From assembly GCA_944325035.1 (NCBI GenBank), contig CALUYM010000001.1, forward strand, positions 124,001-188,000: 64,000 bases of DNA. The letters are read 5' to 3'. A program made the translations under genes and the position numbers. The DNA is from an uncultured Anaeroplasmataceae bacterium (lineage in GTDB: Bacteria > Bacillota_I > Bacilli_A > Acholeplasmatales > Anaeroplasmataceae). The notes under the pieces are model-generated. The model was not told where the DNA came from. It saw nothing but the letters and a program-made list of their open reading frames with translations, and ran no database searches. How positions within the stretch are numbered: position 1 is the first letter of the stretch; every line of letters starts with the position of its first letter. This document shows, piece by piece, positions 1 through 64,000 of this stretch.

Positions 1-2
1 TG

Positions 3-317
3 GGAGCTGTTCTTGGTGGAAGAGCAATAGTTGGTAAAAAATGTCATATTGGCGCCGGATCAGTTTTAGCAGGTGTAGTTGAACCGGCTAGCGCAAAACC
101 AGTTATAATTGATGATAATGTTTTAATTGGTGCCAATGCGGTAGTTATTGAAGGTTGTCATATTGGAAAAAACTCAGTAGTGGCAGCTGGAGCTGTTGTG
201 ATTGAAGATGTTCCTAGTAATGTAGTAGTTGCAGGGTGCCCAGCACGAATTATAAAACACATTGATACTAAAACTCAAAGTAAAACGGCTTTAGTTGAAG
301 CGCTAAGAACAATATAA
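3..317 (+). CDS. dapH: Tetrahydrodipicolinate N-acetyltransferase (C-terminal part)
   Basis: Only the last 104 codons are in the window; the gene enters from the left edge. The visible part is a left-handed parallel beta-helix of hexapeptide repeats ([37 protein letters not shown]), followed by the family's typical AGCPARIIK ending. DapH transfers an acetyl group to tetrahydrodipicolinate in the acetyl branch of lysine/diaminopimelate synthesis. The segment reading [10 protein letters not shown] is characteristic of DapH rather than of succinyltransferase DapD. It lies 23 bases before asd, so the two are probably co-transcribed. Stop TAA at 315-317. The family call is firm; start and promoter are not visible. 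Confidence 0.92.
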
Positions 318-340
318 GAATAAACTAAGAAGGTGAACTT

Positions 341-1333
341 ATGAGAAAATATAATATTGCAGTTGTAGGAGCTACAGGAATTGTAGGGCAGACACTCTTG
401 AAGGTTTTAAGAGAATATAATTTTCCAGTTAATAATTTAAGACTTTTAGCTTCGGCAAAATCTGCAGGAAAAATAATTGAATATGACGGTAAAACATATA
501 TTGTAGAAGAATTAACTAAAGAATCATTTAACAATATTGAAATTGCTCTTTTTAGTGCTGGTTCAAGTGTTTCTAAAGAATTTGCACCAATTGCCGTTGC
601 AGAAGGAGCAATTGTAATTGATAATTCAAGTTGTTTTAGAGAAGATAGTGATAAAGGATTGGTTGTACCAGAAGTAAATTTTGAGGATGTTAAGTTAAAT
701 AGGTTGATAGCTAATCCTAATTGTTCGACAATTCAATCGATTTTACCTTTAAAAGCATTAGACAATAAATATGGTTTAACTAGAGTTGTTTATTCAACTT
801 ATCAGGCATGTTCTGGAGCTGGAGTAAAAGGAGAAAGTGATTTAAAAAGAACGATAAATGGTGAAAAATCTAAACATTTTCCGCATGATATTTCTAAGAC
901 ATGTATTCCAGAAATAGACACTTTTTTAAATGATGGATACTCAAAAGAAGAAATAAAAATGATAAAAGAAACTAAAAAAATGTTACATAAACCAAATTTA
1001 CCAGTTAGTGCAACATGTGTTCGAGTACCTGTTTTAAATTCACATGCAGTTATGATCATGTGTGAATTAGACAAAAATTTTACGCTAGATGAAGTTAGGA
1101 ATACTTTAGCTAGTTTTGAAGGAATTAAAGTTTTAGATAGTCCTAAAGATCATTTATATCCAACTTCAATTATTGCAAATGGTACAGATTATGTATATGT
1201 TGGTAGAATTAGACGTGATTTAAGTTCTAAAAATGGTTTATTGTTATGGGTGGTTGCGGATAACATTCGTAAAGGTGCAGCTTCAAATGCTGTACAAATT
1301 GCTTTGAGAATGGTTAAAGAGAATTTAATTTAA
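341..1333 (+). CDS. asd: Aspartate-semialdehyde dehydrogenase
   Basis: This 330-residue protein has the normal family length. It reduces aspartyl-phosphate to aspartate semialdehyde with NADPH in the shared route to lysine/DAP, threonine and methionine. It starts with the Rossmann motif GATGIVGQ (residues 10-17). The catalytic cysteine lies in NPNCST (Cys128), and the substrate-binding region QACSGAGVKG follows. The start has the ribosome-binding site AGAAGGTG just upstream. It sits between dapH and a ruined aspartokinase gene, a DAP/lysine cluster. The kinase that should supply its substrate is a pseudogene here, so another aspartokinase must exist elsewhere if the pathway runs. Confidence 0.96.
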   Translation: MRKYNIAVVGATGIVGQTLLKVLREYNFPVNNLRLLASAKSAGKIIEYDGKTYIVEELTKESFNNIEIALFSAGSSVSKEFAPIAVAEGAIVIDNSSCFREDSDKGLVVPEVNFEDVKLNRLIANPNCSTIQSILPLKALDNKYGLTRVVYSTYQACSGAGVKGESDLKRTINGEKSKHFPHDISKTCIPEIDTFLNDGYSKEEIKMIKETKKMLHKPNLPVSATCVRVPVLNSHAVMIMCELDKNFTLDEVRNTLASFEGIKVLDSPKDHLYPTSIIANGTDYVYVGRIRRDLSSKNGLLLWVVADNIRKGAASNAVQIALRMVKENLI

Positions 1334-1342
1334 GAGGTTAGT

Positions 1343-2275
1343 ATGTTAAAAGTAATTAAATTTGGTGGTTAAAGCCTTTCTTCAGAAGGAAAATTTAAAA
1401 AAGTAAAAACATTGATTTATTAGATATATCAAGAAAGTTATAGTTGTAAGTACTTTTGAAAAACAACGATGATTCAATAATTACAGATTTATTATAGATT
1501 TTACACACTTATTTAAAATATTGTGTGTCATATGATTAAATTTGGCAAATGATTTCAAATCATTATTTTGATGTTAAAAGAATTTTAAAAATTAATTTCG
1601 ACATTGAAACTGAATTAAATTTATGAAATTAATAATAAAATAGTTGTTCCAGGTTTTTTTGGCTTATCTTAATGGGGAGATTAAGTTGTTTAGTTGAGGT
1701 GGTTTAGATGTAAGTGATTCGATTATAACCCGCTGCTTTGATGCATATTTATATGAAAACTGGACTGATGTGTCGGAAATTTTAATATTAGATTTACGAA
1801 TAATTAAAAATTCTAAACCAATAAAACAAATAACCTATCATGAACTAAAAGAAATATCTTATATGAGGTAAATGATTTACATGAAGAAACTATTTTTCTA
1901 ATCAGAACCAAAAATATTCCTATTAATATTAAAAATACTAATCATCCTAAAGATGAAGGTACGTATATTTTAAATAATGATAACGATAATAATTAGATTA
2001 TCCCAGGAATTACTGTTAAAAAGGATTCATCTTTTTTTCTATTTTTGAAAGCTGATGAAGTAGTTATAAAAGAAGCTATTGCCTTAATTGTCATAGTAGG
2101 TCGTAATGGCAGGTTATATTAGTTTATCTAGAAAAGTATTTAATGTGTTAGGAGAAACAATTATTAATGTTAAAATGATAGTTCAAAGACTGGATGAATT
2201 AAATAAATTATAGACATTGATATGGTAAATTATGAGAAAGCTCTTCGTTTAATTTATAACAACTTAGTAGCTTAA
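1343..2275 (+). pseudogene. lysC: Aspartokinase pseudogene
   Basis: This is a decayed aspartokinase. The ATG at 1343 opens MLKVIKFGG, the kinase start, but the next codon is TAA where relatives have Ser. The reading then continues as SLSSEGKFKKVKT before another stop and a frameshift. Recognisable pieces reappear in changing frames: RKVIVVST, then DDSIITDLL, then late ACT-domain-like text (SRKVFNVLGE, INVKMIVQ), ending LIYNNLVA at 2275. There are many stops and at least several frameshifts, so sequencing error is unlikely. It lies 9 bases after asd and keeps its own terminator, which indicates in-place decay of a once functional operon gene. Confidence 0.85.
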
Positions 2276-2280
2276 TAAAA

Positions 2281-2317
2281 TTTTCTAGTTTTTCAACTAG
2301 AAAGTTTTTGTTTTTTT
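2281..2317 (+). terminator. Intrinsic terminator after dapH-asd-lysC remnant
   Basis: A 9-bp perfect hairpin (TTTCTAGTT / AACTAGAAA at 2282-2290 and 2295-2303, 4-base loop) is followed by a T-rich run. It sits 6 bases past the pseudogene stop. Confidence 0.8.
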
Positions 2318-2347
2318 ATTAAATATGATATTATAGATAATAATAAG

Positions 2348-2839
2348 ATGAGAGTGAGTGATGACATATTGAAAATAAAAAGAACAATTCTAGGTATATT
2401 AGTAATTACAGTAATGATCGTAATTTTTATTTTTTCTAGTCAAAGCGGAAACGAATCTGGTGGAATAAGTGAAAAAATTGCTTTAAATTTAATAAAAATT
2501 TTTAATCATAATTTTGACACTTATGATGAAATACGCCAAAATGAAATTTTAAACTCAGTTGAGTTCTTAGTTAGAAAAGGAGCTCACATGGTAGAGTATG
2601 GAATTTTAGCAGGATTAATTTTTCTATTTTTCTTTGGAATGCGACTTTATATGCGAGTTTCATTAAGTTTTGGTATAACATTACTTTATTCGATTTCAGA
2701 TGAGTTTCATCAACGTTTTGTATCAGGAAGAACTGGAGTATATACTGATGTAATGATAGATATGATTGGAGCGATGTTTGCTTTGATTATATTAAGCTTT
2801 ATTTCTTACTATTATCATAAGCACAAAAAGAACCAGTAA
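2348..2839 (+). CDS. VanZ-like membrane protein
   Basis: A 163-residue membrane protein with about four hydrophobic segments (residues about 13-30, 85-100, 104-120, 138-155). VanZ-family landmarks are visible: FSSQSG after the first membrane segment, RKGAHMVEYGIL, and SDEFHQRFVSGRTG followed by DVMIDMIG. VanZ proteins are linked to low-level teicoplanin resistance or cell-envelope functions, but the molecular activity is not known. The start is uncertain because no strong ribosome-binding site precedes ATG 2348; GTG 2354 is an alternative. It stands alone between two terminators. Confidence 0.82.
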   Translation: MRVSDDILKIKRTILGILVITVMIVIFIFSSQSGNESGGISEKIALNLIKIFNHNFDTYDEIRQNEILNSVEFLVRKGAHMVEYGILAGLIFLFFFGMRLYMRVSLSFGITLLYSISDEFHQRFVSGRTGVYTDVMIDMIGAMFALIILSFISYYYHKHKKNQ

Positions 2840-2874
2840 ATATGAAATAATCAAACTAAATACTATTTAATAAT

Positions 2875-2907
2875 AAAATATGACTTTTTCTGTCATATTT
2901 TTTTTAT
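2875..2907 (+). terminator. Intrinsic terminator after VanZ-like gene
   Basis: A 9-bp stem (AAATATGAC at 2876-2884 with GTCATATTT at 2892-2900) and a 7-base loop are followed by a long T run. Confidence 0.82.
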
Positions 2908-2944
2908 AAAACGATCATTTGCCAAATTAAAGGATGATAAAAGC

Positions 2945-2973
2945 TTGATTTAATATCATAATTTATATACAAT
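2945..2973 (+). promoter_or_regulatory. Sigma-A promoter of the degV gene, with a leader hairpin
   Basis: TTGATT (2945-2950), a 17-base spacer and TACAAT (2968-2973) lie about 70 bases before the DegV start. The leader then holds a 10-bp inverted repeat (AAAATACTTT at 2983-2992, AAAGTATTTT at 3000-3009). No long T tract follows it, so its role is unclear. Confidence 0.6.
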
Positions 2974-3041
2974 ATAAGTGGGAAAATACTTTTATATTCA
3001 AAGTATTTTTCGGGATATAAATTTGAAAAGAAGGTCATTTT

Positions 3042-3908
3042 ATGAATAAAAAAATAATGATTATCACTGATTCATGTTCAGATATCCGTGATGAAGAGAT
3101 TAAAGAACTAGATGTATGCGTAGTACCTATGCAAATCGATTTTAATGGTGAGATGTATCAAGAGGGTATTGATATTAGTGTAGAAGAGTTTTATGACAAA
3201 TTAGTGGCTTCTAAAGTGTTTCCCAAAACTAGTCAACCATCTCCTGAAGCATTTGAAAAGTATTATTTACAAGCTAAAGAAGAAGGGCGCGATGTATTAG
3301 TTTTAACTATATCATCTGGTCTATCTGGAACAGTTCAATCTGCTAATATAGCAATTGAACTCGCTGATTATGAAGGTCATGTTACAGTAATAGATACTTT
3401 AAATTGTTTAACTGCAGAAAGATTAATTGTAAGAACAGCATGCAAATTAAGAGATGAGGGAAAAACAATTGAAGAAATTGCTGAGGTAATTAATGATATT
3501 AAACATCGAATTAAAATTTTTGGTATAGTTGATACTCTTGAGTATTTTTTTAAAGGTGGTCGTTTATCAAGAGCGGCTATGATTATAGGTTCATTAATTC
3601 AACTAAAACCATTTATTAAGTTGGATGAAGCTGGTAAGATTACAAAATTTGGGCAAGCAATTGGGTTATCACGTGCCATTAAAGCAGCTTGTGAAGATAT
3701 TAAGAAAAATCCTATTGATGAAGATTATGAATTATGTTACGGATATACAATGGGACATGAGAATATTGACAGATTAATTGCTCAAACACAACCATTATTA
3801 AATAGTAAAGACTATACAAAATCAAGAATTAGCGCCGCTGCTGGCTCTCACATTGGACCTGGAGGACTTTGTATTGCTTATGTAATGAAAAGAGGAGGGA
3901 ATAAATAA
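3042..3908 (+). CDS. DegV family protein (fatty-acid binding, FakB-like)
   Basis: A 288-residue DegV/FakB-family protein, full length. Family landmarks: ITDSCSD near the N-terminus, TSQPSP (about residues 63-68), ISSGLSGT (about 91-98), the long motif around EYFFKGGRLS, and GSHIGPGG near the C-terminus. Members bind a fatty acid and present it to the kinase FakA for acyl-phosphate formation at the membrane; that role is taken from the family. The ribosome-binding site GAAGG precedes ATG 3042. The stop overlaps the start of the next membrane-protein gene (TAATG). A stand-alone FakA C-terminal-like gene lies 0.5 kb downstream. Confidence 0.9.
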   Translation: MNKKIMIITDSCSDIRDEEIKELDVCVVPMQIDFNGEMYQEGIDISVEEFYDKLVASKVFPKTSQPSPEAFEKYYLQAKEEGRDVLVLTISSGLSGTVQSANIAIELADYEGHVTVIDTLNCLTAERLIVRTACKLRDEGKTIEEIAEVINDIKHRIKIFGIVDTLEYFFKGGRLSRAAMIIGSLIQLKPFIKLDEAGKITKFGQAIGLSRAIKAACEDIKKNPIDEDYELCYGYTMGHENIDRLIAQTQPLLNSKDYTKSRISAAAGSHIGPGGLCIAYVMKRGGNK

Positions 3909-4213
3909 TGTTGTTTTATTCCATCGTTGCGGTGGTTATTGGATGCTTATTCTTAATATTTGGGATTTCCCATATCTTTTGCAAAGATAAAATGAGCAAA
4001 TTGTATAAGGATAAAAAATTTATTAACATAAACAAATATCTATTATTTGAAGGTTTAACTATGTTATTTTGTGGAGTAGTTTTATTGATTAGTGGTTTAT
4101 TTTCATTTATTGTCGAAGCTGATTTAATATTTTCTTTAATATTTACATTTGCTATTTTAATTTTTTTTACAAGTGATATTGTTTGTCGAAAGAAATTAGT
4201 CTTATCTGATTAA
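3908..4213 (+). CDS. Small membrane protein, DUF3784-like
   Basis: A 101-residue protein with three hydrophobic segments (about residues 2-20, 45-65 and 72-90). The layout (a membrane helix, a short charged loop containing KLYKDKK, then two helices) resembles the DUF3784 family of Bacillota. Its ATG overlaps the degV stop codon, so the two genes are translationally coupled. No function is known; a membrane partner of the fatty-acid-binding DegV protein is possible but is inference only. Confidence 0.6.
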   Translation: MLFYSIVAVVIGCLFLIFGISHIFCKDKMSKLYKDKKFININKYLLFEGLTMLFCGVVLLISGLFSFIVEADLIFSLIFTFAILIFFTSDIVCRKKLVLSD

Positions 4214-4250
4214 TTTTAGACCAAATTAATAAATTATTTATGATTATTTC

Positions 4251-4280
4251 GGAAATCTAGATTTAGATTTCCATTTTTTA
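4251..4280 (+). terminator. Intrinsic terminator after degV operon
   Basis: GGAAATCT (4251-4258) pairs with AGATTTCC (4265-4272) around a 6-base loop and is followed by ATTTTTTATTT. Confidence 0.75.
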
Positions 4281-4392
4281 TTTAACTTTTGAAGAAATTG
4301 TTTAGAATTTTTACAAAATAAAAAAAATTTATTCAAATTTATTTACAATTATTATAAAATAAAAGATGGAACAAAAAGGAGTAGATAGAATT

Positions 4393-4644
4393 ATGATTAA
4401 ATTCAGATATGACACACAATTATTAATAGAAGGAGAAAATTTGGATGAAGATGTAATTAAAGAATACATCGAGAGTAATTTTGAAGGCGATTCATTAGTA
4501 TGTGCTGGTGATGATGAACTAATTAAAGTGCATTTCCATACCAATGAACCATGGGACTTACTTAAAGAGATTCGCAAATATGGAGAAGTATTTGACATTG
4601 TAATTGAAGATATGGATCGTCAAAGTCGCGGTCTTAAGGGTTAG
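4393..4644 (+). CDS. Stand-alone FakA C-terminal-like (DAK1_2) domain protein
   Basis: An 83-residue protein resembling only the C-terminal domain of the fatty-acid kinase FakA/DAK2 family. The shared pattern is RYDTQLLIEGENLDED, then GDSLVCAGDDELIKVHFHT, then YGEVFDIVIEDM. The kinase (DhaL) domain is absent. Start chosen at ATG 4393, which has AAAGGAG 11 bases upstream; an in-frame ATG at 4366 has no such site. In full FakA this domain contacts the fatty-acid-binding FakB (DegV) protein. The gene lies just downstream of a degV operon, so a regulatory or binding role towards DegV proteins is plausible but untested. Confidence 0.72.
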   Translation: MIKFRYDTQLLIEGENLDEDVIKEYIESNFEGDSLVCAGDDELIKVHFHTNEPWDLLKEIRKYGEVFDIVIEDMDRQSRGLKG

Positions 4645-4653
4645 GAGATACAA

Positions 4654-5088
4654 GTGAAGCATAGTTTATCATATAATTTTTATTTAAAAATTTTACAAAG
4701 ATATATTATTGCTCCTATACTTGTTGACTTATTTATGCTAGTACTTGTTTTTATTGAACCAAGTTTATGGCCATACTACTTAATAATTTCGATAAGTGTA
4801 GTGATAGTATTTTTACCTTTAATTACGATAATGCTAAAACGCTTGAAAAAAGCTAAAACTGCAGAAGGATGGCAAATGTATGAAGGACGAATCCTTAAAT
4901 TAGAACCAGAAATGTCTTTTACCTTCAAAAGTTATTTAAAAGCCTATGTTGAAATCCATGATGAGGGAAAATTTATGGTAGAGACTTATCCAGTTTTAGA
5001 GCCTAAATTATATGACAAGTTAAAAAATAAAGAAGTGCAAATAGCTTATAAAAAAGGAAAAAAAGCATTTATAATGATGATACTATAA
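4654..5088 (+). CDS. Hypothetical membrane protein, two N-terminal helices
   Basis: A 144-residue protein that starts with GTG at 4654, with AGGAGA just upstream. Two hydrophobic helices (about residues 18-36 and 40-58) are followed by a basic stretch (KRLKKAKTA) and a soluble beta-rich domain of about 75 residues ending in KKGKKAFIMMIL. I recognise no family. It follows the FakA-like gene by 9 bases and is probably in the same transcript. Confidence 0.6.
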   Translation: MKHSLSYNFYLKILQRYIIAPILVDLFMLVLVFIEPSLWPYYLIISISVVIVFLPLITIMLKRLKKAKTAEGWQMYEGRILKLEPEMSFTFKSYLKAYVEIHDEGKFMVETYPVLEPKLYDKLKNKEVQIAYKKGKKAFIMMIL

Positions 5089-5136
5089 AATAATTGGAAA
5101 GGAATATAACTTGAATACGCAGTTATAATAAAAAAT

Positions 5137-6762
5137 ATGAATTACTTATATGCATTTATTTCATTATTAGGTGGATTAGGAGCATTCTTAATCGGTTTTA
5201 AGATTTTATCAGAAAACGTTGAAAAACTTGCAACAAAAGGTTTAAAAAAACTTTTTAATAAAACAGCTGGTAATCGTTTTATCGGAGTTGGAATTGGAGC
5301 TTTAGCAACAGCTATTGTTCAATCGTCGAGTGCTACGACTGTTATGGTTGTTGGTTTAGTTAACGCAGGTGTTATAACATTAATTCAGGCAACATCAATG
5401 ATAATGGGGGCTAATATTGGTACTACAATTACAGCACAAATAGTTGCACTTCAGTCATTTGATTTTACTCAGTTTGCAGTTGTTCTTGCATGTATTGGTG
5501 TTTTCATTGATATGCTTAGTAAAAAGGATAGGACTAAAATTATTGGTATGTCTTTAGCAGGATTAGGACTTGTTTTCCTAGGTCTTGAGTATATGTCGGC
5601 ATCAATGGAAATTTTTAGAGAATCTGATTCATTTATGAACTTTATCTCAGGGATAAATAATCCATTTTTATTATTGATTATAGGTGTTGGTTTTACGGCT
5701 TTAGTTCAATCTTCATCAGCAGTTACTACTATTATTATTTCCATGGTTGCTGCTGGAATTACTATTGGTACAAGTCCTAATGCCCCACTTTATTTAGTAC
5801 TAGGTTCTAATATTGGAACATGTATTACTGCTTTTTTATCGAGTATTGGAGCTAATCAAAACGCCAAACGAGCTGCATTGATTCATTTTTTGTTTAATTT
5901 CTTTGGTACAATTATATTTGTAATTATATTGTTGATTTGGCAAAACTTTATGAATGACACATTAGTTAGACTTTTCTCAAGTCCAGCGACACAAATTGCG
6001 ATGTTCCATACATTTTTTAACGTTGTTTCTACAATAATTTTCTTACCATTTATCAAATATTTTGTTAAAATCTCAGAGATTATCATTAAAGATAAGAAGG
6101 GTGAGAAACTTGAAACAGCATTAGATGAACGTTTTTTATTAAATCCGTCAGTTGCAATTAGTCAAGTAATCAAAGAAATTTCTCATTTGGGTACATTAGC
6201 GATGATGAATTTAAATAAAGCTCTTGAAGGATTTCTAAATAGTGATAATACATTAGATGCAGAAGTAAAAAAGAATAACGAAATAATTGAGGAATTGAAT
6301 AAAGCGATTATTCAATATTTAGTTAAAATTTCGAGTAAAGAGATTTCAACTGAAGATGAAAATATGATTTCAAAATATCATCATATTGTTATAGATTTAA
6401 TTCGTGAAAGCGAAATCGCAGATAATATTTTAAAATATACTCATAAGATTACTGATGAAAATATTACATTTTCTGATAGCGTTTATGAATCAATTCGTGG
6501 ACTAAGAGATATGTTAAATGAGCAATTCGATAATATTAATATTATGATTTTAAAATCAGATTATTCACTATGGAATAAAGTAAAAGAAATTGAAGATAAT
6601 ATTGATAAACTTAGAACTACATTGATTGATGACCACATTAAACGTTTAGAAGAAGGAAAATGCAGGGCACAAAGTAGTGGTGTATTCATTAACTTAATTT
6701 CTAATCTCGAAAGAGCAGGAGATCATCTAGAAGTTGTTGCACAAACGCTAATAGAGGAGTAA
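5137..6762 (+). CDS. Na+/phosphate cotransporter with PhoU-like tail
   Basis: A 541-residue inner-membrane protein of the Na/Pi-cotransporter (NptA/YjbB) type. Two inverted copies of the transport domain each carry the signature QSSSA (QSSSATT near residue 60, QSSSAVTT near 190), each followed by a GANIGT or GSNIGT motif. From about residue 335 to the end there is a cytoplasmic helical PhoU-like domain. Members import phosphate driven by sodium. The only good ribosome-binding-like site (GGAAAGGAAT, 5097-5106) is about 30 bases before ATG 5137, unusually far, and no other in-frame start exists because a stop lies at 5113. Confidence 0.9.
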   Translation: MNYLYAFISLLGGLGAFLIGFKILSENVEKLATKGLKKLFNKTAGNRFIGVGIGALATAIVQSSSATTVMVVGLVNAGVITLIQATSMIMGANIGTTITAQIVALQSFDFTQFAVVLACIGVFIDMLSKKDRTKIIGMSLAGLGLVFLGLEYMSASMEIFRESDSFMNFISGINNPFLLLIIGVGFTALVQSSSAVTTIIISMVAAGITIGTSPNAPLYLVLGSNIGTCITAFLSSIGANQNAKRAALIHFLFNFFGTIIFVIILLIWQNFMNDTLVRLFSSPATQIAMFHTFFNVVSTIIFLPFIKYFVKISEIIIKDKKGEKLETALDERFLLNPSVAISQVIKEISHLGTLAMMNLNKALEGFLNSDNTLDAEVKKNNEIIEELNKAIIQYLVKISSKEISTEDENMISKYHHIVIDLIRESEIADNILKYTHKITDENITFSDSVYESIRGLRDMLNEQFDNINIMILKSDYSLWNKVKEIEDNIDKLRTTLIDDHIKRLEEGKCRAQSSGVFINLISNLERAGDHLEVVAQTLIEE

Positions 6763-6800
6763 AATATAGTTCGTAGAGCAAAAAACAAAAATACATATAA

Positions 6801-8155
<1,355 letters not shown>

Positions 8156-8156
<1 letters not shown>

Positions 8157-8617
8157 TGAAAAAATATGAACAAGATTTTATTGAGAAAATAAATTATATT
8201 GTAAATACAGATAAATATCAAAGACTAAAGGTATTTATTCATCACGGGAAAACATCAATATATGAACATAGTCTTGATGTAGCCTATCATTGTTATGAAT
8301 ATGCTAAAAATAAGAAAAATTATAACTTGGATGATTTGGTTTTAGCTGCTTTATTTCATGACTATTATTTATATGACTGGCATGATAAGAAAAAGTATAA
8401 TCGTAAAGGGCTACATGGCTTTACCCATCCCAAAACATCTGTTTTAAATGCAATAAGAGATTTTAATATCAATAAAAATGTTCAAAAAATTATGATTAGC
8501 CATATGTTTCCCCTAACACTATTTCACATACCAACTTCAAAAGAAGGATGGATCTTGTCTTTTTTTGATAAAAAATGTGCATTAAAAGAAACTTTTTGCA
8601 AAAAGAAATATAATTAA
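8156..8617 (+). CDS. HD-domain phosphohydrolase
   Basis: A 153-residue protein with an HD domain: the first metal-ligand His lies in the SIYEHSLDVAYH region, the HD pair in ALFHDYYLYDWH, a further His in ISHMFPL, and a final Asp in FFDKKCALKE. Such proteins hydrolyse phosphate esters such as nucleotides; the substrate is unknown. It starts with GTG, the G being the last base of the gdhA stop, so translation is probably coupled. The C-terminus KETFCKKKYN is short and basic. Confidence 0.78.
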
Positions 8618-8633
8618 TAAATTAAAATAAAAG

Positions 8634-8690
8634 ACTCTTTAAAGTAAACGCGTATAATAAAGTGTGATTTTACTTTGTGGAGTTTTTTTA
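8634..8690 (+). terminator. Imperfect terminator hairpin after the HD gene
   Basis: ACTCTTTAAAGTAAA (8634-8648) pairs imperfectly with TTTTACTTTGTGGAGT (8668-8683), followed by seven T. The rest of the 316-base gap to marR holds only the next hairpin and nothing I recognise. Confidence 0.6.
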
Positions 8691-8728
8691 ATATATAAAT
8701 GTAAAAAGATAACGCCTATAAAATAATA

Positions 8729-8766
8729 AAAAACCTCTAAAGTAAATATAATAGTTAGAGGTTTTT
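8729..8766. terminator. Bidirectional terminator between HD gene and marR
   Basis: A perfect 12-bp stem, AAAAACCTCTAA (8729-8740) with TTAGAGGTTTTT (8755-8766), has A/T runs on both sides. It can end transcription from either direction; on the reverse strand it would serve marR. Confidence 0.75.
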
Positions 8767-8933
8767 ATGCATAATCATTTTTGTTTATAAATTTATAAAA
8801 TATTGTATCTAATTTTGAATTAACTTAATAGAAATATAATGCAGGTATCAAGCGTTCATTTGATATCATTTTAGTTATAGATTAAAAATTCTCGCTTTTA
8901 TCATTAAAATTCTCATTTTCGTTAATACTACTA

Positions 8934-9386
8934 TTAACCGTGAATTTTTTGCAAAATAGTTGTGACATTTTCAATAGATTTAATTAAATCATCCAGTGTA
9001 AGTTCATCTAAAGACTCAAAAGATTTGGCAATTTTCTCACGAATAATTTTTCTAACTTCTTTATGTCGCTGATCTCCTTTTTCAGTTAATACAGGATGAA
9101 CTTTACGTTGATTTTGTAAATCTCGTTGTCGAATAACATAACCTCTTTTTTCTAAATCATCAATGACTCTTGTCAATTGTTGATTAGAAATTCCCATAGC
9201 TCTTCCTAAATCAGACATGTTATCAAATTCGCGATTAGAAATCAAAGTAAAACACAACTGTAAATTAGGCGGTAGAACTTCTATTTTTTTAGTTAACGTA
9301 GGTTCAGCTAAAAATATTTTCTTTTGATATCCGGCTAATTCTAAAAATAAGTCAATTAATTTTGAATATTTTTTATCAATAGACAT
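8934..9386 (-). CDS. MarR family transcriptional regulator
   Basis: A 150-residue winged-helix repressor of the MarR type. The recognition part reads MGISNQQLTRVIDDLEKRGY and is followed by the wing containing DLQNQRKVHPVLTEKG, then a C-terminal dimerisation helix. Start placed at the ATG complementary to 9384-9386, preceded by GGTGA; the longer frame back to 9431 would add a hydrophobic stretch unlike the family. It is divergent from a two-gene ABC exporter, and a perfect palindrome lies between them (9439-9458). It probably represses that exporter and itself in response to a toxic ligand; that is inference. Confidence 0.87.
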   Translation of the reverse strand: MSIDKKYSKLIDLFLELAGYQKKIFLAEPTLTKKIEVLPPNLQLCFTLISNREFDNMSDLGRAMGISNQQLTRVIDDLEKRGYVIRQRDLQNQRKVHPVLTEKGDQRHKEVRKIIREKIAKSFESLDELTLDDLIKSIENVTTILQKIHG

Positions 9387-9438
9387 AACAATCACCAAGC
9401 TAATTGTAATACAAAGAAGAAAAATATACAAGAATAAT

Positions 9439-9492
9439 TATTTCATATTTGTGAAATATTTTTCTTGACTAATGAAATGAGAGTGATATAAT
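9439..9492 (+). promoter_or_regulatory. Exporter promoter with MarR-type operator
   Basis: The perfect inverted repeat TATTTCA-N6-TGAAATA (9439-9458) is followed by the promoter TTGACT (9465-9470), a 16-base spacer and TATAAT (9487-9492). The palindrome also lies in the upstream region of divergent marR. A further half-site-like TGAAATGA sits in the spacer. The operator function is inferred from position and symmetry. Confidence 0.7.
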
Positions 9493-9518
9493 ATCGCTTG
9501 TAGAAAGGAAGTAGTTTT

Positions 9519-11252
9519 ATGATCAAATTAATGAGTAAATTCAGAAAAATAGATTGGTTTTTCTTAGTTATCATAATCGGTTTATCGGTTGGTCAAGTAT
9601 ATTTTGATTTAAAATTGCCTGAAAAAACTGCGACAATAATAAATCAAATGATAGACCCAACTAAAACAACAGCTTATATTTGGGAAACTGGTAAAGCTAT
9701 GCTTATAATTTGTTTAGCATCAGGATTATCAACGATTGTAATTGGTTTTTTTGCAACAATGGTTGCGACAAATTTTGCCAAAACACTTCGTCAAGAGATG
9801 TTTGAAAAAGTAGAATCTTTTTCTCTTGAAGAGATGAACAATTTTGAAACAGCTAGTTTAATAACAAGAACAACTAATGATATTCAACAAGTACAAATTG
9901 CTTATGGTATGTCAATGAGATTAATCTTCATTGCACCAATAACTGCAATATGGGCTATTACTAAAATAGGAAATACAAGTGGAATGTTAAGTTTATCTGT
10001 TGGTTTAGTAATTGCATTTATTTTAGCTTTAATAACTATAATCTTTGCTATTGTTATGCCAAGATTCCGTCGTGTACAACAATTGACAGACCGTCTAAAT
10101 GATGTAACACGCGATAATTTAAATGGGTTAAGAGTAGTTAGAGCATATGATGCTGAAGAATATGAGAGTAGAAAGTTTGAAGAAGCGAACAATAATCTAA
10201 CTCATAATAACTTAGTAGCTAACCGAGTAATGGCAATATTAGGTCCAACTATGACGATAGCTACATCTTTAATTAGTTTGATTGTCTATTGGGTAGGAGC
10301 AGGAATTATTAGTAAGAATAATATTGATTATGCATCCTTAACAAGTTTTACTTCCTATGCGATGCAGATTTTAATGTCATTTTTAATGTTATCAATGCTT
10401 TTAATTATGATTCCACGTGCTAGTGTTGCAGCTGGTCGTATTTTAGAAGTTTTGAACACCGAAAATAAAATCAAAAATCCTAAACATGCAACTAAAATTG
10501 AAGGTGACGCATCTTTAAAGTTTGAGAATGTATCATTTAGATATCCAGGTGATGCTTCAAATGCTATTGAAAATATTAATTTTGAAGTTTCAAAAGGAGA
10601 AACACTTGCGATTATTGGTGCGACTGGTAGTGGTAAGACATCGATTGTAAATTTAATTCCACGCTTTTATGATGTCACAAATGGAAAAGTTATTATTAAT
10701 GGACATGATATTAAAGAATATACAAAAGAAGATCTAAGAAGAGTAATTGGGTATGTACCACAACAAAAATTCTTATTTTCTGGAGATATAAAGTCTAATA
10801 TTAAATTTACTAAAGATCATGTTACTAATCTTGAAATGCAAGAAGCATCTCATATTGCGATGGCAGATGAATTCATTGAAAAAATGCCAGAAACATATGA
10901 TTCTCATGTCGCTCAAGGTGGTAAAAATTTAAGTGGTGGTCAGCAACAAAGAGTTTCAATAGCTCGTGCTATTGCTAAAAACCCTCTTATCTATATTTTT
11001 GATGATTCTTTTAGTGCTTTAGATTATAAAACTGATAAAGAAGTAAGACGTCGCTTAAAAGAAAAAACCAAAGATTCAATCAATATCATAGTTGCTCAAA
11101 GAATTGGAACAATTATTGATGCAGATAAGATTATTGTATTAGAAAAAGGTGAAATGGTAGGTTTTGGTAAACATGAAGAATTACTTAAAACTTGTGATGT
11201 TTACAAAGAAATTGCTTTATCACAATTATCGAAGGAGGAATTAGGTCTATGA
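9519..11252 (+). CDS. ABC exporter half-transporter, degenerate-ATPase subunit
   Basis: A 577-residue protein: a six-helix membrane domain (about 1-310), then an ATPase domain. Walker A is GATGSGKT and the signature is LSGGQQQR (canonical), but Walker B reads IFDDS, with Asp where the catalytic Glu belongs, and the H-loop has Gln (VAQRIGT). These are the marks of the non-catalytic-site partner in heterodimeric multidrug exporters. Its canonical signature would complete the active site of the partner encoded next. The genes overlap by ATGA (stop 11250-11252). Regulation by the divergent MarR protein is likely. Confidence 0.92.
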   Translation: MIKLMSKFRKIDWFFLVIIIGLSVGQVYFDLKLPEKTATIINQMIDPTKTTAYIWETGKAMLIICLASGLSTIVIGFFATMVATNFAKTLRQEMFEKVESFSLEEMNNFETASLITRTTNDIQQVQIAYGMSMRLIFIAPITAIWAITKIGNTSGMLSLSVGLVIAFILALITIIFAIVMPRFRRVQQLTDRLNDVTRDNLNGLRVVRAYDAEEYESRKFEEANNNLTHNNLVANRVMAILGPTMTIATSLISLIVYWVGAGIISKNNIDYASLTSFTSYAMQILMSFLMLSMLLIMIPRASVAAGRILEVLNTENKIKNPKHATKIEGDASLKFENVSFRYPGDASNAIENINFEVSKGETLAIIGATGSGKTSIVNLIPRFYDVTNGKVIINGHDIKEYTKEDLRRVIGYVPQQKFLFSGDIKSNIKFTKDHVTNLEMQEASHIAMADEFIEKMPETYDSHVAQGGKNLSGGQQQRVSIARAIAKNPLIYIFDDSFSALDYKTDKEVRRRLKEKTKDSINIIVAQRIGTIIDADKIIVLEKGEMVGFGKHEELLKTCDVYKEIALSQLSKEELGL

Positions 11253-13090
11253 TGCGTGCAGGAATTAATCGCCCTTCTCATGTTGAAAGAGGGTTTAAAA
11301 AAGGTGGATTTAAGAAACTTATTAAATTCTGTCGCCCATACTATGCTCCAATTATTATTTCTGTATTATTGACGATTGGAGCATCTATTTTACAAATTGT
11401 TTCCCCTTCTTATTTATCTAAAATTTCGACTATGACTTCACATATTTATTATAATGTAAAGGGTTATGTCGTAAATGGAATTTATATAGCTGATGGTGCA
11501 GCATATGAAACAACTGAAACTCTTTTAACAAATATTGCAAAAGTGGGAACTTTACTAGTAGTTTTTTATGCCTTAGCGTTTATATTTAACTATTTACAGA
11601 GCTTTATTATGTCAGGAGTCAACCAGGGTGTAACTAAAAAGTTTCGTAAAGATTTACAAGCTAAGATAAATCGAGTTCCATTATCATATCTTGACCATTC
11701 AAGTTATGGTGATATTTTATCAAGAATTACAAACGATGTTGATACAATTGGTCAAAGCTTAAATCAATCTATTAATGCTATTTTTAGTTCAACCTCACTT
11801 TTAATTGGTGTATTAATTGCGATGTTTGTTACCTCATATCAAATGGCTTTTACAGCATTAGCGACTGTACCAGTTTCGCTAGTTCTAATTATTTTGATGG
11901 CATCTGTCAGTCAAAAATTCTTTCGTGACCAACAAATTGCACTTGGTGAATTAAATGGTATTATTGAAGAAAATTACTCAGGAGCTGTTGTTGTTAAAGC
12001 ATTTAATGCAGAAAGTCGTTTTATTGAAAAATTTAAAGATGCAAACAACCGTATTTACCAAAATGCATGGAAGAGTAATTTCCTATCTGGATTAATGATG
12101 CCAATTACAAGTTTTGTATCAAATATGGGATATGTTGCAATTTGTATAGTTGGTGGAATTTTATTTAAAAATGGTTCCATTGAAATAGGTGTTTTAACGG
12201 CATTCATTGTTTATTTAAATTTATTCCGTTCACCAGTTCAACAACTAGCTCAAGCGATGACATATGTTCAACAAATGATGGCTTCATCTGATCGTGTATT
12301 TGAATTCTTAGAAATTGAAGAACAAGAAGATGAATCACATAAGACTGCTAAAATTGAAAATTTTCAAGGTCAAGTTGATTTTGAAAATGTATGTTTTAGT
12401 TATTATCCTGAAAAACCAATTATTAAAAACTTTACTTGCCATGTTAAACCGGGTGCAAAAGTTGCTATTGTAGGCCCAACTGGTGCAGGAAAAACTACCA
12501 TTGTTAACTTATTAATGCGTTTTTATGAAATAAATAGTGGTAAGATTTTAATCGATGGTGTTAATACTAAAGATATGAAACGTGAAGATGTAAGACAATT
12601 GTTCTCAATGGTTCTTCAAGATACATGGATTTTTAACGGTACTATTCGTGAAAATATTGTATATGATAAAGAAAATGTAACTGATGAAGAATTAAAAGAA
12701 GCATGCGAAGCTACGAATATGGAACAGTTTATTGAAGCTCAAAGTCATGGGTTTGATACAGTGTTAAGCGACAAAACCGCTTTATCTGAAGGACAACGTC
12801 AATTAATTACAATTGCTCGTGCAATGATTCAAGATGCTCCAATGCTAATTTTAGATGAAGCTACATCTAATGTTGATACAAGAACTGAGATACAAATTCA
12901 ACAAGCAATGGATAAATTAATGGAAGGTAGAACTTCATTTGTAATTGCACACCGTTTATCAACAATTAAAAATGCTGATTTAATTTTGGTACTAAAAGAT
13001 GGAAATATTATTGAACAAGGAAATCATGATGAACTTCTCGCTCAAAATGGATTCTATGCTTCTTTATATAATTCACAATTTGAAGAATAA
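11249..13090 (+). CDS. ABC exporter half-transporter, catalytic subunit
   Basis: A 613-residue exporter subunit: membrane domain to about residue 340, with an insertion between the first two helices (about residues 60-95), then an ATPase domain. Walker A GPTGAGKT, Walker B LILDEATS (catalytic Glu present) and H-loop IAHRLST are all intact, but the signature is LSEGQ. The pattern is complementary to the first subunit: its own nucleotide site is active and its weak signature pairs with the partner's degenerate site. This supports an obligate heterodimer of the YfiB/YfiC or LmrCD kind. The substrate is unknown; multidrug export is inferred from the family and the MarR context. Confidence 0.92.
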   Translation: MMRAGINRPSHVERGFKKGGFKKLIKFCRPYYAPIIISVLLTIGASILQIVSPSYLSKISTMTSHIYYNVKGYVVNGIYIADGAAYETTETLLTNIAKVGTLLVVFYALAFIFNYLQSFIMSGVNQGVTKKFRKDLQAKINRVPLSYLDHSSYGDILSRITNDVDTIGQSLNQSINAIFSSTSLLIGVLIAMFVTSYQMAFTALATVPVSLVLIILMASVSQKFFRDQQIALGELNGIIEENYSGAVVVKAFNAESRFIEKFKDANNRIYQNAWKSNFLSGLMMPITSFVSNMGYVAICIVGGILFKNGSIEIGVLTAFIVYLNLFRSPVQQLAQAMTYVQQMMASSDRVFEFLEIEEQEDESHKTAKIENFQGQVDFENVCFSYYPEKPIIKNFTCHVKPGAKVAIVGPTGAGKTTIVNLLMRFYEINSGKILIDGVNTKDMKREDVRQLFSMVLQDTWIFNGTIRENIVYDKENVTDEELKEACEATNMEQFIEAQSHGFDTVLSDKTALSEGQRQLITIARAMIQDAPMLILDEATSNVDTRTEIQIQQAMDKLMEGRTSFVIAHRLSTIKNADLILVLKDGNIIEQGNHDELLAQNGFYASLYNSQFEE

Positions 13091-13096
13091 TAAAGT

Positions 13097-13137
13097 AAAG
13101 GAAAGTGCTGATTTTATTTGGGACTTTCCTTTTTTTA
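13097..13137 (+). terminator. Terminator after ABC exporter operon
   Basis: GGAAAGT (13100-13106) pairs with ACTTTCC (13123-13129), followed by a run of seven T. Confidence 0.8.
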
Positions 13138-13202
13138 TGAAAAGGATAGAACTTAAAATTTTAATAAAATTGTGTAAAACACTTTTATTTGTAAAAAAAA
13201 AT

Positions 13203-13427
13203 GATACAATATACATGTAAATTTTTTTAACGAAGAAATAGATAAGTAGAATTTTTAACTAAAAGAGACCAGGGGTAGGTGAAAGCCTGGATTAAAATTT
13301 GAAGCTACTATGGAGTTAAAACGTAAACTGGCGTTAACAGTGTAAGAGGGCTAGTAGAGTAATACTAGAACTAAGGTGGTACCGCGATAATTCGTCCTTA
13401 GATTTAATCTAAGGGCTATTTTTTTTA
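13203..13427 (+). promoter_or_regulatory. T-box riboswitch (alanine) with promoter, upstream of alaS
   Basis: The leader begins at an extended -10 element (TGATACAAT, 13203-13210). Stem I is seen with its GGTAGGTGAAAGCC apical loop region (about 13274-13287). The likely specifier codon is GCT (Ala, 13304-13306) in GAAGCTAC. The T-box core AAGGTGGTACCGCG is at 13373-13386. The terminator stem CCTTAGAT/ATCTAAGG (13396-13403, 13407-13414) is followed by a T run. Uncharged tRNA-Ala would stabilise the antiterminator and allow alaS transcription. The specifier and downstream gene agree. Confidence 0.95.
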
Positions 13428-13439
13428 AGGAGAAATTTT

Positions 13440-16046
13440 ATGAAACATTTAAAAAGTTATGAAATTAGACAAATGTGGCTTGACTTCTTTAAATCTAAGG
13501 GACATAGTGTTGAACAAAGTGCTTCATTAGTTCCACAAAATGATCCAACCTTATTATGGACAAATGCTGGAGTTACGCCTTTAAAAAAATATTTTGATGG
13601 AAGTGTCATACCTGATAATCCAAGAATTACAAATGCTCAAAAATGTATTCGTACGAATGATATTGAAAATGTAGGTAAAACTGCTCGTCATCACACTTTT
13701 TTTGAAATGCTAGGTAATTTTTCAATTGGTGATTATTTTAGAGATGAAGTTTTACCATGGGCATTTGAACTTTTAACATCTGAAAAATGGTTTGGAATTC
13801 CTAAAGAAAGACTATATATCACATATTATCCAACTGATAAGGAAACATTTGATTTATGGGTTAAATGTGGAATGGATGAAGACCACTTAATTCCACTAGA
13901 AGGAAACTTCTGGGAAATTGGTGAAGGACCATGTGGGCCGGATACTGAGATTTTTTATGACCGCGGAGAACAATGGGATAAACGTGGCAAAGAATTATTA
14001 GTTAATGATATTGAAAATGATCGATTCATTGAAATTTGGAATATTGTATTCTCACAATTTAATTCTAAAACGGGAGTTCCAAGAAGTGAGTATAAAGAGT
14101 TACCACATAAAAATATTGATACTGGTTCAGGCCTAGAAAGATTATGCTGCATAATGCAAGAAGTTCCAACAAATTATGATACTGATTTATTTAAACCATT
14201 GATTAATAAGATATCAGAAATAAGTGGTGTCAAATATGAAGGTCAAATGGCATTTAAGGTTATAGCTGATCACGTAAGAACTTGTACATTTGCGGTAGCT
14301 GATGGTGCAACAATGTCAAATGAAGGACGTGGTTATGTATTACGTCGTGTACTTCGTCGTGCAACTAAGTATGCAAAGAGATTAGGTATTAAGAAACCTT
14401 TTATGAAAGAATTAGTAGATGTGGTTATTTCTATTATGGATTCATACTATCCTTATTTGCATGAGAAAGCTGATATCGTAAAAGAAATTATAACTAAAGA
14501 AGAATCTAAATTTTTAGAAACAATTTCTCAAGGTGAAAAACGTTTCCAAGAAATTGCTAAAAAAGGAGATGTAATCGATGGAGCAGATGCTTTCTTATTA
14601 TATGATACTTATGGTTTCCCATTTGAATTAACTCAAGAATATGCAGAAGAGCTAGGAAAGAGCGTCGATGAAGAAGGCTTTAAGAAGGCAATGGCATTAC
14701 AAAAAGAAAGAGCACGTAATTCACGCAAGGATATTGCTTCTATGAAAGGTCAAAATGAAGAATTTATGGCTTTTAAAGAAGAATCTGAGTTTGTAGGATA
14801 TAACACTCTTAAAACTGAATCTAAGGTGATTGCAATCTTTGATAATAGTGTAGTTTTAGATAAAACTCCATTCTATGCATTTTCTGGTGGACAATTAGCA
14901 GATAAAGGTAAAATTAATGGAATTGATGTATTAGATGTGATTAAAATGCCAAATGGTCAACATTTACATACTCTAGATGAGGTTAATTTTAATCTTGGTG
15001 ATATTGTTACATGTGAAGTAGATAATGAAAATCGTGTTTTAACTATGAAAAATCACTCAAGTGCACACTTATTTCAAGCTGCTTTACAAGAACTTTTTGG
15101 TAAAAATATTCATCAACAAGGTTCACAAGTTTCATCAACATATATGCGTTTTGATTTTAATAACTATAATTCTTTAACAGATGAAGAAATATTAAGTGTT
15201 GAAAAACTTGTAAATAAATATATCAACGAAAATCATAGAGTAGAAACTCATGTTTTACCAATTGAGGAAGCTAAGGAACTTGATGCGATGGCATTATTTG
15301 GTGAAAAGTATGGTGATTTTGTTCGTGTTATAGATATGGAAGTATCTAAAGAATTCTGTGCTGGGACTCATGTATCCAATACAAAAGAAATTGAAAAATT
15401 CCAAATTGTTAGCATTGAGTCAATAGGATCAGGTATTTATAGATGCTTAGCTACCACAGGTCATAATGCTTTTGAAACTTTAAAAACATATTTAGATAAT
15501 TATGATAAAGAATTAATGACCATCAAAACTAAGGGTATCCAAATTGTTGAAAATGCGAAGGCAGAAGGAATCGAATTAGAGTTTAATGATGACTACAAAA
15601 TTACTAAAGAAGAAGGATATGCATATGTTCTTGATTTAAAACAACATATTCAATATGTTTCAAATTTAGTTAAAAACTTAGACAAAGAATATAGTCAAGA
15701 AAAGAGTAAAAATGCATTGAGTAATCTAGACAGTTATGAAAAACAAATTGAAAATAACAATTTGTTTGTAACTCTAGGTGAAATGGATACAAATATTTTA
15801 AAAGATTTGGCACAGGCTTTATCTAATAAATATCAGTTAGATGTTGTATTCTTAACTTCACTAGGCAGTGAAAAGGTGAGCTTTGTATGTAAAACAAACT
15901 CTAAATACAATGCTTCTAATTTAGTAAAGATTGCTGCTTCTTTATGCAATGGTAAGGGTGGCGGTAAGCCAGATATTGCTCAAGCAGGTGGGAAAGACTT
16001 AGATAAAGTAGATGAAGCTATTAAAGCAGTAAAGGAAAGTTTGTAA
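13440..16046 (+). CDS. alaS: Alanyl-tRNA synthetase
   Basis: A full-length 868-residue enzyme that attaches alanine to tRNA-Ala. The class II core includes ARHHTFFEMLGNFSIGDYF near residue 80. The editing domain carries the zinc motif HSSAHLFQAAL and the later CAGTHVSNT. The C-Ala domain ends with the Gly-rich GKGGGKPDIAQAGG. The ribosome-binding site AAGGAG precedes ATG 13440. It is controlled by the alanine T-box just upstream and leads a Bacillus-like cluster, its stop overlapping ruvX by TAATG. Confidence 0.98.
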   Translation: MKHLKSYEIRQMWLDFFKSKGHSVEQSASLVPQNDPTLLWTNAGVTPLKKYFDGSVIPDNPRITNAQKCIRTNDIENVGKTARHHTFFEMLGNFSIGDYFRDEVLPWAFELLTSEKWFGIPKERLYITYYPTDKETFDLWVKCGMDEDHLIPLEGNFWEIGEGPCGPDTEIFYDRGEQWDKRGKELLVNDIENDRFIEIWNIVFSQFNSKTGVPRSEYKELPHKNIDTGSGLERLCCIMQEVPTNYDTDLFKPLINKISEISGVKYEGQMAFKVIADHVRTCTFAVADGATMSNEGRGYVLRRVLRRATKYAKRLGIKKPFMKELVDVVISIMDSYYPYLHEKADIVKEIITKEESKFLETISQGEKRFQEIAKKGDVIDGADAFLLYDTYGFPFELTQEYAEELGKSVDEEGFKKAMALQKERARNSRKDIASMKGQNEEFMAFKEESEFVGYNTLKTESKVIAIFDNSVVLDKTPFYAFSGGQLADKGKINGIDVLDVIKMPNGQHLHTLDEVNFNLGDIVTCEVDNENRVLTMKNHSSAHLFQAALQELFGKNIHQQGSQVSSTYMRFDFNNYNSLTDEEILSVEKLVNKYINENHRVETHVLPIEEAKELDAMALFGEKYGDFVRVIDMEVSKEFCAGTHVSNTKEIEKFQIVSIESIGSGIYRCLATTGHNAFETLKTYLDNYDKELMTIKTKGIQIVENAKAEGIELEFNDDYKITKEEGYAYVLDLKQHIQYVSNLVKNLDKEYSQEKSKNALSNLDSYEKQIENNNLFVTLGEMDTNILKDLAQALSNKYQLDVVFLTSLGSEKVSFVCKTNSKYNASNLVKIAASLCNGKGGGKPDIAQAGGKDLDKVDEAIKAVKESL

Positions 16047-16459
16047 TGAAGTACTTAGGTTTAGATTTAGGCTCTAGAACATTAGGGTTAGCCATATCTG
16101 ATGCATTAGGAATGTTTGCTAGACCATATACAACACTTCGTTTTAATGATAATGATTATGATTATGCTATTAATGAGACAATTAAAATATGTGAAAAAGA
16201 AGGTATTACTGAGATTGTCTTAGGTAATCCTAAGCATATGAATGGTGATGAAGGCATACGAAGTAAAATTAGTTATGAATTTAAAACTAAAATTGAAGAA
16301 ATTTCAAAAATTAAGGTACATTTAATTGATGAACGTCTAACGACAGTTAGAGTAGATAAAACAATGTTGATGGCAAATTTAAGTCGTGAAAAAAGACATC
16401 AAAAAAAAGATGAAATGGCTGCAGTGATTATACTTCAGGATTTCTTAGATCGAAAATAA
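16046..16459 (+). CDS. ruvX: Holliday junction resolvase-like protein RuvX (YqgF)
   Basis: A 137-residue RNase-H-fold nuclease of the YqgF family. The first motif GLDLGSRTLGLAISD holds the first Asp, VLGNPKHMNGDEG is the middle block, and LIDERLTT carries Asp and Glu near the end. Members process Holliday junctions or act in 16S rRNA maturation. Its ATG overlaps the alaS stop. The alaS-ruvX-DUF1292 order is the Bacillus alaS-yrzL-yrrK-yrzB layout without yrzL. Confidence 0.93.
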   Translation: MKYLGLDLGSRTLGLAISDALGMFARPYTTLRFNDNDYDYAINETIKICEKEGITEIVLGNPKHMNGDEGIRSKISYEFKTKIEEISKIKVHLIDERLTTVRVDKTMLMANLSREKRHQKKDEMAAVIILQDFLDRK

Positions 16460-16473
16460 AGGAGAAATAAAAA

Positions 16474-16821
16474 ATGGAAGATAGAACATTAACAATAACA
16501 ACTGAAAATGGTGATGAAATTCTTTGTGAAATTTTATTTACAACTCATTCAGAAGAGTTTAAGAAGGATTATGTAGTATTTGTTGAAAAAGGTACACAAA
16601 ATGCATCAGCTGCATCATACGTTCAAGGTGAAGAAGGTCGTGGAACACTAGAACAAATTAAAACTGAAGAAGAATGGAAGATGCTTGAAGAATTACTAGA
16701 TGATTATCTAACAAGAAAAGAAAAAGAAGAAAATGATTCTTGCGATGGTTCATGTTCTTCATGCTCTTCATCATGTGATTCTTGTTCTTCATGTTCATGC
16801 GATGATGAATTAAATGATTAG
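16474..16821 (+). CDS. DUF1292 (YrzB-like) protein with Ser/Cys-rich tail
   Basis: A 115-residue protein. Residues about 1-88 match the short acidic DUF1292/YrzB family seen next to ruvX in many Bacillota: TITTENGDEILCEILF, then KDYVVFVEKG, then a TEEEWKMLEELLDDY helix. The last 28 residues are unusual, a Ser/Cys/Asp tail with seven cysteines spaced by two or three residues (CDGSCSSC, CSSC). Such a tail could bind metal or form disulphides. The ribosome-binding site AAAGGAGA precedes the start. No activity is known for the family. Confidence 0.85.
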   Translation: MEDRTLTITTENGDEILCEILFTTHSEEFKKDYVVFVEKGTQNASAASYVQGEEGRGTLEQIKTEEEWKMLEELLDDYLTRKEKEENDSCDGSCSSCSSSCDSCSSCSCDDELND

Positions 16822-16823
16822 TT

Positions 16824-17459
16824 ATGAAAATTCAACTGAGTAATCAAGAACAAATAAAACTTAATAATTTAACTTTTAACGAACAAATTAAAAAGATTAA
16901 ATCTTATGCAATAGAGAATAATGTTCCAATTATTCAAGATGAAGGACTTGCATTTTTACTGACAATTATAAGAATAAAACGTCCTAAACGTATTTTAGAA
17001 ATTGGAACAGCTATTGCTTACTCAAGTTCAATGATGGCAATTAATTCAGATGCTATAATTGATACAATTGAACGTGATAGTAAAATGGAAGAAGAAGCCA
17101 TAAAAAATGTTAAAATATTAGGATTAGAAAATAAAATTAATTTAATCTACAAAGATGCACTAGAATCATTTGATTTAGTGTGCCAAAATAAATATGACTT
17201 GATCTTTATAGATGCAGCAAAGGCTCAGTATACAAATTTCTTTAATTTATATAAACCACTTTTAAGTGAAGATGGAATTATTGTATCTGATAATATGTTA
17301 TTTCATGGTGTTAAAATAGAAGATGCTAAATCACGTAGTCTTCGAGGATTAATTCGTAAGCTTAATCAATATCAAGATTTCCTACTAAATCATGATGAAT
17401 TCGATTCAACAATATTTAATGTTGGTGACGGAATGGCAGTTTCGACTAAGAAAAGATAA
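16824..17459 (+). CDS. trmR: Class I O-methyltransferase, TrmR-like
   Basis: A 211-residue SAM-dependent methyltransferase. The SAM-binding motif reads ILEIGTAIAYSS (about residues 53-64); DTIERD is the next acidic loop; YDLIFIDAAKAQY is the conserved catalytic block; VSDNMLFHG follows. In Bacillus the syntenic yrrM (trmR) methylates 5-hydroxyuridine in the tRNA wobble position. Synteny with alaS-ruvX-yrzB supports the same role here. Relatives usually have mltG (yrrL) between yrzB and yrrM; here the gap is two bases and mltG is absent. Confidence 0.85.
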   Translation: MKIQLSNQEQIKLNNLTFNEQIKKIKSYAIENNVPIIQDEGLAFLLTIIRIKRPKRILEIGTAIAYSSSMMAINSDAIIDTIERDSKMEEEAIKNVKILGLENKINLIYKDALESFDLVCQNKYDLIFIDAAKAQYTNFFNLYKPLLSEDGIIVSDNMLFHGVKIEDAKSRSLRGLIRKLNQYQDFLLNHDEFDSTIFNVGDGMAVSTKKR

Positions 17460-17461
17460 TC

Positions 17462-17490
17462 TTGTCAAAAGACATTTAATTTATTATAAT
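17462..17490 (+). promoter_or_regulatory. Sigma-A promoter of the CBS-panE operon
   Basis: TTGTCA (17462-17467), a 17-base spacer and TATAAT (17485-17490) lie about 50 bases before the CBS gene start. Confidence 0.75.
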
Positions 17491-17540
17491 TAATTATAAG
17501 AGAAACATTAGAAAACGGAGAGAATACATCGAGGTTAATT

Positions 17541-17957
17541 ATGAATATACTGTTTTTTTTAAAACCAAAGGCTACTGTTAGTTATTTATATAATGATTTC
17601 ACAGTTCGTCAAGCTCTTGAGAAAATGGAAAGAGTTCGATATTCTATCATTCCAATCATTGATCGTGATGGGAATTATGTCGGAACAATTTCTGAAGGTG
17701 ATATTCTTTGGAGTATAAAATCTCAAGAAGACTTTTCGATTAAAAAAGCTGAAGAGATGAAAATAGCTTCAATTAAAGTGAATAGAAGCTATAAAGCTAT
17801 CAATATTAATCAAAATGTTGAAGATTTAATTACTTTAGCGCTTGATCAAAACTTTGTACCTGTCGTAGATGATAGAGATATGTTTATAGGGATTGTTACG
17901 CGAAAAGACATAATTAAACAATTCTTAAAGTCTAATACAGACTTTAAAGATTTATAG
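17541..17957 (+). CDS. CBS-domain protein
   Basis: A 138-residue protein made almost only of two CBS domains. The first runs from about residue 13 to 70 (FTVRQALEKM, then YSIIPIIDRDGNYVGTIS), the second from about 77 to 133 (QNVEDLITLAL, then FVPVVDDRDMFIGIVTRKD). CBS pairs bind adenine nucleotides and act as energy sensors. The ribosome-binding site GAGGT precedes ATG 17541. It shares a promoter and probably a transcript with the following PanE-like gene, but no functional link is known. Confidence 0.85.
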   Translation: MNILFFLKPKATVSYLYNDFTVRQALEKMERVRYSIIPIIDRDGNYVGTISEGDILWSIKSQEDFSIKKAEEMKIASIKVNRSYKAININQNVEDLITLALDQNFVPVVDDRDMFIGIVTRKDIIKQFLKSNTDFKDL

Positions 17958-17975
17958 GAGATGGAGGAATTCAAA

Positions 17976-18884
17976 ATGAAAATTGCTGTAATTGGCTGTG
18001 GCGCAATGGGCTGTTACTTTGGTGCAAAATTATCTGAAAAGAACGAGGTTGTTTATATTGATGCATTTCCAAAAACAGTTGATATTTTAAATGAACGAGG
18101 AATTATTGTTAAAGAAAATGATGAGGAGAAAAAATACAATGCTCCTGCTTTCTTGAGTGGAAAATTTGATCAACCTGCAGATTTAGTCGTATTATTCGTT
18201 AAATCTACTCAAAATATGGCAGCTTTATCAGAAAATGAGAAGCTATTTACTCCAAATACAATTGTAATGTCTTTACAAAATGGTTTTGGTAATGAAAGGG
18301 AAATTTCACGCTTTGTTGATCCAGAAAATATCATTATTGGTAATACATTAATCAATTGCGTAACAGAATCTGTTGGTATAACAAAAAAATCTGGAGAAGG
18401 TCTAACAGTTATTGGTAGCTTAGTTGGTAATAAAAAGACGGCCTTAACAGCTCGTTTATGTTTAGAACAATCTGGAATTATCACAGATGTATCGGATGAT
18501 ATCAAACGTGTAGTATGGAAGAAAATTTTTGTAAATGCAACTTTAAATCCTTTGACTGCCATGTTTGGTTGTAAGATTAAAGTTGTGTATGAAAATAAAA
18601 ATATTTGGAAGTTAGCTGAAAAAATTGTTGAAGAAGCAATCACAGTTGCTAGAAAAGATGGTTGTGAATTCAGCCATAATGAGGTATTAGAAGATTTACA
18701 TAAAACATGTGTTAATGTTGGTAAAGGATACACATCAATGTATCAAGATGTAGAAAATAAGCGTTTTACTGAAATTGAAAAAATCAATGGTCAAATTGTA
18801 AATTTAGCTTATAAGTATAATGTTCAAGCACCTTATAATGAGTTTGTTTTAAATTCGATTAAGGCAATCGAAAAATTATACTAA
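17976..18884 (+). CDS. Ketopantoate reductase family protein (ApbA/PanE)
   Basis: A 302-residue NADPH-dependent 2-dehydropantoate 2-reductase family member. The Rossmann motif is VIGCGAMGCYFGAKL at the N-terminus; LFVKSTQNMAAL and SLQNGFGNE are conserved cofactor-site blocks; VVWKKIFVNATLNPLTA holds the catalytic Lys and Asn. Start chosen at ATG 17976, eight bases after GGAGG; an upstream in-frame ATG (17961) lies on that site. PanE makes pantoate for coenzyme A, but many family members use other keto acids, so the substrate is not certain. Confidence 0.88.
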   Translation: MKIAVIGCGAMGCYFGAKLSEKNEVVYIDAFPKTVDILNERGIIVKENDEEKKYNAPAFLSGKFDQPADLVVLFVKSTQNMAALSENEKLFTPNTIVMSLQNGFGNEREISRFVDPENIIIGNTLINCVTESVGITKKSGEGLTVIGSLVGNKKTALTARLCLEQSGIITDVSDDIKRVVWKKIFVNATLNPLTAMFGCKIKVVYENKNIWKLAEKIVEEAITVARKDGCEFSHNEVLEDLHKTCVNVGKGYTSMYQDVENKRFTEIEKINGQIVNLAYKYNVQAPYNEFVLNSIKAIEKLY

Positions 18885-18888
18885 GAAT

Positions 18889-18922
18889 ATTAGTCCTCTG
18901 ATGTAAGAGGACTATTTTCATT
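18889..18922 (+). terminator. Terminator hairpin after panE-like gene
   Basis: TAGTCCTCT (18891-18899) pairs perfectly with AGAGGACTA (18906-18914). The T tract (TTTTCATTCTT) is interrupted. Confidence 0.7.
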
Positions 18923-18938
18923 CTTGCATTTAATTCGC

Positions 18939-18966
18939 TTGAATATAGGGTAAACAAATGTAAAAT
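18939..18966 (+). promoter_or_regulatory. Promoter of the lacI-type regulator
   Basis: TTGAAT (18939-18944), a 16-base spacer and TAAAAT (18961-18966, preceded by TG) lie 22 bases before the regulator's TTG start. Confidence 0.6.
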
Positions 18967-18988
18967 TATAGTAAGGGAGTGTTATTTT

Positions 18989-19963
18989 TTGAATATATAC
19001 GATATAGCAAAAGAAGCTGGAGTATCAATCTCAACAGTTTCAAAATATTTAAATAATAAAAATATCCGTCCTGAACTTAGAAAAAGAGTAGAAGAGGTTA
19101 TCAATAAACATAATTTTGTACCAAACCAAGTAGCAAGAGGTTTAGCTTCAAAATCGATGAAAACAGTCGCTGTTATGGTAGTTGATTTGAGGTTAATGCA
19201 TTATGCACAAGCTGCATTCTTTATTGATAAATCACTTTCAAGTTTTGGATACAGAGTTGTAATTTGTAATACTTTGGGTAAACCTGAAGAAAGCATTAAC
19301 TATATTAAATCAATGATAAATATAAATATAGATGGTTTTATTTTTATAGGTTCAATTTTTAATTATTTGAATAATTATCCCGAAGTACTAAAAACATTAG
19401 ATGAAATTCCCGTTGTGTGTGTGAATGGTCATATAAATGTTAAAAAAACAGTTTCAGTTTTCATCAATGATAAAATGGGAATATATGAAGCTACTAAATA
19501 CTTAATAAAAAAAGGAAGAAAAAATATTCACTATATTAAATATCTGGATACTGCAAGTGCTATAAACAAAAAAGATGGATATGAGGTAGCAATGATGGAG
19601 GCTGGGTTACCAAGAAGGATTCATTCGACAAATGAATTTTCAAGTGGTGGATATAAAGTTTGTAGTAATATTATTGCTAATCGTGAATCCATTGATGGTA
19701 TTATTTGTGGTGAAGATTTAGTAGCTATGGGAGTAATGTCATGTCTAAAGGATGTTGGCTATCAAATTGGGAAAGAAGTAGATGTAATCGGATTTAATGC
19801 TAGTGAATTTACATCCTTATGTGATCCTAGAATGACTAGTGTAGATAATCTATGTGAAGAATCATCGGAAATTTCTGCTAAACTAATGTTAAAACTATTG
19901 AATGATGAAAAAGTTGAAGATGTGCATTTGAATCCACATTTAGTTATAAAGAAATCTGCGTGA
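18989..19963 (+). CDS. LacI family regulator of the hexuronate operon
   Basis: A 324-residue repressor of LacI type: helix-turn-helix NIYDIAKEAGVSISTVSKYL at the N-terminus, hinge helix NQVARGLASK, then a periplasmic-binding-like sugar domain to the end. The start is TTG 18989 with AAGGGAG ahead of it. It lies directly upstream of uxuA, and the intervening 160 bases hold four AGCGCT-centred palindromes, the usual kind of LacI-family operator, one just past its own stop. It therefore probably represses the uxu operon and is released by a hexuronate intermediate; the ligand is inferred. Confidence 0.9.
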   Translation: MNIYDIAKEAGVSISTVSKYLNNKNIRPELRKRVEEVINKHNFVPNQVARGLASKSMKTVAVMVVDLRLMHYAQAAFFIDKSLSSFGYRVVICNTLGKPEESINYIKSMININIDGFIFIGSIFNYLNNYPEVLKTLDEIPVVCVNGHINVKKTVSVFINDKMGIYEATKYLIKKGRKNIHYIKYLDTASAINKKDGYEVAMMEAGLPRRIHSTNEFSSGGYKVCSNIIANRESIDGIICGEDLVAMGVMSCLKDVGYQIGKEVDVIGFNASEFTSLCDPRMTSVDNLCEESSEISAKLMLKLLNDEKVEDVHLNPHLVIKKSA

Positions 19964-19982
19964 TTTCTTTTTTTATTTTAAA

Positions 19983-20103
19983 CAAAAAGCGCTTTTTGTA
20001 ATTTATAAAAAAATGTCATAATTTTAAAAAACTTTCTTAAAAGCGCTTGCATTTTTAACTGTAAGCGCTTATAATTATATTGGATATAAGAAAAAGCGCT
20101 TTT
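19983..20103 (+). promoter_or_regulatory. uxu operon promoter flanked by four operator palindromes
   Basis: The promoter is TTGCAT (20047-20052), a 17-base spacer and TATAAT (20070-20075). Four palindromes centred on AGCGCT surround it: a 16-bp perfect one at 19983-19998; AAGCGCTT at 20041-20048, overlapping the -35 box; TAAGCGCTTA at 20062-20071, in the spacer and touching the -10; and AAAAGCGCTTTT at 20092-20103 in the leader. Binding at sites 2-4 would block RNA polymerase, and site 1 could form a loop. Binding by the adjacent LacI protein is inference. Confidence 0.85.
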
Positions 20104-20125
20104 CGTTTTTGGAGGTATGAAAATT

Positions 20126-21220
20126 ATGGAAATGACATTGCGTTGGTTTGGTAAAGGATTTGATAGTGTAACACTACAACAAATCAGACAAATTCCAGGT
20201 GTTACTGGTGTTGTAACTACATTATATGATACTAAACCGGGGGAAGTATGGACCCAAGAAGCTATCCACAATCTTAAAATGGAAGTGGAAGCGGCAGGCT
20301 TAAAAATTGCCGCAATTGAAAGTGTAAATGTACATGATGCAATTAAAATTGGTGCACCTGAAAGGGATATGTACATTGATAATTATATTCAAACACTAGA
20401 AAATTTAGGTAAAGAAGATATTCACATTGTTGTGTATAACTTTATGCCAGTGTTTGACTGGACTCGTTCAGACTTAGCTAGAGTTCGTCCAGATGGAGCT
20501 ACAGTTTTAGCTTATAATCAAGCAGAGATTGATAAGATTAATCCTCAAACAATGTTTGATTCAATTAATAACAATTCAAATGGATTTGTTATGCCAGGAT
20601 GGGAACCTGAACGTTTAGCTAAGTTAAAAGACTTGTTTGAAATGTATAAGGATGTAGATGATGAAAAACTATTTGAAAATCTAATCTATTTCTTAAAACG
20701 TTTAAAACCAGTTTGTGAGAAATATAATATAAAAATGGCTATTCATCCAGATGATCCAGCTTGGCCAGTATTTGGATTACCAAGAATCATCACAGGAAAA
20801 GAAAAAATTATGCGTCTACTTAAGACAATTGATGAACCATATAACTGTGTTAACTTGTGCACAGGTTCTTTAGGTTCAAATCCAGATAACGATATTGTTG
20901 ATATTATTCATGCAACTAAAGGACGTGTACCATTTGCTCATGTAAGAAATCTACAATATAACTCACCTGGTGACTTCCAAGAAGCTGCTCACCTATCAAG
21001 TGATGGTTCTATGGACATGTTTAAAATTATGCAAGCATTCTATGAAACAGGATTTGATGGAGTTATTCGTCCAGATCATGGTCGTATGATTTGGGATGAA
21101 GTAGGAATGCCAGGATATGGTTTATATGATAGAGCATTAGGTGCTTGTTATTTACAAGGGTTATGGGAAGCTATTGATAAGGAAGAAAAAGAAGAGGCTA
21201 AAAATGAAACTTACGATTAA
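20126..21220 (+). CDS. uxuA: Mannonate dehydratase
   Basis: A 364-residue enzyme of normal length that dehydrates D-mannonate to 2-keto-3-deoxygluconate. The start segment MTLRWFG and then QIRQIPGVTGVVTTLYD are typical. Metal-site blocks are IAIESVNVHD, MAIHPDDPAWP, LCTGSLGSNPDND, HVRNL and RPDHGRMIWDE. Start chosen at ATG 20126, nine bases after GGAGGT; ATG 20117 directly abuts that site. First gene of the operon; the next gene overlaps its end by 17 bases. Confidence 0.95.
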   Translation: MEMTLRWFGKGFDSVTLQQIRQIPGVTGVVTTLYDTKPGEVWTQEAIHNLKMEVEAAGLKIAAIESVNVHDAIKIGAPERDMYIDNYIQTLENLGKEDIHIVVYNFMPVFDWTRSDLARVRPDGATVLAYNQAEIDKINPQTMFDSINNNSNGFVMPGWEPERLAKLKDLFEMYKDVDDEKLFENLIYFLKRLKPVCEKYNIKMAIHPDDPAWPVFGLPRIITGKEKIMRLLKTIDEPYNCVNLCTGSLGSNPDNDIVDIIHATKGRVPFAHVRNLQYNSPGDFQEAAHLSSDGSMDMFKIMQAFYETGFDGVIRPDHGRMIWDEVGMPGYGLYDRALGACYLQGLWEAIDKEEKEEAKNETYD

Positions 21221-22802
21221 AGATATTAAAGGTTTAACTTTAGAAAATTGCAAGATGCCAAAATATGACATCGAAAAAGTTAAAGATGAAACCAAGAGAA
21301 ATCCTATTTGGTTACATTTTGGTGCAGGTAATATCTTTAGAGGATATATAGCTAGACTTCAACAAAATTTACTTGATAAAGGATTAGCTAATAAAGGTAT
21401 TATCGCCGCTGAAACATTTGATTATGAGATTATTGAAAAAATCTATAATCCACATGATAATCTAACATTACTTGCGACACTTAGTGCTACAAAACCTACA
21501 AGTTATGAAGTGATTGCTTCAATCGTTGAAGGAGTTAAAGCTTCAACAAGTGATGAAGTTTGCTTTAATCGCTTAAAAGAAATATTTAGAAGTGAATCAC
21601 TTCAAATGGTTTCTTTTACAATTACTGAAAAAGGCTATCAATTAAATGGTTTAGACGGTAAGTATTCAAATCTTGTAAAACAAGATATTGAAAATGGACC
21701 TACTAAAGCATGTCATGCAATGAGTATTTTAACTGCATTATTATTTGAAAGATTTGCTTGCGGTGCGCATCCTGTTGCGATAGTTAGCATGGATAACTGC
21801 TCACATAACGGAGAAAAAATTGAACATGCAGTTTTAACTCTAGCAAACGAGTGGTTAGAAAGAGGCTTTGTAACAAAAGATTTTATCGATTATCTAAAAG
21901 ATGAATCAAAAGTAACATTCCCTTGGTCTATGATTGATAAAATCACTCCACGTCCTGCTAAGGAAGTAGAAGAAGCAATTATAAAACTAGGTTTTGAGGA
22001 AATGGACCCAATAACAACTTCAAAAAATACTTTTATAGCTCCATATGTTAATGCTGAAGTTTGTGAGTATTTAGTAATTGAAGATAAGTTCCCTAACGGT
22101 CGCCCTGCATTAGAAAATGCTGGTGTGTATTTAACAGATAGAGAAACAGTTAATAAAGTTGAAACGATGAAAGTAACAACTTGTTTAAATCCATTACACA
22201 CTGCTTTAGCCGTATATGGATGCTTATTAGGTTTTAAGACAATTGCTTCTGAAATGGAAGATAGATATTTATCAAATCTTGTATCAGAAATTGGTGCAGA
22301 AGGAATGAAGGTAGTTGTAGATCCAAAAATTTTATCACCTCAAAAATTCTTAGATGAGGTATTGAATGAGAGACTACCTAATAAATCAATTCCGGATATG
22401 CCTGAAAGAATTGCGACTGATACATCACAAAAGATTCCAGTTCGTTATGGCGAAACGATTAAAGCATACGTACGAAGTGATGCTTTAAATGTAGATGATT
22501 TAACTTATATTCCACTGGCAATTGCAGGTTGGTTAAGATATCTACTAGCTAAAAATGATAAGCTAGAGGATATACAATTAAGTTCTGATCCTATGCTTGC
22601 TACATTACAAGATATGTTAAAAGATGTAAAAATTGGTAGTACAGTTTCAGAGGAAGTATTATCGCCAATTTTAAGTAATGAACAAATTTTTGGGATCGAT
22701 TTAACTAAAACAGCACTAGCTAAAAAAGTAACAAATATGTTTAATGATATGATTCAAGGAGAAGGCGCTGTTTTAAAAACATTAAAAAAATATCTAGATT
22801 AA
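21204..22802 (+). CDS. uxuB: Fructuronate reductase (mannitol dehydrogenase family)
   Basis: A 532-residue long-chain polyol dehydrogenase. The N-terminal nucleotide-binding segment is WLHFGAGNIFRGYIARLQ; VSMDNCSHNG and FPWSMIDKITPR are the family's central blocks; CLNPLHTALAVYG is the catalytic-helix region. With UxuA it forms the route fructuronate to mannonate to 2-keto-3-deoxygluconate. Start chosen at ATG 21204 (MKLTIKDIKG) with AAGAAGAGG upstream, inside the end of uxuA. The substrate follows from the context, since the family also includes tagaturonate and mannitol enzymes. Confidence 0.92.
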   Translation: MKLTIKDIKGLTLENCKMPKYDIEKVKDETKRNPIWLHFGAGNIFRGYIARLQQNLLDKGLANKGIIAAETFDYEIIEKIYNPHDNLTLLATLSATKPTSYEVIASIVEGVKASTSDEVCFNRLKEIFRSESLQMVSFTITEKGYQLNGLDGKYSNLVKQDIENGPTKACHAMSILTALLFERFACGAHPVAIVSMDNCSHNGEKIEHAVLTLANEWLERGFVTKDFIDYLKDESKVTFPWSMIDKITPRPAKEVEEAIIKLGFEEMDPITTSKNTFIAPYVNAEVCEYLVIEDKFPNGRPALENAGVYLTDRETVNKVETMKVTTCLNPLHTALAVYGCLLGFKTIASEMEDRYLSNLVSEIGAEGMKVVVDPKILSPQKFLDEVLNERLPNKSIPDMPERIATDTSQKIPVRYGETIKAYVRSDALNVDDLTYIPLAIAGWLRYLLAKNDKLEDIQLSSDPMLATLQDMLKDVKIGSTVSEEVLSPILSNEQIFGIDLTKTALAKKVTNMFNDMIQGEGAVLKTLKKYLD

Positions 22803-22827
22803 AAAAAGATGAAGAAAAGGTGAAATT

Positions 22828-24315
22828 ATGGAAATTGCTCTAGGGATAGTGTTAATACTATCATTCTTTGCCCTAGTATATTACTGTGTAAAAGGGCACA
22901 ACTTAATGGTTGGTTTCTTTGTAATGACATGTATTTGGGCTTTAATTGCCTTAATCGGAAATTGCATTGTACCAAATGATGCCATCACTGGTAAATATGG
23001 AGCTCTTGGAGGAAGTGTAACTTTATGGACACAAAGCTTAGGTGTTCTAACTAATATTTTCCAAGAAGGTCCACAAGGTTATGGTTCTTCAATTTTAGTT
23101 AATATTTTCTTTGGTGCGTTCTTTGGACGTATCTTAGTTGAAACAAATATTGCTTCAACTCTTATCCGTAAGGTAGTAGAACTTGGTGGAGATAAGCCAA
23201 GAGTTATTCTTACATTATTATGTGTTGTAACTGCTTTATTATTTACATCAATGACAGGTATTGGTCCTGTAATTTCAATTGCAGTTATTATTGTTCCTAT
23301 TTTATTAACATTAGGAGTATCTGCTCCAGTAACATTATTTGCGTTCATGGGTTCAATTATGGCCGGAATTTTCGCTAATATTACAAACTTTGCACAATAC
23401 ATTGGTATTTTTGGTGCATCACAAGATGTTTTCTCATATCAAAATTATGCTTGGTTAGGATGGACTGGTCTAGTTGTTACATTAGTTGTAGTTTTAGTAG
23501 TTGCAAACTTAGTAATGAGTTTTTCAAAGACAAGCCATGCATGGGCTGCAAAAGCTCCTAACAAGGCTCCAAAAATTAAGATGAAAAATGGTAAACCAGT
23601 AATTGTTGAACCAGTTGAAAGAATGAGTAAAATTGAAAATGCTCCTTGGTATTCATGGATTTCAATTGTTTTACCTGTATTACTAGTAATTACTCTTAAA
23701 TTCCCTATTATTTTAGCATTTATTGTTTCTGGATTATATGCATTAGTTACTTGCCGTAAATTAGATGGTGGATTCAAAGGTATTTGTCGTAAATTAGCTA
23801 AATTATTTGGTGATGGTGCAATTGATGTTGCTCCTATGATTGGATTCTTATTATGTTTAGCTATGTTTAATAATAGTGCAACATTCGTAGCTCCATATTT
23901 CCGTGCAGTATTAGGAGATATTATTCCAAAAGCTGGTTTAGCATTGGCCATTGTATTTGCTGTATTCGCTCCATTAGGATTCTTCCGTGGACCTTTAAAC
24001 TTAGTAGGTTGTGGTGCTGCAATTTTAGCCGTTTTAAAATCAACAAATCCACAATTCTTCGATGTAAATACAATTCTTGCTGGTGATCCTGCGTTAGCAA
24101 TTAGTACAATTACATTTGGATTTGGTCTATTCGCTATCACAACTGTTGCTCCACAACACTTAGACGTTACTCAATCATGGGTTGCATGGGGATTCGGTTA
24201 TACAAAAGTTTCTACTAAAGATTATATGAAGATGAGCATCCCTACAGGTTGGATTGTTTGTATCATTATGATAGCTATTTTATATTTCGTTTCATTAGGA
24301 AACGGTATTTTCTAG
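22828..24315 (+). CDS. Sugar-acid permease (ion-transporter / GntP-CitMHS-like)
   Basis: A 495-residue protein with about 12 hydrophobic segments. It resembles ion-transporter superfamily permeases such as GntP or CitMHS: a first half with a Gly/Thr-rich re-entrant stretch (LFTSMTGIGPVISIAV), a cytoplasmic loop rich in Lys and Pro (about residues 235-270), and a second half with FFRGPLNLVGCGAAIL. Located between uxuB and the hydantoinase-like gene, it probably imports a hexuronate or aldonate for the operon. The exact family and substrate are not settled by sight. Confidence 0.72.
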   Translation: MEIALGIVLILSFFALVYYCVKGHNLMVGFFVMTCIWALIALIGNCIVPNDAITGKYGALGGSVTLWTQSLGVLTNIFQEGPQGYGSSILVNIFFGAFFGRILVETNIASTLIRKVVELGGDKPRVILTLLCVVTALLFTSMTGIGPVISIAVIIVPILLTLGVSAPVTLFAFMGSIMAGIFANITNFAQYIGIFGASQDVFSYQNYAWLGWTGLVVTLVVVLVVANLVMSFSKTSHAWAAKAPNKAPKIKMKNGKPVIVEPVERMSKIENAPWYSWISIVLPVLLVITLKFPIILAFIVSGLYALVTCRKLDGGFKGICRKLAKLFGDGAIDVAPMIGFLLCLAMFNNSATFVAPYFRAVLGDIIPKAGLALAIVFAVFAPLGFFRGPLNLVGCGAAILAVLKSTNPQFFDVNTILAGDPALAISTITFGFGLFAITTVAPQHLDVTQSWVAWGFGYTKVSTKDYMKMSIPTGWIVCIIMIAILYFVSLGNGIF

Positions 24316-24333
24316 GAAAGAAGGAAGAAAAAT

Positions 24334-26475
24334 ATGGGAAAAAGTGTAAGAATGGGAATCGACGTTGGTGGTACACACACTAAGGCCGTAGCTATCGACA
24401 ACGAAACTCATGAAATTATAGGAAAAGCTTCAGTCAAAACAACTCACTCTGATAAGGCTGGAGTTGCAGCCGGAGTTGTAAAATCATTCCAAAAATGTTT
24501 AAAAGAAAACAATATTTCTCCAGATGATGTAATTTTCGTAGCACACTCAACAACACAAGCTACAAACGCTTTAATTGAAGGTGATGTTGCAATTGTAGGT
24601 ATCATCGGTATGGGAAGAGGAATCGGTGAAAGTTTATTCGCTCGTTTTCAAACTTGTTTAAAAAATATTACTCTTGATAAAACATCAGGTGGTAAGAAGA
24701 TTAAAATTGTCAGTGCATTCTTAAATATCAAGAATACTACTGAAGATGATATAAATAATGCTATTGACACTCTTGTTAAAAAAGGTGCTCAAGTAATCGT
24801 AGCATCATCTGCGTTTGGTGTTGACGATGATTACTTTGAAGAAAGAGTAATTGAAGCTTGTAAAGCTAAAGGAATTAAAACAACTTCAGCATCAGCAATT
24901 ACTAAACTTTATGGTTTAACTCGTCGTACTAGAACTGCTGCAATTAATGCATCAATTTTACCAAAGATGTTAAATACAGCTAATGAAACAGAAGGTTCTA
25001 TTAGAAGTGCAGGAGTTCATGTTCCATTAATGATCATGCGTGGTGATGGTGGTGTAATGGAAATTAATGAAATGCGTAAACGTCCAGTATTAACTATGTT
25101 ATCAGGTCCAGCTGCTTCTGTAATGGGGTCATTAATGTATCTTAGAGCATCTAATGGTATTTACTTTGAAGTAGGTGGAACAACTACAAATATTGGTGTT
25201 ATCAAAAATGGACGTCCAGCTATCGATTATTCACAAGTTGGTGGATATAAGACATATATTTCATCACTAGATGTTCGTGTTTTAGGTGTTGCCGGTGGTT
25301 CAATGGTACGTGCTAATAAAAATGGAATTATTGACGTAGGGCCTCGTTCTGCTCATATTGCAGGATTAGATTATTCAGTTTATTCTGAACCAGAACGTAT
25401 CAAAAATCCTAAACTTGAATTATTCAGTCCACGTCCAGGTGATCCAGCAGACTATGTTAAAGTAGTTTTAGAAAATGGTGACGCAGTTACTATTACTAAC
25501 TCTTGTGCTGCAAACGTTTTAGGATTAATTAAACCTGAACACTTCTCTTATGGTAATAAAGAAGCTGCTTATCGTGCAATGAAAGTATTAGCTGATTACT
25601 GTAATACAAGTGTTGAAGACATCGCTACTCAAATTATGGAAAAATCTTATGCTAAGATTGAACCAGTTATCAATGAATTAGCTCGTAAGTATAAGCTAGA
25701 AGAGGATCAAATGTCATTAGTTGGTGTTGGTGGTGGTGCATCGTCATTAATCATTTACTTTGCAAATAAGCGTAAGTTAAATTATTCAATTCCTGAAAAT
25801 GCTGAAGTAATTTCATCAATTGGTGTTGCTTTAGCTATGGTTAGAGACGTCGTAGAAAGAGTTATTCCATCTCCTACAAAAGATGACATTCGTCAAATAA
25901 AGATGGAAGCGATTAATAAGGCTATTCAATCTGGAGCAACTCCAGATTCAGTTGAAGTCCATATCGAAATTGATGCACAAACTTCAAAAGTTACAGCTAT
26001 TGCAACTGGTTCAACTGAGGTTAAGACTTCATCAATGTTACAAGAAGTAACAGAAGAAGAAGCAAAGGAAATTGCAGCAAAAGACTTGAAAACAGATGTT
26101 GCAGATGTTAAATTATTATCGAAAACTGATTATTTCTATGTTTTTGGTCAAAATAATCCAAATCCACATGAAATGGGTACAGCTATTCGAATTATTGATA
26201 AGAAAGGCTTTATTAAAGTTCAACGTGGATATGCATATGCTGAAAAATCAAATGCACGTGATTATCTTGAAGTTGTACGTCGTACATGGGAACAAATGGC
26301 CGTATACAAGACTGAATTAGTTCAACGACCTGAATATTACCTATGTATGGGTGCACGTGTAATGGACTTTACAAGTTTAGATTTATCACAACTAGAAGTA
26401 TTAATGGATATGGAAGTTTCAAGCTTATCTATTGATGCCGATGTAATTGTTATTGCAGCAAATGCAAGACACTAA
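24334..26475 (+). CDS. Hydantoinase/oxoprolinase family protein (HyuA-like)
   Basis: A 713-residue protein of the hydantoinase A / oxoprolinase superfamily. The N-terminal phosphate-binding motif is GIDVGGTHTKAVAID; AHSTTQATNALIEG is the second family block; the central domain has RPVLTMLSGPAASVMG, EVGGTTTNIGV and VAGGSMVRA. About 180 extra residues follow the usual core (from about 520). Members hydrolyse cyclic amides or carboxylate substrates using ATP, normally with a HyuB partner; no HyuB gene is visible here. Its place in a LacI/uxu operon suggests a sugar-acid-related substrate, which is inference. Confidence 0.85.
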   Translation: MGKSVRMGIDVGGTHTKAVAIDNETHEIIGKASVKTTHSDKAGVAAGVVKSFQKCLKENNISPDDVIFVAHSTTQATNALIEGDVAIVGIIGMGRGIGESLFARFQTCLKNITLDKTSGGKKIKIVSAFLNIKNTTEDDINNAIDTLVKKGAQVIVASSAFGVDDDYFEERVIEACKAKGIKTTSASAITKLYGLTRRTRTAAINASILPKMLNTANETEGSIRSAGVHVPLMIMRGDGGVMEINEMRKRPVLTMLSGPAASVMGSLMYLRASNGIYFEVGGTTTNIGVIKNGRPAIDYSQVGGYKTYISSLDVRVLGVAGGSMVRANKNGIIDVGPRSAHIAGLDYSVYSEPERIKNPKLELFSPRPGDPADYVKVVLENGDAVTITNSCAANVLGLIKPEHFSYGNKEAAYRAMKVLADYCNTSVEDIATQIMEKSYAKIEPVINELARKYKLEEDQMSLVGVGGGASSLIIYFANKRKLNYSIPENAEVISSIGVALAMVRDVVERVIPSPTKDDIRQIKMEAINKAIQSGATPDSVEVHIEIDAQTSKVTAIATGSTEVKTSSMLQEVTEEEAKEIAAKDLKTDVADVKLLSKTDYFYVFGQNNPNPHEMGTAIRIIDKKGFIKVQRGYAYAEKSNARDYLEVVRRTWEQMAVYKTELVQRPEYYLCMGARVMDFTSLDLSQLEVLMDMEVSSLSIDADVIVIAANARH

Positions 26476-26491
26476 TTAAGGAGGGCTTACT

Positions 26492-27208
26492 ATGACATTA
26501 GAAGAAATTGTTCTAAATCTATCAAAAATTGATGATATAACATGGGGAAAATATAATCTAGAAATAGATCTACTCCATAATAAGATAAAAAAAGATGAAC
26601 AAGATTCTCTTGTCATAGGAGCTATTAATTGTGGTAAGGAATTGGCAAAAAAGTTAAAAAATGAATACGGCACAAATGATTTAAAAGAAATTGCTTCACT
26701 AAATAAATTACAAATTTTAAATCGTCAAGGATATAATGATCCTGCAGGAAGATTAATCTTTGCCCTATTTACGCCACCTCGAAAAATTCAAATTATGGAA
26801 GAACCACTTAATAATTGTCGTCGCCATACAAAAGAATTTCGCAATATAAATAATGCTATTTTTATTAAAGATAACCTAGCACAGCTAATTACAGCTCATG
26901 AATTATTTCATTTTTTTGAAGAAGAAAACAAGAAGACAATTTATACTAGAACCACAAAAATTGTTCTATGGAAATTTTTGGGAATTCGATATAAATCAAC
27001 AATCAGGAACTTAAGTGAGATTGCTGCGATGGCATTTGCAAGAGAAATCACTGATTTTCCATATAGCCCATTTTTAGTTGATTTCGTACTTTTGTGGGAT
27101 TATAGTAGAAGAAACACTTTGAAAAACTATAATGAAATTGTAGAGTATTATAATGAAAATAATGAGGATAAATTACCACTAGCTTCACTTGATGGTGTTG
27201 AAGATTAG
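26492..27208 (+). CDS. HExxH-motif protein, putative metalloprotease
   Basis: A 238-residue soluble protein with no signal peptide. It carries a classic zinc motif, TAHELFHFFEEE (HELFH near residue 136), and an acidic residue about 50 residues later in SEIAAMAFAREI that could be the third ligand, as in gluzincins. I recognise no named family. A strong AAGGAGGG site precedes ATG 26492, and it is the last gene of the uxu operon, 16 bases after the HyuA-like gene. A protease or a metal-dependent hydrolase of the same pathway are both possible. Confidence 0.65.
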   Translation: MTLEEIVLNLSKIDDITWGKYNLEIDLLHNKIKKDEQDSLVIGAINCGKELAKKLKNEYGTNDLKEIASLNKLQILNRQGYNDPAGRLIFALFTPPRKIQIMEEPLNNCRRHTKEFRNINNAIFIKDNLAQLITAHELFHFFEEENKKTIYTRTTKIVLWKFLGIRYKSTIRNLSEIAAMAFAREITDFPYSPFLVDFVLLWDYSRRNTLKNYNEIVEYYNENNEDKLPLASLDGVED

Positions 27209-27216
27209 AATTAAAG

Positions 27217-27280
27217 ACTATGAAAGGTAATTAAAATGTAATTTTGATTACAATAAGATTATCCTTTCATAGTTTTTTTT
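27217..27280 (+). terminator. Terminator of the uxu operon
   Basis: ACTATGAAAGG (27217-27227) pairs perfectly with CCTTTCATAGT (27263-27273), then a run of T. Because ftsW converges from the right it may serve both strands. Confidence 0.85.
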
Positions 27281-27293
27281 ATGAAGAAAAAGT

Positions 27294-28445
27294 TTAATAA
27301 TTTTTCTTGAGTTTTTTTATAAAGGTAATCTTCTTATGATAAAAACTTGGTTCAATTTGAGCAGTTTTCATAATATTTGCAATAATTCCCATCATTGCGA
27401 AGTTTATAATTAGACTTGAGCCACCATAAGACAAAAAAGGTAGTGTTACACCAGTTACTGGTAATAAGCCTATTACAACGCCAATATTGATAAATACTTG
27501 AATAAAGAGTAAAGTAGTGAAACCAAAAACTAAATTTTTAGCAAAAGGACATCTTAAGTTAAGACTTAATCTATATCCAGTTAAAATTATATTTGCAAAT
27601 AAAGCTATGATAAAAAAACCACCTATAAGTCCTAACTCTTCGACACAAATTGGAAAGATAAAATCTGTTTGTGGTTCGGGTAGATAGTAAAATTTTTGTT
27701 TACTATTAAATAAACCATAGCCAAATAACCCAGAAGGAGATAGCGCAAAAAGTGACTGAATAATTTGAAATCCAGAACCTAAAGGATCAGCCCATGGATT
27801 TAAAAAAGAAGTAATTCTTGCCATTCGGTAGGGTGCAATTAAAATTAAAACACTGAATGATAATAATGCTACAACTAATCCAATAGCTAATGGCTTTAAA
27901 GGAATTAAATCTTTATACATCATGATAAGGATAGTCATAATTAATATAAATCCTGATCCGAAATCCGGTTCTAACATTATAAGAATGAAAACAAACAGGA
28001 CTAATAGTAAATATAACAATAAGCTTTTAATATGGGAGAATTCTCCCTCTTGATTAGCACAAAATTTGGCAGTAAATATGATAAAAGATATTTTCATCAG
28101 TTCAGATGGTTGAAATGAAAAATCGCCAAAACCTAACCAACTTCTAGCACCATTTTTAGATATTCCTAAAAAAGGAAATAAAACTAAAATTAATAAAATC
28201 GTTGATATTAAAAATAAGATATTAGCCATTTTCTTAAGTTTAAGATAAGGAAATTTTTTAAAAAAGAAATAAGCGAAAAGTGATAATACAAAAAAGATAA
28301 CTTGTCTTATTAAATAGTAAGCTTTATTTCCAGTTAAATACTCAGCCCAAATCATAGATGCGCTATATATCATTATAATTCCAATTATGGATAGTGTGAA
28401 AAAAGAAATTTTATAACTAATAATTTTTTTGATAATAATCACCAT
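27294..28445 (-). CDS. ftsW: FtsW/RodA/SpoVE-family peptidoglycan polymerase
   Basis: A SEDS glycosyltransferase with about ten membrane helices (383 residues from this start). Landmarks: YSASMIW in the first helix region, RQVIFF, PLGSGFQIIQSLFAL in the large loop, and LPFLSYGGSSLI near the C-terminus. It polymerises lipid II at the septum or side wall; FtsW, RodA and SpoVE cannot be separated by eye. The frame is open back to 28544, but a perfect forward promoter for mnmA lies in that extension and the first 33 residues are unlike the family. No clear ribosome-binding site marks either start, so this end is uncertain. Confidence 0.85.
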   Translation of the reverse strand: MVIIIKKIISYKISFFTLSIIGIIMIYSASMIWAEYLTGNKAYYLIRQVIFFVLSLFAYFFFKKFPYLKLKKMANILFLISTILLILVLFPFLGISKNGARSWLGFGDFSFQPSELMKISFIIFTAKFCANQEGEFSHIKSLLLYLLLVLFVFILIMLEPDFGSGFILIMTILIMMYKDLIPLKPLAIGLVVALLSFSVLILIAPYRMARITSFLNPWADPLGSGFQIIQSLFALSPSGLFGYGLFNSKQKFYYLPEPQTDFIFPICVEELGLIGGFFIIALFANIILTGYRLSLNLRCPFAKNLVFGFTTLLFIQVFINIGVVIGLLPVTGVTLPFLSYGGSSLIINFAMMGIIANIMKTAQIEPSFYHKKITFIKKLKKNY

Positions 28446-28504
28446 TAAATAATACGAAAAATAGTGACTATTTAGAAGTAAAAATTCACTTTTAGCCAAA
28501 ATAC

Positions 28505-28533
28505 TTGACATTAGAAATTCAACTAGATATAAT
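28505..28533 (+). promoter_or_regulatory. Consensus sigma-A promoter of mnmA
   Basis: TTGACA (28505-28510), exactly 17 bases, and TATAAT (28528-28533) make a full-consensus promoter 30 bases before the mnmA start. Confidence 0.85.
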
Positions 28534-28562
28534 TTTAAAAGCATTATGCAAGAGGTGATAAA

Positions 28563-29690
28563 TTGAAAAAAGTTATAATTGGTTTATCTGGTGGTGTTGA
28601 CTCAAGTGTAGCAGCTCACATTTTAAAAGAACAAGGATACAATGTAGTCGGAGCATTCATGAGAAATTGGGATTCGGCTTTAAATAATGATATTAGAGGA
28701 AATGATACAATCAATGATGATGTATGTCCTCAAGAAGTTGATTATGCTGATGCTGTTTTAGTAGCTAAAAAATTAGGAATTGAAATCAAACGTATTGACT
28801 TTATTGAAGAGTATTGGAATACTGTTTTTTCGTATTTTATTAATGAATATAAAAACTATCGTACGCCAAATCCTGATATTTTATGTAATAAAAATATTAA
28901 GTTCAATGCTTTTTTAAAATTCGCTTTAAATGAAAATGTAGATTATATTGCAATGGGACATTATGCTAAGGTTAGACATGATGAAACTAAAAGTTATCTA
29001 TTAAAAGCAAAAGATCAAAATAAAGATCAAACTTACTTTTTATGTATGTTAAGTCAAGCTCAACTTAGAAAAAGTTTATTTCCACTAGGTGATATTGATA
29101 AGCCACAAGTTAGAAAAATTGCGCATGATTTAGATTTAGTTACAAAAGATAAGAAGGACTCTACAGGGATTTGTTTTATTGGTGAACGTCATTTTAAAGA
29201 ATTTTTAAAGAATTATTTACCGGCTCAACCAGGTAATATTGTATCAATCGAAGGAGATATACTAGGACGTCATGATGGATTAATGTATTATACAATTGGT
29301 CAACGAAAAGGATTAAATATTGGTGGTTCTAGTAAGTATGAAAATGCACCATGGTTTGTGGTTGGAAAAAACATTTCCAAAAATGAATTAGTTGTTGGTC
29401 AGGGATTTAATAATCCGTTATTATTTAGTACAAGTTGTATTTGTGAAGATCTAAATGAAATTACAGATCCTCTAGAAATAGGTAAAGTATATCAAGCTAA
29501 AATAAGATATAGAGGTGAAGATAATCCTGTAAAAGTAGTAAAAAAAGACAAAAAAACAGTGGTTGAATTCGTTAATCCAATTCGAGCTGTAACCCCAGGT
29601 CAAGCTATTGTTTTTTACGATGGTGATATTTGTATGGGTGGAGCTTTTATTAAAGAAGTATATTATAATGGTGAAAAAAGACAATATTAA
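28563..29690 (+). CDS. mnmA: tRNA-specific 2-thiouridylase
   Basis: A 375-residue enzyme of normal length that places sulphur on U34 of tRNAs for Glu, Gln and Lys. The PP-loop ATP motif is GLSGGVDSS at residues 7-15; the first catalytic cysteine is in NPDILCNKNIKF and the second in DSTGICFIGER. C-terminal blocks GQRKGLNIGG and IRYRGEDNPVKV belong to the RNA-binding domains. The start codon is TTG 28563, with AGAGGTGAT ahead. Driven by a consensus promoter and closed by its own terminator. Confidence 0.96.
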   Translation: MKKVIIGLSGGVDSSVAAHILKEQGYNVVGAFMRNWDSALNNDIRGNDTINDDVCPQEVDYADAVLVAKKLGIEIKRIDFIEEYWNTVFSYFINEYKNYRTPNPDILCNKNIKFNAFLKFALNENVDYIAMGHYAKVRHDETKSYLLKAKDQNKDQTYFLCMLSQAQLRKSLFPLGDIDKPQVRKIAHDLDLVTKDKKDSTGICFIGERHFKEFLKNYLPAQPGNIVSIEGDILGRHDGLMYYTIGQRKGLNIGGSSKYENAPWFVVGKNISKNELVVGQGFNNPLLFSTSCICEDLNEITDPLEIGKVYQAKIRYRGEDNPVKVVKKDKKTVVEFVNPIRAVTPGQAIVFYDGDICMGGAFIKEVYYNGEKRQY

Positions 29691-29695
29691 CTATG

Positions 29696-29724
29696 AACTA
29701 GTGTGAAAACACTAGTTTTTGTTA
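29696..29724 (+). terminator. Terminator after mnmA
   Basis: AACTAGTGT (29696-29704) and ACACTAGTT (29709-29717) form a 9-bp stem with a GAAA tetraloop, then TTTGTT. Confidence 0.85.
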
Positions 29725-29750
29725 TTAAGGAATACGATTTATCATATATA
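29722..29750 (+). promoter_or_regulatory. Probable promoter of murG
   Basis: A perfect -10 TATAAT (29745-29750) follows a weak -35, TTATTA (29722-29727), by 17 bases, 14 bases before the GTG start of murG. Confidence 0.55.
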
Positions 29751-29764
29751 ATATTGGTGATAAA

Positions 29765-30709
29765 GTGAATATAATTTTAACAGGCGGCTTTAGTGGTGGT
29801 CATATCATACCACTTATAAGACTTGCTAAAAAAATGAAAGAACATCAATATTTATATTTAGGATTTGAAAACCACTTAGAAGAAAAACTAGCAAAAGAAT
29901 CAAATATTGAATTCTTTGGTCTAAAAAAATTTGACACTAAGTTTAAACGATATTTTTATGTAAAAAAATATTTTAATGAAATTGAGCAAAGGATAAAAAA
30001 ATTTAAACCACAATTAGTTATATCAACAGGTGGCTATCATTCATTTCCAATGATATACTATGCAAAAAAAAATAATATAAAATATATTTTAATCGAAGAG
30101 AATATGAAAATTGGATTATTAAATATGTTATTTAAGAAAAATGCATATAAATTTATTACTTCTTTTCCACTTTCGCTAGGTGAATTTGGGCCTAATCCTT
30201 CAATTTATTTCAATCCTGTAAAGCAATCTATTGAATATGATTTTTTATGTATAGGTGGTTCTTTAGGGAGTCATATAATAATTAAAGAAGCAATTAAATT
30301 ATCCAAAAAATATAAGGTGTTAGTTATAGCAGGGAGATATCAAGCGGAGTATTTAAAATATCAAACAAAGAATTTTAAAGTGTTAGGATTTGTTAATTTA
30401 TTAGATTATTATGGAATATCGAAATTAATTATTACTAGAAGTGGTAGTTCAACATTATTTGAATTAATTAAAGCTAATGCTTCTTTTGTAACTATTCCAG
30501 CATCAAAGACGAAACGTAATCATCAATTTTATAATGCTAAGTTTATAGAAAAAAATGGTCTTGGATTAATGTTAAATGAAAATCGTATTACCAAAAAAAG
30601 TCTAATTAAAGCTCTGAATTTTGATTTTACTAAAATTAAAGAAACGCAAAAAAATTTTATAGAATCATTTGAAGATAATTTCTATGAGGAAATTATACGT
30701 GGAATTTAG
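29765..30709 (+). CDS. murG: MurG, lipid II GlcNAc-transferase
   Basis: A 314-residue GT-B glycosyltransferase that adds GlcNAc to lipid I at the inner membrane face. The N-terminal glycine loop is LTGGFSGGHIIPL; STGGYHSFP is the second conserved block; IGGSLGSH opens the C-terminal nucleotide-binding domain; ITRSGSSTLFEL is the donor-binding motif, with NHQFYNA following. It is about 40 residues shorter than usual MurG and very rich in Lys, Ile and Asn. The start is GTG 29765 with GGTGATA upstream. murB follows, overlapping its end by about 11 bases. Confidence 0.9.
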   Translation: MNIILTGGFSGGHIIPLIRLAKKMKEHQYLYLGFENHLEEKLAKESNIEFFGLKKFDTKFKRYFYVKKYFNEIEQRIKKFKPQLVISTGGYHSFPMIYYAKKNNIKYILIEENMKIGLLNMLFKKNAYKFITSFPLSLGEFGPNPSIYFNPVKQSIEYDFLCIGGSLGSHIIIKEAIKLSKKYKVLVIAGRYQAEYLKYQTKNFKVLGFVNLLDYYGISKLIITRSGSSTLFELIKANASFVTIPASKTKRNHQFYNAKFIEKNGLGLMLNENRITKKSLIKALNFDFTKIKETQKNFIESFEDNFYEEIIRGI

Positions 30710-31571
30710 ACATTATATAAAAAATAATAAAATTGGTCGTATAATTGAAAATATTTCTTTTTCTGAGTTAAATACTATTGGACTTGGTGGAAATATTAGA
30801 TATGTAGTTTATCCTAAAAATTTTAGAAAGCTTAAAAAATTATTAAAAAAAATAAAAAAAGATAATAAATCTTATTACATATCAGGTTTTGGCTCGAATT
30901 TATATACTAAAAAATTTGATGGAGTTTTAATTAAACTAGATGATATTAAACGTAAATTTAAAATAAAAAAAGATATTCATCTATCTGCCAATTATTCACT
31001 TAGTCAAGCTTCTAGAAAATTGATAAAAGAAAATATTTCTAGTTTAATAAGTACAATTGGAATTCCAGGTAGTTTAGGTGGAGCAATATATATGAATGCC
31101 GGTTTCTCCAATTATAATGTTAGTGATCACCTAAAAAAAATTCGTATTTTAACACCAAATAACAAAGTCAAATGGATTAAGAAAAGTGGTTGTGAATTTA
31201 AATATCGCTATTCAAGTTTTATGAATAATAAAAGTATTATTTTAGAAGCTAAATTTTTTATAGTTAAAGATCTTAATATTCAAAGTAAGTGTAAAGAATT
31301 ACTGATAAAAAGATATAAAAGTCAACCTGTTGGAAAGAGCTTAGGGTCTATTTATAAAAATACTTCTCTATATTATGCTGGGGAAGTAATTGAGAGATTA
31401 GGATTTAAAGGTTTTACTCATAAAGGTATAAAAATAAGTGAAAAACATGCTAATATATGGATTAATCAAAATGGACATATTAATGATTTGTTAGAACTAT
31501 TATTTATAGTTGAGTTATCAGCTTTATTAAAATTAAATATCCGTTTAAAAAGAGAAATAATTGAATTTTAG
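30699..31571 (+). CDS. murB: UDP-N-acetylenolpyruvoylglucosamine reductase
   Basis: A 290-residue FAD enzyme that reduces UDP-GlcNAc-enolpyruvate to UDP-MurNAc. FAD-binding text is TIGLGGNIRYVVYP and YISGFGSNLYT; IPGSLGGAIYMNAG and YRYSSFM are the conserved central motifs; GKSLGSIYKN lies in the C-terminal substrate domain. Start chosen at GTG 30699, nine bases after GAGGA; two upstream in-frame ATGs lack such a site. It overlaps the murG end. A decayed second copy of its last 80 bases lies 327 bases downstream. Relatives often continue with ftsQ/divIB and ftsA, which are absent here. Confidence 0.93.
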   Translation: MEFRHYIKNNKIGRIIENISFSELNTIGLGGNIRYVVYPKNFRKLKKLLKKIKKDNKSYYISGFGSNLYTKKFDGVLIKLDDIKRKFKIKKDIHLSANYSLSQASRKLIKENISSLISTIGIPGSLGGAIYMNAGFSNYNVSDHLKKIRILTPNNKVKWIKKSGCEFKYRYSSFMNNKSIILEAKFFIVKDLNIQSKCKELLIKRYKSQPVGKSLGSIYKNTSLYYAGEVIERLGFKGFTHKGIKISEKHANIWINQNGHINDLLELLFIVELSALLKLNIRLKREIIEF

Positions 31572-31817
31572 TATTAGTTATGTAATTATATAGATTTAAT
31601 GTTCAGTAATTCTAAAATTTTAGTAATTTTTATAAAAATTAATATATTAATATTTTGAGATTATAAGATAATTTTTAAAAGAATGGCTTAAAATTACATC
31701 TATAATTTTATTTTAAAATAAAGTCCACTGAATAAAGTTAAAATATATTGAAAAGTTTAATCTAACTAAATTTTTGTCATAAATTAAATCAAGTTAGATT
31801 AAATAATTGACGTTTTT

Positions 31818-31897
31818 TTAGAATTATTATTTTTTACTGAAGTATAGAATCTAATTGTGTTAAATATCCATCTAAAAAGAAAAATAATTGAATTTTA
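31818..31897 (+). pseudogene. Relic of a second murB 3' end
   Basis: These 80 bases align without gaps to the last 80 bases of murB (31491-31570); I count 20 differences (75% identity). The final stretch is nearly identical (TAAATATCC...AATAATTGAATTTTA). Translated it reads LELLFFTEV, a stop, then LNIHLKRKIIEF against LKLNIRLKREIIEF in murB. A weaker match may extend upstream to about 31780 with a frameshift. It lies inside the 423-base AT-rich gap (31572-31994) before ftsZ; I see nothing else there except the ftsZ promoter. Confidence 0.75.
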
Positions 31898-31924
31898 TTG
31901 CTTCTTTTTCAGGTTAAATTTCAC

Positions 31925-31953
31925 TTGAAAATAGTATTTTTATAGGTTAAAAT
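31925..31953 (+). promoter_or_regulatory. Promoter of ftsZ
   Basis: TTGAAA (31925-31930), 17 bases and TAAAAT (31948-31953) lie about 56 bases before the ftsZ start. Confidence 0.65.
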
Positions 31954-32009
31954 ATATAGTAAGAAAATCTTCGTTTTTTTGTCGAATTTGTGTAATGGAG
32001 GTATTAATT

Positions 32010-33248
32010 ATGTTATTTGGAGAAGAGGAAAGCTTTTCATTAAAACCTATAATTAAAGTAATTGGCGTCGGTGGAGCTGGAAAAAATGCAATCGACCGAA
32101 TGATAGATTATGAAGTTCGTGGTGTTGAATTCATAACAGTTAATACAGACGCTCAAGATTTAAAAATTTCAAAGGCTAATACTAGAATTATCATTGGTAA
32201 ACATTTAACTAGAGGTCTTGGTGCAGGTGCTAACCCTGAGGTTGGGCGCAACGCAGCTTTAGAAGATGAAGCATCTTTAAAAGAAGCTGTTAAGGATGCT
32301 AACATGGTGTTTATTGCTTGTGGTATGGGTGGTGGCACAGGAACAGGTGCTGCTCCAGTTATTGCACGTATTTGTAAAGAGTTAGGTATTTTAACTGTAG
32401 CTATTGTAACTAAGCCCTTCTTTTTTGAAGGTCCTCGTAGAATGAGTGTAGCCGTGCAAGGTCTTGAAGAAATTCGAAAATATGTTGATACTTTAATTGT
32501 AATCCCTAATGAAAGATTATTTACAATTGTTGATCCAAGTACACCAATGTTGCAAGCATATCGTGAAGTTGACGATATATTACGTCAGGGAGTACAAGGA
32601 ATTGCTGAAATTATTAATTTTCCAGGCTTAGTTAATATCGACTTCGCTGATGTTAAAACAACTATGAAAGATAAGGGGACTGCCTTAATGGGAATTGGGG
32701 TTGCTAAAGGTCCTAATCGTGCTGTTGAAGCCGCTCGAAAAGCAATTCATTCTAATTTGCTTGAAGTATCGATTGATGGCGCAACTGATGCAATCGTGAA
32801 TATTGCTTCATCTGAAGAGGTAACTTTAGTTGAAATTGGTGAAGTTTTAGCAGAAATAAGAAATAATTGCGATAAGAATTTAAATATTATTTATGGTAAC
32901 TATATTAACAACGATTTAGGGGATGAATTAGTAGTATCTATCATCGCAACGGGATATGAACTTAAAGCCAAAGAAAATGGTATTGAAAATTTAGCTAGCG
33001 AAATTTTCTCTAATACCTCAAATACTAATATTGATTATAAACGTCAAGAGATTCAAGAAGATATTGTAGAAGATGAAGAGGATGATGAACCTGGAGAACT
33101 TGACCACTTATTTAAGAATCGTCGTTTTGAACGCCAAGAGAAAAAACGTTTAAAAGAAGAAATGAAAGCTCAAAAGAAAGCGGCTAAGAAAAATGCTCAA
33201 GAAGATAGAACTTCAGGTATTAGTCTTCCGGATTGGTTGAAAAAATAA
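32010..33248 (+). CDS. ftsZ: Cell division protein FtsZ
   Basis: A 412-residue tubulin-like GTPase that forms the division ring. GTP-binding motifs are GVGGAGKNAIDRM, the tubulin signature GGGTGTGAAPVIA and NTDAQDL; the T7 loop NIDFADVKTTM activates hydrolysis across the interface. After about residue 320 comes a charged linker rich in Glu and Lys, then the short terminal peptide SLPDWLKK that would bind partners. Start chosen at ATG 32010, eight bases after GGAGG; ATG 31995 overlaps that site. It overlaps tcdA by one base. No ftsA precedes it. Confidence 0.97.
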   Translation: MLFGEEESFSLKPIIKVIGVGGAGKNAIDRMIDYEVRGVEFITVNTDAQDLKISKANTRIIIGKHLTRGLGAGANPEVGRNAALEDEASLKEAVKDANMVFIACGMGGGTGTGAAPVIARICKELGILTVAIVTKPFFFEGPRRMSVAVQGLEEIRKYVDTLIVIPNERLFTIVDPSTPMLQAYREVDDILRQGVQGIAEIINFPGLVNIDFADVKTTMKDKGTALMGIGVAKGPNRAVEAARKAIHSNLLEVSIDGATDAIVNIASSEEVTLVEIGEVLAEIRNNCDKNLNIIYGNYINNDLGDELVVSIIATGYELKAKENGIENLASEIFSNTSNTNIDYKRQEIQEDIVEDEEDDEPGELDHLFKNRRFERQEKKRLKEEMKAQKKAAKKNAQEDRTSGISLPDWLKK

Positions 33249-33964
33249 TGGCGTTTGATTTTTTAGAAAGAGAATTAATGGTTCTTGGTGAAGAAGGAGT
33301 TAATAAGCTTGCTTCAAAACGTGTATTAGTATTTGGTTGTGGTGGAGTTGGTGGAGCTTGTATAGAAGCTCTAGCTAGAGCTGGAATTTTAAACATTGAT
33401 GTTGTTGATGGCGATGTTGTAAGCTTATCTAATAAAAATCGTCAAATTATAGCATTAGATTCAACTTTAGGAAAATCTAAAACAACGGTTATTAAAAACC
33501 GCCTTTTAGATATTAATAAAGATATTAATGTTTTTGAATATAATTTATTTTATATTGATGCAACATATCATTTAATCGATTTTACTAAATATGATTATGT
33601 CATTGATTGCATTGATACAGTAACTGCTAAATTGCATATTATTGAAGAATGTACTAGGTTAAATATCCCATTGATTTCGTCAACTGGAACTGGTAATAGA
33701 ATGGATCCTACTAAATTTAGAATAACTGATATATTTAATACTACATATGATCCACTTGCTAAAGTTTTACGCAGTGAATTAAAAAAACGTAATATAAAAA
33801 AATTAAGAGTTTTAGCATCAACAGAGCAGCCTATTAAAATTCCCGAGGAAAGAAAGATCAAAGATCCAATTTCTAAAAGGAATATTCCTGGTTCTATTTC
33901 ATTCGTTCCCCCAGTTGCAGGTTATATAATTGCCTCATTTGTAGTTAAAGAGTTATTAAAATAA
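33248..33964 (+). CDS. tcdA: tRNA threonylcarbamoyladenosine dehydratase (ThiF/E1-like)
   Basis: A 238-residue E1-like enzyme. The ATP-binding motif VLVFGCGGVGGACIEALAR lies at about residues 27-45; DGDVVSLSNKNRQ is the Arg-containing block that fixes the nucleotide; DCIDTVTAK is the next conserved stretch. TcdA dehydrates t6A to its cyclic form in tRNA. Start chosen at ATG 33248, sharing one base with the ftsZ stop. The C-terminal part (PGSISFVPPVAGYIIASFVV) matches the TcdA membrane-proximal ending, which favours TcdA over MoeB or ThiF. Confidence 0.88.
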   Translation: MAFDFLERELMVLGEEGVNKLASKRVLVFGCGGVGGACIEALARAGILNIDVVDGDVVSLSNKNRQIIALDSTLGKSKTTVIKNRLLDINKDINVFEYNLFYIDATYHLIDFTKYDYVIDCIDTVTAKLHIIEECTRLNIPLISSTGTGNRMDPTKFRITDIFNTTYDPLAKVLRSELKKRNIKKLRVLASTEQPIKIPEERKIKDPISKRNIPGSISFVPPVAGYIIASFVVKELLK

Positions 33965-33990
33965 AAATCGGAAAAATCCGATTTTTTTAT
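33963..33990 (+). terminator. Terminator after ftsZ-tcdA
   Basis: AAAAATCGGA (33963-33972) pairs with TCCGATTTTT (33977-33986) around a 4-base loop, T-rich tail. Confidence 0.8.
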
Positions 33991-34407
33991 TTTTATAAAC
34001 CAATAATTAAATAAATATAATTATGTTCTATATTACATTTTGATGGAATGATTTTTAATTATTAATTGAGTTGAAAAAGATTATAAAAAATATTAGACCA
34101 ATACTAATACCTACAAGTCAAATTAGAATTTTTGATATTTTGTATTGTAAAAATTTCAATATAAAAATCATAAAATAGAAATAGCTAAAGTGTAAATAAT
34201 TTTATATCTATTATAAGTACTTAATAGTTCTTTTTAAGAATATTTTTCATTAAGAAATTATCCTTATCTTAAATGATTAATATTATAAAACTATATTTTA
34301 ATAAAAAATATTAAATATAGTAAACTATAATCAAAATAAATAATTAAAAAAATAAAACTTTTACTATAAAAATAATGTTTAATTAGCATCTAAAAAGTAA
34401 AATAAGC
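33991..34407 (+). other. AT-rich intergenic stretch before the giant gene
   Basis: About 420 bases of extremely AT-rich sequence with no open frame of note and no hairpin or homology I recognise, ending at the promoter of the giant gene. Confidence 0.6.
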
Positions 34408-34436
34408 TTGACATAAAATATTTTTTTATATATTCT
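34408..34436 (+). promoter_or_regulatory. Promoter of the giant surface-protein gene
   Basis: A consensus TTGACA (34408-34413) is followed after 17 bases by TATTCT (34431-34436). AAGGGAG (34451-34457) is the ribosome-binding site for ATG 34467. Confidence 0.65.
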
Positions 34437-34466
34437 ATATATAAGTTTTGAAGGGAGTATTTTATT

Positions 34467-37400
34467 ATGCTCAAAAATCTAAAAAAAATTTTCGATAAAA
34501 AAATAAAAAAAATATCCATAGAAAAAGATGAAATAAAAAAGGAATTAAGTACACAACAAAAAGATTGTGATAACATAGATAAGATTCAAGATTTAGAAAA
34601 CGAAATGAAAACAGATTCCAAGTTAAATGATCATAAAAAAGTTAAAAAGAAAAATAAGAAGAAATTAACACGTAAGCAAAAAATTATAAAACGTTCTTTG
34701 CTTTGTTCACTTGCCGTTTTATTATGTTTTGTAATTGGTTCAGTTTGTTTTTTATTTTTGGGTGGAAATGATGTTCCTGCCCAAGCTGGGGAAACTAACG
34801 CAACTACTACAATAAAACCTTTGCCTATTAATTCTAATCCTTCAAAAGAGACTGATTTAGATAATATTGCTTATTTAGCATATAAAATTCAAACTTCTAG
34901 AAATTTTAAGTCTGTGAGCAATGGACAAGCAACTTCCAAGGTAATGGGAATTCCTTATGTTCAAACGATTGTTGATTATCGTTCTGTTTCTGATGAATAT
35001 ATGTTTCAAAAGACAATTTCAACATCTTCGATGGTAAGTTTTGCTCTAGAAAAATTCTATTTTGATGATAAAATTATTAGACGTGAAGGTTCACCTAATG
35101 GTCAAACGGATGCAAATTGGGCTGAAACTCCCAAAGATGCAATTACTTATAAGTTAGCAGACCAGCTTTATGGTTGGACACCAAATCAAATATCGGCATA
35201 TATTTTATGTGAAGAATCTATTTTAACGACTGAACGCTTGGCAAATGGGGAAAATGGATTTTATGAAATTAAATTAGTTTTAGACCCATCAGTTGCCCCT
35301 TATAAATATCAACGACAAGTAAAAGAATTTGCTGGTAGTAATAGTTACCCTGGTTTCAGTAAAATTGAATTAACTTATAAATTTGATAGCCAATGGAATA
35401 TAATTTCAACTCATACAGAAGAAATTTATGGAATATCAATGTTTGGAATGAATTTAACAATTTCTACAGATATAAATGAAGAATTTACATATGAAGATGA
35501 AGTTGAAATTCCAGAAGTAGATTATTATGAAGCATATCGAAATATGCCAGCTATAGGAGAAGTAGATGATAAAATAATATCTGCACAAGAACTATTTTTA
35601 CAAGGCTTCTCTAACTTACTAAATGGAAACCTAGAAAAATATCAAATAGATTTAATTATAAACGAAAGGCGTTTTAATATTATTGCAAATATTGAAATGG
35701 CTTCTAATACTTACTTAATAAGTATAAATGACGAAATATTTATAAAAGCAGATTTAAATAATACGAATTCTGTATATATAAATTACAAAGATTTACACCT
35801 TAAATATGAACTAAGTGATAATGAAAAAATGATAAATCTCATTGGCATTATCTTAGATGGTATTAATATTTCAAACAATCAAAAAACAAGTATTAAATTG
35901 GATATAAACTCTATCATGCAGGCTTTACTTTCTGCACCAGTTGAAATTGATGATGTAAATAATACAGCTGTAATAAATACTATCCTGCCGCTAGGTATAA
36001 TTGACCTACCAATTCAATTTAGCTTTATTAAAAATACAGATACATATATTTTTAATTCTATTATTTCAGATGTAGAAATTGAAACAAATAAGATAAAATT
36101 GTCTGTTAATAATACAAGTCAAATTGTTTTATTCGAGGAAGCAAATCATTATCAAAATTTGGGATATTTAAGTTTTATTTTAGAAGACATAGCCAAACTT
36201 TTAAATGCTAAAGCTATTAGTTTTGAAGGTGATATTAAGATTCCATTAAATGAAAAGACAACTAATGTTAATTTAGATGGAATATACGACCCAATATCTA
36301 AGCGATTAAAAATAGCATTCACCTCTGATTATATGGAAGGGTTGAATTTTGATTTATATTATCAAGATGGATATATTTATTTAGTTAAAAATGAATTAAA
36401 TCTAAAATTTGAAATAAATCGCTTGAATGAAATAATTGAAATTATAAAGAATAATAAAAATTCAGAACAAGAACAAGCTAGTGAAGATTTGTTACTGATA
36501 TTATCAATACTTAAAGATATTAAACTAGATGAAACAATATCTTCTATAGTGATAACTGAAAATAGTTTAGATTTTACAGTTTATACGATTAATAGTGCAT
36601 ATAGCGCTTCTATATTTAATGAAGACAACAATCTAGTTTTAAATCTGATGGATTTAGTTAAATTAACTTTAACCCCAACTAATTCAAATGATTTTGCTAT
36701 TCCTGAGACTTCAACTGATGTAAGTGATCTAGTTGTTTTAATTAAGTATTTCTTAGCAAACAAAGATGCAAAAGCATATGACATTAACTTAAATTTTGAT
36801 TTAAATTATAATGATATGATTATGACTTTTAGTGGCCATGCATATTTTGATATTAACTTAAATTTAAAATTTACAGGATATGTTGAAGCTGAAGGTGTAA
36901 AGATTCCGTTAGACATAATTTTAAAAGATTCAAAGCTTTATGTAACAGTTCTAGAAAAATCATTTATGTTTAAAATAAATGAAATATTTAATTACTTACC
37001 ACAAATTAATATTGATCTTGTTACATCAGTTTTAGCATTACTTGTTGTAAGTCCAAGTATTTTAAATAATACATTAACATTATCTTTAAACGATATTAAT
37101 TGGAATAATATTAATATTTCAAATATAAATATGGAAATTAATCCTACTGATTTAAAGGTGATTGATGGTATTCCATCTGATTATTATGAATTAAACGATT
37201 TAAAAAACTTAGTAAACATTGTTCAAGAAATTATCGAAATTTTTAAAAATGAAAAACTTAGCATTAATTTCAAGACATTAATTAACTATAAAAATAACAA
37301 TTATCCAATCGAAATTAATGGTATTTACGATCAAACTAAAAAATCATTTAGTTTAGAAGTTAAAATTGGTATAAATGATACAACTTTAATAATTAATTTA

Positions 37401-40400
37401 TCATATAGTGATAAACTATATTTTTCATTTAAAAATATAAATATAGCTCTAACAAGTGAAGAACTAAAAGAAATCTCAAATCGCTATAATTTGAATAAAG
37501 AGTTATACTCGCAGTTTGACCAAATTATTTCTATTATGTCAAATATGATATTAACTATTTATCAAAATGGAATAGATGCAAAATTAGACTTATCTTCTAT
37601 TATTTCCGCAATTGGAATTATGGCCGTTAATTTAAATGTTGAAGATGGACACCTTTATCTTAGTGCATCTAATATAGAGGTAAATGGCATTATTTTAACT
37701 GATATAGGGGCTAGCTTAGCATCTACAAATTTAAATGTAAATATTCCTGATAAAGATTACTTATCATATGACCAAATTCGTCCTATTTTAGATATCATCG
37801 ATAATAGCGTAAATATTATTACTTCAAAACAAGTAATGGTTGAACTAGACACTATAATAGTTATTAACAATACTACACTATTGTTACAAATTAGAGGAAT
37901 AATCGATTTTAAAGATGGATTAAAGACACATTTAAATGTAAAAGTAATTGCTCAATCTAGTGAAATAAATCTAAATATATCATATGATGGTAAGTATTTC
38001 TATTTTAGCTATGAAAATATCAATCTAAAGCTTACATTGTTAGAATTAAAAGAAATAGTTACTAGGTATAAAAAATCATCTTTAATAAATCAAGGAATAT
38101 ACAATATATTAGAAATGCTAGACAGAATTCAAATCGATTCAATTAATAATCGAATTGATATTATTGTAAACCTAGCAAAGATAACTGATTTAATTGAAGA
38201 AATAGTACTTAGTGTTAATAGCGATAATGGTAATTTATTAATTAATATTAGTGATTTAGAAGTTTCTAATGTTATAATTAAAAATATTTTCGTTAAACTT
38301 GGAAAAACAAATTTAAATGTCGAAGTTGAAGATAAGAAATATTTAACATATAATGATATCTTACCGATATTAGAAATAGCAGATACAATTTTACAACTAA
38401 TAAATAATCAACAAGTGTCTTTAGAATTTAAATCAAAAATTTTAATTAATGAAGAAATTGCTGAAATAAGTGTTAGTGGAGTATTAGACTTTAGCACTGA
38501 CTATAAACTAAATTTAGATATAAATATGTTATATAATGATTCAAATATCTCATTTAATTTAATGTATGTTGATAATTATTTTTATTTAACAAGTAATTAT
38601 ATAAATATTAAATTAAATTTCGATGAAATTAATCAAATTATATCTAAAGTTAGTGCTAAAACGGTAGAAGCGAATAATATATCTTTAGTTATTGAAATAT
38701 TAAAGACTATAAAAATTAATTTAGAATCAGGAGTTTCTATAAGTCTTAATTTAGCTTTAATTTCAAGTCTTTTAGATATAATTACTATTACGATACATGA
38801 AACAGCAAATGGTGTAGCTTTAGAAATAGCTAATTTATCGATAGGTAAGATAGAATTAAAAGATTTAGATTTCTTTATTGAAAAGTCTAACCAGGAAATT
38901 AAAATAAAAGATGTAAATTATTTAACATATAATGAAATCTTGCCAATGATTGATATAATTAATTATGGAATTCAACTTTTTGAAAACGGTAAAGTATGGA
39001 TTGATTTGAATACTGATATTTGTCTAGACGATTTTAAGGCTAGTATCAATATTAACGGTTTAATTGAATTTAAAGATTCTTTACAATTTAATCTAAATAT
39101 ATCTATTTTAACAAATAATAAATCAACAACTGTTAGATTAGATTATGATGGTACTTATTTCTATTTAACAATGAATGATTTGAAAGTTAAATTAAAACTT
39201 GCTGAGATTAAAGAAATTGTAAGTCATTATATATCGGAGTCATATTTTATAAACGAAAACATAGATATAATTTTAATGCTTTTAAATTCATTAAATATAA
39301 CTATTCAAGATGGATTTTTAAGCATCTTAATCAATCTTAAAAATATTACTGATTTAATAAATCAACTTCAATTTAAGCTTAATTTAACCGAAACAGGATT
39401 GAATGTTGAAATTTCAGATTTGAACATATATAACTTACAAATTTTACCTATTTCAATTAAAGTTAAAGAAACAAATTTAAATGTTTATATTAAAGAAGAT
39501 ACATATTTGAATTTTGAAGATATACTTCCTATTTTAGATATTATTGATCATGTTTTAAACTTTGTAAAAAATGAAAGTACTTATATTTCTTTAGATACAG
39601 TCATTAAATATAATAATTTGAGTATTAATCTTAGCATAAATGGAAGTATTAATTTCCAAAATAATTTCATGTTTGACTTTGATATAAAAGCGTATTTAAT
39701 GGAAGAAGTTTTAAATATAAACTTATTATATGATGGATTATATTTATACATAAGTTATGAAAAACTTAACTTTAAATTAACTATACCAGAGATTAATAAT
39801 ATGATAAGCGAGTTTGTACAAATTCCTAATTTAGCTTCGTCTTTTGATTTAAATACATTAATCACTTTGTTAGAAAGTATCAAATTGACTAGTGAACAAA
39901 ATATTGTAACAATTTTATTTGATTTAAGTGCTATTACAACAAAGTTAAATAAATTAAAGTTAAGTATTCAAAAGATAGATAATATTTTAGAGCTAAACAT
40001 ATTTGACTTTACGATTGACAATTTATCAATTACAGATACTAAGATCAGGCTAAGTGATACATCTGAAACGGTTAAGATTCCTGATAAAGACTATCTTACA
40101 TATAACGACTTAAAACCAGTTATTAGTCTTGCTAAAGAAGTTCTTTCTTATTTAAAAAGCCAAAAAGTCGCCATAGATTTATCATTTAAGCTTAATACTT
40201 TCAACGAAAGTTTTGATATTAGAGTTTTAGGAATTGTAGATTTTAGTGCAGACATTTGTCTTGATTTTGATATTGAAGTATTATATAAAGATACAAAGTT
40301 TATTGCATCAATAAGCTATGAAAATGAACACTTCTATTTTAAACTGAATCAAATTCAAGTATGTCTAACTTTTGATGAAATTATTGAGATTATTAATCAC

Positions 40401-43400
40401 TATAGGAGTCAAAGCTATAATATAGATGATTTAACAATACTAAGCATTTTAAAAACAATTGATTTAAAAGTGCAAAATAATGTTATAAATATAAGTATTA
40501 ATTTAGGGCAATTGACCGATTTAATAGACGAGATTACATTTAATATAGAAGAAGTTAATGGTAAGATTAATGTTACAACTAATAACTTGAAGATTTTTAA
40601 CATTGAATTAACAAATTTAAATATAGATATTAAAAAGACAAGTGAAGAAATTACAATTAATCCAAATGATAAGTATCTAATTTATGATGATATTATTGTT
40701 TTATTAGACATTGTCGACTATATAGTCGATGTGATTAAAACAAATAAAACATATTTAAATATTAATTCAACCATTCAAGTTAATGATAAAAAAGTTGATT
40801 TTAATTTAAATGGTTCAATAGATTTCACAAATCAATTAAAACTTTCAGTTTTGGTAAATTTGAAATATGAAGGTAAATCGATTGATATTTCTATTTATTA
40901 TGCTGATGGATTCTTATATTTAAATTATGAGAAATTGAGTATTAAATTGACAATTAATGAAATAAATGAATTATTGGGGAATCAAAATAATTTATTTAAA
41001 TCAAATAACACTTTGGCCTTGATAAAAGAAATTTTAGAAAGCTTGATTTTAAATCGTATTGATAATGTTATCAAGATATCATTAGATTTGATTTCAATGT
41101 CTAGTTTAATAAGTGAATTAAATTTAGAACTAGCTTTATCCGAAGATGGTTTAAATGTAGATATATCTACATTAGAATTTGATGGAATAAGTTTAACTAA
41201 CACAACGTTGAAATTTAATGCTAACGCAGAAGAAATAATAATCCCTGACAATAACTATTTAACTTATGATGATTTATTACCAATTCTTGATGTTGTAAAA
41301 ACATTTGTTAGTACGATTAAATCGGGACAAATTGAAATTGATTTAACATTTATTTTAAATTTATATGATGAAGATGTTGAAGTTAATATCAATGGTATCA
41401 TTGATTTTAGAAATAATCTAAAATTAGCTTTGGATATAAAATTGAATATTGATGAAGGATTAATTAATGCTAAATTAGTATTTGATGGCGTGTATTTCTA
41501 TCTGTCATTTAACAATATTAACGTTAAATTAAGTTATTCAGAAATTAAGAATATTCTTGGTCATTATCAATTGGAATTAACAAATAATATTAATTTTGAC
41601 TTAGGTGTTATATTAAGCTTATTGAAAACTTTAGAACTAAGTGTAGAAAATAAAATAATTAATATTAATTTAGACTTAAATCAAATTAGTGCGTCATTAG
41701 GAAATTTAATTATTTCCTTGGAAGTGATCAATGAAAAATTAGTTTTTAAGGCAGCTGATTTGATCTTTAATAAGTTCCATTTTAGTCAATTAGAATTAAA
41801 TATAAATAAATCTTTAAATGAAGTTCAAATAAAAGATGTTAACTATTTAACTTATAATGATATTTTAATATTATTAGATATGGTCGATTATTTTATCGCT
41901 ACAGTAAATGAAGGTAAAGTTAATATTAACTTTGAAACTGAAATTTTTATTAATCAAAAAAGATTTAAATTAGATTTAAATGCAATACTTAATTTCCAAG
42001 AAGCTATTATATTTAATTCATGTATAAAGATTTCTTATGGTAATATTAATATCAATTTAAATATTTCATATGATCAAACATATTTTTATGTAAGTATAGC
42101 AGATATTAATCTAAAACTAACATTAAGTGAACTTAATGAAATTATTCATCGATATACGACTTATAATTTAGAAATAGGAAATACTTCGGTTTCACTTAAA
42201 CAATTAATTTCTGTTATTTCAACGATTAATTTAGAACGTATTTTAAATGGTTTTTATATTAGTTTTGATTTATCTTATATTACTGAATTAGTAAAAGATT
42301 ATAATATAACATTAAGTTACACAGATAAACTTGAAATCATATTAGGAACTATAAACATTAATAGTCTTTTAATTACTAGTCGAAAAATTACAGCTCAAAA
42401 AACAGAACAAATTGTAGAAATCCCTGACAATAGATATTTAACTTATACAGATGTTGTAGAAACTTTAGATATTATTGATTATGTTTTAATGGCTTTAAAT
42501 GATGGTTCTATAGCGTTTGATTTTAATACAAACATATATCTTCAGGAAGTTGAATTGAATGTATCTATAAGTGGAAATATAGAAATAAAAAATAGTTTAA
42601 TGTTTAGTGTAAATATAAGTACTATTTACAAGAATCAACTATTTGATTTAGTAATATCATATGATGGATTATATTTCTATTTAAACTATGAACAATTAAA
42701 TTTTAAATTAACTATGGCAGAAATTAATCAATTAATAAATAACTTTACTGAGTTACCAAGTAATAGTTTGAATATTGATTTAGTAAAAATACTAGAGATT
42801 TTTAAAAACTTAAAAATTGTTAGTCAGGATAATTCAATTATCATCATTGTTAATTTAGGTTCAATTACTAATTTACTTGATAAAGTTAAATTAACTTTTG
42901 TTAAATCAACTAAAGGAATAGATATAAGCATATCAAATTTAGAAATTAAAGATATTAAGCTTAATAATATTAAACTTTCTATTTACAATACTAACGAATT
43001 AATTGTTATTCCTACTCAAGATTACTTAACATATGATTCACTACTGCCAATTGTTGATATTATAAAAGAATTAATAGATACAATTAAGGCACGTCAAATT
43101 GAGTTTAATTTGGCATTTAATACAATATATAATAATGAAATTATAAAAATATATTTAAATGGAATAATTGATTTTAGAAATCAATTAGAATTTGCTTTAG
43201 ATATAAATATAATTTTAAGAGATAAATTAATAAACTTTGATATTATTTATGATAGTAATTATTTCTATTTTATGTTCAATGATATAAATATTAAATTGAA
43301 TTATTTTGAAATTATAGAAATATTGGAGCGTTATTCTATATCATTAAATGGATCTAATAATTTTGATTTAAACATAATAGTAAATTTGTTGAAGTCGTTT

Positions 43401-46400
43401 AATGTTAGAGTTGATGATCAAGTTGTAAGTATGAATGTTAATTTAAGCGGTGTTACGAATTTAATTAAAAACATATCCTTGTCATTTGAATTAATCAATT
43501 TTAAATTAGTTGGTGGAATTTGTGATTTAAATATTAATGATATTAAGATAAATAAAATTGAATTTAATGTTGATAAAACTGTAAGTGTTGTTGAAATTAA
43601 AGATTGTGATTATTTAACATATACTGATATCTTAAATGTTTTAGATATTGTGGATTTTACAAGTGATATTATTAAAAATGGAATTATAGAAGTTAAATTT
43701 AATACAAAAATTCTATTTAAAAATCAAATTATCAGTTTAGATGTAGCTGCAATTATAGACATTAGAAATCAAATTATATTTAATGTCGATATGAAAATTT
43801 TATATTTAAACTCTGTTATTGATATTGACTTAGCTTATGATGGCACACATGTATATATAAATATTGGTAATATTCATACAAAGTTAACATGGGTGGAAGT
43901 TAAAGAAATAATTTCTAACTATCAAAGTGAATCGCTTAATCTAAATGATTCTTCACTAGCTTTAGAAAAAGTTTTAAGTATTATCTATTCAATGAAAATA
44001 AAAAGAGTATCAAATGGTTTTAGTTTAAGCTGTGACTTAAATTCAATTATTAGTTCAATAAATACATATACAATTGAAATTGTTTATACTGATTATATAA
44101 GTATTAAGTTAGATGATTTAAATCTAAGTAGTGTAAATATTACTAATTCTAATGTAGTATTAAACAAAACAGTTGAACCAGTTAGAATTAGGGATGAAGC
44201 ATATTTGTCATTTGAACAGTTAAAACCATTTATAGAATTGCCAGCATATTTTATAAACTTAATTAAGAATGGACAAATTCAAATTAACTTAAATACAACT
44301 ATTATATATCAAAACGAAGAGGTTAATTTAAATCTTATTGGTGTAATTAATTTTGATAAAAAATTACTAATAGATCTAAATGTTAGTTTAGGATATAGAG
44401 GAGAAAATATTTCATTAAACATCTTATATGATGGAACTTATTTCTACTTAAATTATGCAAATCTTCATATTAAACTCACAATTGATGAGATTATGACAAT
44501 TATTCAAAGATATCAGGCAGTTAAATTTGATAATGTTGCAGCTGGAAATGTAGGAATTAGTGCAAATCAAATTATAGAATTCTTTAAAAATATTCAGCTT
44601 GTATCAAACGGTGACGTAACAAGAATTATCTTTGATTTTAGAATGTTTACAAATCTAATTGAAACTGTAACGTTGGATATTAAATATATGGATTCTAATT
44701 TGATTCTAACTATAAGTGATATTAATGCTTTAGACGTTAAATTATCAAATATAAATGTTGAATTATCTATAAATAGCAAACAAATTGAAATTCCTGATAA
44801 TAACTATATTGATTATGTAGGAATTGAAATGATTTTATCAGTGATTGATGAAGTTATAGAAATGTATGAAAATAAAACTTTCCATGTTGAACTAGCATTT
44901 GATACTAAATTAAATGGATTAAATATAGGAACTAATTTCAGTTTAGATATTAATCTAAATACATTTGATATAAACGGTGAAATCGCATTAGAAATTGTAA
45001 AGACAATTCATAAAGTTAAATTTGCTTATAGTAAGGAATATATTTATTTGTCATATGGTGAAATTGCTATTAAACTTCATGTTTCCGAAATAGAACAGTT
45101 AGTAAATTTCATTAAGCAAAAATGGAGTTTAACTACTTCTCAAGAATATAGTTTGAAAGAAACTAGTGCAACTTTAAGTCAAATTTTAGAAGTTATTGAA
45201 TCGTTAAAAATCAGTCACAATAATAATGCATTAGATGTGGTTTTATCTTTATCATCAGTTGTTCAAGGGTTAAGCGACTTTAATGTGATTATTAAAGTTA
45301 TTAATGAAAACCTAGTGATTTTATCACCAAACATTACTTATTCTGGATTTACCTTAACTGATATTAGTGCGTATTTAAGTGGTAATGTATCAAGTTTTGA
45401 AATCCCTAATATGAATTATTTGAATTTTGAACAAGTAAAAGAAATAATAAGTTATTCACGCGATATTTTTGATTTATTTAATGAAAAAAGATATAATTTT
45501 AGTTTCACAACCGAAATAATTAATAATGGCAGTGCTCGTTTTAAAGCTGATGCCAAAGCTCTATTAGAAATCAATCAAGATAATAGCTTTAATCTACAAA
45601 TATCTGTTGACATAATTGCATTAACAGATAAAGATAAAAACTATACATTGGATATTATTATTAAAGATGGATATGCTTATTTAAATATTAAGCTTGCAAC
45701 TCGCGATGATGTGAATCATGATTTCTTAAAAATAACATGTAGCATGAATGATTTACTAGAGATTATAGCTACAATTACTTCAAATTTAGGAATTGAAGTT
45801 CCACTACTTGATCAATTCATAACTAAAACTTATAATTTTGCATTATTTAGAACAAGTAATTATTCAATTATTGACAATATTTCTGCGATTGTCTTTAGTG
45901 ATTATGTAAAGTCTATTGCTCTAATTAATAATGCATTGCGTCTAGTTTTAGATGGAAATAAGATTTTTGGAGCGAGTGATGATTTAGAAATATTTATAGG
46001 TAAATCAGCTAACTCACAAAAAGTTGATTATTTTGAAATATACAATATTTATTCATATAATACAGTTTCAAGAGTAGAAAAGTTTAATATTACTCTTATC
46101 TTAACATATGAAGATTTCATAATCGAAACTCCAGATACAAGTGAATACATTGATATATCTACGATTAATGATTTACTTCAAACAGCATTTAATACATCAA
46201 CGCTAACTGATTTTAATATTACCGGAAGTGCTAATGTAAAAATGACTGTGATTGGAATCAATATTAATATGAACATAAATTATCAATTTTTATTAAAACT
46301 TGATGAGAATAATATTCCAACAATTATGATTAAATTTACAAATATTCCAGTAATTCCTGGAGTAAATAATGATGTTCCTTATAAATTTGGTGATGTTGAT

Positions 46401-48338
46401 GGCGGCTCTAATCGTGAATTAACTATTTATATTCAGAATGCTTTAACATACATTTATCGCCATGAATATATAGCAACATTAACAGGTTCAAAATCATATG
46501 AAAAGAAGCTTATGACTTCAAATGATGCATTTGTAGGTAATATCATGGATTATCTATTGAAATATGGATTTGGATTTAGTGATTCTATTATGAATGCAAT
46601 TTATGAAGGCTTGAAAATTGATCCAAATCATGTGATGGACTTAGCTAAATTAGTCAACAATTATTCAAAAAATGAAGATGATACTTATAATTTAAGTATT
46701 TCGTTGTACCAATTAACTGGAAATTCACAATTGGGAGATATTAGCTTAACACTATCTACAAGTGAAGAACAAGGAATGACAATGATTACTAATGTTTCTT
46801 TAGGCTTAGATATTAATGTATCAGTTTTATCATTAACTATTAGCACAAGTGATACTAAGCTTAATAATGTAGGTCAATCTGTTGATTTAACTAATTTATA
46901 TACATATATAAATGAATATAAATATAATATTGATGAAGCATGGGAAGCACGTGATGGAAATTGGACGAAAGCATCGGAAATACTTTTTAAATTGACTATT
47001 GTTAAAAATGATGGTAGTGAAAACCTAGTTAAAGAGTTGCGTCAAAATGAAAATATCGAGTTACCAAAATTTGATACATATAAATTAATAAACGGTGTAT
47101 ATTATCAATTTGCTGGATGGTATACTACTGAAGATTTTGTATCTGGTAGTGAATTTAATGAAGAGCTAATGCCAAGATATGATATAACTGTTTATGCAAA
47201 GTGGATTTTAGCTGATACTGGTACTATTTACTTTGAAACAGAGTTTGGGAAAAAGCCGGAACCTATATATCAAATAGTAGGAACTGAGCTTACTTTACCA
47301 AGTATGGAAATTTACTCTGACGGGGACATAACATATCGTTTTGTCGGATGGAAATGCAATGGTGAATTATTTAACTTATCAACAATGCCAAAAGGTGAAT
47401 TATTATTAGTAGCTATTTGGGAAGTTGTTAAAACTTATGTGATAGTTGATGATGATTACATCGAATTTATTCCTAATGATGAAATATTTATGGAAGGTGA
47501 ATGGATTAATGCTAGCCATGATGCAAGTTATTATGAGATATACCGAAATACTACAGGAAAAGATTTAGCTAAAATGATTAATGACACGCTTATTTTTGAT
47601 GAAGATTTATTAGCGTATGTATTTAATGTTAAATTATATCATCTAAATCGGATGAATGATTTATTTAAAGTAATCTATAATGTTAATGAAAAATTTAGTC
47701 AAAATGAAAAAATTGTTGGTCATGCTTATAAAAAAGGAACAGCCGCATTAAGTTCTAATATTCCTGATTATATGTATGACTCATATGAAGTAAATGCGTG
47801 GTTTTCAGATAGTTCATTAAGTAATATCGTTGATGTAAACTACATTGAAAATGATATAATTTTATATCCATATTATTCTACTAAAGCTGAGTTTTTCAAT
47901 TATAATCAAAATGTAATTACAGGTATAACTAATTCATTTACAACTATAATTTTACCGATATATAATCAAGAATTTATAATAGTTGATACCGTTGGAACTA
48001 GCGCTTTTCTTGGAAATGGAGTAATTGAAACTGTTATTATGTCGAAATTTATTACTACATTACAACAAGATGCGTTTAAGAATACAACAAAATTAGTGAA
48101 TGTATATTTATCTGATACTATGACTGCTAATACAGTTGCTACTGATGCATTCTATATGGCTAATTCTAGTAGAGCTAATGAAATTAATTTCTATGGAAAT
48201 GGCTCAATTGATTTTAGTAAATTACTTGCGTATAAGGGTGGATTATTTAACCAAAAGAAGTATTACTATAATTCTTTAAATAAAACATTAACTAAATATG
48301 ATTTAGTAAGTATTATCAATAAATATATCGGAATTTAG
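34467..48338 (+). CDS. Giant membrane-anchored repeat protein, 4623 residues
   Basis: One uninterrupted 13.9-kb frame. Residues 1-76 are cytoplasmic, very rich in Lys; about 77-98 form one membrane helix; the rest would be outside. Residues about 115-345 form a non-repeated beta-rich domain. From about 345 to 3890 come tandem modules, fourteen of them clear with a period of 193-204 residues. Two InlB-B-like repeats follow (FAGWYTT...TVYAKW near 4210-4250; FVGWKC...LLLVAIW near 4290-4320). The end is a BspA-like leucine-rich segment (about 4500-4620). No sorting motif LPxTG is present; anchoring is by the N-terminal helix. I do not recognise the module family. A surface, adhesive or lipid-handling role is speculation. 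A MacB-type ABC transporter follows. Confidence 0.85.
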   Translation: MLKNLKKIFDKKIKKISIEKDEIKKELSTQQKDCDNIDKIQDLENEMKTDSKLNDHKKVKKKNKKKLTRKQKIIKRSLLCSLAVLLCFVIGSVCFLFLGGNDVPAQAGETNATTTIKPLPINSNPSKETDLDNIAYLAYKIQTSRNFKSVSNGQATSKVMGIPYVQTIVDYRSVSDEYMFQKTISTSSMVSFALEKFYFDDKIIRREGSPNGQTDANWAETPKDAITYKLADQLYGWTPNQISAYILCEESILTTERLANGENGFYEIKLVLDPSVAPYKYQRQVKEFAGSNSYPGFSKIELTYKFDSQWNIISTHTEEIYGISMFGMNLTISTDINEEFTYEDEVEIPEVDYYEAYRNMPAIGEVDDKIISAQELFLQGFSNLLNGNLEKYQIDLIINERRFNIIANIEMASNTYLISINDEIFIKADLNNTNSVYINYKDLHLKYELSDNEKMINLIGIILDGINISNNQKTSIKLDINSIMQALLSAPVEIDDVNNTAVINTILPLGIIDLPIQFSFIKNTDTYIFNSIISDVEIETNKIKLSVNNTSQIVLFEEANHYQNLGYLSFILEDIAKLLNAKAISFEGDIKIPLNEKTTNVNLDGIYDPISKRLKIAFTSDYMEGLNFDLYYQDGYIYLVKNELNLKFEINRLNEIIEIIKNNKNSEQEQASEDLLLILSILKDIKLDETISSIVITENSLDFTVYTINSAYSASIFNEDNNLVLNLMDLVKLTLTPTNSNDFAIPETSTDVSDLVVLIKYFLANKDAKAYDINLNFDLNYNDMIMTFSGHAYFDINLNLKFTGYVEAEGVKIPLDIILKDSKLYVTVLEKSFMFKINEIFNYLPQINIDLVTSVLALLVVSPSILNNTLTLSLNDINWNNINISNINMEINPTDLKVIDGIPSDYYELNDLKNLVNIVQEIIEIFKNEKLSINFKTLINYKNNNYPIEINGIYDQTKKSFSLEVKIGINDTTLIINLSYSDKLYFSFKNINIALTSEELKEISNRYNLNKELYSQFDQIISIMSNMILTIYQNGIDAKLDLSSIISAIGIMAVNLNVEDGHLYLSASNIEVNGIILTDIGASLASTNLNVNIPDKDYLSYDQIRPILDIIDNSVNIITSKQVMVELDTIIVINNTTLLLQIRGIIDFKDGLKTHLNVKVIAQSSEINLNISYDGKYFYFSYENINLKLTLLELKEIVTRYKKSSLINQGIYNILEMLDRIQIDSINNRIDIIVNLAKITDLIEEIVLSVNSDNGNLLINISDLEVSNVIIKNIFVKLGKTNLNVEVEDKKYLTYNDILPILEIADTILQLINNQQVSLEFKSKILINEEIAEISVSGVLDFSTDYKLNLDINMLYNDSNISFNLMYVDNYFYLTSNYINIKLNFDEINQIISKVSAKTVEANNISLVIEILKTIKINLESGVSISLNLALISSLLDIITITIHETANGVALEIANLSIGKIELKDLDFFIEKSNQEIKIKDVNYLTYNEILPMIDIINYGIQLFENGKVWIDLNTDICLDDFKASININGLIEFKDSLQFNLNISILTNNKSTTVRLDYDGTYFYLTMNDLKVKLKLAEIKEIVSHYISESYFINENIDIILMLLNSLNITIQDGFLSILINLKNITDLINQLQFKLNLTETGLNVEISDLNIYNLQILPISIKVKETNLNVYIKEDTYLNFEDILPILDIIDHVLNFVKNESTYISLDTVIKYNNLSINLSINGSINFQNNFMFDFDIKAYLMEEVLNINLLYDGLYLYISYEKLNFKLTIPEINNMISEFVQIPNLASSFDLNTLITLLESIKLTSEQNIVTILFDLSAITTKLNKLKLSIQKIDNILELNIFDFTIDNLSITDTKIRLSDTSETVKIPDKDYLTYNDLKPVISLAKEVLSYLKSQKVAIDLSFKLNTFNESFDIRVLGIVDFSADICLDFDIEVLYKDTKFIASISYENEHFYFKLNQIQVCLTFDEIIEIINHYRSQSYNIDDLTILSILKTIDLKVQNNVINISINLGQLTDLIDEITFNIEEVNGKINVTTNNLKIFNIELTNLNIDIKKTSEEITINPNDKYLIYDDIIVLLDIVDYIVDVIKTNKTYLNINSTIQVNDKKVDFNLNGSIDFTNQLKLSVLVNLKYEGKSIDISIYYADGFLYLNYEKLSIKLTINEINELLGNQNNLFKSNNTLALIKEILESLILNRIDNVIKISLDLISMSSLISELNLELALSEDGLNVDISTLEFDGISLTNTTLKFNANAEEIIIPDNNYLTYDDLLPILDVVKTFVSTIKSGQIEIDLTFILNLYDEDVEVNINGIIDFRNNLKLALDIKLNIDEGLINAKLVFDGVYFYLSFNNINVKLSYSEIKNILGHYQLELTNNINFDLGVILSLLKTLELSVENKIININLDLNQISASLGNLIISLEVINEKLVFKAADLIFNKFHFSQLELNINKSLNEVQIKDVNYLTYNDILILLDMVDYFIATVNEGKVNINFETEIFINQKRFKLDLNAILNFQEAIIFNSCIKISYGNININLNISYDQTYFYVSIADINLKLTLSELNEIIHRYTTYNLEIGNTSVSLKQLISVISTINLERILNGFYISFDLSYITELVKDYNITLSYTDKLEIILGTININSLLITSRKITAQKTEQIVEIPDNRYLTYTDVVETLDIIDYVLMALNDGSIAFDFNTNIYLQEVELNVSISGNIEIKNSLMFSVNISTIYKNQLFDLVISYDGLYFYLNYEQLNFKLTMAEINQLINNFTELPSNSLNIDLVKILEIFKNLKIVSQDNSIIIIVNLGSITNLLDKVKLTFVKSTKGIDISISNLEIKDIKLNNIKLSIYNTNELIVIPTQDYLTYDSLLPIVDIIKELIDTIKARQIEFNLAFNTIYNNEIIKIYLNGIIDFRNQLEFALDINIILRDKLINFDIIYDSNYFYFMFNDINIKLNYFEIIEILERYSISLNGSNNFDLNIIVNLLKSFNVRVDDQVVSMNVNLSGVTNLIKNISLSFELINFKLVGGICDLNINDIKINKIEFNVDKTVSVVEIKDCDYLTYTDILNVLDIVDFTSDIIKNGIIEVKFNTKILFKNQIISLDVAAIIDIRNQIIFNVDMKILYLNSVIDIDLAYDGTHVYINIGNIHTKLTWVEVKEIISNYQSESLNLNDSSLALEKVLSIIYSMKIKRVSNGFSLSCDLNSIISSINTYTIEIVYTDYISIKLDDLNLSSVNITNSNVVLNKTVEPVRIRDEAYLSFEQLKPFIELPAYFINLIKNGQIQINLNTTIIYQNEEVNLNLIGVINFDKKLLIDLNVSLGYRGENISLNILYDGTYFYLNYANLHIKLTIDEIMTIIQRYQAVKFDNVAAGNVGISANQIIEFFKNIQLVSNGDVTRIIFDFRMFTNLIETVTLDIKYMDSNLILTISDINALDVKLSNINVELSINSKQIEIPDNNYIDYVGIEMILSVIDEVIEMYENKTFHVELAFDTKLNGLNIGTNFSLDINLNTFDINGEIALEIVKTIHKVKFAYSKEYIYLSYGEIAIKLHVSEIEQLVNFIKQKWSLTTSQEYSLKETSATLSQILEVIESLKISHNNNALDVVLSLSSVVQGLSDFNVIIKVINENLVILSPNITYSGFTLTDISAYLSGNVSSFEIPNMNYLNFEQVKEIISYSRDIFDLFNEKRYNFSFTTEIINNGSARFKADAKALLEINQDNSFNLQISVDIIALTDKDKNYTLDIIIKDGYAYLNIKLATRDDVNHDFLKITCSMNDLLEIIATITSNLGIEVPLLDQFITKTYNFALFRTSNYSIIDNISAIVFSDYVKSIALINNALRLVLDGNKIFGASDDLEIFIGKSANSQKVDYFEIYNIYSYNTVSRVEKFNITLILTYEDFIIETPDTSEYIDISTINDLLQTAFNTSTLTDFNITGSANVKMTVIGININMNINYQFLLKLDENNIPTIMIKFTNIPVIPGVNNDVPYKFGDVDGGSNRELTIYIQNALTYIYRHEYIATLTGSKSYEKKLMTSNDAFVGNIMDYLLKYGFGFSDSIMNAIYEGLKIDPNHVMDLAKLVNNYSKNEDDTYNLSISLYQLTGNSQLGDISLTLSTSEEQGMTMITNVSLGLDINVSVLSLTISTSDTKLNNVGQSVDLTNLYTYINEYKYNIDEAWEARDGNWTKASEILFKLTIVKNDGSENLVKELRQNENIELPKFDTYKLINGVYYQFAGWYTTEDFVSGSEFNEELMPRYDITVYAKWILADTGTIYFETEFGKKPEPIYQIVGTELTLPSMEIYSDGDITYRFVGWKCNGELFNLSTMPKGELLLVAIWEVVKTYVIVDDDYIEFIPNDEIFMEGEWINASHDASYYEIYRNTTGKDLAKMINDTLIFDEDLLAYVFNVKLYHLNRMNDLFKVIYNVNEKFSQNEKIVGHAYKKGTAALSSNIPDYMYDSYEVNAWFSDSSLSNIVDVNYIENDIILYPYYSTKAEFFNYNQNVITGITNSFTTIILPIYNQEFIIVDTVGTSAFLGNGVIETVIMSKFITTLQQDAFKNTTKLVNVYLSDTMTANTVATDAFYMANSSRANEINFYGNGSIDFSKLLAYKGGLFNQKKYYYNSLNKTLTKYDLVSIINKYIGI
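37182..46030 (+). repeat. Tandem modules of about 194 residues inside the giant gene
   Basis: The anchor Tyr codon of the motif xxYLTYxDILPILDII recurs at 37182, 37758, 38340, 38919, 39504, 40092, 40674, 41256, 41844, 42435, 43023, 43611, 44202, 44805 and 45417. Spacings are 192, 194, 193, 195, 196, 194, 194, 196, 197, 196, 196, 197, 201 and 204 residues. Each module has a helix (YLTY to about +30), beta strands ending near GIIDF, a pair around SYDGxYFYLxYENINIKLT, a second helix (EIxEIIxRY) and more strands ending IPD. DNA identity between copies is low, so the repeats are old or fast-evolving. Two or three further degenerate modules precede 37182. Confidence 0.88.
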
Positions 48339-48376
48339 AAAGGTATGTCGCAATTTTATTGTGACATCCTTTTTAT
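48339..48376 (+). terminator. Terminator after the giant gene
   Basis: AAAGGTATGTCGCA (48339-48352) pairs, with one bulge, to TGTGACATCCTTTT (48360-48373), followed by a T-rich tail. Confidence 0.65.
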
Positions 48377-48461
48377 TTAAAAAAATTAAATTTATTTTTG
48401 GAAAGTCTAGAATATATTAAAAAAAAAGCCTATAATAAAGATGTAGAAGAAGGTGAATTGT

Positions 48462-49163
48462 ATGGCATTAATCGAAGTTAGAAATATATCAAGGATATAT
48501 ACGATGGGAGAAAATAAAATTCAAGCTTTAGATAATATTAGTTTTGAAGTTGAAAAAGGAATGTTTGCAGTTGTTTTAGGACCATCTGGAGCTGGGAAAA
48601 CAACGCTTTTAAATTTGATTGGTGGCATGGACCAAGCAACTTCTGGAGAACTGATTGTAGATGGTAAAGATGTTACTAAATTTAATCGAAAAGAATTGAC
48701 TGATTATAGAAGAAAGAATATTGGATTTGTCTTCCAGTTCTACAACTTAATGCCAAATTTAACAGCTTTAGAAAATGTTGAATTGAGTGTTGAAATGTGT
48801 AAGGGAGCCTTAGAACCGGAAAAAGTATTAAGTGATTGTGGATTAGAAGGAAGAATGAATAATTTTCCATCACAATTATCGGGTGGAGAACAACAAAGAG
48901 TCTCTATTGCAAGGGCTTTAGCAAAAAATCCAACATTATTATTATGTGATGAACCAACGGGAGCTTTAGATTATCAGACTGGTAAAAGTATATTAAAATT
49001 ACTGTTTGACATGTGTCAAAAAGAGCATAAAACTGTTATAGTTGTTACGCATAATCAAGCTTTAAAATATATGGCAAATAAAGTTATATATATCAAAAAT
49101 GGAAAGGTGGACCATGAAATAATAAACGACAATCCTAAACCAATTGAGGAAATAGAGTGGTAA
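48462..49163 (+). CDS. ABC transporter ATPase, MacB/LolD type
   Basis: A 233-residue ATPase with Walker [11 protein letters not shown]-loop [16 protein letters not shown], signature LSGGEQQR, Walker [12 protein letters not shown] and H-loop VVTHNQ. The PTGALD form and the insertion-free length are typical of ATPases that pair with FtsX-like permeases (MacB, LolD, bacteriocin or peptide systems). Start at ATG 48462, with AAGGTG upstream; a GTG at 48453 is less likely. The partner permease follows at once. Position after the giant gene may be chance, since a terminator separates them. Confidence 0.9.
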
Positions 49164-49166
49164 TAT

Positions 49167-51059
49167 ATGAAAGCTTGTAATAAAACAATTTTAAGAGGTT
49201 TTAAAAAGAATATTAGTCGTTTAATTTCAATAACCATAATTATATTTTTAGGAATAGCATTTGTAGAAGGTCTTGGAACATTAGCACCAACTATTGAACG
49301 TTCGTTTTCAAACGTGTTAAATGAGCAAAATGCATTTGATTTAGACATTAAAGCTACGGATAAAACAGGAATTAGTGATGAGTTTATTCAAAGCTTACAA
49401 TTATTAGATGGAGTAAAAGATGTAGAAGCATTTACAGTAATTGAGTATGATGAAGATGAGAGTAATATTTTAGGTAATATTTTACCAGAAAATACTCGAG
49501 CTTATTTTCTACCAGAATCAGGATTTAAAGTGAATGAATTAGAAATCATAGAAGGTAGAATGCCTGAAAATGGAAATGAAATTGTTGTAGAACGTTCAAG
49601 TGAATATATAAAAGAGGTAAAAGTTGGTGATAAAGTAGTTTTTAATATTACATATTTAGAAAAAACTATTGAGTTAGAGGTAGTTGGTATTGTTGGTAAT
49701 CCATCAATATTTGATACAACAGGAGAACCATTATTAACTGATCAAGATGTTTTTTTAGAAAGTATTTATTATTTACATAGTGATTTTGTTACTGATAATT
49801 TTGGTTCTTTAGCGCCAATTATAAAAACATTACTTGTTCCCACAGATGTATATTTAACTTTTAATGATACACAAGGATTGGATCGATTTTCAGGTAACTA
49901 TCTTGAGAAAGTGAATAAGCACAAAGAAGAAATAGAAAATTTGGCTAAAAGTATTGAAGAACAAGGTCCAATTAAGGCCTTAACTTTAGAACAAACTAAA
50001 AGTTATATTTTTTTGTCAGAATATTGTGATAAGGTACAAATTATTGCATTAATTTTTCCTCTATTCTTTATTTTAGTAACATCACTTGTTGTTCTTACGA
50101 CAATGAGTCGAATGATTGAAGAGGAAAGAGCTATGATTGCTTGCCAAAAAAGTATTGGTGTAAGTGATATGAAAATATTGTCTAAATATATAATTTTTAG
50201 TATGGTAGCTTTATTAGTAGGTTCTTTTAGTGGTATGGCTGTTGGTATGTATTTGATGCCTGCTGCTATATTTCCAGCCTTTACAATTAGCTTTTATGTA
50301 CCACCCATGTCTGCCTATGTTGAACTTACTTATGGACTAGTGTCAATGCTGTTTATGTTAATCGCTACTTTCTTTTTGACCATCTATGTCGTCAGACAAG
50401 ATTTAAAATTACAACCAGCTCAATTATTATTGCCTAAGGCACCTAAAGCTGGTAAAAAGATTTTTTTAGAATATATTCCATTTATTTGGAAACGATTATC
50501 ATTTAAATATAAATCATCAATCCGTAATATTTTTAGATATAAAAAACATTTATTTATGACAGTTATATCTATTAGTGGTTCAACAGCTTTAGTATTTGCA
50601 GGATTTGCTTTAATGGCGATTAGTCAAGATAAGACAACGGAGCACTTTGAAAGTATCGGTAATACTTTACTTCCAATTTCATTTGTAATAATGATTTTTG
50701 CAATACTATTATCAATATTTGTTATTTATAACTTAACTAATATGAACATTCAAGAGCGTCAACGTGAAATAGCCACATTATCTGTTCTTGGTTATCATGA
50801 TTTTGAAGTAGCTACATATATTTTTAGAGAGATTATGACAATGGCTATTTTTGGAATTGTTATTGGAATACCACTTGGAGTTTTATTGGTTTGGGGTGTA
50901 TTTGAATATATAGATTTTGGTAAAATATCATCAGTATCATGGTATTATTATATTGCGACTATTTTACTAATAATAGTTTTTGTAATTATTGTAGATTTAA
51001 TGTTTTATCGGAAAATTAAAAAAATAGATATGACATCATCTTTAAAAAGTGTAGATTAA
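49167..51059 (+). CDS. FtsX-like ABC permease
   Basis: A 630-residue permease. An N-terminal membrane helix (about 18-38) is followed by an extracytoplasmic domain of about 230 residues, then three helices in the first FtsX domain (MIEEERAMIACQKSIGVS is the coupling block), a linker with KLQPAQLLLPKAPKAG, and a second set (NIQERQREIATLSVLGYH is its coupling block). The second extracytoplasmic loop is nearly missing, so it is shorter than many Clostridia-type permeases with two large loops. With the ATPase it would work mechanically rather than as a simple channel, as MacB and LolCDE do. Confidence 0.87.
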   Translation: MKACNKTILRGFKKNISRLISITIIIFLGIAFVEGLGTLAPTIERSFSNVLNEQNAFDLDIKATDKTGISDEFIQSLQLLDGVKDVEAFTVIEYDEDESNILGNILPENTRAYFLPESGFKVNELEIIEGRMPENGNEIVVERSSEYIKEVKVGDKVVFNITYLEKTIELEVVGIVGNPSIFDTTGEPLLTDQDVFLESIYYLHSDFVTDNFGSLAPIIKTLLVPTDVYLTFNDTQGLDRFSGNYLEKVNKHKEEIENLAKSIEEQGPIKALTLEQTKSYIFLSEYCDKVQIIALIFPLFFILVTSLVVLTTMSRMIEEERAMIACQKSIGVSDMKILSKYIIFSMVALLVGSFSGMAVGMYLMPAAIFPAFTISFYVPPMSAYVELTYGLVSMLFMLIATFFLTIYVVRQDLKLQPAQLLLPKAPKAGKKIFLEYIPFIWKRLSFKYKSSIRNIFRYKKHLFMTVISISGSTALVFAGFALMAISQDKTTEHFESIGNTLLPISFVIMIFAILLSIFVIYNLTNMNIQERQREIATLSVLGYHDFEVATYIFREIMTMAIFGIVIGIPLGVLLVWGVFEYIDFGKISSVSWYYYIATILLIIVFVIIVDLMFYRKIKKIDMTSSLKSVD

Positions 51060-51069
51060 AAATTAAGAC

Positions 51070-51093
51070 CTAGGGTATTTAAAGATACCCTAG
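51070..51093 (+). other. Hairpin between the ABC permease and tRNA-Gln
   Basis: CTAGGGTAT (51070-51078) pairs with ATACCCTAG (51085-51093) around a 6-base loop. No T run follows, so it may be a processing or stabilising stem rather than a terminator. Confidence 0.6.
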
Positions 51094-51098
51094 ACTAT

Positions 51099-51173
51099 AG
51101 CAACATAGCCAAGTGGTAAGGCAGGGGACTCTGACTCCCCCATTCGTAGGTTCGAATCCTACTGTTGCTGCCA
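51099..51173 (+). tRNA. tRNA-Gln (anticodon CTG)
   Basis: 75 bases with encoded CCA. The acceptor stem AGCAACA/TGTTGCT (51099-51105, 51163-51169) is perfect, with discriminator G. The D arm has GCC-AAGTGGTAA-GGC. The anticodon stem GGGGA/TCCCC encloses the loop CTCTGAC, giving anticodon CTG for codon CAG. The T arm is TAGG-TTCGAAT-CCTA. A single tRNA gene, not in a cluster. The low-GC code would usually rely on a TTG-anticodon tRNA-Gln for CAA, so this is probably a second Gln tRNA. Confidence 0.95.
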
Positions 51174-51231
51174 TAAAATATAATGAATTGTCAGATAAAT
51201 TTCTATTATGTTATCGATAATTCAATTGAAG

Positions 51232-51268
51232 CGACTAAAAGTTAATTTTGGTCGTTTTTTGTTTTTTT
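51232..51268 (+). terminator. Terminator after tRNA-Gln
   Basis: CGACTAAAA (51232-51240) pairs with TTTTGGTCG (51246-51254, one T-G wobble), then TTTTTTGTTTTTTT. Confidence 0.8.
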
Positions 51269-51618
51269 AAATAATTTGAAAATATGATTATTCTATTTTT
51301 TACTAGCTTATTTCTTACATTTCTTGATTCTATCATTTATAGCACAATGATTTTTCTAATAACAATAATTAGAAATCTTCTTTATATTTCTTTATTATTT
51401 TTAATGAATCTGTAAAACTGTAAGTGTATAGTTAAATAGTTAGTAAAAGAAACTATGAATTTTGATAACAAAATAAATTAGATAAAAAAACTTTAAAAAT
51501 GATTGTATATAGTAAAAAATTATGGCTATTTATCATAAATAATATTTAAAATAATGAAAAACAATGAAAAATAGAGTAATATATAGGTGAATGTAAATTT
51601 CAGAAAGTTGGATTAATA
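51269..51618 (+). other. AT-rich intergenic stretch
   Basis: About 350 bases without a convincing gene. The reverse strand has a short open stretch reading KNHCAINDRIKKCKK that could be a worn relic, but I cannot assign it. Confidence 0.45.
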
Positions 51619-52707
51619 ATGATTGGAAGATACCGTGAAGACCTGCATCAAATACCGGAATTAGGGTATGAAGAATTTGAAACCCAGAAATATATTTTAA
51701 ACACTATTAAAAACTATAAATGTGAAATAAAAAAAATTAAGACAGGAGTGGTTTGTTTTTTTGATAATAAAAACGAAAAAACGATGGCATTTAGAGCGGA
51801 TATGGATGGACTTCCAATAGTTGAAGATAATATTTTATCCTATAAATCCAAACATAAAGGCAAAATGCATGCCTGCGGTCATGATGGTCATATGGCTACA
51901 CTACTTGAATTAGCTAGATTTTTAAATGATAACTATCAAAATTATGATAAAAATTTTCTTCTAATTTTTCAACCATCAGAAGAATCAAATGTAGGAGCAA
52001 GTTCAATAGTAGATTCCGGAATTTTAAAAGAAAAAAAAGTTAAAGCTTTATTTGGTTTTCATGTTTGGCCGGGACTAGAAGAAGGGAAAATATTTTCAAG
52101 ACCAAAAGAACTAATGGCTAAATCTGCAGAAGTAAATATTGAAATTTATGGTAAATCAGCTCATGTTGCCAATAGCGAATTTGGGCATGATGCGCTAATG
52201 GTTGCTTGCTACTATCTTAAAGATATTTATGAAATGGAACAAGGTATTGATAATAGTATATTTAGATTGTTAAAATGTGGAAAAATGGAATCTGGTTCAA
52301 TTAGAAATATTATTTCAGATTTTTCCAAATTGGATATAACAATGCGTGCATATGATTTAAATACATTTAATTTTATGAAAAACAAATTACAAGAAATAGC
52401 TAAACTCTATGAGCAAAAATATCTTGTAAAATTTAAAATTGATATAAATGAGGGCTATCCTGTTTTAAATAACGATGAAGATTTATTTCAAAAAGTTCTT
52501 AAACTTATTCCAGATTTAAATATCTTAGATAAACCCGTTTTACAGTCGGAGGATTTTGGCTTATACACCACTATGCTACCATGTGTTTTTTTCTTTCTTG
52601 GATTAGGAGATACCTTCCCGTTACATAATCCTAAATTTGAGTTTGATTCACTGCTATTAAAATATGCAGCTGCACACTTTAAAAAACTTTTAGAGCTAAA
52701 AATTTAA
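51619..52707 (+). CDS. M20D amidohydrolase, possibly N-acetyldiaminopimelate deacetylase
   Basis: A 362-residue metallo-amidohydrolase. RRDLHQIPELG-like start (YREDLHQIPELGYEEF), FRADMDGLPI, the metal motif HACGHDGHMATL, catalytic PSEES, and SEDFG near the end are the M20D landmarks. It removes acyl groups from amino acids. The window also carries dapH, which makes N-acetyl intermediates in DAP synthesis, so this enzyme is a good candidate for the deacetylase DapL/YkuR; N-acyl-amino-acid hydrolase is the alternative. Standing alone with a weak ribosome-binding site, it has no operon evidence. Confidence 0.8.
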   Translation: MIGRYREDLHQIPELGYEEFETQKYILNTIKNYKCEIKKIKTGVVCFFDNKNEKTMAFRADMDGLPIVEDNILSYKSKHKGKMHACGHDGHMATLLELARFLNDNYQNYDKNFLLIFQPSEESNVGASSIVDSGILKEKKVKALFGFHVWPGLEEGKIFSRPKELMAKSAEVNIEIYGKSAHVANSEFGHDALMVACYYLKDIYEMEQGIDNSIFRLLKCGKMESGSIRNIISDFSKLDITMRAYDLNTFNFMKNKLQEIAKLYEQKYLVKFKIDINEGYPVLNNDEDLFQKVLKLIPDLNILDKPVLQSEDFGLYTTMLPCVFFFLGLGDTFPLHNPKFEFDSLLLKYAAAHFKKLLELKI

Positions 52708-52709
52708 CT

Positions 52710-52737
52710 TTGAAAGAATAATAAATTATGATATAAT
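52710..52737 (+). promoter_or_regulatory. Promoter of the nusB-recN cluster
   Basis: TTGAAA (52710-52715), 16 bases and TATAAT (52732-52737) preceded by TG (extended -10). Confidence 0.75.
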
Positions 52738-52762
52738 TTTTATTATGAAATGAGGTTTTTAT

Positions 52763-53152
52763 ATGATAACAAGACATCAATTACGTGAAGAAGTTATTAA
52801 ACTTTTATATAATGTAGAATTTATGAATATTTCAATTATTGAAGCAAGGGATACACTAGAAAATGTAGATGAAGAAGCAATTAAATTAGCATCTGAAGTT
52901 CTAGTTAAACAACCAGAAATAGATAGTATCATTGAAGAAAATTTAATTAATTATTCGCTAAAACGTCTAAATGCAGTTGATAGAGCTATAATTCGTCTGG
53001 CTGTATTTGAATTATTACAAGGTACAAGTGCAAAAATTGTCATTAATGAAGCTTTGGAATTAACTAAGGAATATACCGATCTTGGTGATAAAAAAGCGGT
53101 ACGATTTAATAATAAATTATTAGATAATATAAATAAAAATATGAATAAATAA
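52763..53152 (+). CDS. nusB: Transcription antitermination factor NusB
   Basis: A 129-residue all-helical NusB that binds the boxA RNA with S10 in rRNA antitermination. Typical blocks: RHQLREEVIKLLYNVEF, RLNAVDRAIIRLAVFEL, KIVINEALELTKEY and the end FNNKLLDNI. Normal length. First gene of a nusB-xseA-xseB-dxs-tlyA-recN cluster with small gaps or overlaps. Confidence 0.94.
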   Translation: MITRHQLREEVIKLLYNVEFMNISIIEARDTLENVDEEAIKLASEVLVKQPEIDSIIEENLINYSLKRLNAVDRAIIRLAVFELLQGTSAKIVINEALELTKEYTDLGDKKAVRFNNKLLDNINKNMNK

Positions 53153-53163
53153 TTGAGGTAAAT

Positions 53164-54498
53164 ATGGAAGAACGCTATTTAACAGTCAAAGCTTTAACTA
53201 AATATATTAAATTGAAATTTGATTGTGATAAACATTTAACTAATGTTCTATTAGAAGGCGAAATTTCCAATTTTAAATGTAATCAAAGAGGTCATTTTTA
53301 TTTTACTTTAAAAGATGATGATGCTCAAATTTCAGCTGTGATGTTTAATAATTATGCAAGTCAAGTTAAATTTCGACCAGAAGATGGAATGAGGGTTTTT
53401 GTAAAAGGATATATTACAGTTTATGTAGCAAGTGGAAGCTATCAAATTTATATTCAAGAGATGAAACAAGATGGACTTGGCGAGCTATATTTAAAATATG
53501 AACAGTTAAAAAAAGAGTTAAATGAGTTAGGTCTATTTGATACAGCGCATAAAAAAATGATCCCAGTTATTCCTAAAGCAATTGGGGTAATTACTTCCCC
53601 TACAGGAGCAGCGGTTCATGATATAATTAATACTGTTAAAAGACGTTTTCCGCTAACAAAAATTATTGTTTATCCAGCAATCGTTCAAGGTGATGGAGCT
53701 AAGGAATCGATTGTAAAACAAATCAAAAAAGCGAATAGTGATAATTTAGTTGATGTTATTATTTGTGGTCGTGGTGGTGGTTCGATTGAGGACTTATGGG
53801 CTTTTAATGAAAAAGTAGTAGCATATGCAATTTACGAATCAAATATACCAATTATATCAGCAGTTGGTCATGAAGTTGATTTTACAATTGCTGATTTTGT
53901 GGCAGATAAAAGAGCAGCTACCCCAACAGCTGCAGCTGAATTGGCTACACCATTGATGGATAATTTATTAAATTTTGTTAAAGATAGTTATAATCGTATT
54001 AATAAAATGATAAAAAGAGTTTTAGATGATAAACAAGCATTAATTGTTAATGTTGAAAATAGATTAGAATTAAAAAAACCAAATATAAATGATTATAGTG
54101 AAAAAGTTAATCAATTAGTTAATAGAATGAATTTTTCATTTGGTAATTTAATCTATAATAAGCAAATCCTTGTCAAAGGATTAGAAGAAAGAATTAAAGC
54201 AAATCATCCAAATACTAAAATCGATAATAGCAAAAAAGAAATCAATAATTTAGTTTCCTTATTAAATAATAGAATAAAAAATATTTTAAATGATAAGCAA
54301 AATCAATTTAATTTAAATGTAGAAAAGCTTAAAGCTTTATCACCATTAACTATTATGGATAAAGGTTATTCAATTGTTTTAAAAGAAGATAAAGTTTTAA
54401 AAAGCGTTTTTGATACAAAAGAAGGGGATCAGTTAAATCTAAGATTAAAAGATGGAAACATTAAATGCTTAGTTATGGAGGTAAAAAATGGAAAATAA
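53164..54498 (+). CDS. xseA: Exodeoxyribonuclease VII large subunit
   Basis: A 444-residue subunit. An OB-fold at the N-terminus (LLEGEISNFK, GHFYFTLKD) is followed by the catalytic domain with ITSPTGAAVHDI, IICGRGGGSIEDLWAFNE and ISAVGHEVDFTIADFVADKRAATPTAAAEL-type text (Asp and His metal/catalytic residues), then a coiled-coil tail to about residue 410. With XseB it degrades single-stranded DNA. The stop overlaps xseB by 11 bases. Ribosome-binding site TTGAGGT before ATG 53164. Confidence 0.96.
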   Translation: MEERYLTVKALTKYIKLKFDCDKHLTNVLLEGEISNFKCNQRGHFYFTLKDDDAQISAVMFNNYASQVKFRPEDGMRVFVKGYITVYVASGSYQIYIQEMKQDGLGELYLKYEQLKKELNELGLFDTAHKKMIPVIPKAIGVITSPTGAAVHDIINTVKRRFPLTKIIVYPAIVQGDGAKESIVKQIKKANSDNLVDVIICGRGGGSIEDLWAFNEKVVAYAIYESNIPIISAVGHEVDFTIADFVADKRAATPTAAAELATPLMDNLLNFVKDSYNRINKMIKRVLDDKQALIVNVENRLELKKPNINDYSEKVNQLVNRMNFSFGNLIYNKQILVKGLEERIKANHPNTKIDNSKKEINNLVSLLNNRIKNILNDKQNQFNLNVEKLKALSPLTIMDKGYSIVLKEDKVLKSVFDTKEGDQLNLRLKDGNIKCLVMEVKNGK

Positions 54499-54706
54499 TC
54501 AAGAAAAATCATTTGAAGAATTAATAAAAGAGTTAGAGCAAATTGTTAAGAGTCTAGAAAATCGTGATATTTCTTTAGATGATGCTGTTAAAAATTATAC
54601 AAATGGAATTCAAATCTCAAAAAAATGTTATGAAATCTTAAATAAAAATCAAGAACTAGTTGCATTACAAATGAAAGAAAATGGGTTAGAAAATTTTAAA
54701 GAATAG
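54488..54706 (+). CDS. xseB: Exodeoxyribonuclease VII small subunit
   Basis: A 72-residue helical protein with the usual SFEELIKELEQIVKSLENRD start and ISLDDAVKNYTNGIQISKKC. It packs around the XseA coiled coil. It overlaps xseA by 11 bases and is followed after 10 bases by dxs. In relatives ispA (geranyl/farnesyl diphosphate synthase) commonly sits between xseB and dxs; here there is no room for it. Confidence 0.94.
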   Translation: MENNQEKSFEELIKELEQIVKSLENRDISLDDAVKNYTNGIQISKKCYEILNKNQELVALQMKENGLENFKE

Positions 54707-54716
54707 GGTGATTTAA

Positions 54717-56555
54717 ATGAACTTAGAAGATATTGAAAATCCCTTATTCTTGCAAAATCTATCTAAGAAAGAATTAAAAAAATTATGTGAAGAAATCAGA
54801 CAATTTTTAATTGAAAATATTTCTAAAACAGGAGGACATTTAGCCTCTAATTTAGGAGTTGTTGAATTAACAGTTGCCCTGCACTATGTTTTTCATAACC
54901 AAAATGATAAACTTATCTTTGATGTTGGCCACCAAGCCTACACTCATAAGATTTTGACAGGAAGAGCCAAAGATTTTAAGAATTTACGAAAAACGGGTGG
55001 ACTTTCTGGATTTACAAATTATGATGAATCGCCATATGATTGTTGGGAGTCAGGTCATAGTTCAACGTCTATTTCTGCTTTGTCTGGTTTTTTACTAGCT
55101 AAAAGAAATGGAAATAAAGAAATTGGAGATGTTGTAAGTATTATAGGAGATAGTTCAATTGCAAACGGAATGGCTTTTGAAGCGTTAAACTTTGCTTCGA
55201 CGATTGATGGTGAAAGACCAATAATTATCTTAAATGATAATAAAATGGGGATTTCTAAAAGTGTTGGAGCATTAAGTAATATGTTCAATATGATGAGAAG
55301 ACTTAAATTCTATCGCGGATTAAAACGTTTTTTAATAAAAATAAATCCTCGTTTTGTAGTAAATTGGTTTCATCAAGTTAAACGTTCAATTAAAGGCTTA
55401 ATTCAAACAGATAATATTTTTGAAGATATGGGATATGACTATTATGGTCCATATGATGGAAACGATTTAAACGATGTAATTCGCGCATTAGAAAGAGCTA
55501 AAATAAGTAAATCTCCTTGTGTAATTCATTTTTTGACAAAAAAAGGTTTAGGGTATGAAAAGGCAGAAAATGATGAATTAGGATCATATCATGGTGTTGG
55601 ACCTTTTGATATTTCAACAGGTAAATCTTTAAAAATATATGAAGAAAATGAGTTTTCGTATAGTGAAATTGTTGCTAAATCATTAATTGAAACTAGACGA
55701 AAACTACCATTTATTTTAATTAATCCGGCTACTATGGTTGGAAATAGACTCATTAAATTTGAAAAAGAGTTTCCACAATCAATTTTTGATGTTGGAATAG
55801 CTGAAGAACATGCCGCAACCATGGCTGCAGCTATTGCACTAAATAAACAAAAAGTAGCACTTTTAATCTATTCAACGTTTGCTCAGAGATGTTATGATCA
55901 AATTTTAAATGATATTGCTAGAAGAAATTTAAATGTTGTAATGGGTTTTGACCGAGCTGGATTAATCGCAGAAGAAGGTTCAACTCATCAAGGAATTTAT
56001 GATATAGCAATGTTAAATTCAATGCCAAATATAACTATCTGCATGGGAAAGAATTTAGCTGAAACCAAGGCGCTAATTTCATATGCATTTAAAATCGAAG
56101 GACCAGTTGTAGTTAGATACCCAAAAGCTAATGAAATATATACATCAGATTTAGAAGTATTAGATATGAGGTGGCAATATGAGGAAAAAGGATCAGCTTT
56201 AACGATTATTTCATATGGGCATGATGTAATGCGAATAAAGAGGCTTATTAACGAAAATAACATTGATGCATCTTTAGTTAATGCTAGATTTATTCGACCT
56301 ATTGATAAGCAATTGTTAATAAAAATATTTGATGATGGAAACCCAATATTAGTAGTTGAACAAGTAGTAAAAAATGGCTCTTTAGGGCAATTAATTTCAT
56401 CTTATGCTAATGAGGTTGGAAAAAAAATCAATTTAACACATTTAGCAATAGATACCGACGAATATATTATACAAGCTTCATATAATGATTTATTAAATAA
56501 ATATCATTTGGATAATGAAAGTATTTTAAAGGAAATGAAGAAAATATGCGCCTAG
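54717..56555 (+). CDS. dxs: 1-deoxy-D-xylulose-5-phosphate synthase
   Basis: A 612-residue thiamine-diphosphate enzyme making DXP from pyruvate and glyceraldehyde-3-phosphate, the first step of the MEP isoprenoid route. Blocks: GGHLASNLGVVELT, FDVGHQAYTHKILTGR, IIGDSSIANGMAFEALNF and LNDNKMGIS (TPP-binding), GIAEEHAATMAAAIAL (catalytic Glu), and YSTFAQRCYDQ. The TPP motif is GDS where the canonical form is GDG, and GLIAEEGSTHQG replaces the usual G-A-D-G version. The stop overlaps tlyA by 10 bases. Everything else looks functional. Confidence 0.95.
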   Translation: MNLEDIENPLFLQNLSKKELKKLCEEIRQFLIENISKTGGHLASNLGVVELTVALHYVFHNQNDKLIFDVGHQAYTHKILTGRAKDFKNLRKTGGLSGFTNYDESPYDCWESGHSSTSISALSGFLLAKRNGNKEIGDVVSIIGDSSIANGMAFEALNFASTIDGERPIIILNDNKMGISKSVGALSNMFNMMRRLKFYRGLKRFLIKINPRFVVNWFHQVKRSIKGLIQTDNIFEDMGYDYYGPYDGNDLNDVIRALERAKISKSPCVIHFLTKKGLGYEKAENDELGSYHGVGPFDISTGKSLKIYEENEFSYSEIVAKSLIETRRKLPFILINPATMVGNRLIKFEKEFPQSIFDVGIAEEHAATMAAAIALNKQKVALLIYSTFAQRCYDQILNDIARRNLNVVMGFDRAGLIAEEGSTHQGIYDIAMLNSMPNITICMGKNLAETKALISYAFKIEGPVVVRYPKANEIYTSDLEVLDMRWQYEEKGSALTIISYGHDVMRIKRLINENNIDASLVNARFIRPIDKQLLIKIFDDGNPILVVEQVVKNGSLGQLISSYANEVGKKINLTHLAIDTDEYIIQASYNDLLNKYHLDNESILKEMKKICA

Positions 56556-57307
56556 ATTTATATTTAGTAGAAAATAATTTTTTCACATCACGTAATAAAG
56601 CTCAAGAAGAAATCAAGCAAGGACATGTAATGGTTGAAGACAAAGTAGTAACTAAGCCAAACTTTGATATAAAAGACAAAGTTAAAATCACAATCAATAA
56701 TATATGTCCATATGTAAGCCGTGGTGGATATAAACTTGCAGAAGCCATTAAAGTTTTTAATCTTGATTTTAATAATAAGGTAGTTCTAGATATTGGTGCT
56801 TCAACCGGTGGGTTTACAGATTGTAGTTTACAACATGGTGCGGTTAAAGTTTTTAGTGTAGATGTTGGAAGTAACCAATTAGCTCCAAAATTGAAAAATG
56901 ATAATCGAGTAATATCATATGAAAATACGAATATATTAGATTTAAACAATGAATTAAAATTTGATATAATTGTAATGGATGTATCGTTTGTGTCAATTAA
57001 GCATTTACTTGACGCTTTAAAGACTTTTTTAAACAATGATAACTATTTAGTAGCTTTAATTAAACCGCAATTTGAGGTTGGAAAGCTTATTGATAAAGGA
57101 ATTATTAAAGACAAGAATAGTCATTTAAAAGTTTTACAAAAAGTTCGCGATTATTTAAAACAAGCAGGTCTATATATTAATAAATTGGCACCTAGTCCAA
57201 TTAAAGGTGGTAGTGGAAATATAGAGTTTCTAGCTTTAATATCTAAAGAAGAAAAAGGATATATTGATTACTTATCAGTAGTTGAAAAAGCGCATAAGAA
57301 AGGATGA
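56546..57307 (+). CDS. tlyA: TlyA family rRNA 2'-O-methyltransferase / hemolysin
   Basis: A 253-residue protein. An S4 RNA-binding domain covers about residues 1-60 (MRLDLYLVENNF, EEIKQGHVMV), then a FtsJ-like methyltransferase: YVSRGGYKLAEAIKVF, VLDIGASTGGFTDC (SAM-binding), VMDVSFVSIKHLL and LIKPQFEVGK. The family methylates 16S and 23S rRNA and is called hemolysin in older annotation. It overlaps dxs by 10 bases, ends with TGA 57305-57307, and recN follows after 4 bases; argR/ahrC, often found between, is missing. Confidence 0.93.
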   Translation: MRLDLYLVENNFFTSRNKAQEEIKQGHVMVEDKVVTKPNFDIKDKVKITINNICPYVSRGGYKLAEAIKVFNLDFNNKVVLDIGASTGGFTDCSLQHGAVKVFSVDVGSNQLAPKLKNDNRVISYENTNILDLNNELKFDIIVMDVSFVSIKHLLDALKTFLNNDNYLVALIKPQFEVGKLIDKGIIKDKNSHLKVLQKVRDYLKQAGLYINKLAPSPIKGGSGNIEFLALISKEEKGYIDYLSVVEKAHKKG

Positions 57308-57311
57308 TAGC

Positions 57312-58988
57312 GTGTTAGTTTCTTTAAGTGTTAAAAATTTTGCAATTATCGAAGATTTAACAGTTGATTTTAAGTCAGGAATGACTGTTTTAACTGGTCA
57401 AACTGGTGCTGGAAAATCATTAATTATTGACTCGATATCTTTACTTCTTGGGAAAAGAAGTGACTCAGATATGATAAGATATGGTGAGATAAAGGCTCAA
57501 ATTAAAGGTATATTTACATATGACAATGAGATGATTAATTCATTTTTAGAAAAAAATAATATTCCTATTTTACCAGAACTTACTATTTATCGAGAGATTC
57601 AAAAGACGAGAAGTATTGCTAAAATTAATAATACTTTAGTATCCTTGCAAATGCTTAAAGAACTTGCTAATTTCTTAGCAGATATTCATGTTCAACATGA
57701 TACATATGCGTTGTTTAATCCTGATACATATATATATTTAATAGATAAAGTATCAGATTTCAACTTTAATAAGCTTTATAATGAATATCAAATTGCTTAT
57801 TTAGCCTACTTAGATACTTTTAAGGAATATGAATACATTCAAAATGCTTCTAAAGAAAAAAAAGATAAACTTGATTATTTAGAATTTTCATATAAAGAAA
57901 TTTCTAGTTTAAAATTAACTTCAAACGAAGATGAACAAATCGAAGAGAAAATAAATAAATTAAAAAATTTTGATAAAATTTTTAATGCTTTAAAAATAGG
58001 ATTAAATAACTTAGACAATGAATATTTTTCGATTGATAATATTTATTTAGCTTTAAAAGAAATGGAAAGAATTAAAAATTTTGATCAAAGTTACGCTAAT
58101 ACTTTTACAAAATTAGAAGAAGCTTATTATAATTTAGAAGATTCTCTTTCAGATATTAGAAACTTTTTAGAAAACCTAGATTATGATGAAGAAGAGTTAA
58201 ATCATTTAAATGAAAGACTTACTGCTATAAATAATTTAAAACTTAAATATCATAAATCATTAGAAGAACTGATTAAATATGAACAAGAACTTCAACTAGA
58301 GTTATCATTAGTTAATAATTACGATCAAGTTTTGAATGAAGCTTTAATTAATCTTAAACAAAAGCATAAAGAATTAGTTTTAAAAGCTAATAATTTAACA
58401 GAATTGAGAAAAAAACGCGCCAGAATCATTGAAAATGACATAATAAAATTATGTCAAGATCTTGAATTACCACATACAAAGTTCGAAATCTATTTTAAAG
58501 AAATTGATTTGAGTGATTATAAAAATAAAAATGCTTTCCGTGATGATGGTGTTGATTTAGTCGAATTTATGTTATCGACAAATTTGGGAGAACCGGTTTT
58601 ACCACTTTCAAAAGTTGCATCAGGTGGTGAATTAAGTCGTATTATGCTCGCATTTAAAACTTATTTTGCAAAGGAATCTAAACTTTCACTTTTAATTTTT
58701 GATGAAATTGATTCGGGTGTATCAGGGCATGTAGCATTTGAAATTGCTAAGAAAATGAAAGAGATAGCACAAACAAGCCAAGTGTTAGCTATTACGCATC
58801 TTCCTCAAGTTGCTGGTATTGCAGATAATCAATATTTTATTTATAAAGAAGAAAAGGAAGGTAGAACGTATACTAATTTTAAGGTTTTAACTAAAGAAGA
58901 GCGTATAACCGAAATTGCCCATATGTTAAGTGGAGATAAGGTTTCAAAATATGCTTTAGAAGCGGCTAAAGAGATATTAAATCATTGA
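57312..58988 (+). CDS. recN: DNA repair protein RecN
   Basis: A 558-residue SMC-like ATPase for double-strand-break repair. Walker A GQTGAGKS lies near residue 33; a long coiled coil of about 300 residues follows; the C-terminal head has VASGGELSRIMLAFK, LLIFDEIDSGVSG and VLAITHLPQVAGIAD. Start chosen at GTG 57312 (VLVSLSVKNFAIIEDL), matching family starts, with AAAGGATGATAG ahead; the frame is open 30 bases further up but that part lies in tlyA. Last gene of the cluster, closed by a terminator. Confidence 0.95.
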   Translation: MLVSLSVKNFAIIEDLTVDFKSGMTVLTGQTGAGKSLIIDSISLLLGKRSDSDMIRYGEIKAQIKGIFTYDNEMINSFLEKNNIPILPELTIYREIQKTRSIAKINNTLVSLQMLKELANFLADIHVQHDTYALFNPDTYIYLIDKVSDFNFNKLYNEYQIAYLAYLDTFKEYEYIQNASKEKKDKLDYLEFSYKEISSLKLTSNEDEQIEEKINKLKNFDKIFNALKIGLNNLDNEYFSIDNIYLALKEMERIKNFDQSYANTFTKLEEAYYNLEDSLSDIRNFLENLDYDEEELNHLNERLTAINNLKLKYHKSLEELIKYEQELQLELSLVNNYDQVLNEALINLKQKHKELVLKANNLTELRKKRARIIENDIIKLCQDLELPHTKFEIYFKEIDLSDYKNKNAFRDDGVDLVEFMLSTNLGEPVLPLSKVASGGELSRIMLAFKTYFAKESKLSLLIFDEIDSGVSGHVAFEIAKKMKEIAQTSQVLAITHLPQVAGIADNQYFIYKEEKEGRTYTNFKVLTKEERITEIAHMLSGDKVSKYALEAAKEILNH

Positions 58989-59040
58989 TAGTAAGCTTAG
59001 TTATTAAGGATGTTTTTATTAATATTTATATTTTAAAATA

Positions 59041-59080
59041 AAAAAACTAAGAGTTTTGATTTCCTCTTAGCTTTTTTTAT
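59041..59080. terminator. Bidirectional terminator between recN and the M18 gene
   Basis: CTAAGAG (59047-59053) pairs with CTCTTAG (59064-59070), with an A run on the left and a T run on the right; recN and the convergent aminopeptidase gene can both use it. Confidence 0.8.
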
Positions 59081-59084
59081 TTTT

Positions 59085-60452
59085 TTAATTCTTAGAAATA
59101 AATGCTTTATACCCTAAATATGCTTCATAAACGTCTGCTTTTGAAACAATTTCCATAGGTGCGTGCATGTTTAAAACAGGTACACCGGCATCAATAACAT
59201 TCATATTATAGTTTCCTAAAATGTAAGCGATAGTACCACCGCCACCTAAATCGATTTTACCTAATTCAGCAGTTTGATAGTGCACATCAGCTTCATCCAT
59301 AATTTTACGGCACCATGCAATATATTCAGGCATCGCATCATTACATCCACTCTTACCACGAGAACCAGTATATTTATTGAATACTAAACCATGAGAGAAG
59401 AATGCAGATTGAATATCAGGAGTAGCACTGGCATAAAGTGGATCTACGGCTGCAGATACATCTGAAGATAACATTTTAGTATTTTCCATAGTCTTATTTA
59501 GTTTAACTAAAGTAGCTCCACCTTGAGCTTCTAATAACTCAGTAATTGTACTTTCAAACCAACGAGATTGTGCACCTGTAGCTCCAATTGAACCTACTTC
59601 TTCTTTATCGACTAATACTGCACAAGTTGTATACTCACATGTTCCTTGATCGATAACGGCGCGTAAAGAAGTATATGCGCAAACTCTATCATCATGGCCA
59701 TATCCAGCTATCATGGATGAATCTAAGCCATAATCACGAGCAGGACCAGCAGGTACAATTTCAATTTCTGCAGAAACAAAATCTTCTTCCTCAATATCGT
59801 ATTTATCCTTTAATAGCTTTAAAACATTAGCTTTAACAGCATTCTTTTCTTCTCCTTGAAGTGGAATATTTCCTAAAGTCAAATCTAAATCCTCACCTTC
59901 AATAGCAGTAGCTAAAGTCTTAGCCATTTGTTGACTTGAAAGGTGTACTAATAGATCAGAAATACCAACAACAGGATCCTTAATATCTTCTCCGATATTA
60001 ACATTTACAACTGTACCATCTTTTTTACAAACAACACCATGTAATGCAAGAGGGATAGTTACCCATTGATACTTTTTAATACCACCATAGTAATGAGCAT
60101 CACCCATCGCAAATCCTTTTGCTTCATAAAATGGATTTTGCTTTAAATCAATGCGAGGTGAATCAATATGTGCACCTAAAACACGTAACCCATCTACAAT
60201 TGGTTTTTCGCCTATTACATAACATGCAATATTTTTCCCTTTATTAACAAAGTAAATTTTGTCACCTGGTTTAATTGTTTCAAAACTTTCAAATGGTTTA
60301 AACCCAGCATTGTTTGCAATTCTAATCGCTTCATCTACACATAAGCGTTCAGTTTTACCTTTAGTAATATAATCTTTATAGTCTTCAGCAAAATTCATAA
60401 TAGCTGAAACTTTTTCAGTACTTGCTTTTTCCCATATATTTTTTTTAAGCAT
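59085..60452 (-). CDS. M18 family aminopeptidase
   Basis: A 455-residue zinc aminopeptidase of the M18 (aspartyl/leucyl aminopeptidase I) family. LGAHIDSPRIDL carries the first metal His and Asp; VDKEEVGSIGATG carries the catalytic and metal Glu; GYGHDDRVCAY is another ligand block; NMHAPMEIVSKADVYEA ends with the last His. It trims N-terminal residues of peptides in the cytoplasm. Start chosen at the ATG ending at 60452, seven bases after GAGGT; the open frame runs 75 bases further, but that part contains the promoter. Confidence 0.92.
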   Translation of the reverse strand: MLKKNIWEKASTEKVSAIMNFAEDYKDYITKGKTERLCVDEAIRIANNAGFKPFESFETIKPGDKIYFVNKGKNIACYVIGEKPIVDGLRVLGAHIDSPRIDLKQNPFYEAKGFAMGDAHYYGGIKKYQWVTIPLALHGVVCKKDGTVVNVNIGEDIKDPVVGISDLLVHLSSQQMAKTLATAIEGEDLDLTLGNIPLQGEEKNAVKANVLKLLKDKYDIEEEDFVSAEIEIVPAGPARDYGLDSSMIAGYGHDDRVCAYTSLRAVIDQGTCEYTTCAVLVDKEEVGSIGATGAQSRWFESTITELLEAQGGATLVKLNKTMENTKMLSSDVSAAVDPLYASATPDIQSAFFSHGLVFNKYTGSRGKSGCNDAMPEYIAWCRKIMDEADVHYQTAELGKIDLGGGGTIAYILGNYNMNVIDAGVPVLNMHAPMEIVSKADVYEAYLGYKAFISKN

Positions 60453-60489
60453 TATATCGACCTCTTTCTTAGTAATATTAACTACACTA

Positions 60490-60518
60490 ATAATATAATT
60501 ATTGCCAGATAATGTCAA
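60490..60518 (-). promoter_or_regulatory. Promoter of the M18 aminopeptidase gene
   Basis: On the reverse strand: TTGACA (complement of 60513-60518), 17 bases, TATTAT (60490-60495). Confidence 0.8.
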
Positions 60519-60888
60519 GTTAAACAAGTTTAACTGATGCTTTAATTAAATATGAGTTAGTAAATTGAAAATTAAAATGTATTTTTTATAAAGCATCATT
60601 ACATTTAGCAAAATATTTAAATTAAAAATATATGAATAATCTAAATAAAAAATTTTAATTGATATAAGCGTTATATAATACTAATTAAGTTATATTAAGA
60701 AAGTAGATTTTAACTAGAAAATATGATAAAATCACACTAGATATATTTAATATCCTTAGATTTTTTTTTTATGATATAAGTCTAGAAATTTAGATTAAAA
60801 TCCAATTCTATTAATATAAAAATAACAAAATTAAAAATGCATCGATGATATTTTTTTTATTAGATAAATGAAGAAAGGAATGATAATA
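60519..60888 (+). other. AT-rich intergenic stretch
   Basis: About 370 bases between divergent genes. I see no gene, relic or strong hairpin; TATATAAT-like boxes are present, but none has a good -35 for the phosphatase gene. Confidence 0.5.
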
Positions 60889-61350
60889 ATGATTAAAATA
60901 CTTTTCATTTGCCATGGAAATATTTGCCGAAGTCCAATGGCACAAATGATGTTTCAAAATAAAGTGAATATGCTTGGAATGAATGATAGTTTTTTGATTG
61001 ATTCTAAAGCAGCATCATCTGAAGAAATTGGCAATCCCATTTATCCACCAGCTTTAAAAACATTAAAAAATCATAACATACCTATTATTTCACATAAGGC
61101 AATTCGTTTTGAATCATATGATTATGAAGAGTATGACTTTATTATAACGATGGATAAAAGTAATATAAATCGTTTAAAATATATTCATGAAGATTCTAAA
61201 AATAAATACCGTCTTTTAGCAAGCTTTTCTCGTCAAGAAAAAGAGGTGGAAGATCCTTGGTATACAAGAGATTTTGAAACGTGTTATAATGATATAGATA
61301 AGTATTTAGATGGATTTATTAAATATTTAAAAAGATATAAAAAATTTTAA
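60889..61350 (+). CDS. Low-molecular-weight protein tyrosine phosphatase
   Basis: A 153-residue phosphatase. The P-loop is FICHGNICRSP (Cys in the CX5R motif, near residue 8) and the general-acid Asp is in VEDPWYTRDF; FIITMDKSN is another family block. It removes phosphate from tyrosine, often on capsule or stress proteins. Start chosen at ATG 60889, preceded by AAAGGAATGATAAT; ATG 60868 upstream is less well placed. It stands alone between an AT-rich gap and a terminator. Confidence 0.92.
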   Translation: MIKILFICHGNICRSPMAQMMFQNKVNMLGMNDSFLIDSKAASSEEIGNPIYPPALKTLKNHNIPIISHKAIRFESYDYEEYDFIITMDKSNINRLKYIHEDSKNKYRLLASFSRQEKEVEDPWYTRDFETCYNDIDKYLDGFIKYLKRYKKF

Positions 61351-61353
61351 AAT

Positions 61354-61397
61354 AGACTCTTAAGATTAGATAAACTTTTAATCTTAGGAGTCTTTTA
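61354..61397 (+). terminator. Terminator after phosphatase gene
   Basis: A 15-bp stem with one wobble: AGACTCTTAAGATTA (61354-61368) and TAATCTTAGGAGTCT (61379-61393), then TTTT. Confidence 0.8.
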
Positions 61398-61450
61398 TGT
61401 TTAGGCGAGTTTATTTCAATTTACTTATTATGTAAATTATTTTTTATATA

Positions 61451-61480
61451 AAAAAAGGTATAGAATTAATCTATACCGAA
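61451..61480 (-). terminator. Terminator after pta (reverse strand)
   Basis: GGTATAG (61457-61463) with CTATACC (61471-61477). The A run on the left becomes a T run on the reverse strand. Confidence 0.75.
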
Positions 61481-61490
61481 ATTAATTAAA

Positions 61491-62456
61491 TTATTTTGCA
61501 AGTGCACAAGTGATGATTGCCATTTTATATACTTCAAGAGCGTTACAACCACGGCTTAAGTCGTTGATTGGAGCATTTAAACCTTGAAGAATTGGACCAT
61601 AAGCTTCATATCCACCAAGTCTTTGAGCAATCTTATAACCAATATTACCAGATTGGATTTCTGGGAAAATAAATGTATTAGCATAACCTGCAACTAAAGA
61701 ACCTTTGCACTTAGTTTCAGCTACAACTGGTGATACAGCTGCATCAAATTGTAATTCACCATCAACCTTTAAGTCAGGGCATAATTCCTTAACCTTAGCA
61801 GTTGCATTTCTCATTTTATCAACAGCTTCACCTTTTCCACTACCTTTAGTTGAATAAGAAAGTAAAGCAACTTTTGGATCAATTCCAAATACTTCAGCAG
61901 TTTTAGCTGTTTCAATAGCAATTTCAACAATTTCATCTTCAGATGGAGCAATATTAATTGCACAGTCACCCATTGCAATCATTTCTGCACCACTTTTTGT
62001 TAAAATGAAACAAGATGAAACAATCTTATTACCAGGTTTTGTTTTGATTAATTGTAAAGCAGGACGAACTGTATCAGCAGTAGAATAAGTTGCACCACCA
62101 AGTAAAGCATCAGCTTTACCAATCTTTACAAGCATAGTACCAAAGTAGTTAGCTTTTTGTAAAGCGCTACGACATTCATCTTCTGTCATCTTTCCTTTAC
62201 GTAATTCAACCATCTTAGTTACCATTTCATCAAATTCAGGGTAAGTAAGTGGATCAATAATTTCTACATTATCAATATTGAAGCCATGTTCTTCACTAGC
62301 TTTCTTTACATCTTCAACATTCCCAATTAGAATTGGTTTAATTGCACCTTCAGAATTTAAACGGCTAGCTGCTTCAAGAATTCTCTTGTCAGTTCCTTCG
62401 GTAAACACTAAAGTACGTGGATTTTTTTTCAATTTTTCAATTAATTTATCAAACAT
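61491..62456 (-). CDS. pta: Phosphate acetyltransferase
   Basis: A 321-residue enzyme of short (EutD-like, catalytic-domain-only) type that converts acetyl-CoA and phosphate to acetyl phosphate. Blocks: GTDKRILEAA, MLVKIGKADALLGGATYST, LLSYSTKGSGKGEAVDKM, FPEIQSGNIGYKIAQRLGG and GPILQGLNAPINDLSRGC. It is fermentative energy metabolism, normally paired with acetate kinase; ackA is not in the window. The ribosome-binding site AGGAGG precedes its ATG (complement 62454-62456). Confidence 0.96.
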   Translation of the reverse strand: MFDKLIEKLKKNPRTLVFTEGTDKRILEAASRLNSEGAIKPILIGNVEDVKKASEEHGFNIDNVEIIDPLTYPEFDEMVTKMVELRKGKMTEDECRSALQKANYFGTMLVKIGKADALLGGATYSTADTVRPALQLIKTKPGNKIVSSCFILTKSGAEMIAMGDCAINIAPSEDEIVEIAIETAKTAEVFGIDPKVALLSYSTKGSGKGEAVDKMRNATAKVKELCPDLKVDGELQFDAAVSPVVAETKCKGSLVAGYANTFIFPEIQSGNIGYKIAQRLGGYEAYGPILQGLNAPINDLSRGCNALEVYKMAIITCALAK

Positions 62457-62483
62457 GTGATTGAACCTCCTATTAACAATAAT

Positions 62484-62512
62484 ATATTACTACTTTTAAC
62501 CAAATTTATCAA
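62484..62512 (-). promoter_or_regulatory. Promoter of pta
   Basis: On the reverse strand: TTGATA (complement of 62507-62512), 17 bases, TAATAT (62484-62489). Confidence 0.6.
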
Positions 62513-62592
62513 ATACAAAATGGTGTTTTAACAAAATGAATTTTTAAATTTCAACATGTTTTATGTTAAAATATTATTAAGGAAGTGATAAT

Positions 62593-63105
62593 ATGCTTTA
62601 TTTATTAGATACTACTGATATTAGCTTGGATGATTTAGTAGATTTTATTCCCTATTTTCCTAATCAAATGCAAGAAAAATTTTCAAAAATTAAAAATCAC
62701 ATATATTTAAAAAACTCTCTTCTTGCATATTTAATTGTTATATTTGGAATAAAAAAAATAGTTGGATATTATTTCTTTCCAACTATTATAAAAGGTAAAA
62801 TTACAGAAGATATAGGGATACATGTAAGTATTAGTCATACAAATAATTATGTTGCAGTTGTGATGAGTCTTGATGAAGTTGGATTAGATATTGAAGAAAA
62901 AAGACAAGTTAGCGATAAATTCATAAAAAAACTAAATGCATCAAATGAAAATGATGCATTAGAAAAATGGACTAAATATGAAGCTTTATATAAATTAAAT
63001 AATAAAACTATTTTAAGTGATTTTGATACAAAGAAATATTCAATTCGAACTATTCATTTAGATGAAAATGAACTTATTATAAGTATAGCGAATAAAAAGG
63101 GATAA
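62593..63105 (+). CDS. 4'-phosphopantetheinyl transferase superfamily protein
   Basis: A 170-residue protein. Family marks: VSISHTNNYVAVVMS, the metal-binding VGLDIEEKR, and WTKYEALYKL. Such enzymes move phosphopantetheine from coenzyme A onto carrier proteins. It is shorter than Sfp (about 230 residues), with a short N-terminal half, so it may be a compact form. The separate AcpS-type enzyme is not seen in the window; no carrier-protein gene is adjacent. The ribosome-binding site AAGGAAGTG precedes ATG 62593. Confidence 0.82.
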   Translation: MLYLLDTTDISLDDLVDFIPYFPNQMQEKFSKIKNHIYLKNSLLAYLIVIFGIKKIVGYYFFPTIIKGKITEDIGIHVSISHTNNYVAVVMSLDEVGLDIEEKRQVSDKFIKKLNASNENDALEKWTKYEALYKLNNKTILSDFDTKKYSIRTIHLDENELIISIANKKG

Positions 63106-63167
63106 TTTTTCTTGTTATAATAGCATTTTTAAATTATAATTTAGGTGAAATTTAGGAGGTTTAATTT

Positions 63168-63437
63168 ATGAATGCAGTTATTTCAGTTGTAGGTATTGAT
63201 AAAGTAGGAATTACCGCTTTTGTTACGAAAACGTGTGAAAAGTATAATGCTAATATTGTCGATATTAGTCAAAAAGTACTAGATAATTATTTTACGATGA
63301 TTATGATAGTATCTATTGATAAGTTAAATGTAAATTTTATTAAATTTGTTGAAGAATTTGAGTTACTCGGTAAAAATAAAGACTTAGTTATTAGAGTAAT
63401 GCATGAAGATATTTTTAATGCTATGCATAAAATTTAG
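63168..63437 (+). CDS. ACT-domain protein (UPF0237)
   Basis: An 89-residue protein that is one ACT domain: [28 protein letters not shown], then [12 protein letters not shown] domains bind amino acids. This family is conserved directly before UPF0210 genes in many Bacillota and lactic acid bacteria, exactly as here (8-base gap). A strong AGGAGGT site precedes ATG 63168. The pair probably acts together; the ligand is unknown. Confidence 0.9.
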
Positions 63438-63445
63438 GTGATAAT

Positions 63446-64000
63446 ATGTTTAATAATGATGAAATTTTAGAAACTATAAATATGATAGATAAAGAAAACC
63501 TTGATATTAGAACAATTACAATGGGTATTTCTTTAATTGATTGTATGGATAGCGATATTCATAAATCATGTGAAAAAATATATAATAAAATCTATAGATA
63601 TGCTAAAGATTTGGTTAAGGTTGGTAATGATTTACAAAAGACATATGGAATTCCTATTATTAATAAAAGAGTTTCAGTTACGCCAATTTCAATGTTGTTA
63701 GGAGCATCTAAAGGTGATCCTATCCTTTATGCAAAAACCTTAGATAAGGTGGCTAAAGATATTGGAATTGATTTTATTGGAGGGTATTCTGCTTTAGTTC
63801 AAAAAGGATTTAGTGCTGGAGATTTAGAATTAATAAACTCAATTCCACAGGCTTTAGCTTCAACAGAACGTCTTTGTTCATCTGTTAATGTTGGATCTAC
63901 AAAAGCGGGCATTAACCTAGATGCTGTAAAAATTATGGGACATGTAATTAAAGAATCAGCAAATTTAACTAAAGATAATAATTCTATTGGTGCTGGTAAA
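63446..64000 (+). CDS. UPF0210 (PFL-family) protein, N-terminal part
   Basis: The first 185 codons are in the window; the gene runs off the right edge. It starts [14 protein letters not shown], with [14 protein letters not shown], then [26 protein letters not shown] and [19 protein letters not shown], all typical of UPF0210. The fold is related to pyruvate formate-lyase/glycyl-radical enzymes, but the function is not known. It pairs with the ACT protein before it. GGTGAT precedes ATG 63446. Confidence 0.9.

Follow-up and report, generated by a model that had tools for sequence, protein, structure and literature searches.

The window analysed here is a stretch of 64,000 nucleotides from an uncultured Anaeroplasmataceae bacterium whose genome is assembled as 1.55 Mb in 10 contigs. 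It contains a giant gene (Table 1) whose 13.9-kb frame is, as the original prediction held, uninterrupted, and whose product begins with the lysine-rich head and single membrane helix described there, the latter marked by one strong hydropathy peak. A conserved N-terminal domain (hereafter N-domain) directly behind the helix and a distal tip with Flg_new and weak LRR_5 similarity had been missed. The gene is probably transcribed as a single-gene unit, judging from the terminator-like hairpin on its 5′ side and the hairpin and T-run on its 3′ side; matches like the promoter-like site between the upstream hairpin and the start codon are no commoner than in shuffled sequences. The ATPase and permease genes downstream were considered as a Lol-like partner and rejected: the likely terminator intervenes, such a pair is not beside the giant genes in the relatives' loci examined, and its homologues in congeners are located elsewhere.

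Table 1. Features of the giant gene and its flanks, in window coordinates.
Feature	Position	Strand	Basis or remark
Terminator-like hairpin 3′ of upstream thiF-type gene	33963..33986	+	10-pair stem followed by T-rich tail
Promoter-like site, TTGACA-17-TATTCT, upstream of giant gene	34408..34436	+	consensus match alone
Giant gene	34467..48338	+	4623 aa, ATG start, zero internal stops
Lys-rich head, presumably cytoplasmic (aa 1–71)	34467..34679	+	sequence
Single transmembrane helix (aa 72–101)	34680..34769	+	hydropathy
Conserved N-terminal domain (aa ~105–350), predicted LolA-like fold, motif YGWxPxQxxxYI	34779..35516	+	
Module 1 (aa 360–558)	35544..36140	+	alignment with relatives, first-module profile, AF2 model
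Modules 2–3 (aa 559–905; module 3 short)	36141..37181	+	profile searches
Modules 4–17 (aa 906–3650), 14 regular, 192–204 aa	37182..45416	+	profiles; AF2 for aa 1098–1678
Modules 18–19 (aa 3651–4140), divergent, with insertions	45417..46886	+	weak by relatives-only profile
Flg_new / InlB B-repeat-like domain (PF09479), distal tip	46992..47201	+	above Pfam cut-off
BspA-type LRR_5-like stretch (PF13306), distal tip	47982..48161	+	below Pfam cut-off in window
Likely terminator, hairpin and T-run directly 3′ of giant gene stop	48342..48374	+	read directly from sequence
ABC ATPase (LolD/MacB type) and 630-aa FtsX-type permease	48453..51059	+	downstream of giant gene

Nineteen modules of ~194 aa each were counted, exceeding the minimum of 14 proposed originally, and 17 of them are backed by profiles built without the window protein. 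An iterated profile recovers contiguous modules over aa 559–4140, to which alignment with relatives adds aa 360–558. This detection is not circular, because a profile built from the relatives' modules alone recovers the array: it matches modules 2–17 (16 modules, aa 559–3650) with E values from 5e-25 to 6e-10 and scores of 25–75 bits, compared with a maximum of 4.5 bits over 50 shuffles. A first-module profile likewise built without the window protein matches aa 365–560 at E 5e-16, and the window's modules match those of the relatives in profile-profile comparison with 99.5% probability over 184 columns. Modules are spaced by 189–206 aa, with the exception of module 3 (~160 aa). Identity among the regular modules is mostly 22–42%, with a weak three-module periodicity, and long DNA repeats are absent from the gene; the array is therefore old and no assembly artefact. 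The alternation of helices with amphipathic strands noted earlier was borne out, in that the odd/even difference in hydropathy averaged 4.0 over the 11 strands vs. 1.66 ± 0.32 in shuffles (0/5000).

Searches against Pfam, NCBIfam and PDB sequences revealed no family covering either the modules or the N-domain, in agreement with the original view of the module as unrecognised; their sole identification was the Flg_new domain of the C-terminal tail. When 80 modules and 18 N-domains were scanned singly, only scattered, chance-like matches appeared; those to Lipocalin (E 0.003) and similar Pfam families involved one module each, look like chance, and were dismissed. LppX_LprAFG (PF07161) remained below its curated cut-off, with a best match to 1 of the 80 modules at E 0.02; because this profile matched no control genome either, its failure to appear in the phylum sample carries little weight. 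The LolA family (PF03548) gave no profile match, and comparison with an E. coli LolA profile yielded nothing. The DUF6612 lipoproteins (PF20316), which occur in the same class, show a 65-column resemblance around a Y..D/G.YFY strand pair, but they are single-domain proteins, reach only 11.6% probability in hhalign, exceed the family cut-off in 5 of 149 genomes, and have no match in the window's own genome. We consequently found no convincing sequence kinship to LolA, LppX, DUF6612, or PDB chains.

Structures were predicted with AF2 for three tandem modules (aa 1098–1678; alignment of 20 rows; pLDDT 83.6, pTM 0.64) and for the N-domain with module 1 (aa 104–558; 15 rows; pLDDT 81.8, pTM 0.67), the first alignment being built from non-overlapping triples, as overlapping tandem triples misregister. 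In each modelled module a helix is followed by six strands, a pair of helices, and a further five strands, and some modules have a short strand in addition. DSSP gives the N-domain 11 strands as well, behind an N-terminal helix, and places one more helix between strands 8 and 9. By these assignments the models have the topology of the LolA-fold superfamily (CATH 2.50.20), namely a helix, 11 strands and, in the modules, a two-helix lid. Foldseek searches of the PDB with both models returned LolA, LprG, RseB, and relatives at probabilities of 0.97–1.00 (LprG 3mha, LolA 2w7q, LprF 4qa8, and RseB at 0.99–1.00), with E values of ~1e-4 for LprG and LolA; the models are multi-domain and the matches are not assigned to single domains. 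Target-length TM scores for the two models were 0.53 and 0.50 against LprG (3mha) and 0.53 and 0.45 against LolA (2w7q), a range that is moderate, and the models do not closely reproduce any solved structure. Matches to DNA sliding clamps and AttH-like proteins (rmsd >20, TM <0.25) were discarded. Members of the LolA superfamily are 11-stranded half-barrels with a lid of short helices, have very low mutual sequence similarity, and hold their ligands in a hydrophobic cavity (PMC6363788, PMC8496864). From the models, we are confident that modules and N-domain adopt a LolA-like fold. The earlier guess of a LolA/LppX-like protein thus stands at the level of fold, in both models and by both AF2 and Foldseek, and falls at the level of sequence. 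Profile-level comparison of N-domain and module shows no similarity, so the fold is the sole ground for their common descent.

These models also bear on the extended groove suggested originally, in which adjacent clams would join into one hydrophobic conduit for sliding lipids, as has been proposed for bridge-like lipid-transfer proteins. Such a conduit would be the most remarkable outcome, and it is in keeping with the regular head-to-tail modules and their short linkers, with the strongly amphipathic strands, and with a pTM of 0.64 that suggests a partly defined relative placement of the three modules. However, the prediction makes each module a self-contained clam of 11 strands with a separate lid, pLDDT drops to ~60 at one of the two module boundaries in the three-module model, and the cell itself lacks a second membrane to which lipid could be delivered. 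We regard a continuous conduit as very unlikely.

Among 60 close genomes, 24 encode modules and 29 the N-domain and/or first module, while the N-domain was recovered from 61 of 395 genomes of the class; the family spans several families of the class, in a fused or a two-gene form. Fused homologues occur across the Anaeroplasmataceae and nearby families and range between ~1360 and 2840 aa, which leaves the window protein, at 4623 aa, as the longest seen. At the complete or near-complete loci counted, the fused relatives have their anchor at the N-terminus, the N-domain of the window protein, and 5–12 modules. Four relatives carry nearly identical two-module duplications (unit of 325–374 aa, 97–99% DNA identity). 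In numerous other genomes of the class, the N-domain forms a gene of its own, of ~300 aa: in most of the non-Anaeroplasmataceae carriers read, this gene A is followed by a gene B of ~950 aa that contains the modules, and in some genomes A or B has a lipoprotein-type signal. In a tree of the N-domain, most split forms separate from most fused ones, and the window's branch, which is long and weakly placed, falls next to the other Anaeroplasmataceae. The N-domain was not found in two congeneric genomes, of which one is 99% complete, and no empty site could be read there, since homologues of the flanking genes sit on different contigs. A viral origin was rejected, as the protein had no phage match and only low-probability matches in a viral fold library. 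Two further observations were made at these loci. One N-domain copy (G025:C6:13337-14143) has three in-frame stops and is a decayed gene, and one giant homologue adjoins a phosphate-binding-type lipoprotein that apparently comprises two near-identical halves (L055 10821-12776).

The distal tip lends some support to the stiff adhesive stalk suggested originally. In the window, the Flg_new domain scores 36.9 bits in the whole protein and 47.5 bits in the tail alone (cut-off 27) and is confined to the tip, while the LRR_5 stretch scores 19.5 bits against a cut-off of 27.7, which is exceeded at four relatives' loci (L089, L091, L095, and L098). Most Anaeroplasmataceae giants scanned end in one or both of these elements. 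The main rival to the reading that we favour below is a stalk in which the LolA-like modules are ligand-free structural beads raising an adhesin-like tip above the surface. Besides the tips, the spread of sizes from ~1360 to 4623 aa, the alteration of length by tandem duplications, and a strong divergence among modules like that of surface stalks all speak for it. Nevertheless, in two rumen-type Acholeplasmatales giants (L099 and L101) and in the stand-alone gene B proteins the tip is absent and the last module is the end of the protein, and for this reason the tip is best read as an addition in the Anaeroplasmataceae lineage and not as the ancestral function. A pure stalk would also leave the two-gene form, the conserved N-domain, and the regulator link described below unexplained, and surface-stalk modules are usually Ig-like, whereas those predicted here are lidded half-barrels. 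We consider the adhesive stalk possible but rather doubtful.

Small genomes of the class conserve the unannotated A-B pair together with an XRE-type regulator in divergent orientation (L104-L118). This regulator, which has a hydrophobic C-terminal part, adjoins the split genes on the side of A in most of 13 loci read and forms a cluster spanning 11 loci. It could be taken as the receiver in an RseB-like envelope sensor, in which LolA-like proteins outside the cytoplasm would sense lipids or lipoproteins by binding and relay this to the membrane-bound regulator; RseB and MucB rank among the best fold matches, and the regulator's conserved place beside A and B fits. Yet none of the fused giants examined has it as a neighbour, other operons adjoin it elsewhere, and 19 modules seem extravagant for sensing, all of which makes a sensor improbable. 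Full-length homologues of the regulator in five relatives (L128-L132) are divergent to operons with acyltransferase and glycosyltransferase genes, probably for (glyco)lipid synthesis. The homologue in the window's genome adjoins a transporter-type operon and neither the giant gene nor lipid genes; XRE paralogues differ in their targets.

The distribution of FabF was compared with that of the N-domain. A bona fide FabF is encoded by 1 of 60 carriers vs. 112 of 335 other genomes (395 genomes; Fisher p = 1e-8) and, in the window's family, by 1 of 26 carriers vs. 3 of 9 others (p = 0.04; own genome left out), statistics that ignore phylogeny. The window's genome is an exception, since it carries a FASII operon (acpP, accB, accC, accD, accA, fabH, fabK, fabD, fabG, fabF, and fabZ; names assigned by eye except for fabF), and so are two further genomes (G009 and G221). 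Seven genomes without a bona fide FabF (G006, G012, G016, G022, G025, G028, and G034) contain frames of ~700–820 aa with two ketosynthase-like domains. Elsewhere in the window (3042-4644) lies a gene for a DegV/FakB-type fatty-acid-binding protein, and a solitary 92-aa piece that follows nearby resembles the middle of YloV/FakA.

No association was found with MurG in the window's family (both MurG and giant in 9 genomes, giant only in 17, MurG only in 6, neither in 3; p = 0.13), and because the giant protein is present independently of MurG, a role in the cell wall is unlikely. This result also weakens the notion of a protein-binding scaffold, in which the modules would activate extracellular enzymes by binding them or would tether other proteins at the surface. 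GerS of Clostridioides difficile provides its precedent, as a LolA-fold lipoprotein of a monoderm that works by binding the amidase CwlD (PMC8496864). However, a cell-wall enzyme as partner is made unlikely by the MurG result, and no enzyme neighbour is conserved in the relatives' giant or split A-B loci examined, which leaves a GerS-like scaffold with very little probability. Separately, the window contains FtsW/RodA-like, MurG-like, and MurB-like genes (27294-31571) in what is a Mollicute-related genome, so that this genus may still make peptidoglycan; 40-60% of Anaeroplasmataceae genomes are reported to retain some peptidoglycan genes (PMC10868615).

Taken together, the fold and family of the giant protein are well supported; its function we infer. 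The reading that we favour, at a probability of about 0.42, is a membrane-tethered chain of clams that bind hydrophobic ligands and serve in the capture or handling of external lipids, and although lipid capture ranks first among the single mechanisms, it is somewhat less likely than not, with the adhesive stalk next. A lipid role is favoured because of the LolA-like fold, the rarity of FabF in carriers, and the XRE homologues beside acyltransferase/glycosyltransferase operons; the window genome's own FASII operon and the position of its XRE homologue away from lipid genes count against it. In addition, the LolA fold also serves protein-binding roles, as in RseB, which binds RseA. The protein would be an extracytoplasmic, tethered chain of ~20 LolA-like β-clams (one N-domain and 19 modules), each with a lidded pocket that may hold a hydrophobic ligand such as a fatty acid, lysolipid, sterol, or lipoprotein acyl chain. 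As a capture and holding array, it would concentrate gut lipids near the membrane and pass them to it, while in the Anaeroplasmataceae the Flg_new and BspA-like LRR tip probably aids attachment where such lipids occur. Module number would set reach and capacity, changing in relatives through two-module duplication; when extended, such a chain is estimated to be up to roughly 80–100 nm long. A more specific version, in which the ~20 clams capture lipids or sterols of the host or its diet and relay them from clam to clam down to the membrane, while two-module duplications tune the length of the chain, is unlikely.

Known LolA-fold systems differ from the window protein in several respects. LprG and LprF (PF07161; PDB 3mha, 4zra, 4qa8), with LolA the best fold matches of our models, are also extracytoplasmic, membrane-anchored LolA-like clams of ~190 aa, but LprG is one clam that binds triacylated lipids and works with the MFS partner Rv1410, whereas the window protein has ~20, and no conserved transporter partner was found. 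LolA and LolB (PF03548; PDB 2w7q, 8v1k) share the topology of N-terminal helix, 11-stranded half-barrel, and helical lid; they are soluble or outer-membrane single-domain chaperones of diderms that act with LolCDE, while the window protein is a tethered array at one membrane. We take the window's lineage to be Mollicute-related and bounded by a single membrane, which leaves no LolCDE-type work between two membranes. RseB and MucB share the LolA-like domain (fold matches 3m4w, 2p4b, and 6in9) and a possible regulatory link, although they combine one such domain with another domain and RseB binds RseA, whereas the giant gene lacks an anti-sigma partner. GerS is likewise a membrane-anchored monoderm lipoprotein of LolA-like fold, but it is a single domain, spore-specific, and an activator of CwlD (PMC8496864). 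No tandem array of LolA folds was found in the papers searched.

If the chain does bind lipids, it would give a testable account of the way in which gut bacteria with little cell wall and no fatty-acid synthesis supply their membranes with lipid, and it would show a single-domain carrier turned into a giant surface array through gene fusion and module duplication. Even as a mere stalk, it would add a new type of structural module to those of giant bacterial surface proteins, and a widespread, previously unannotated gene pair is now described.
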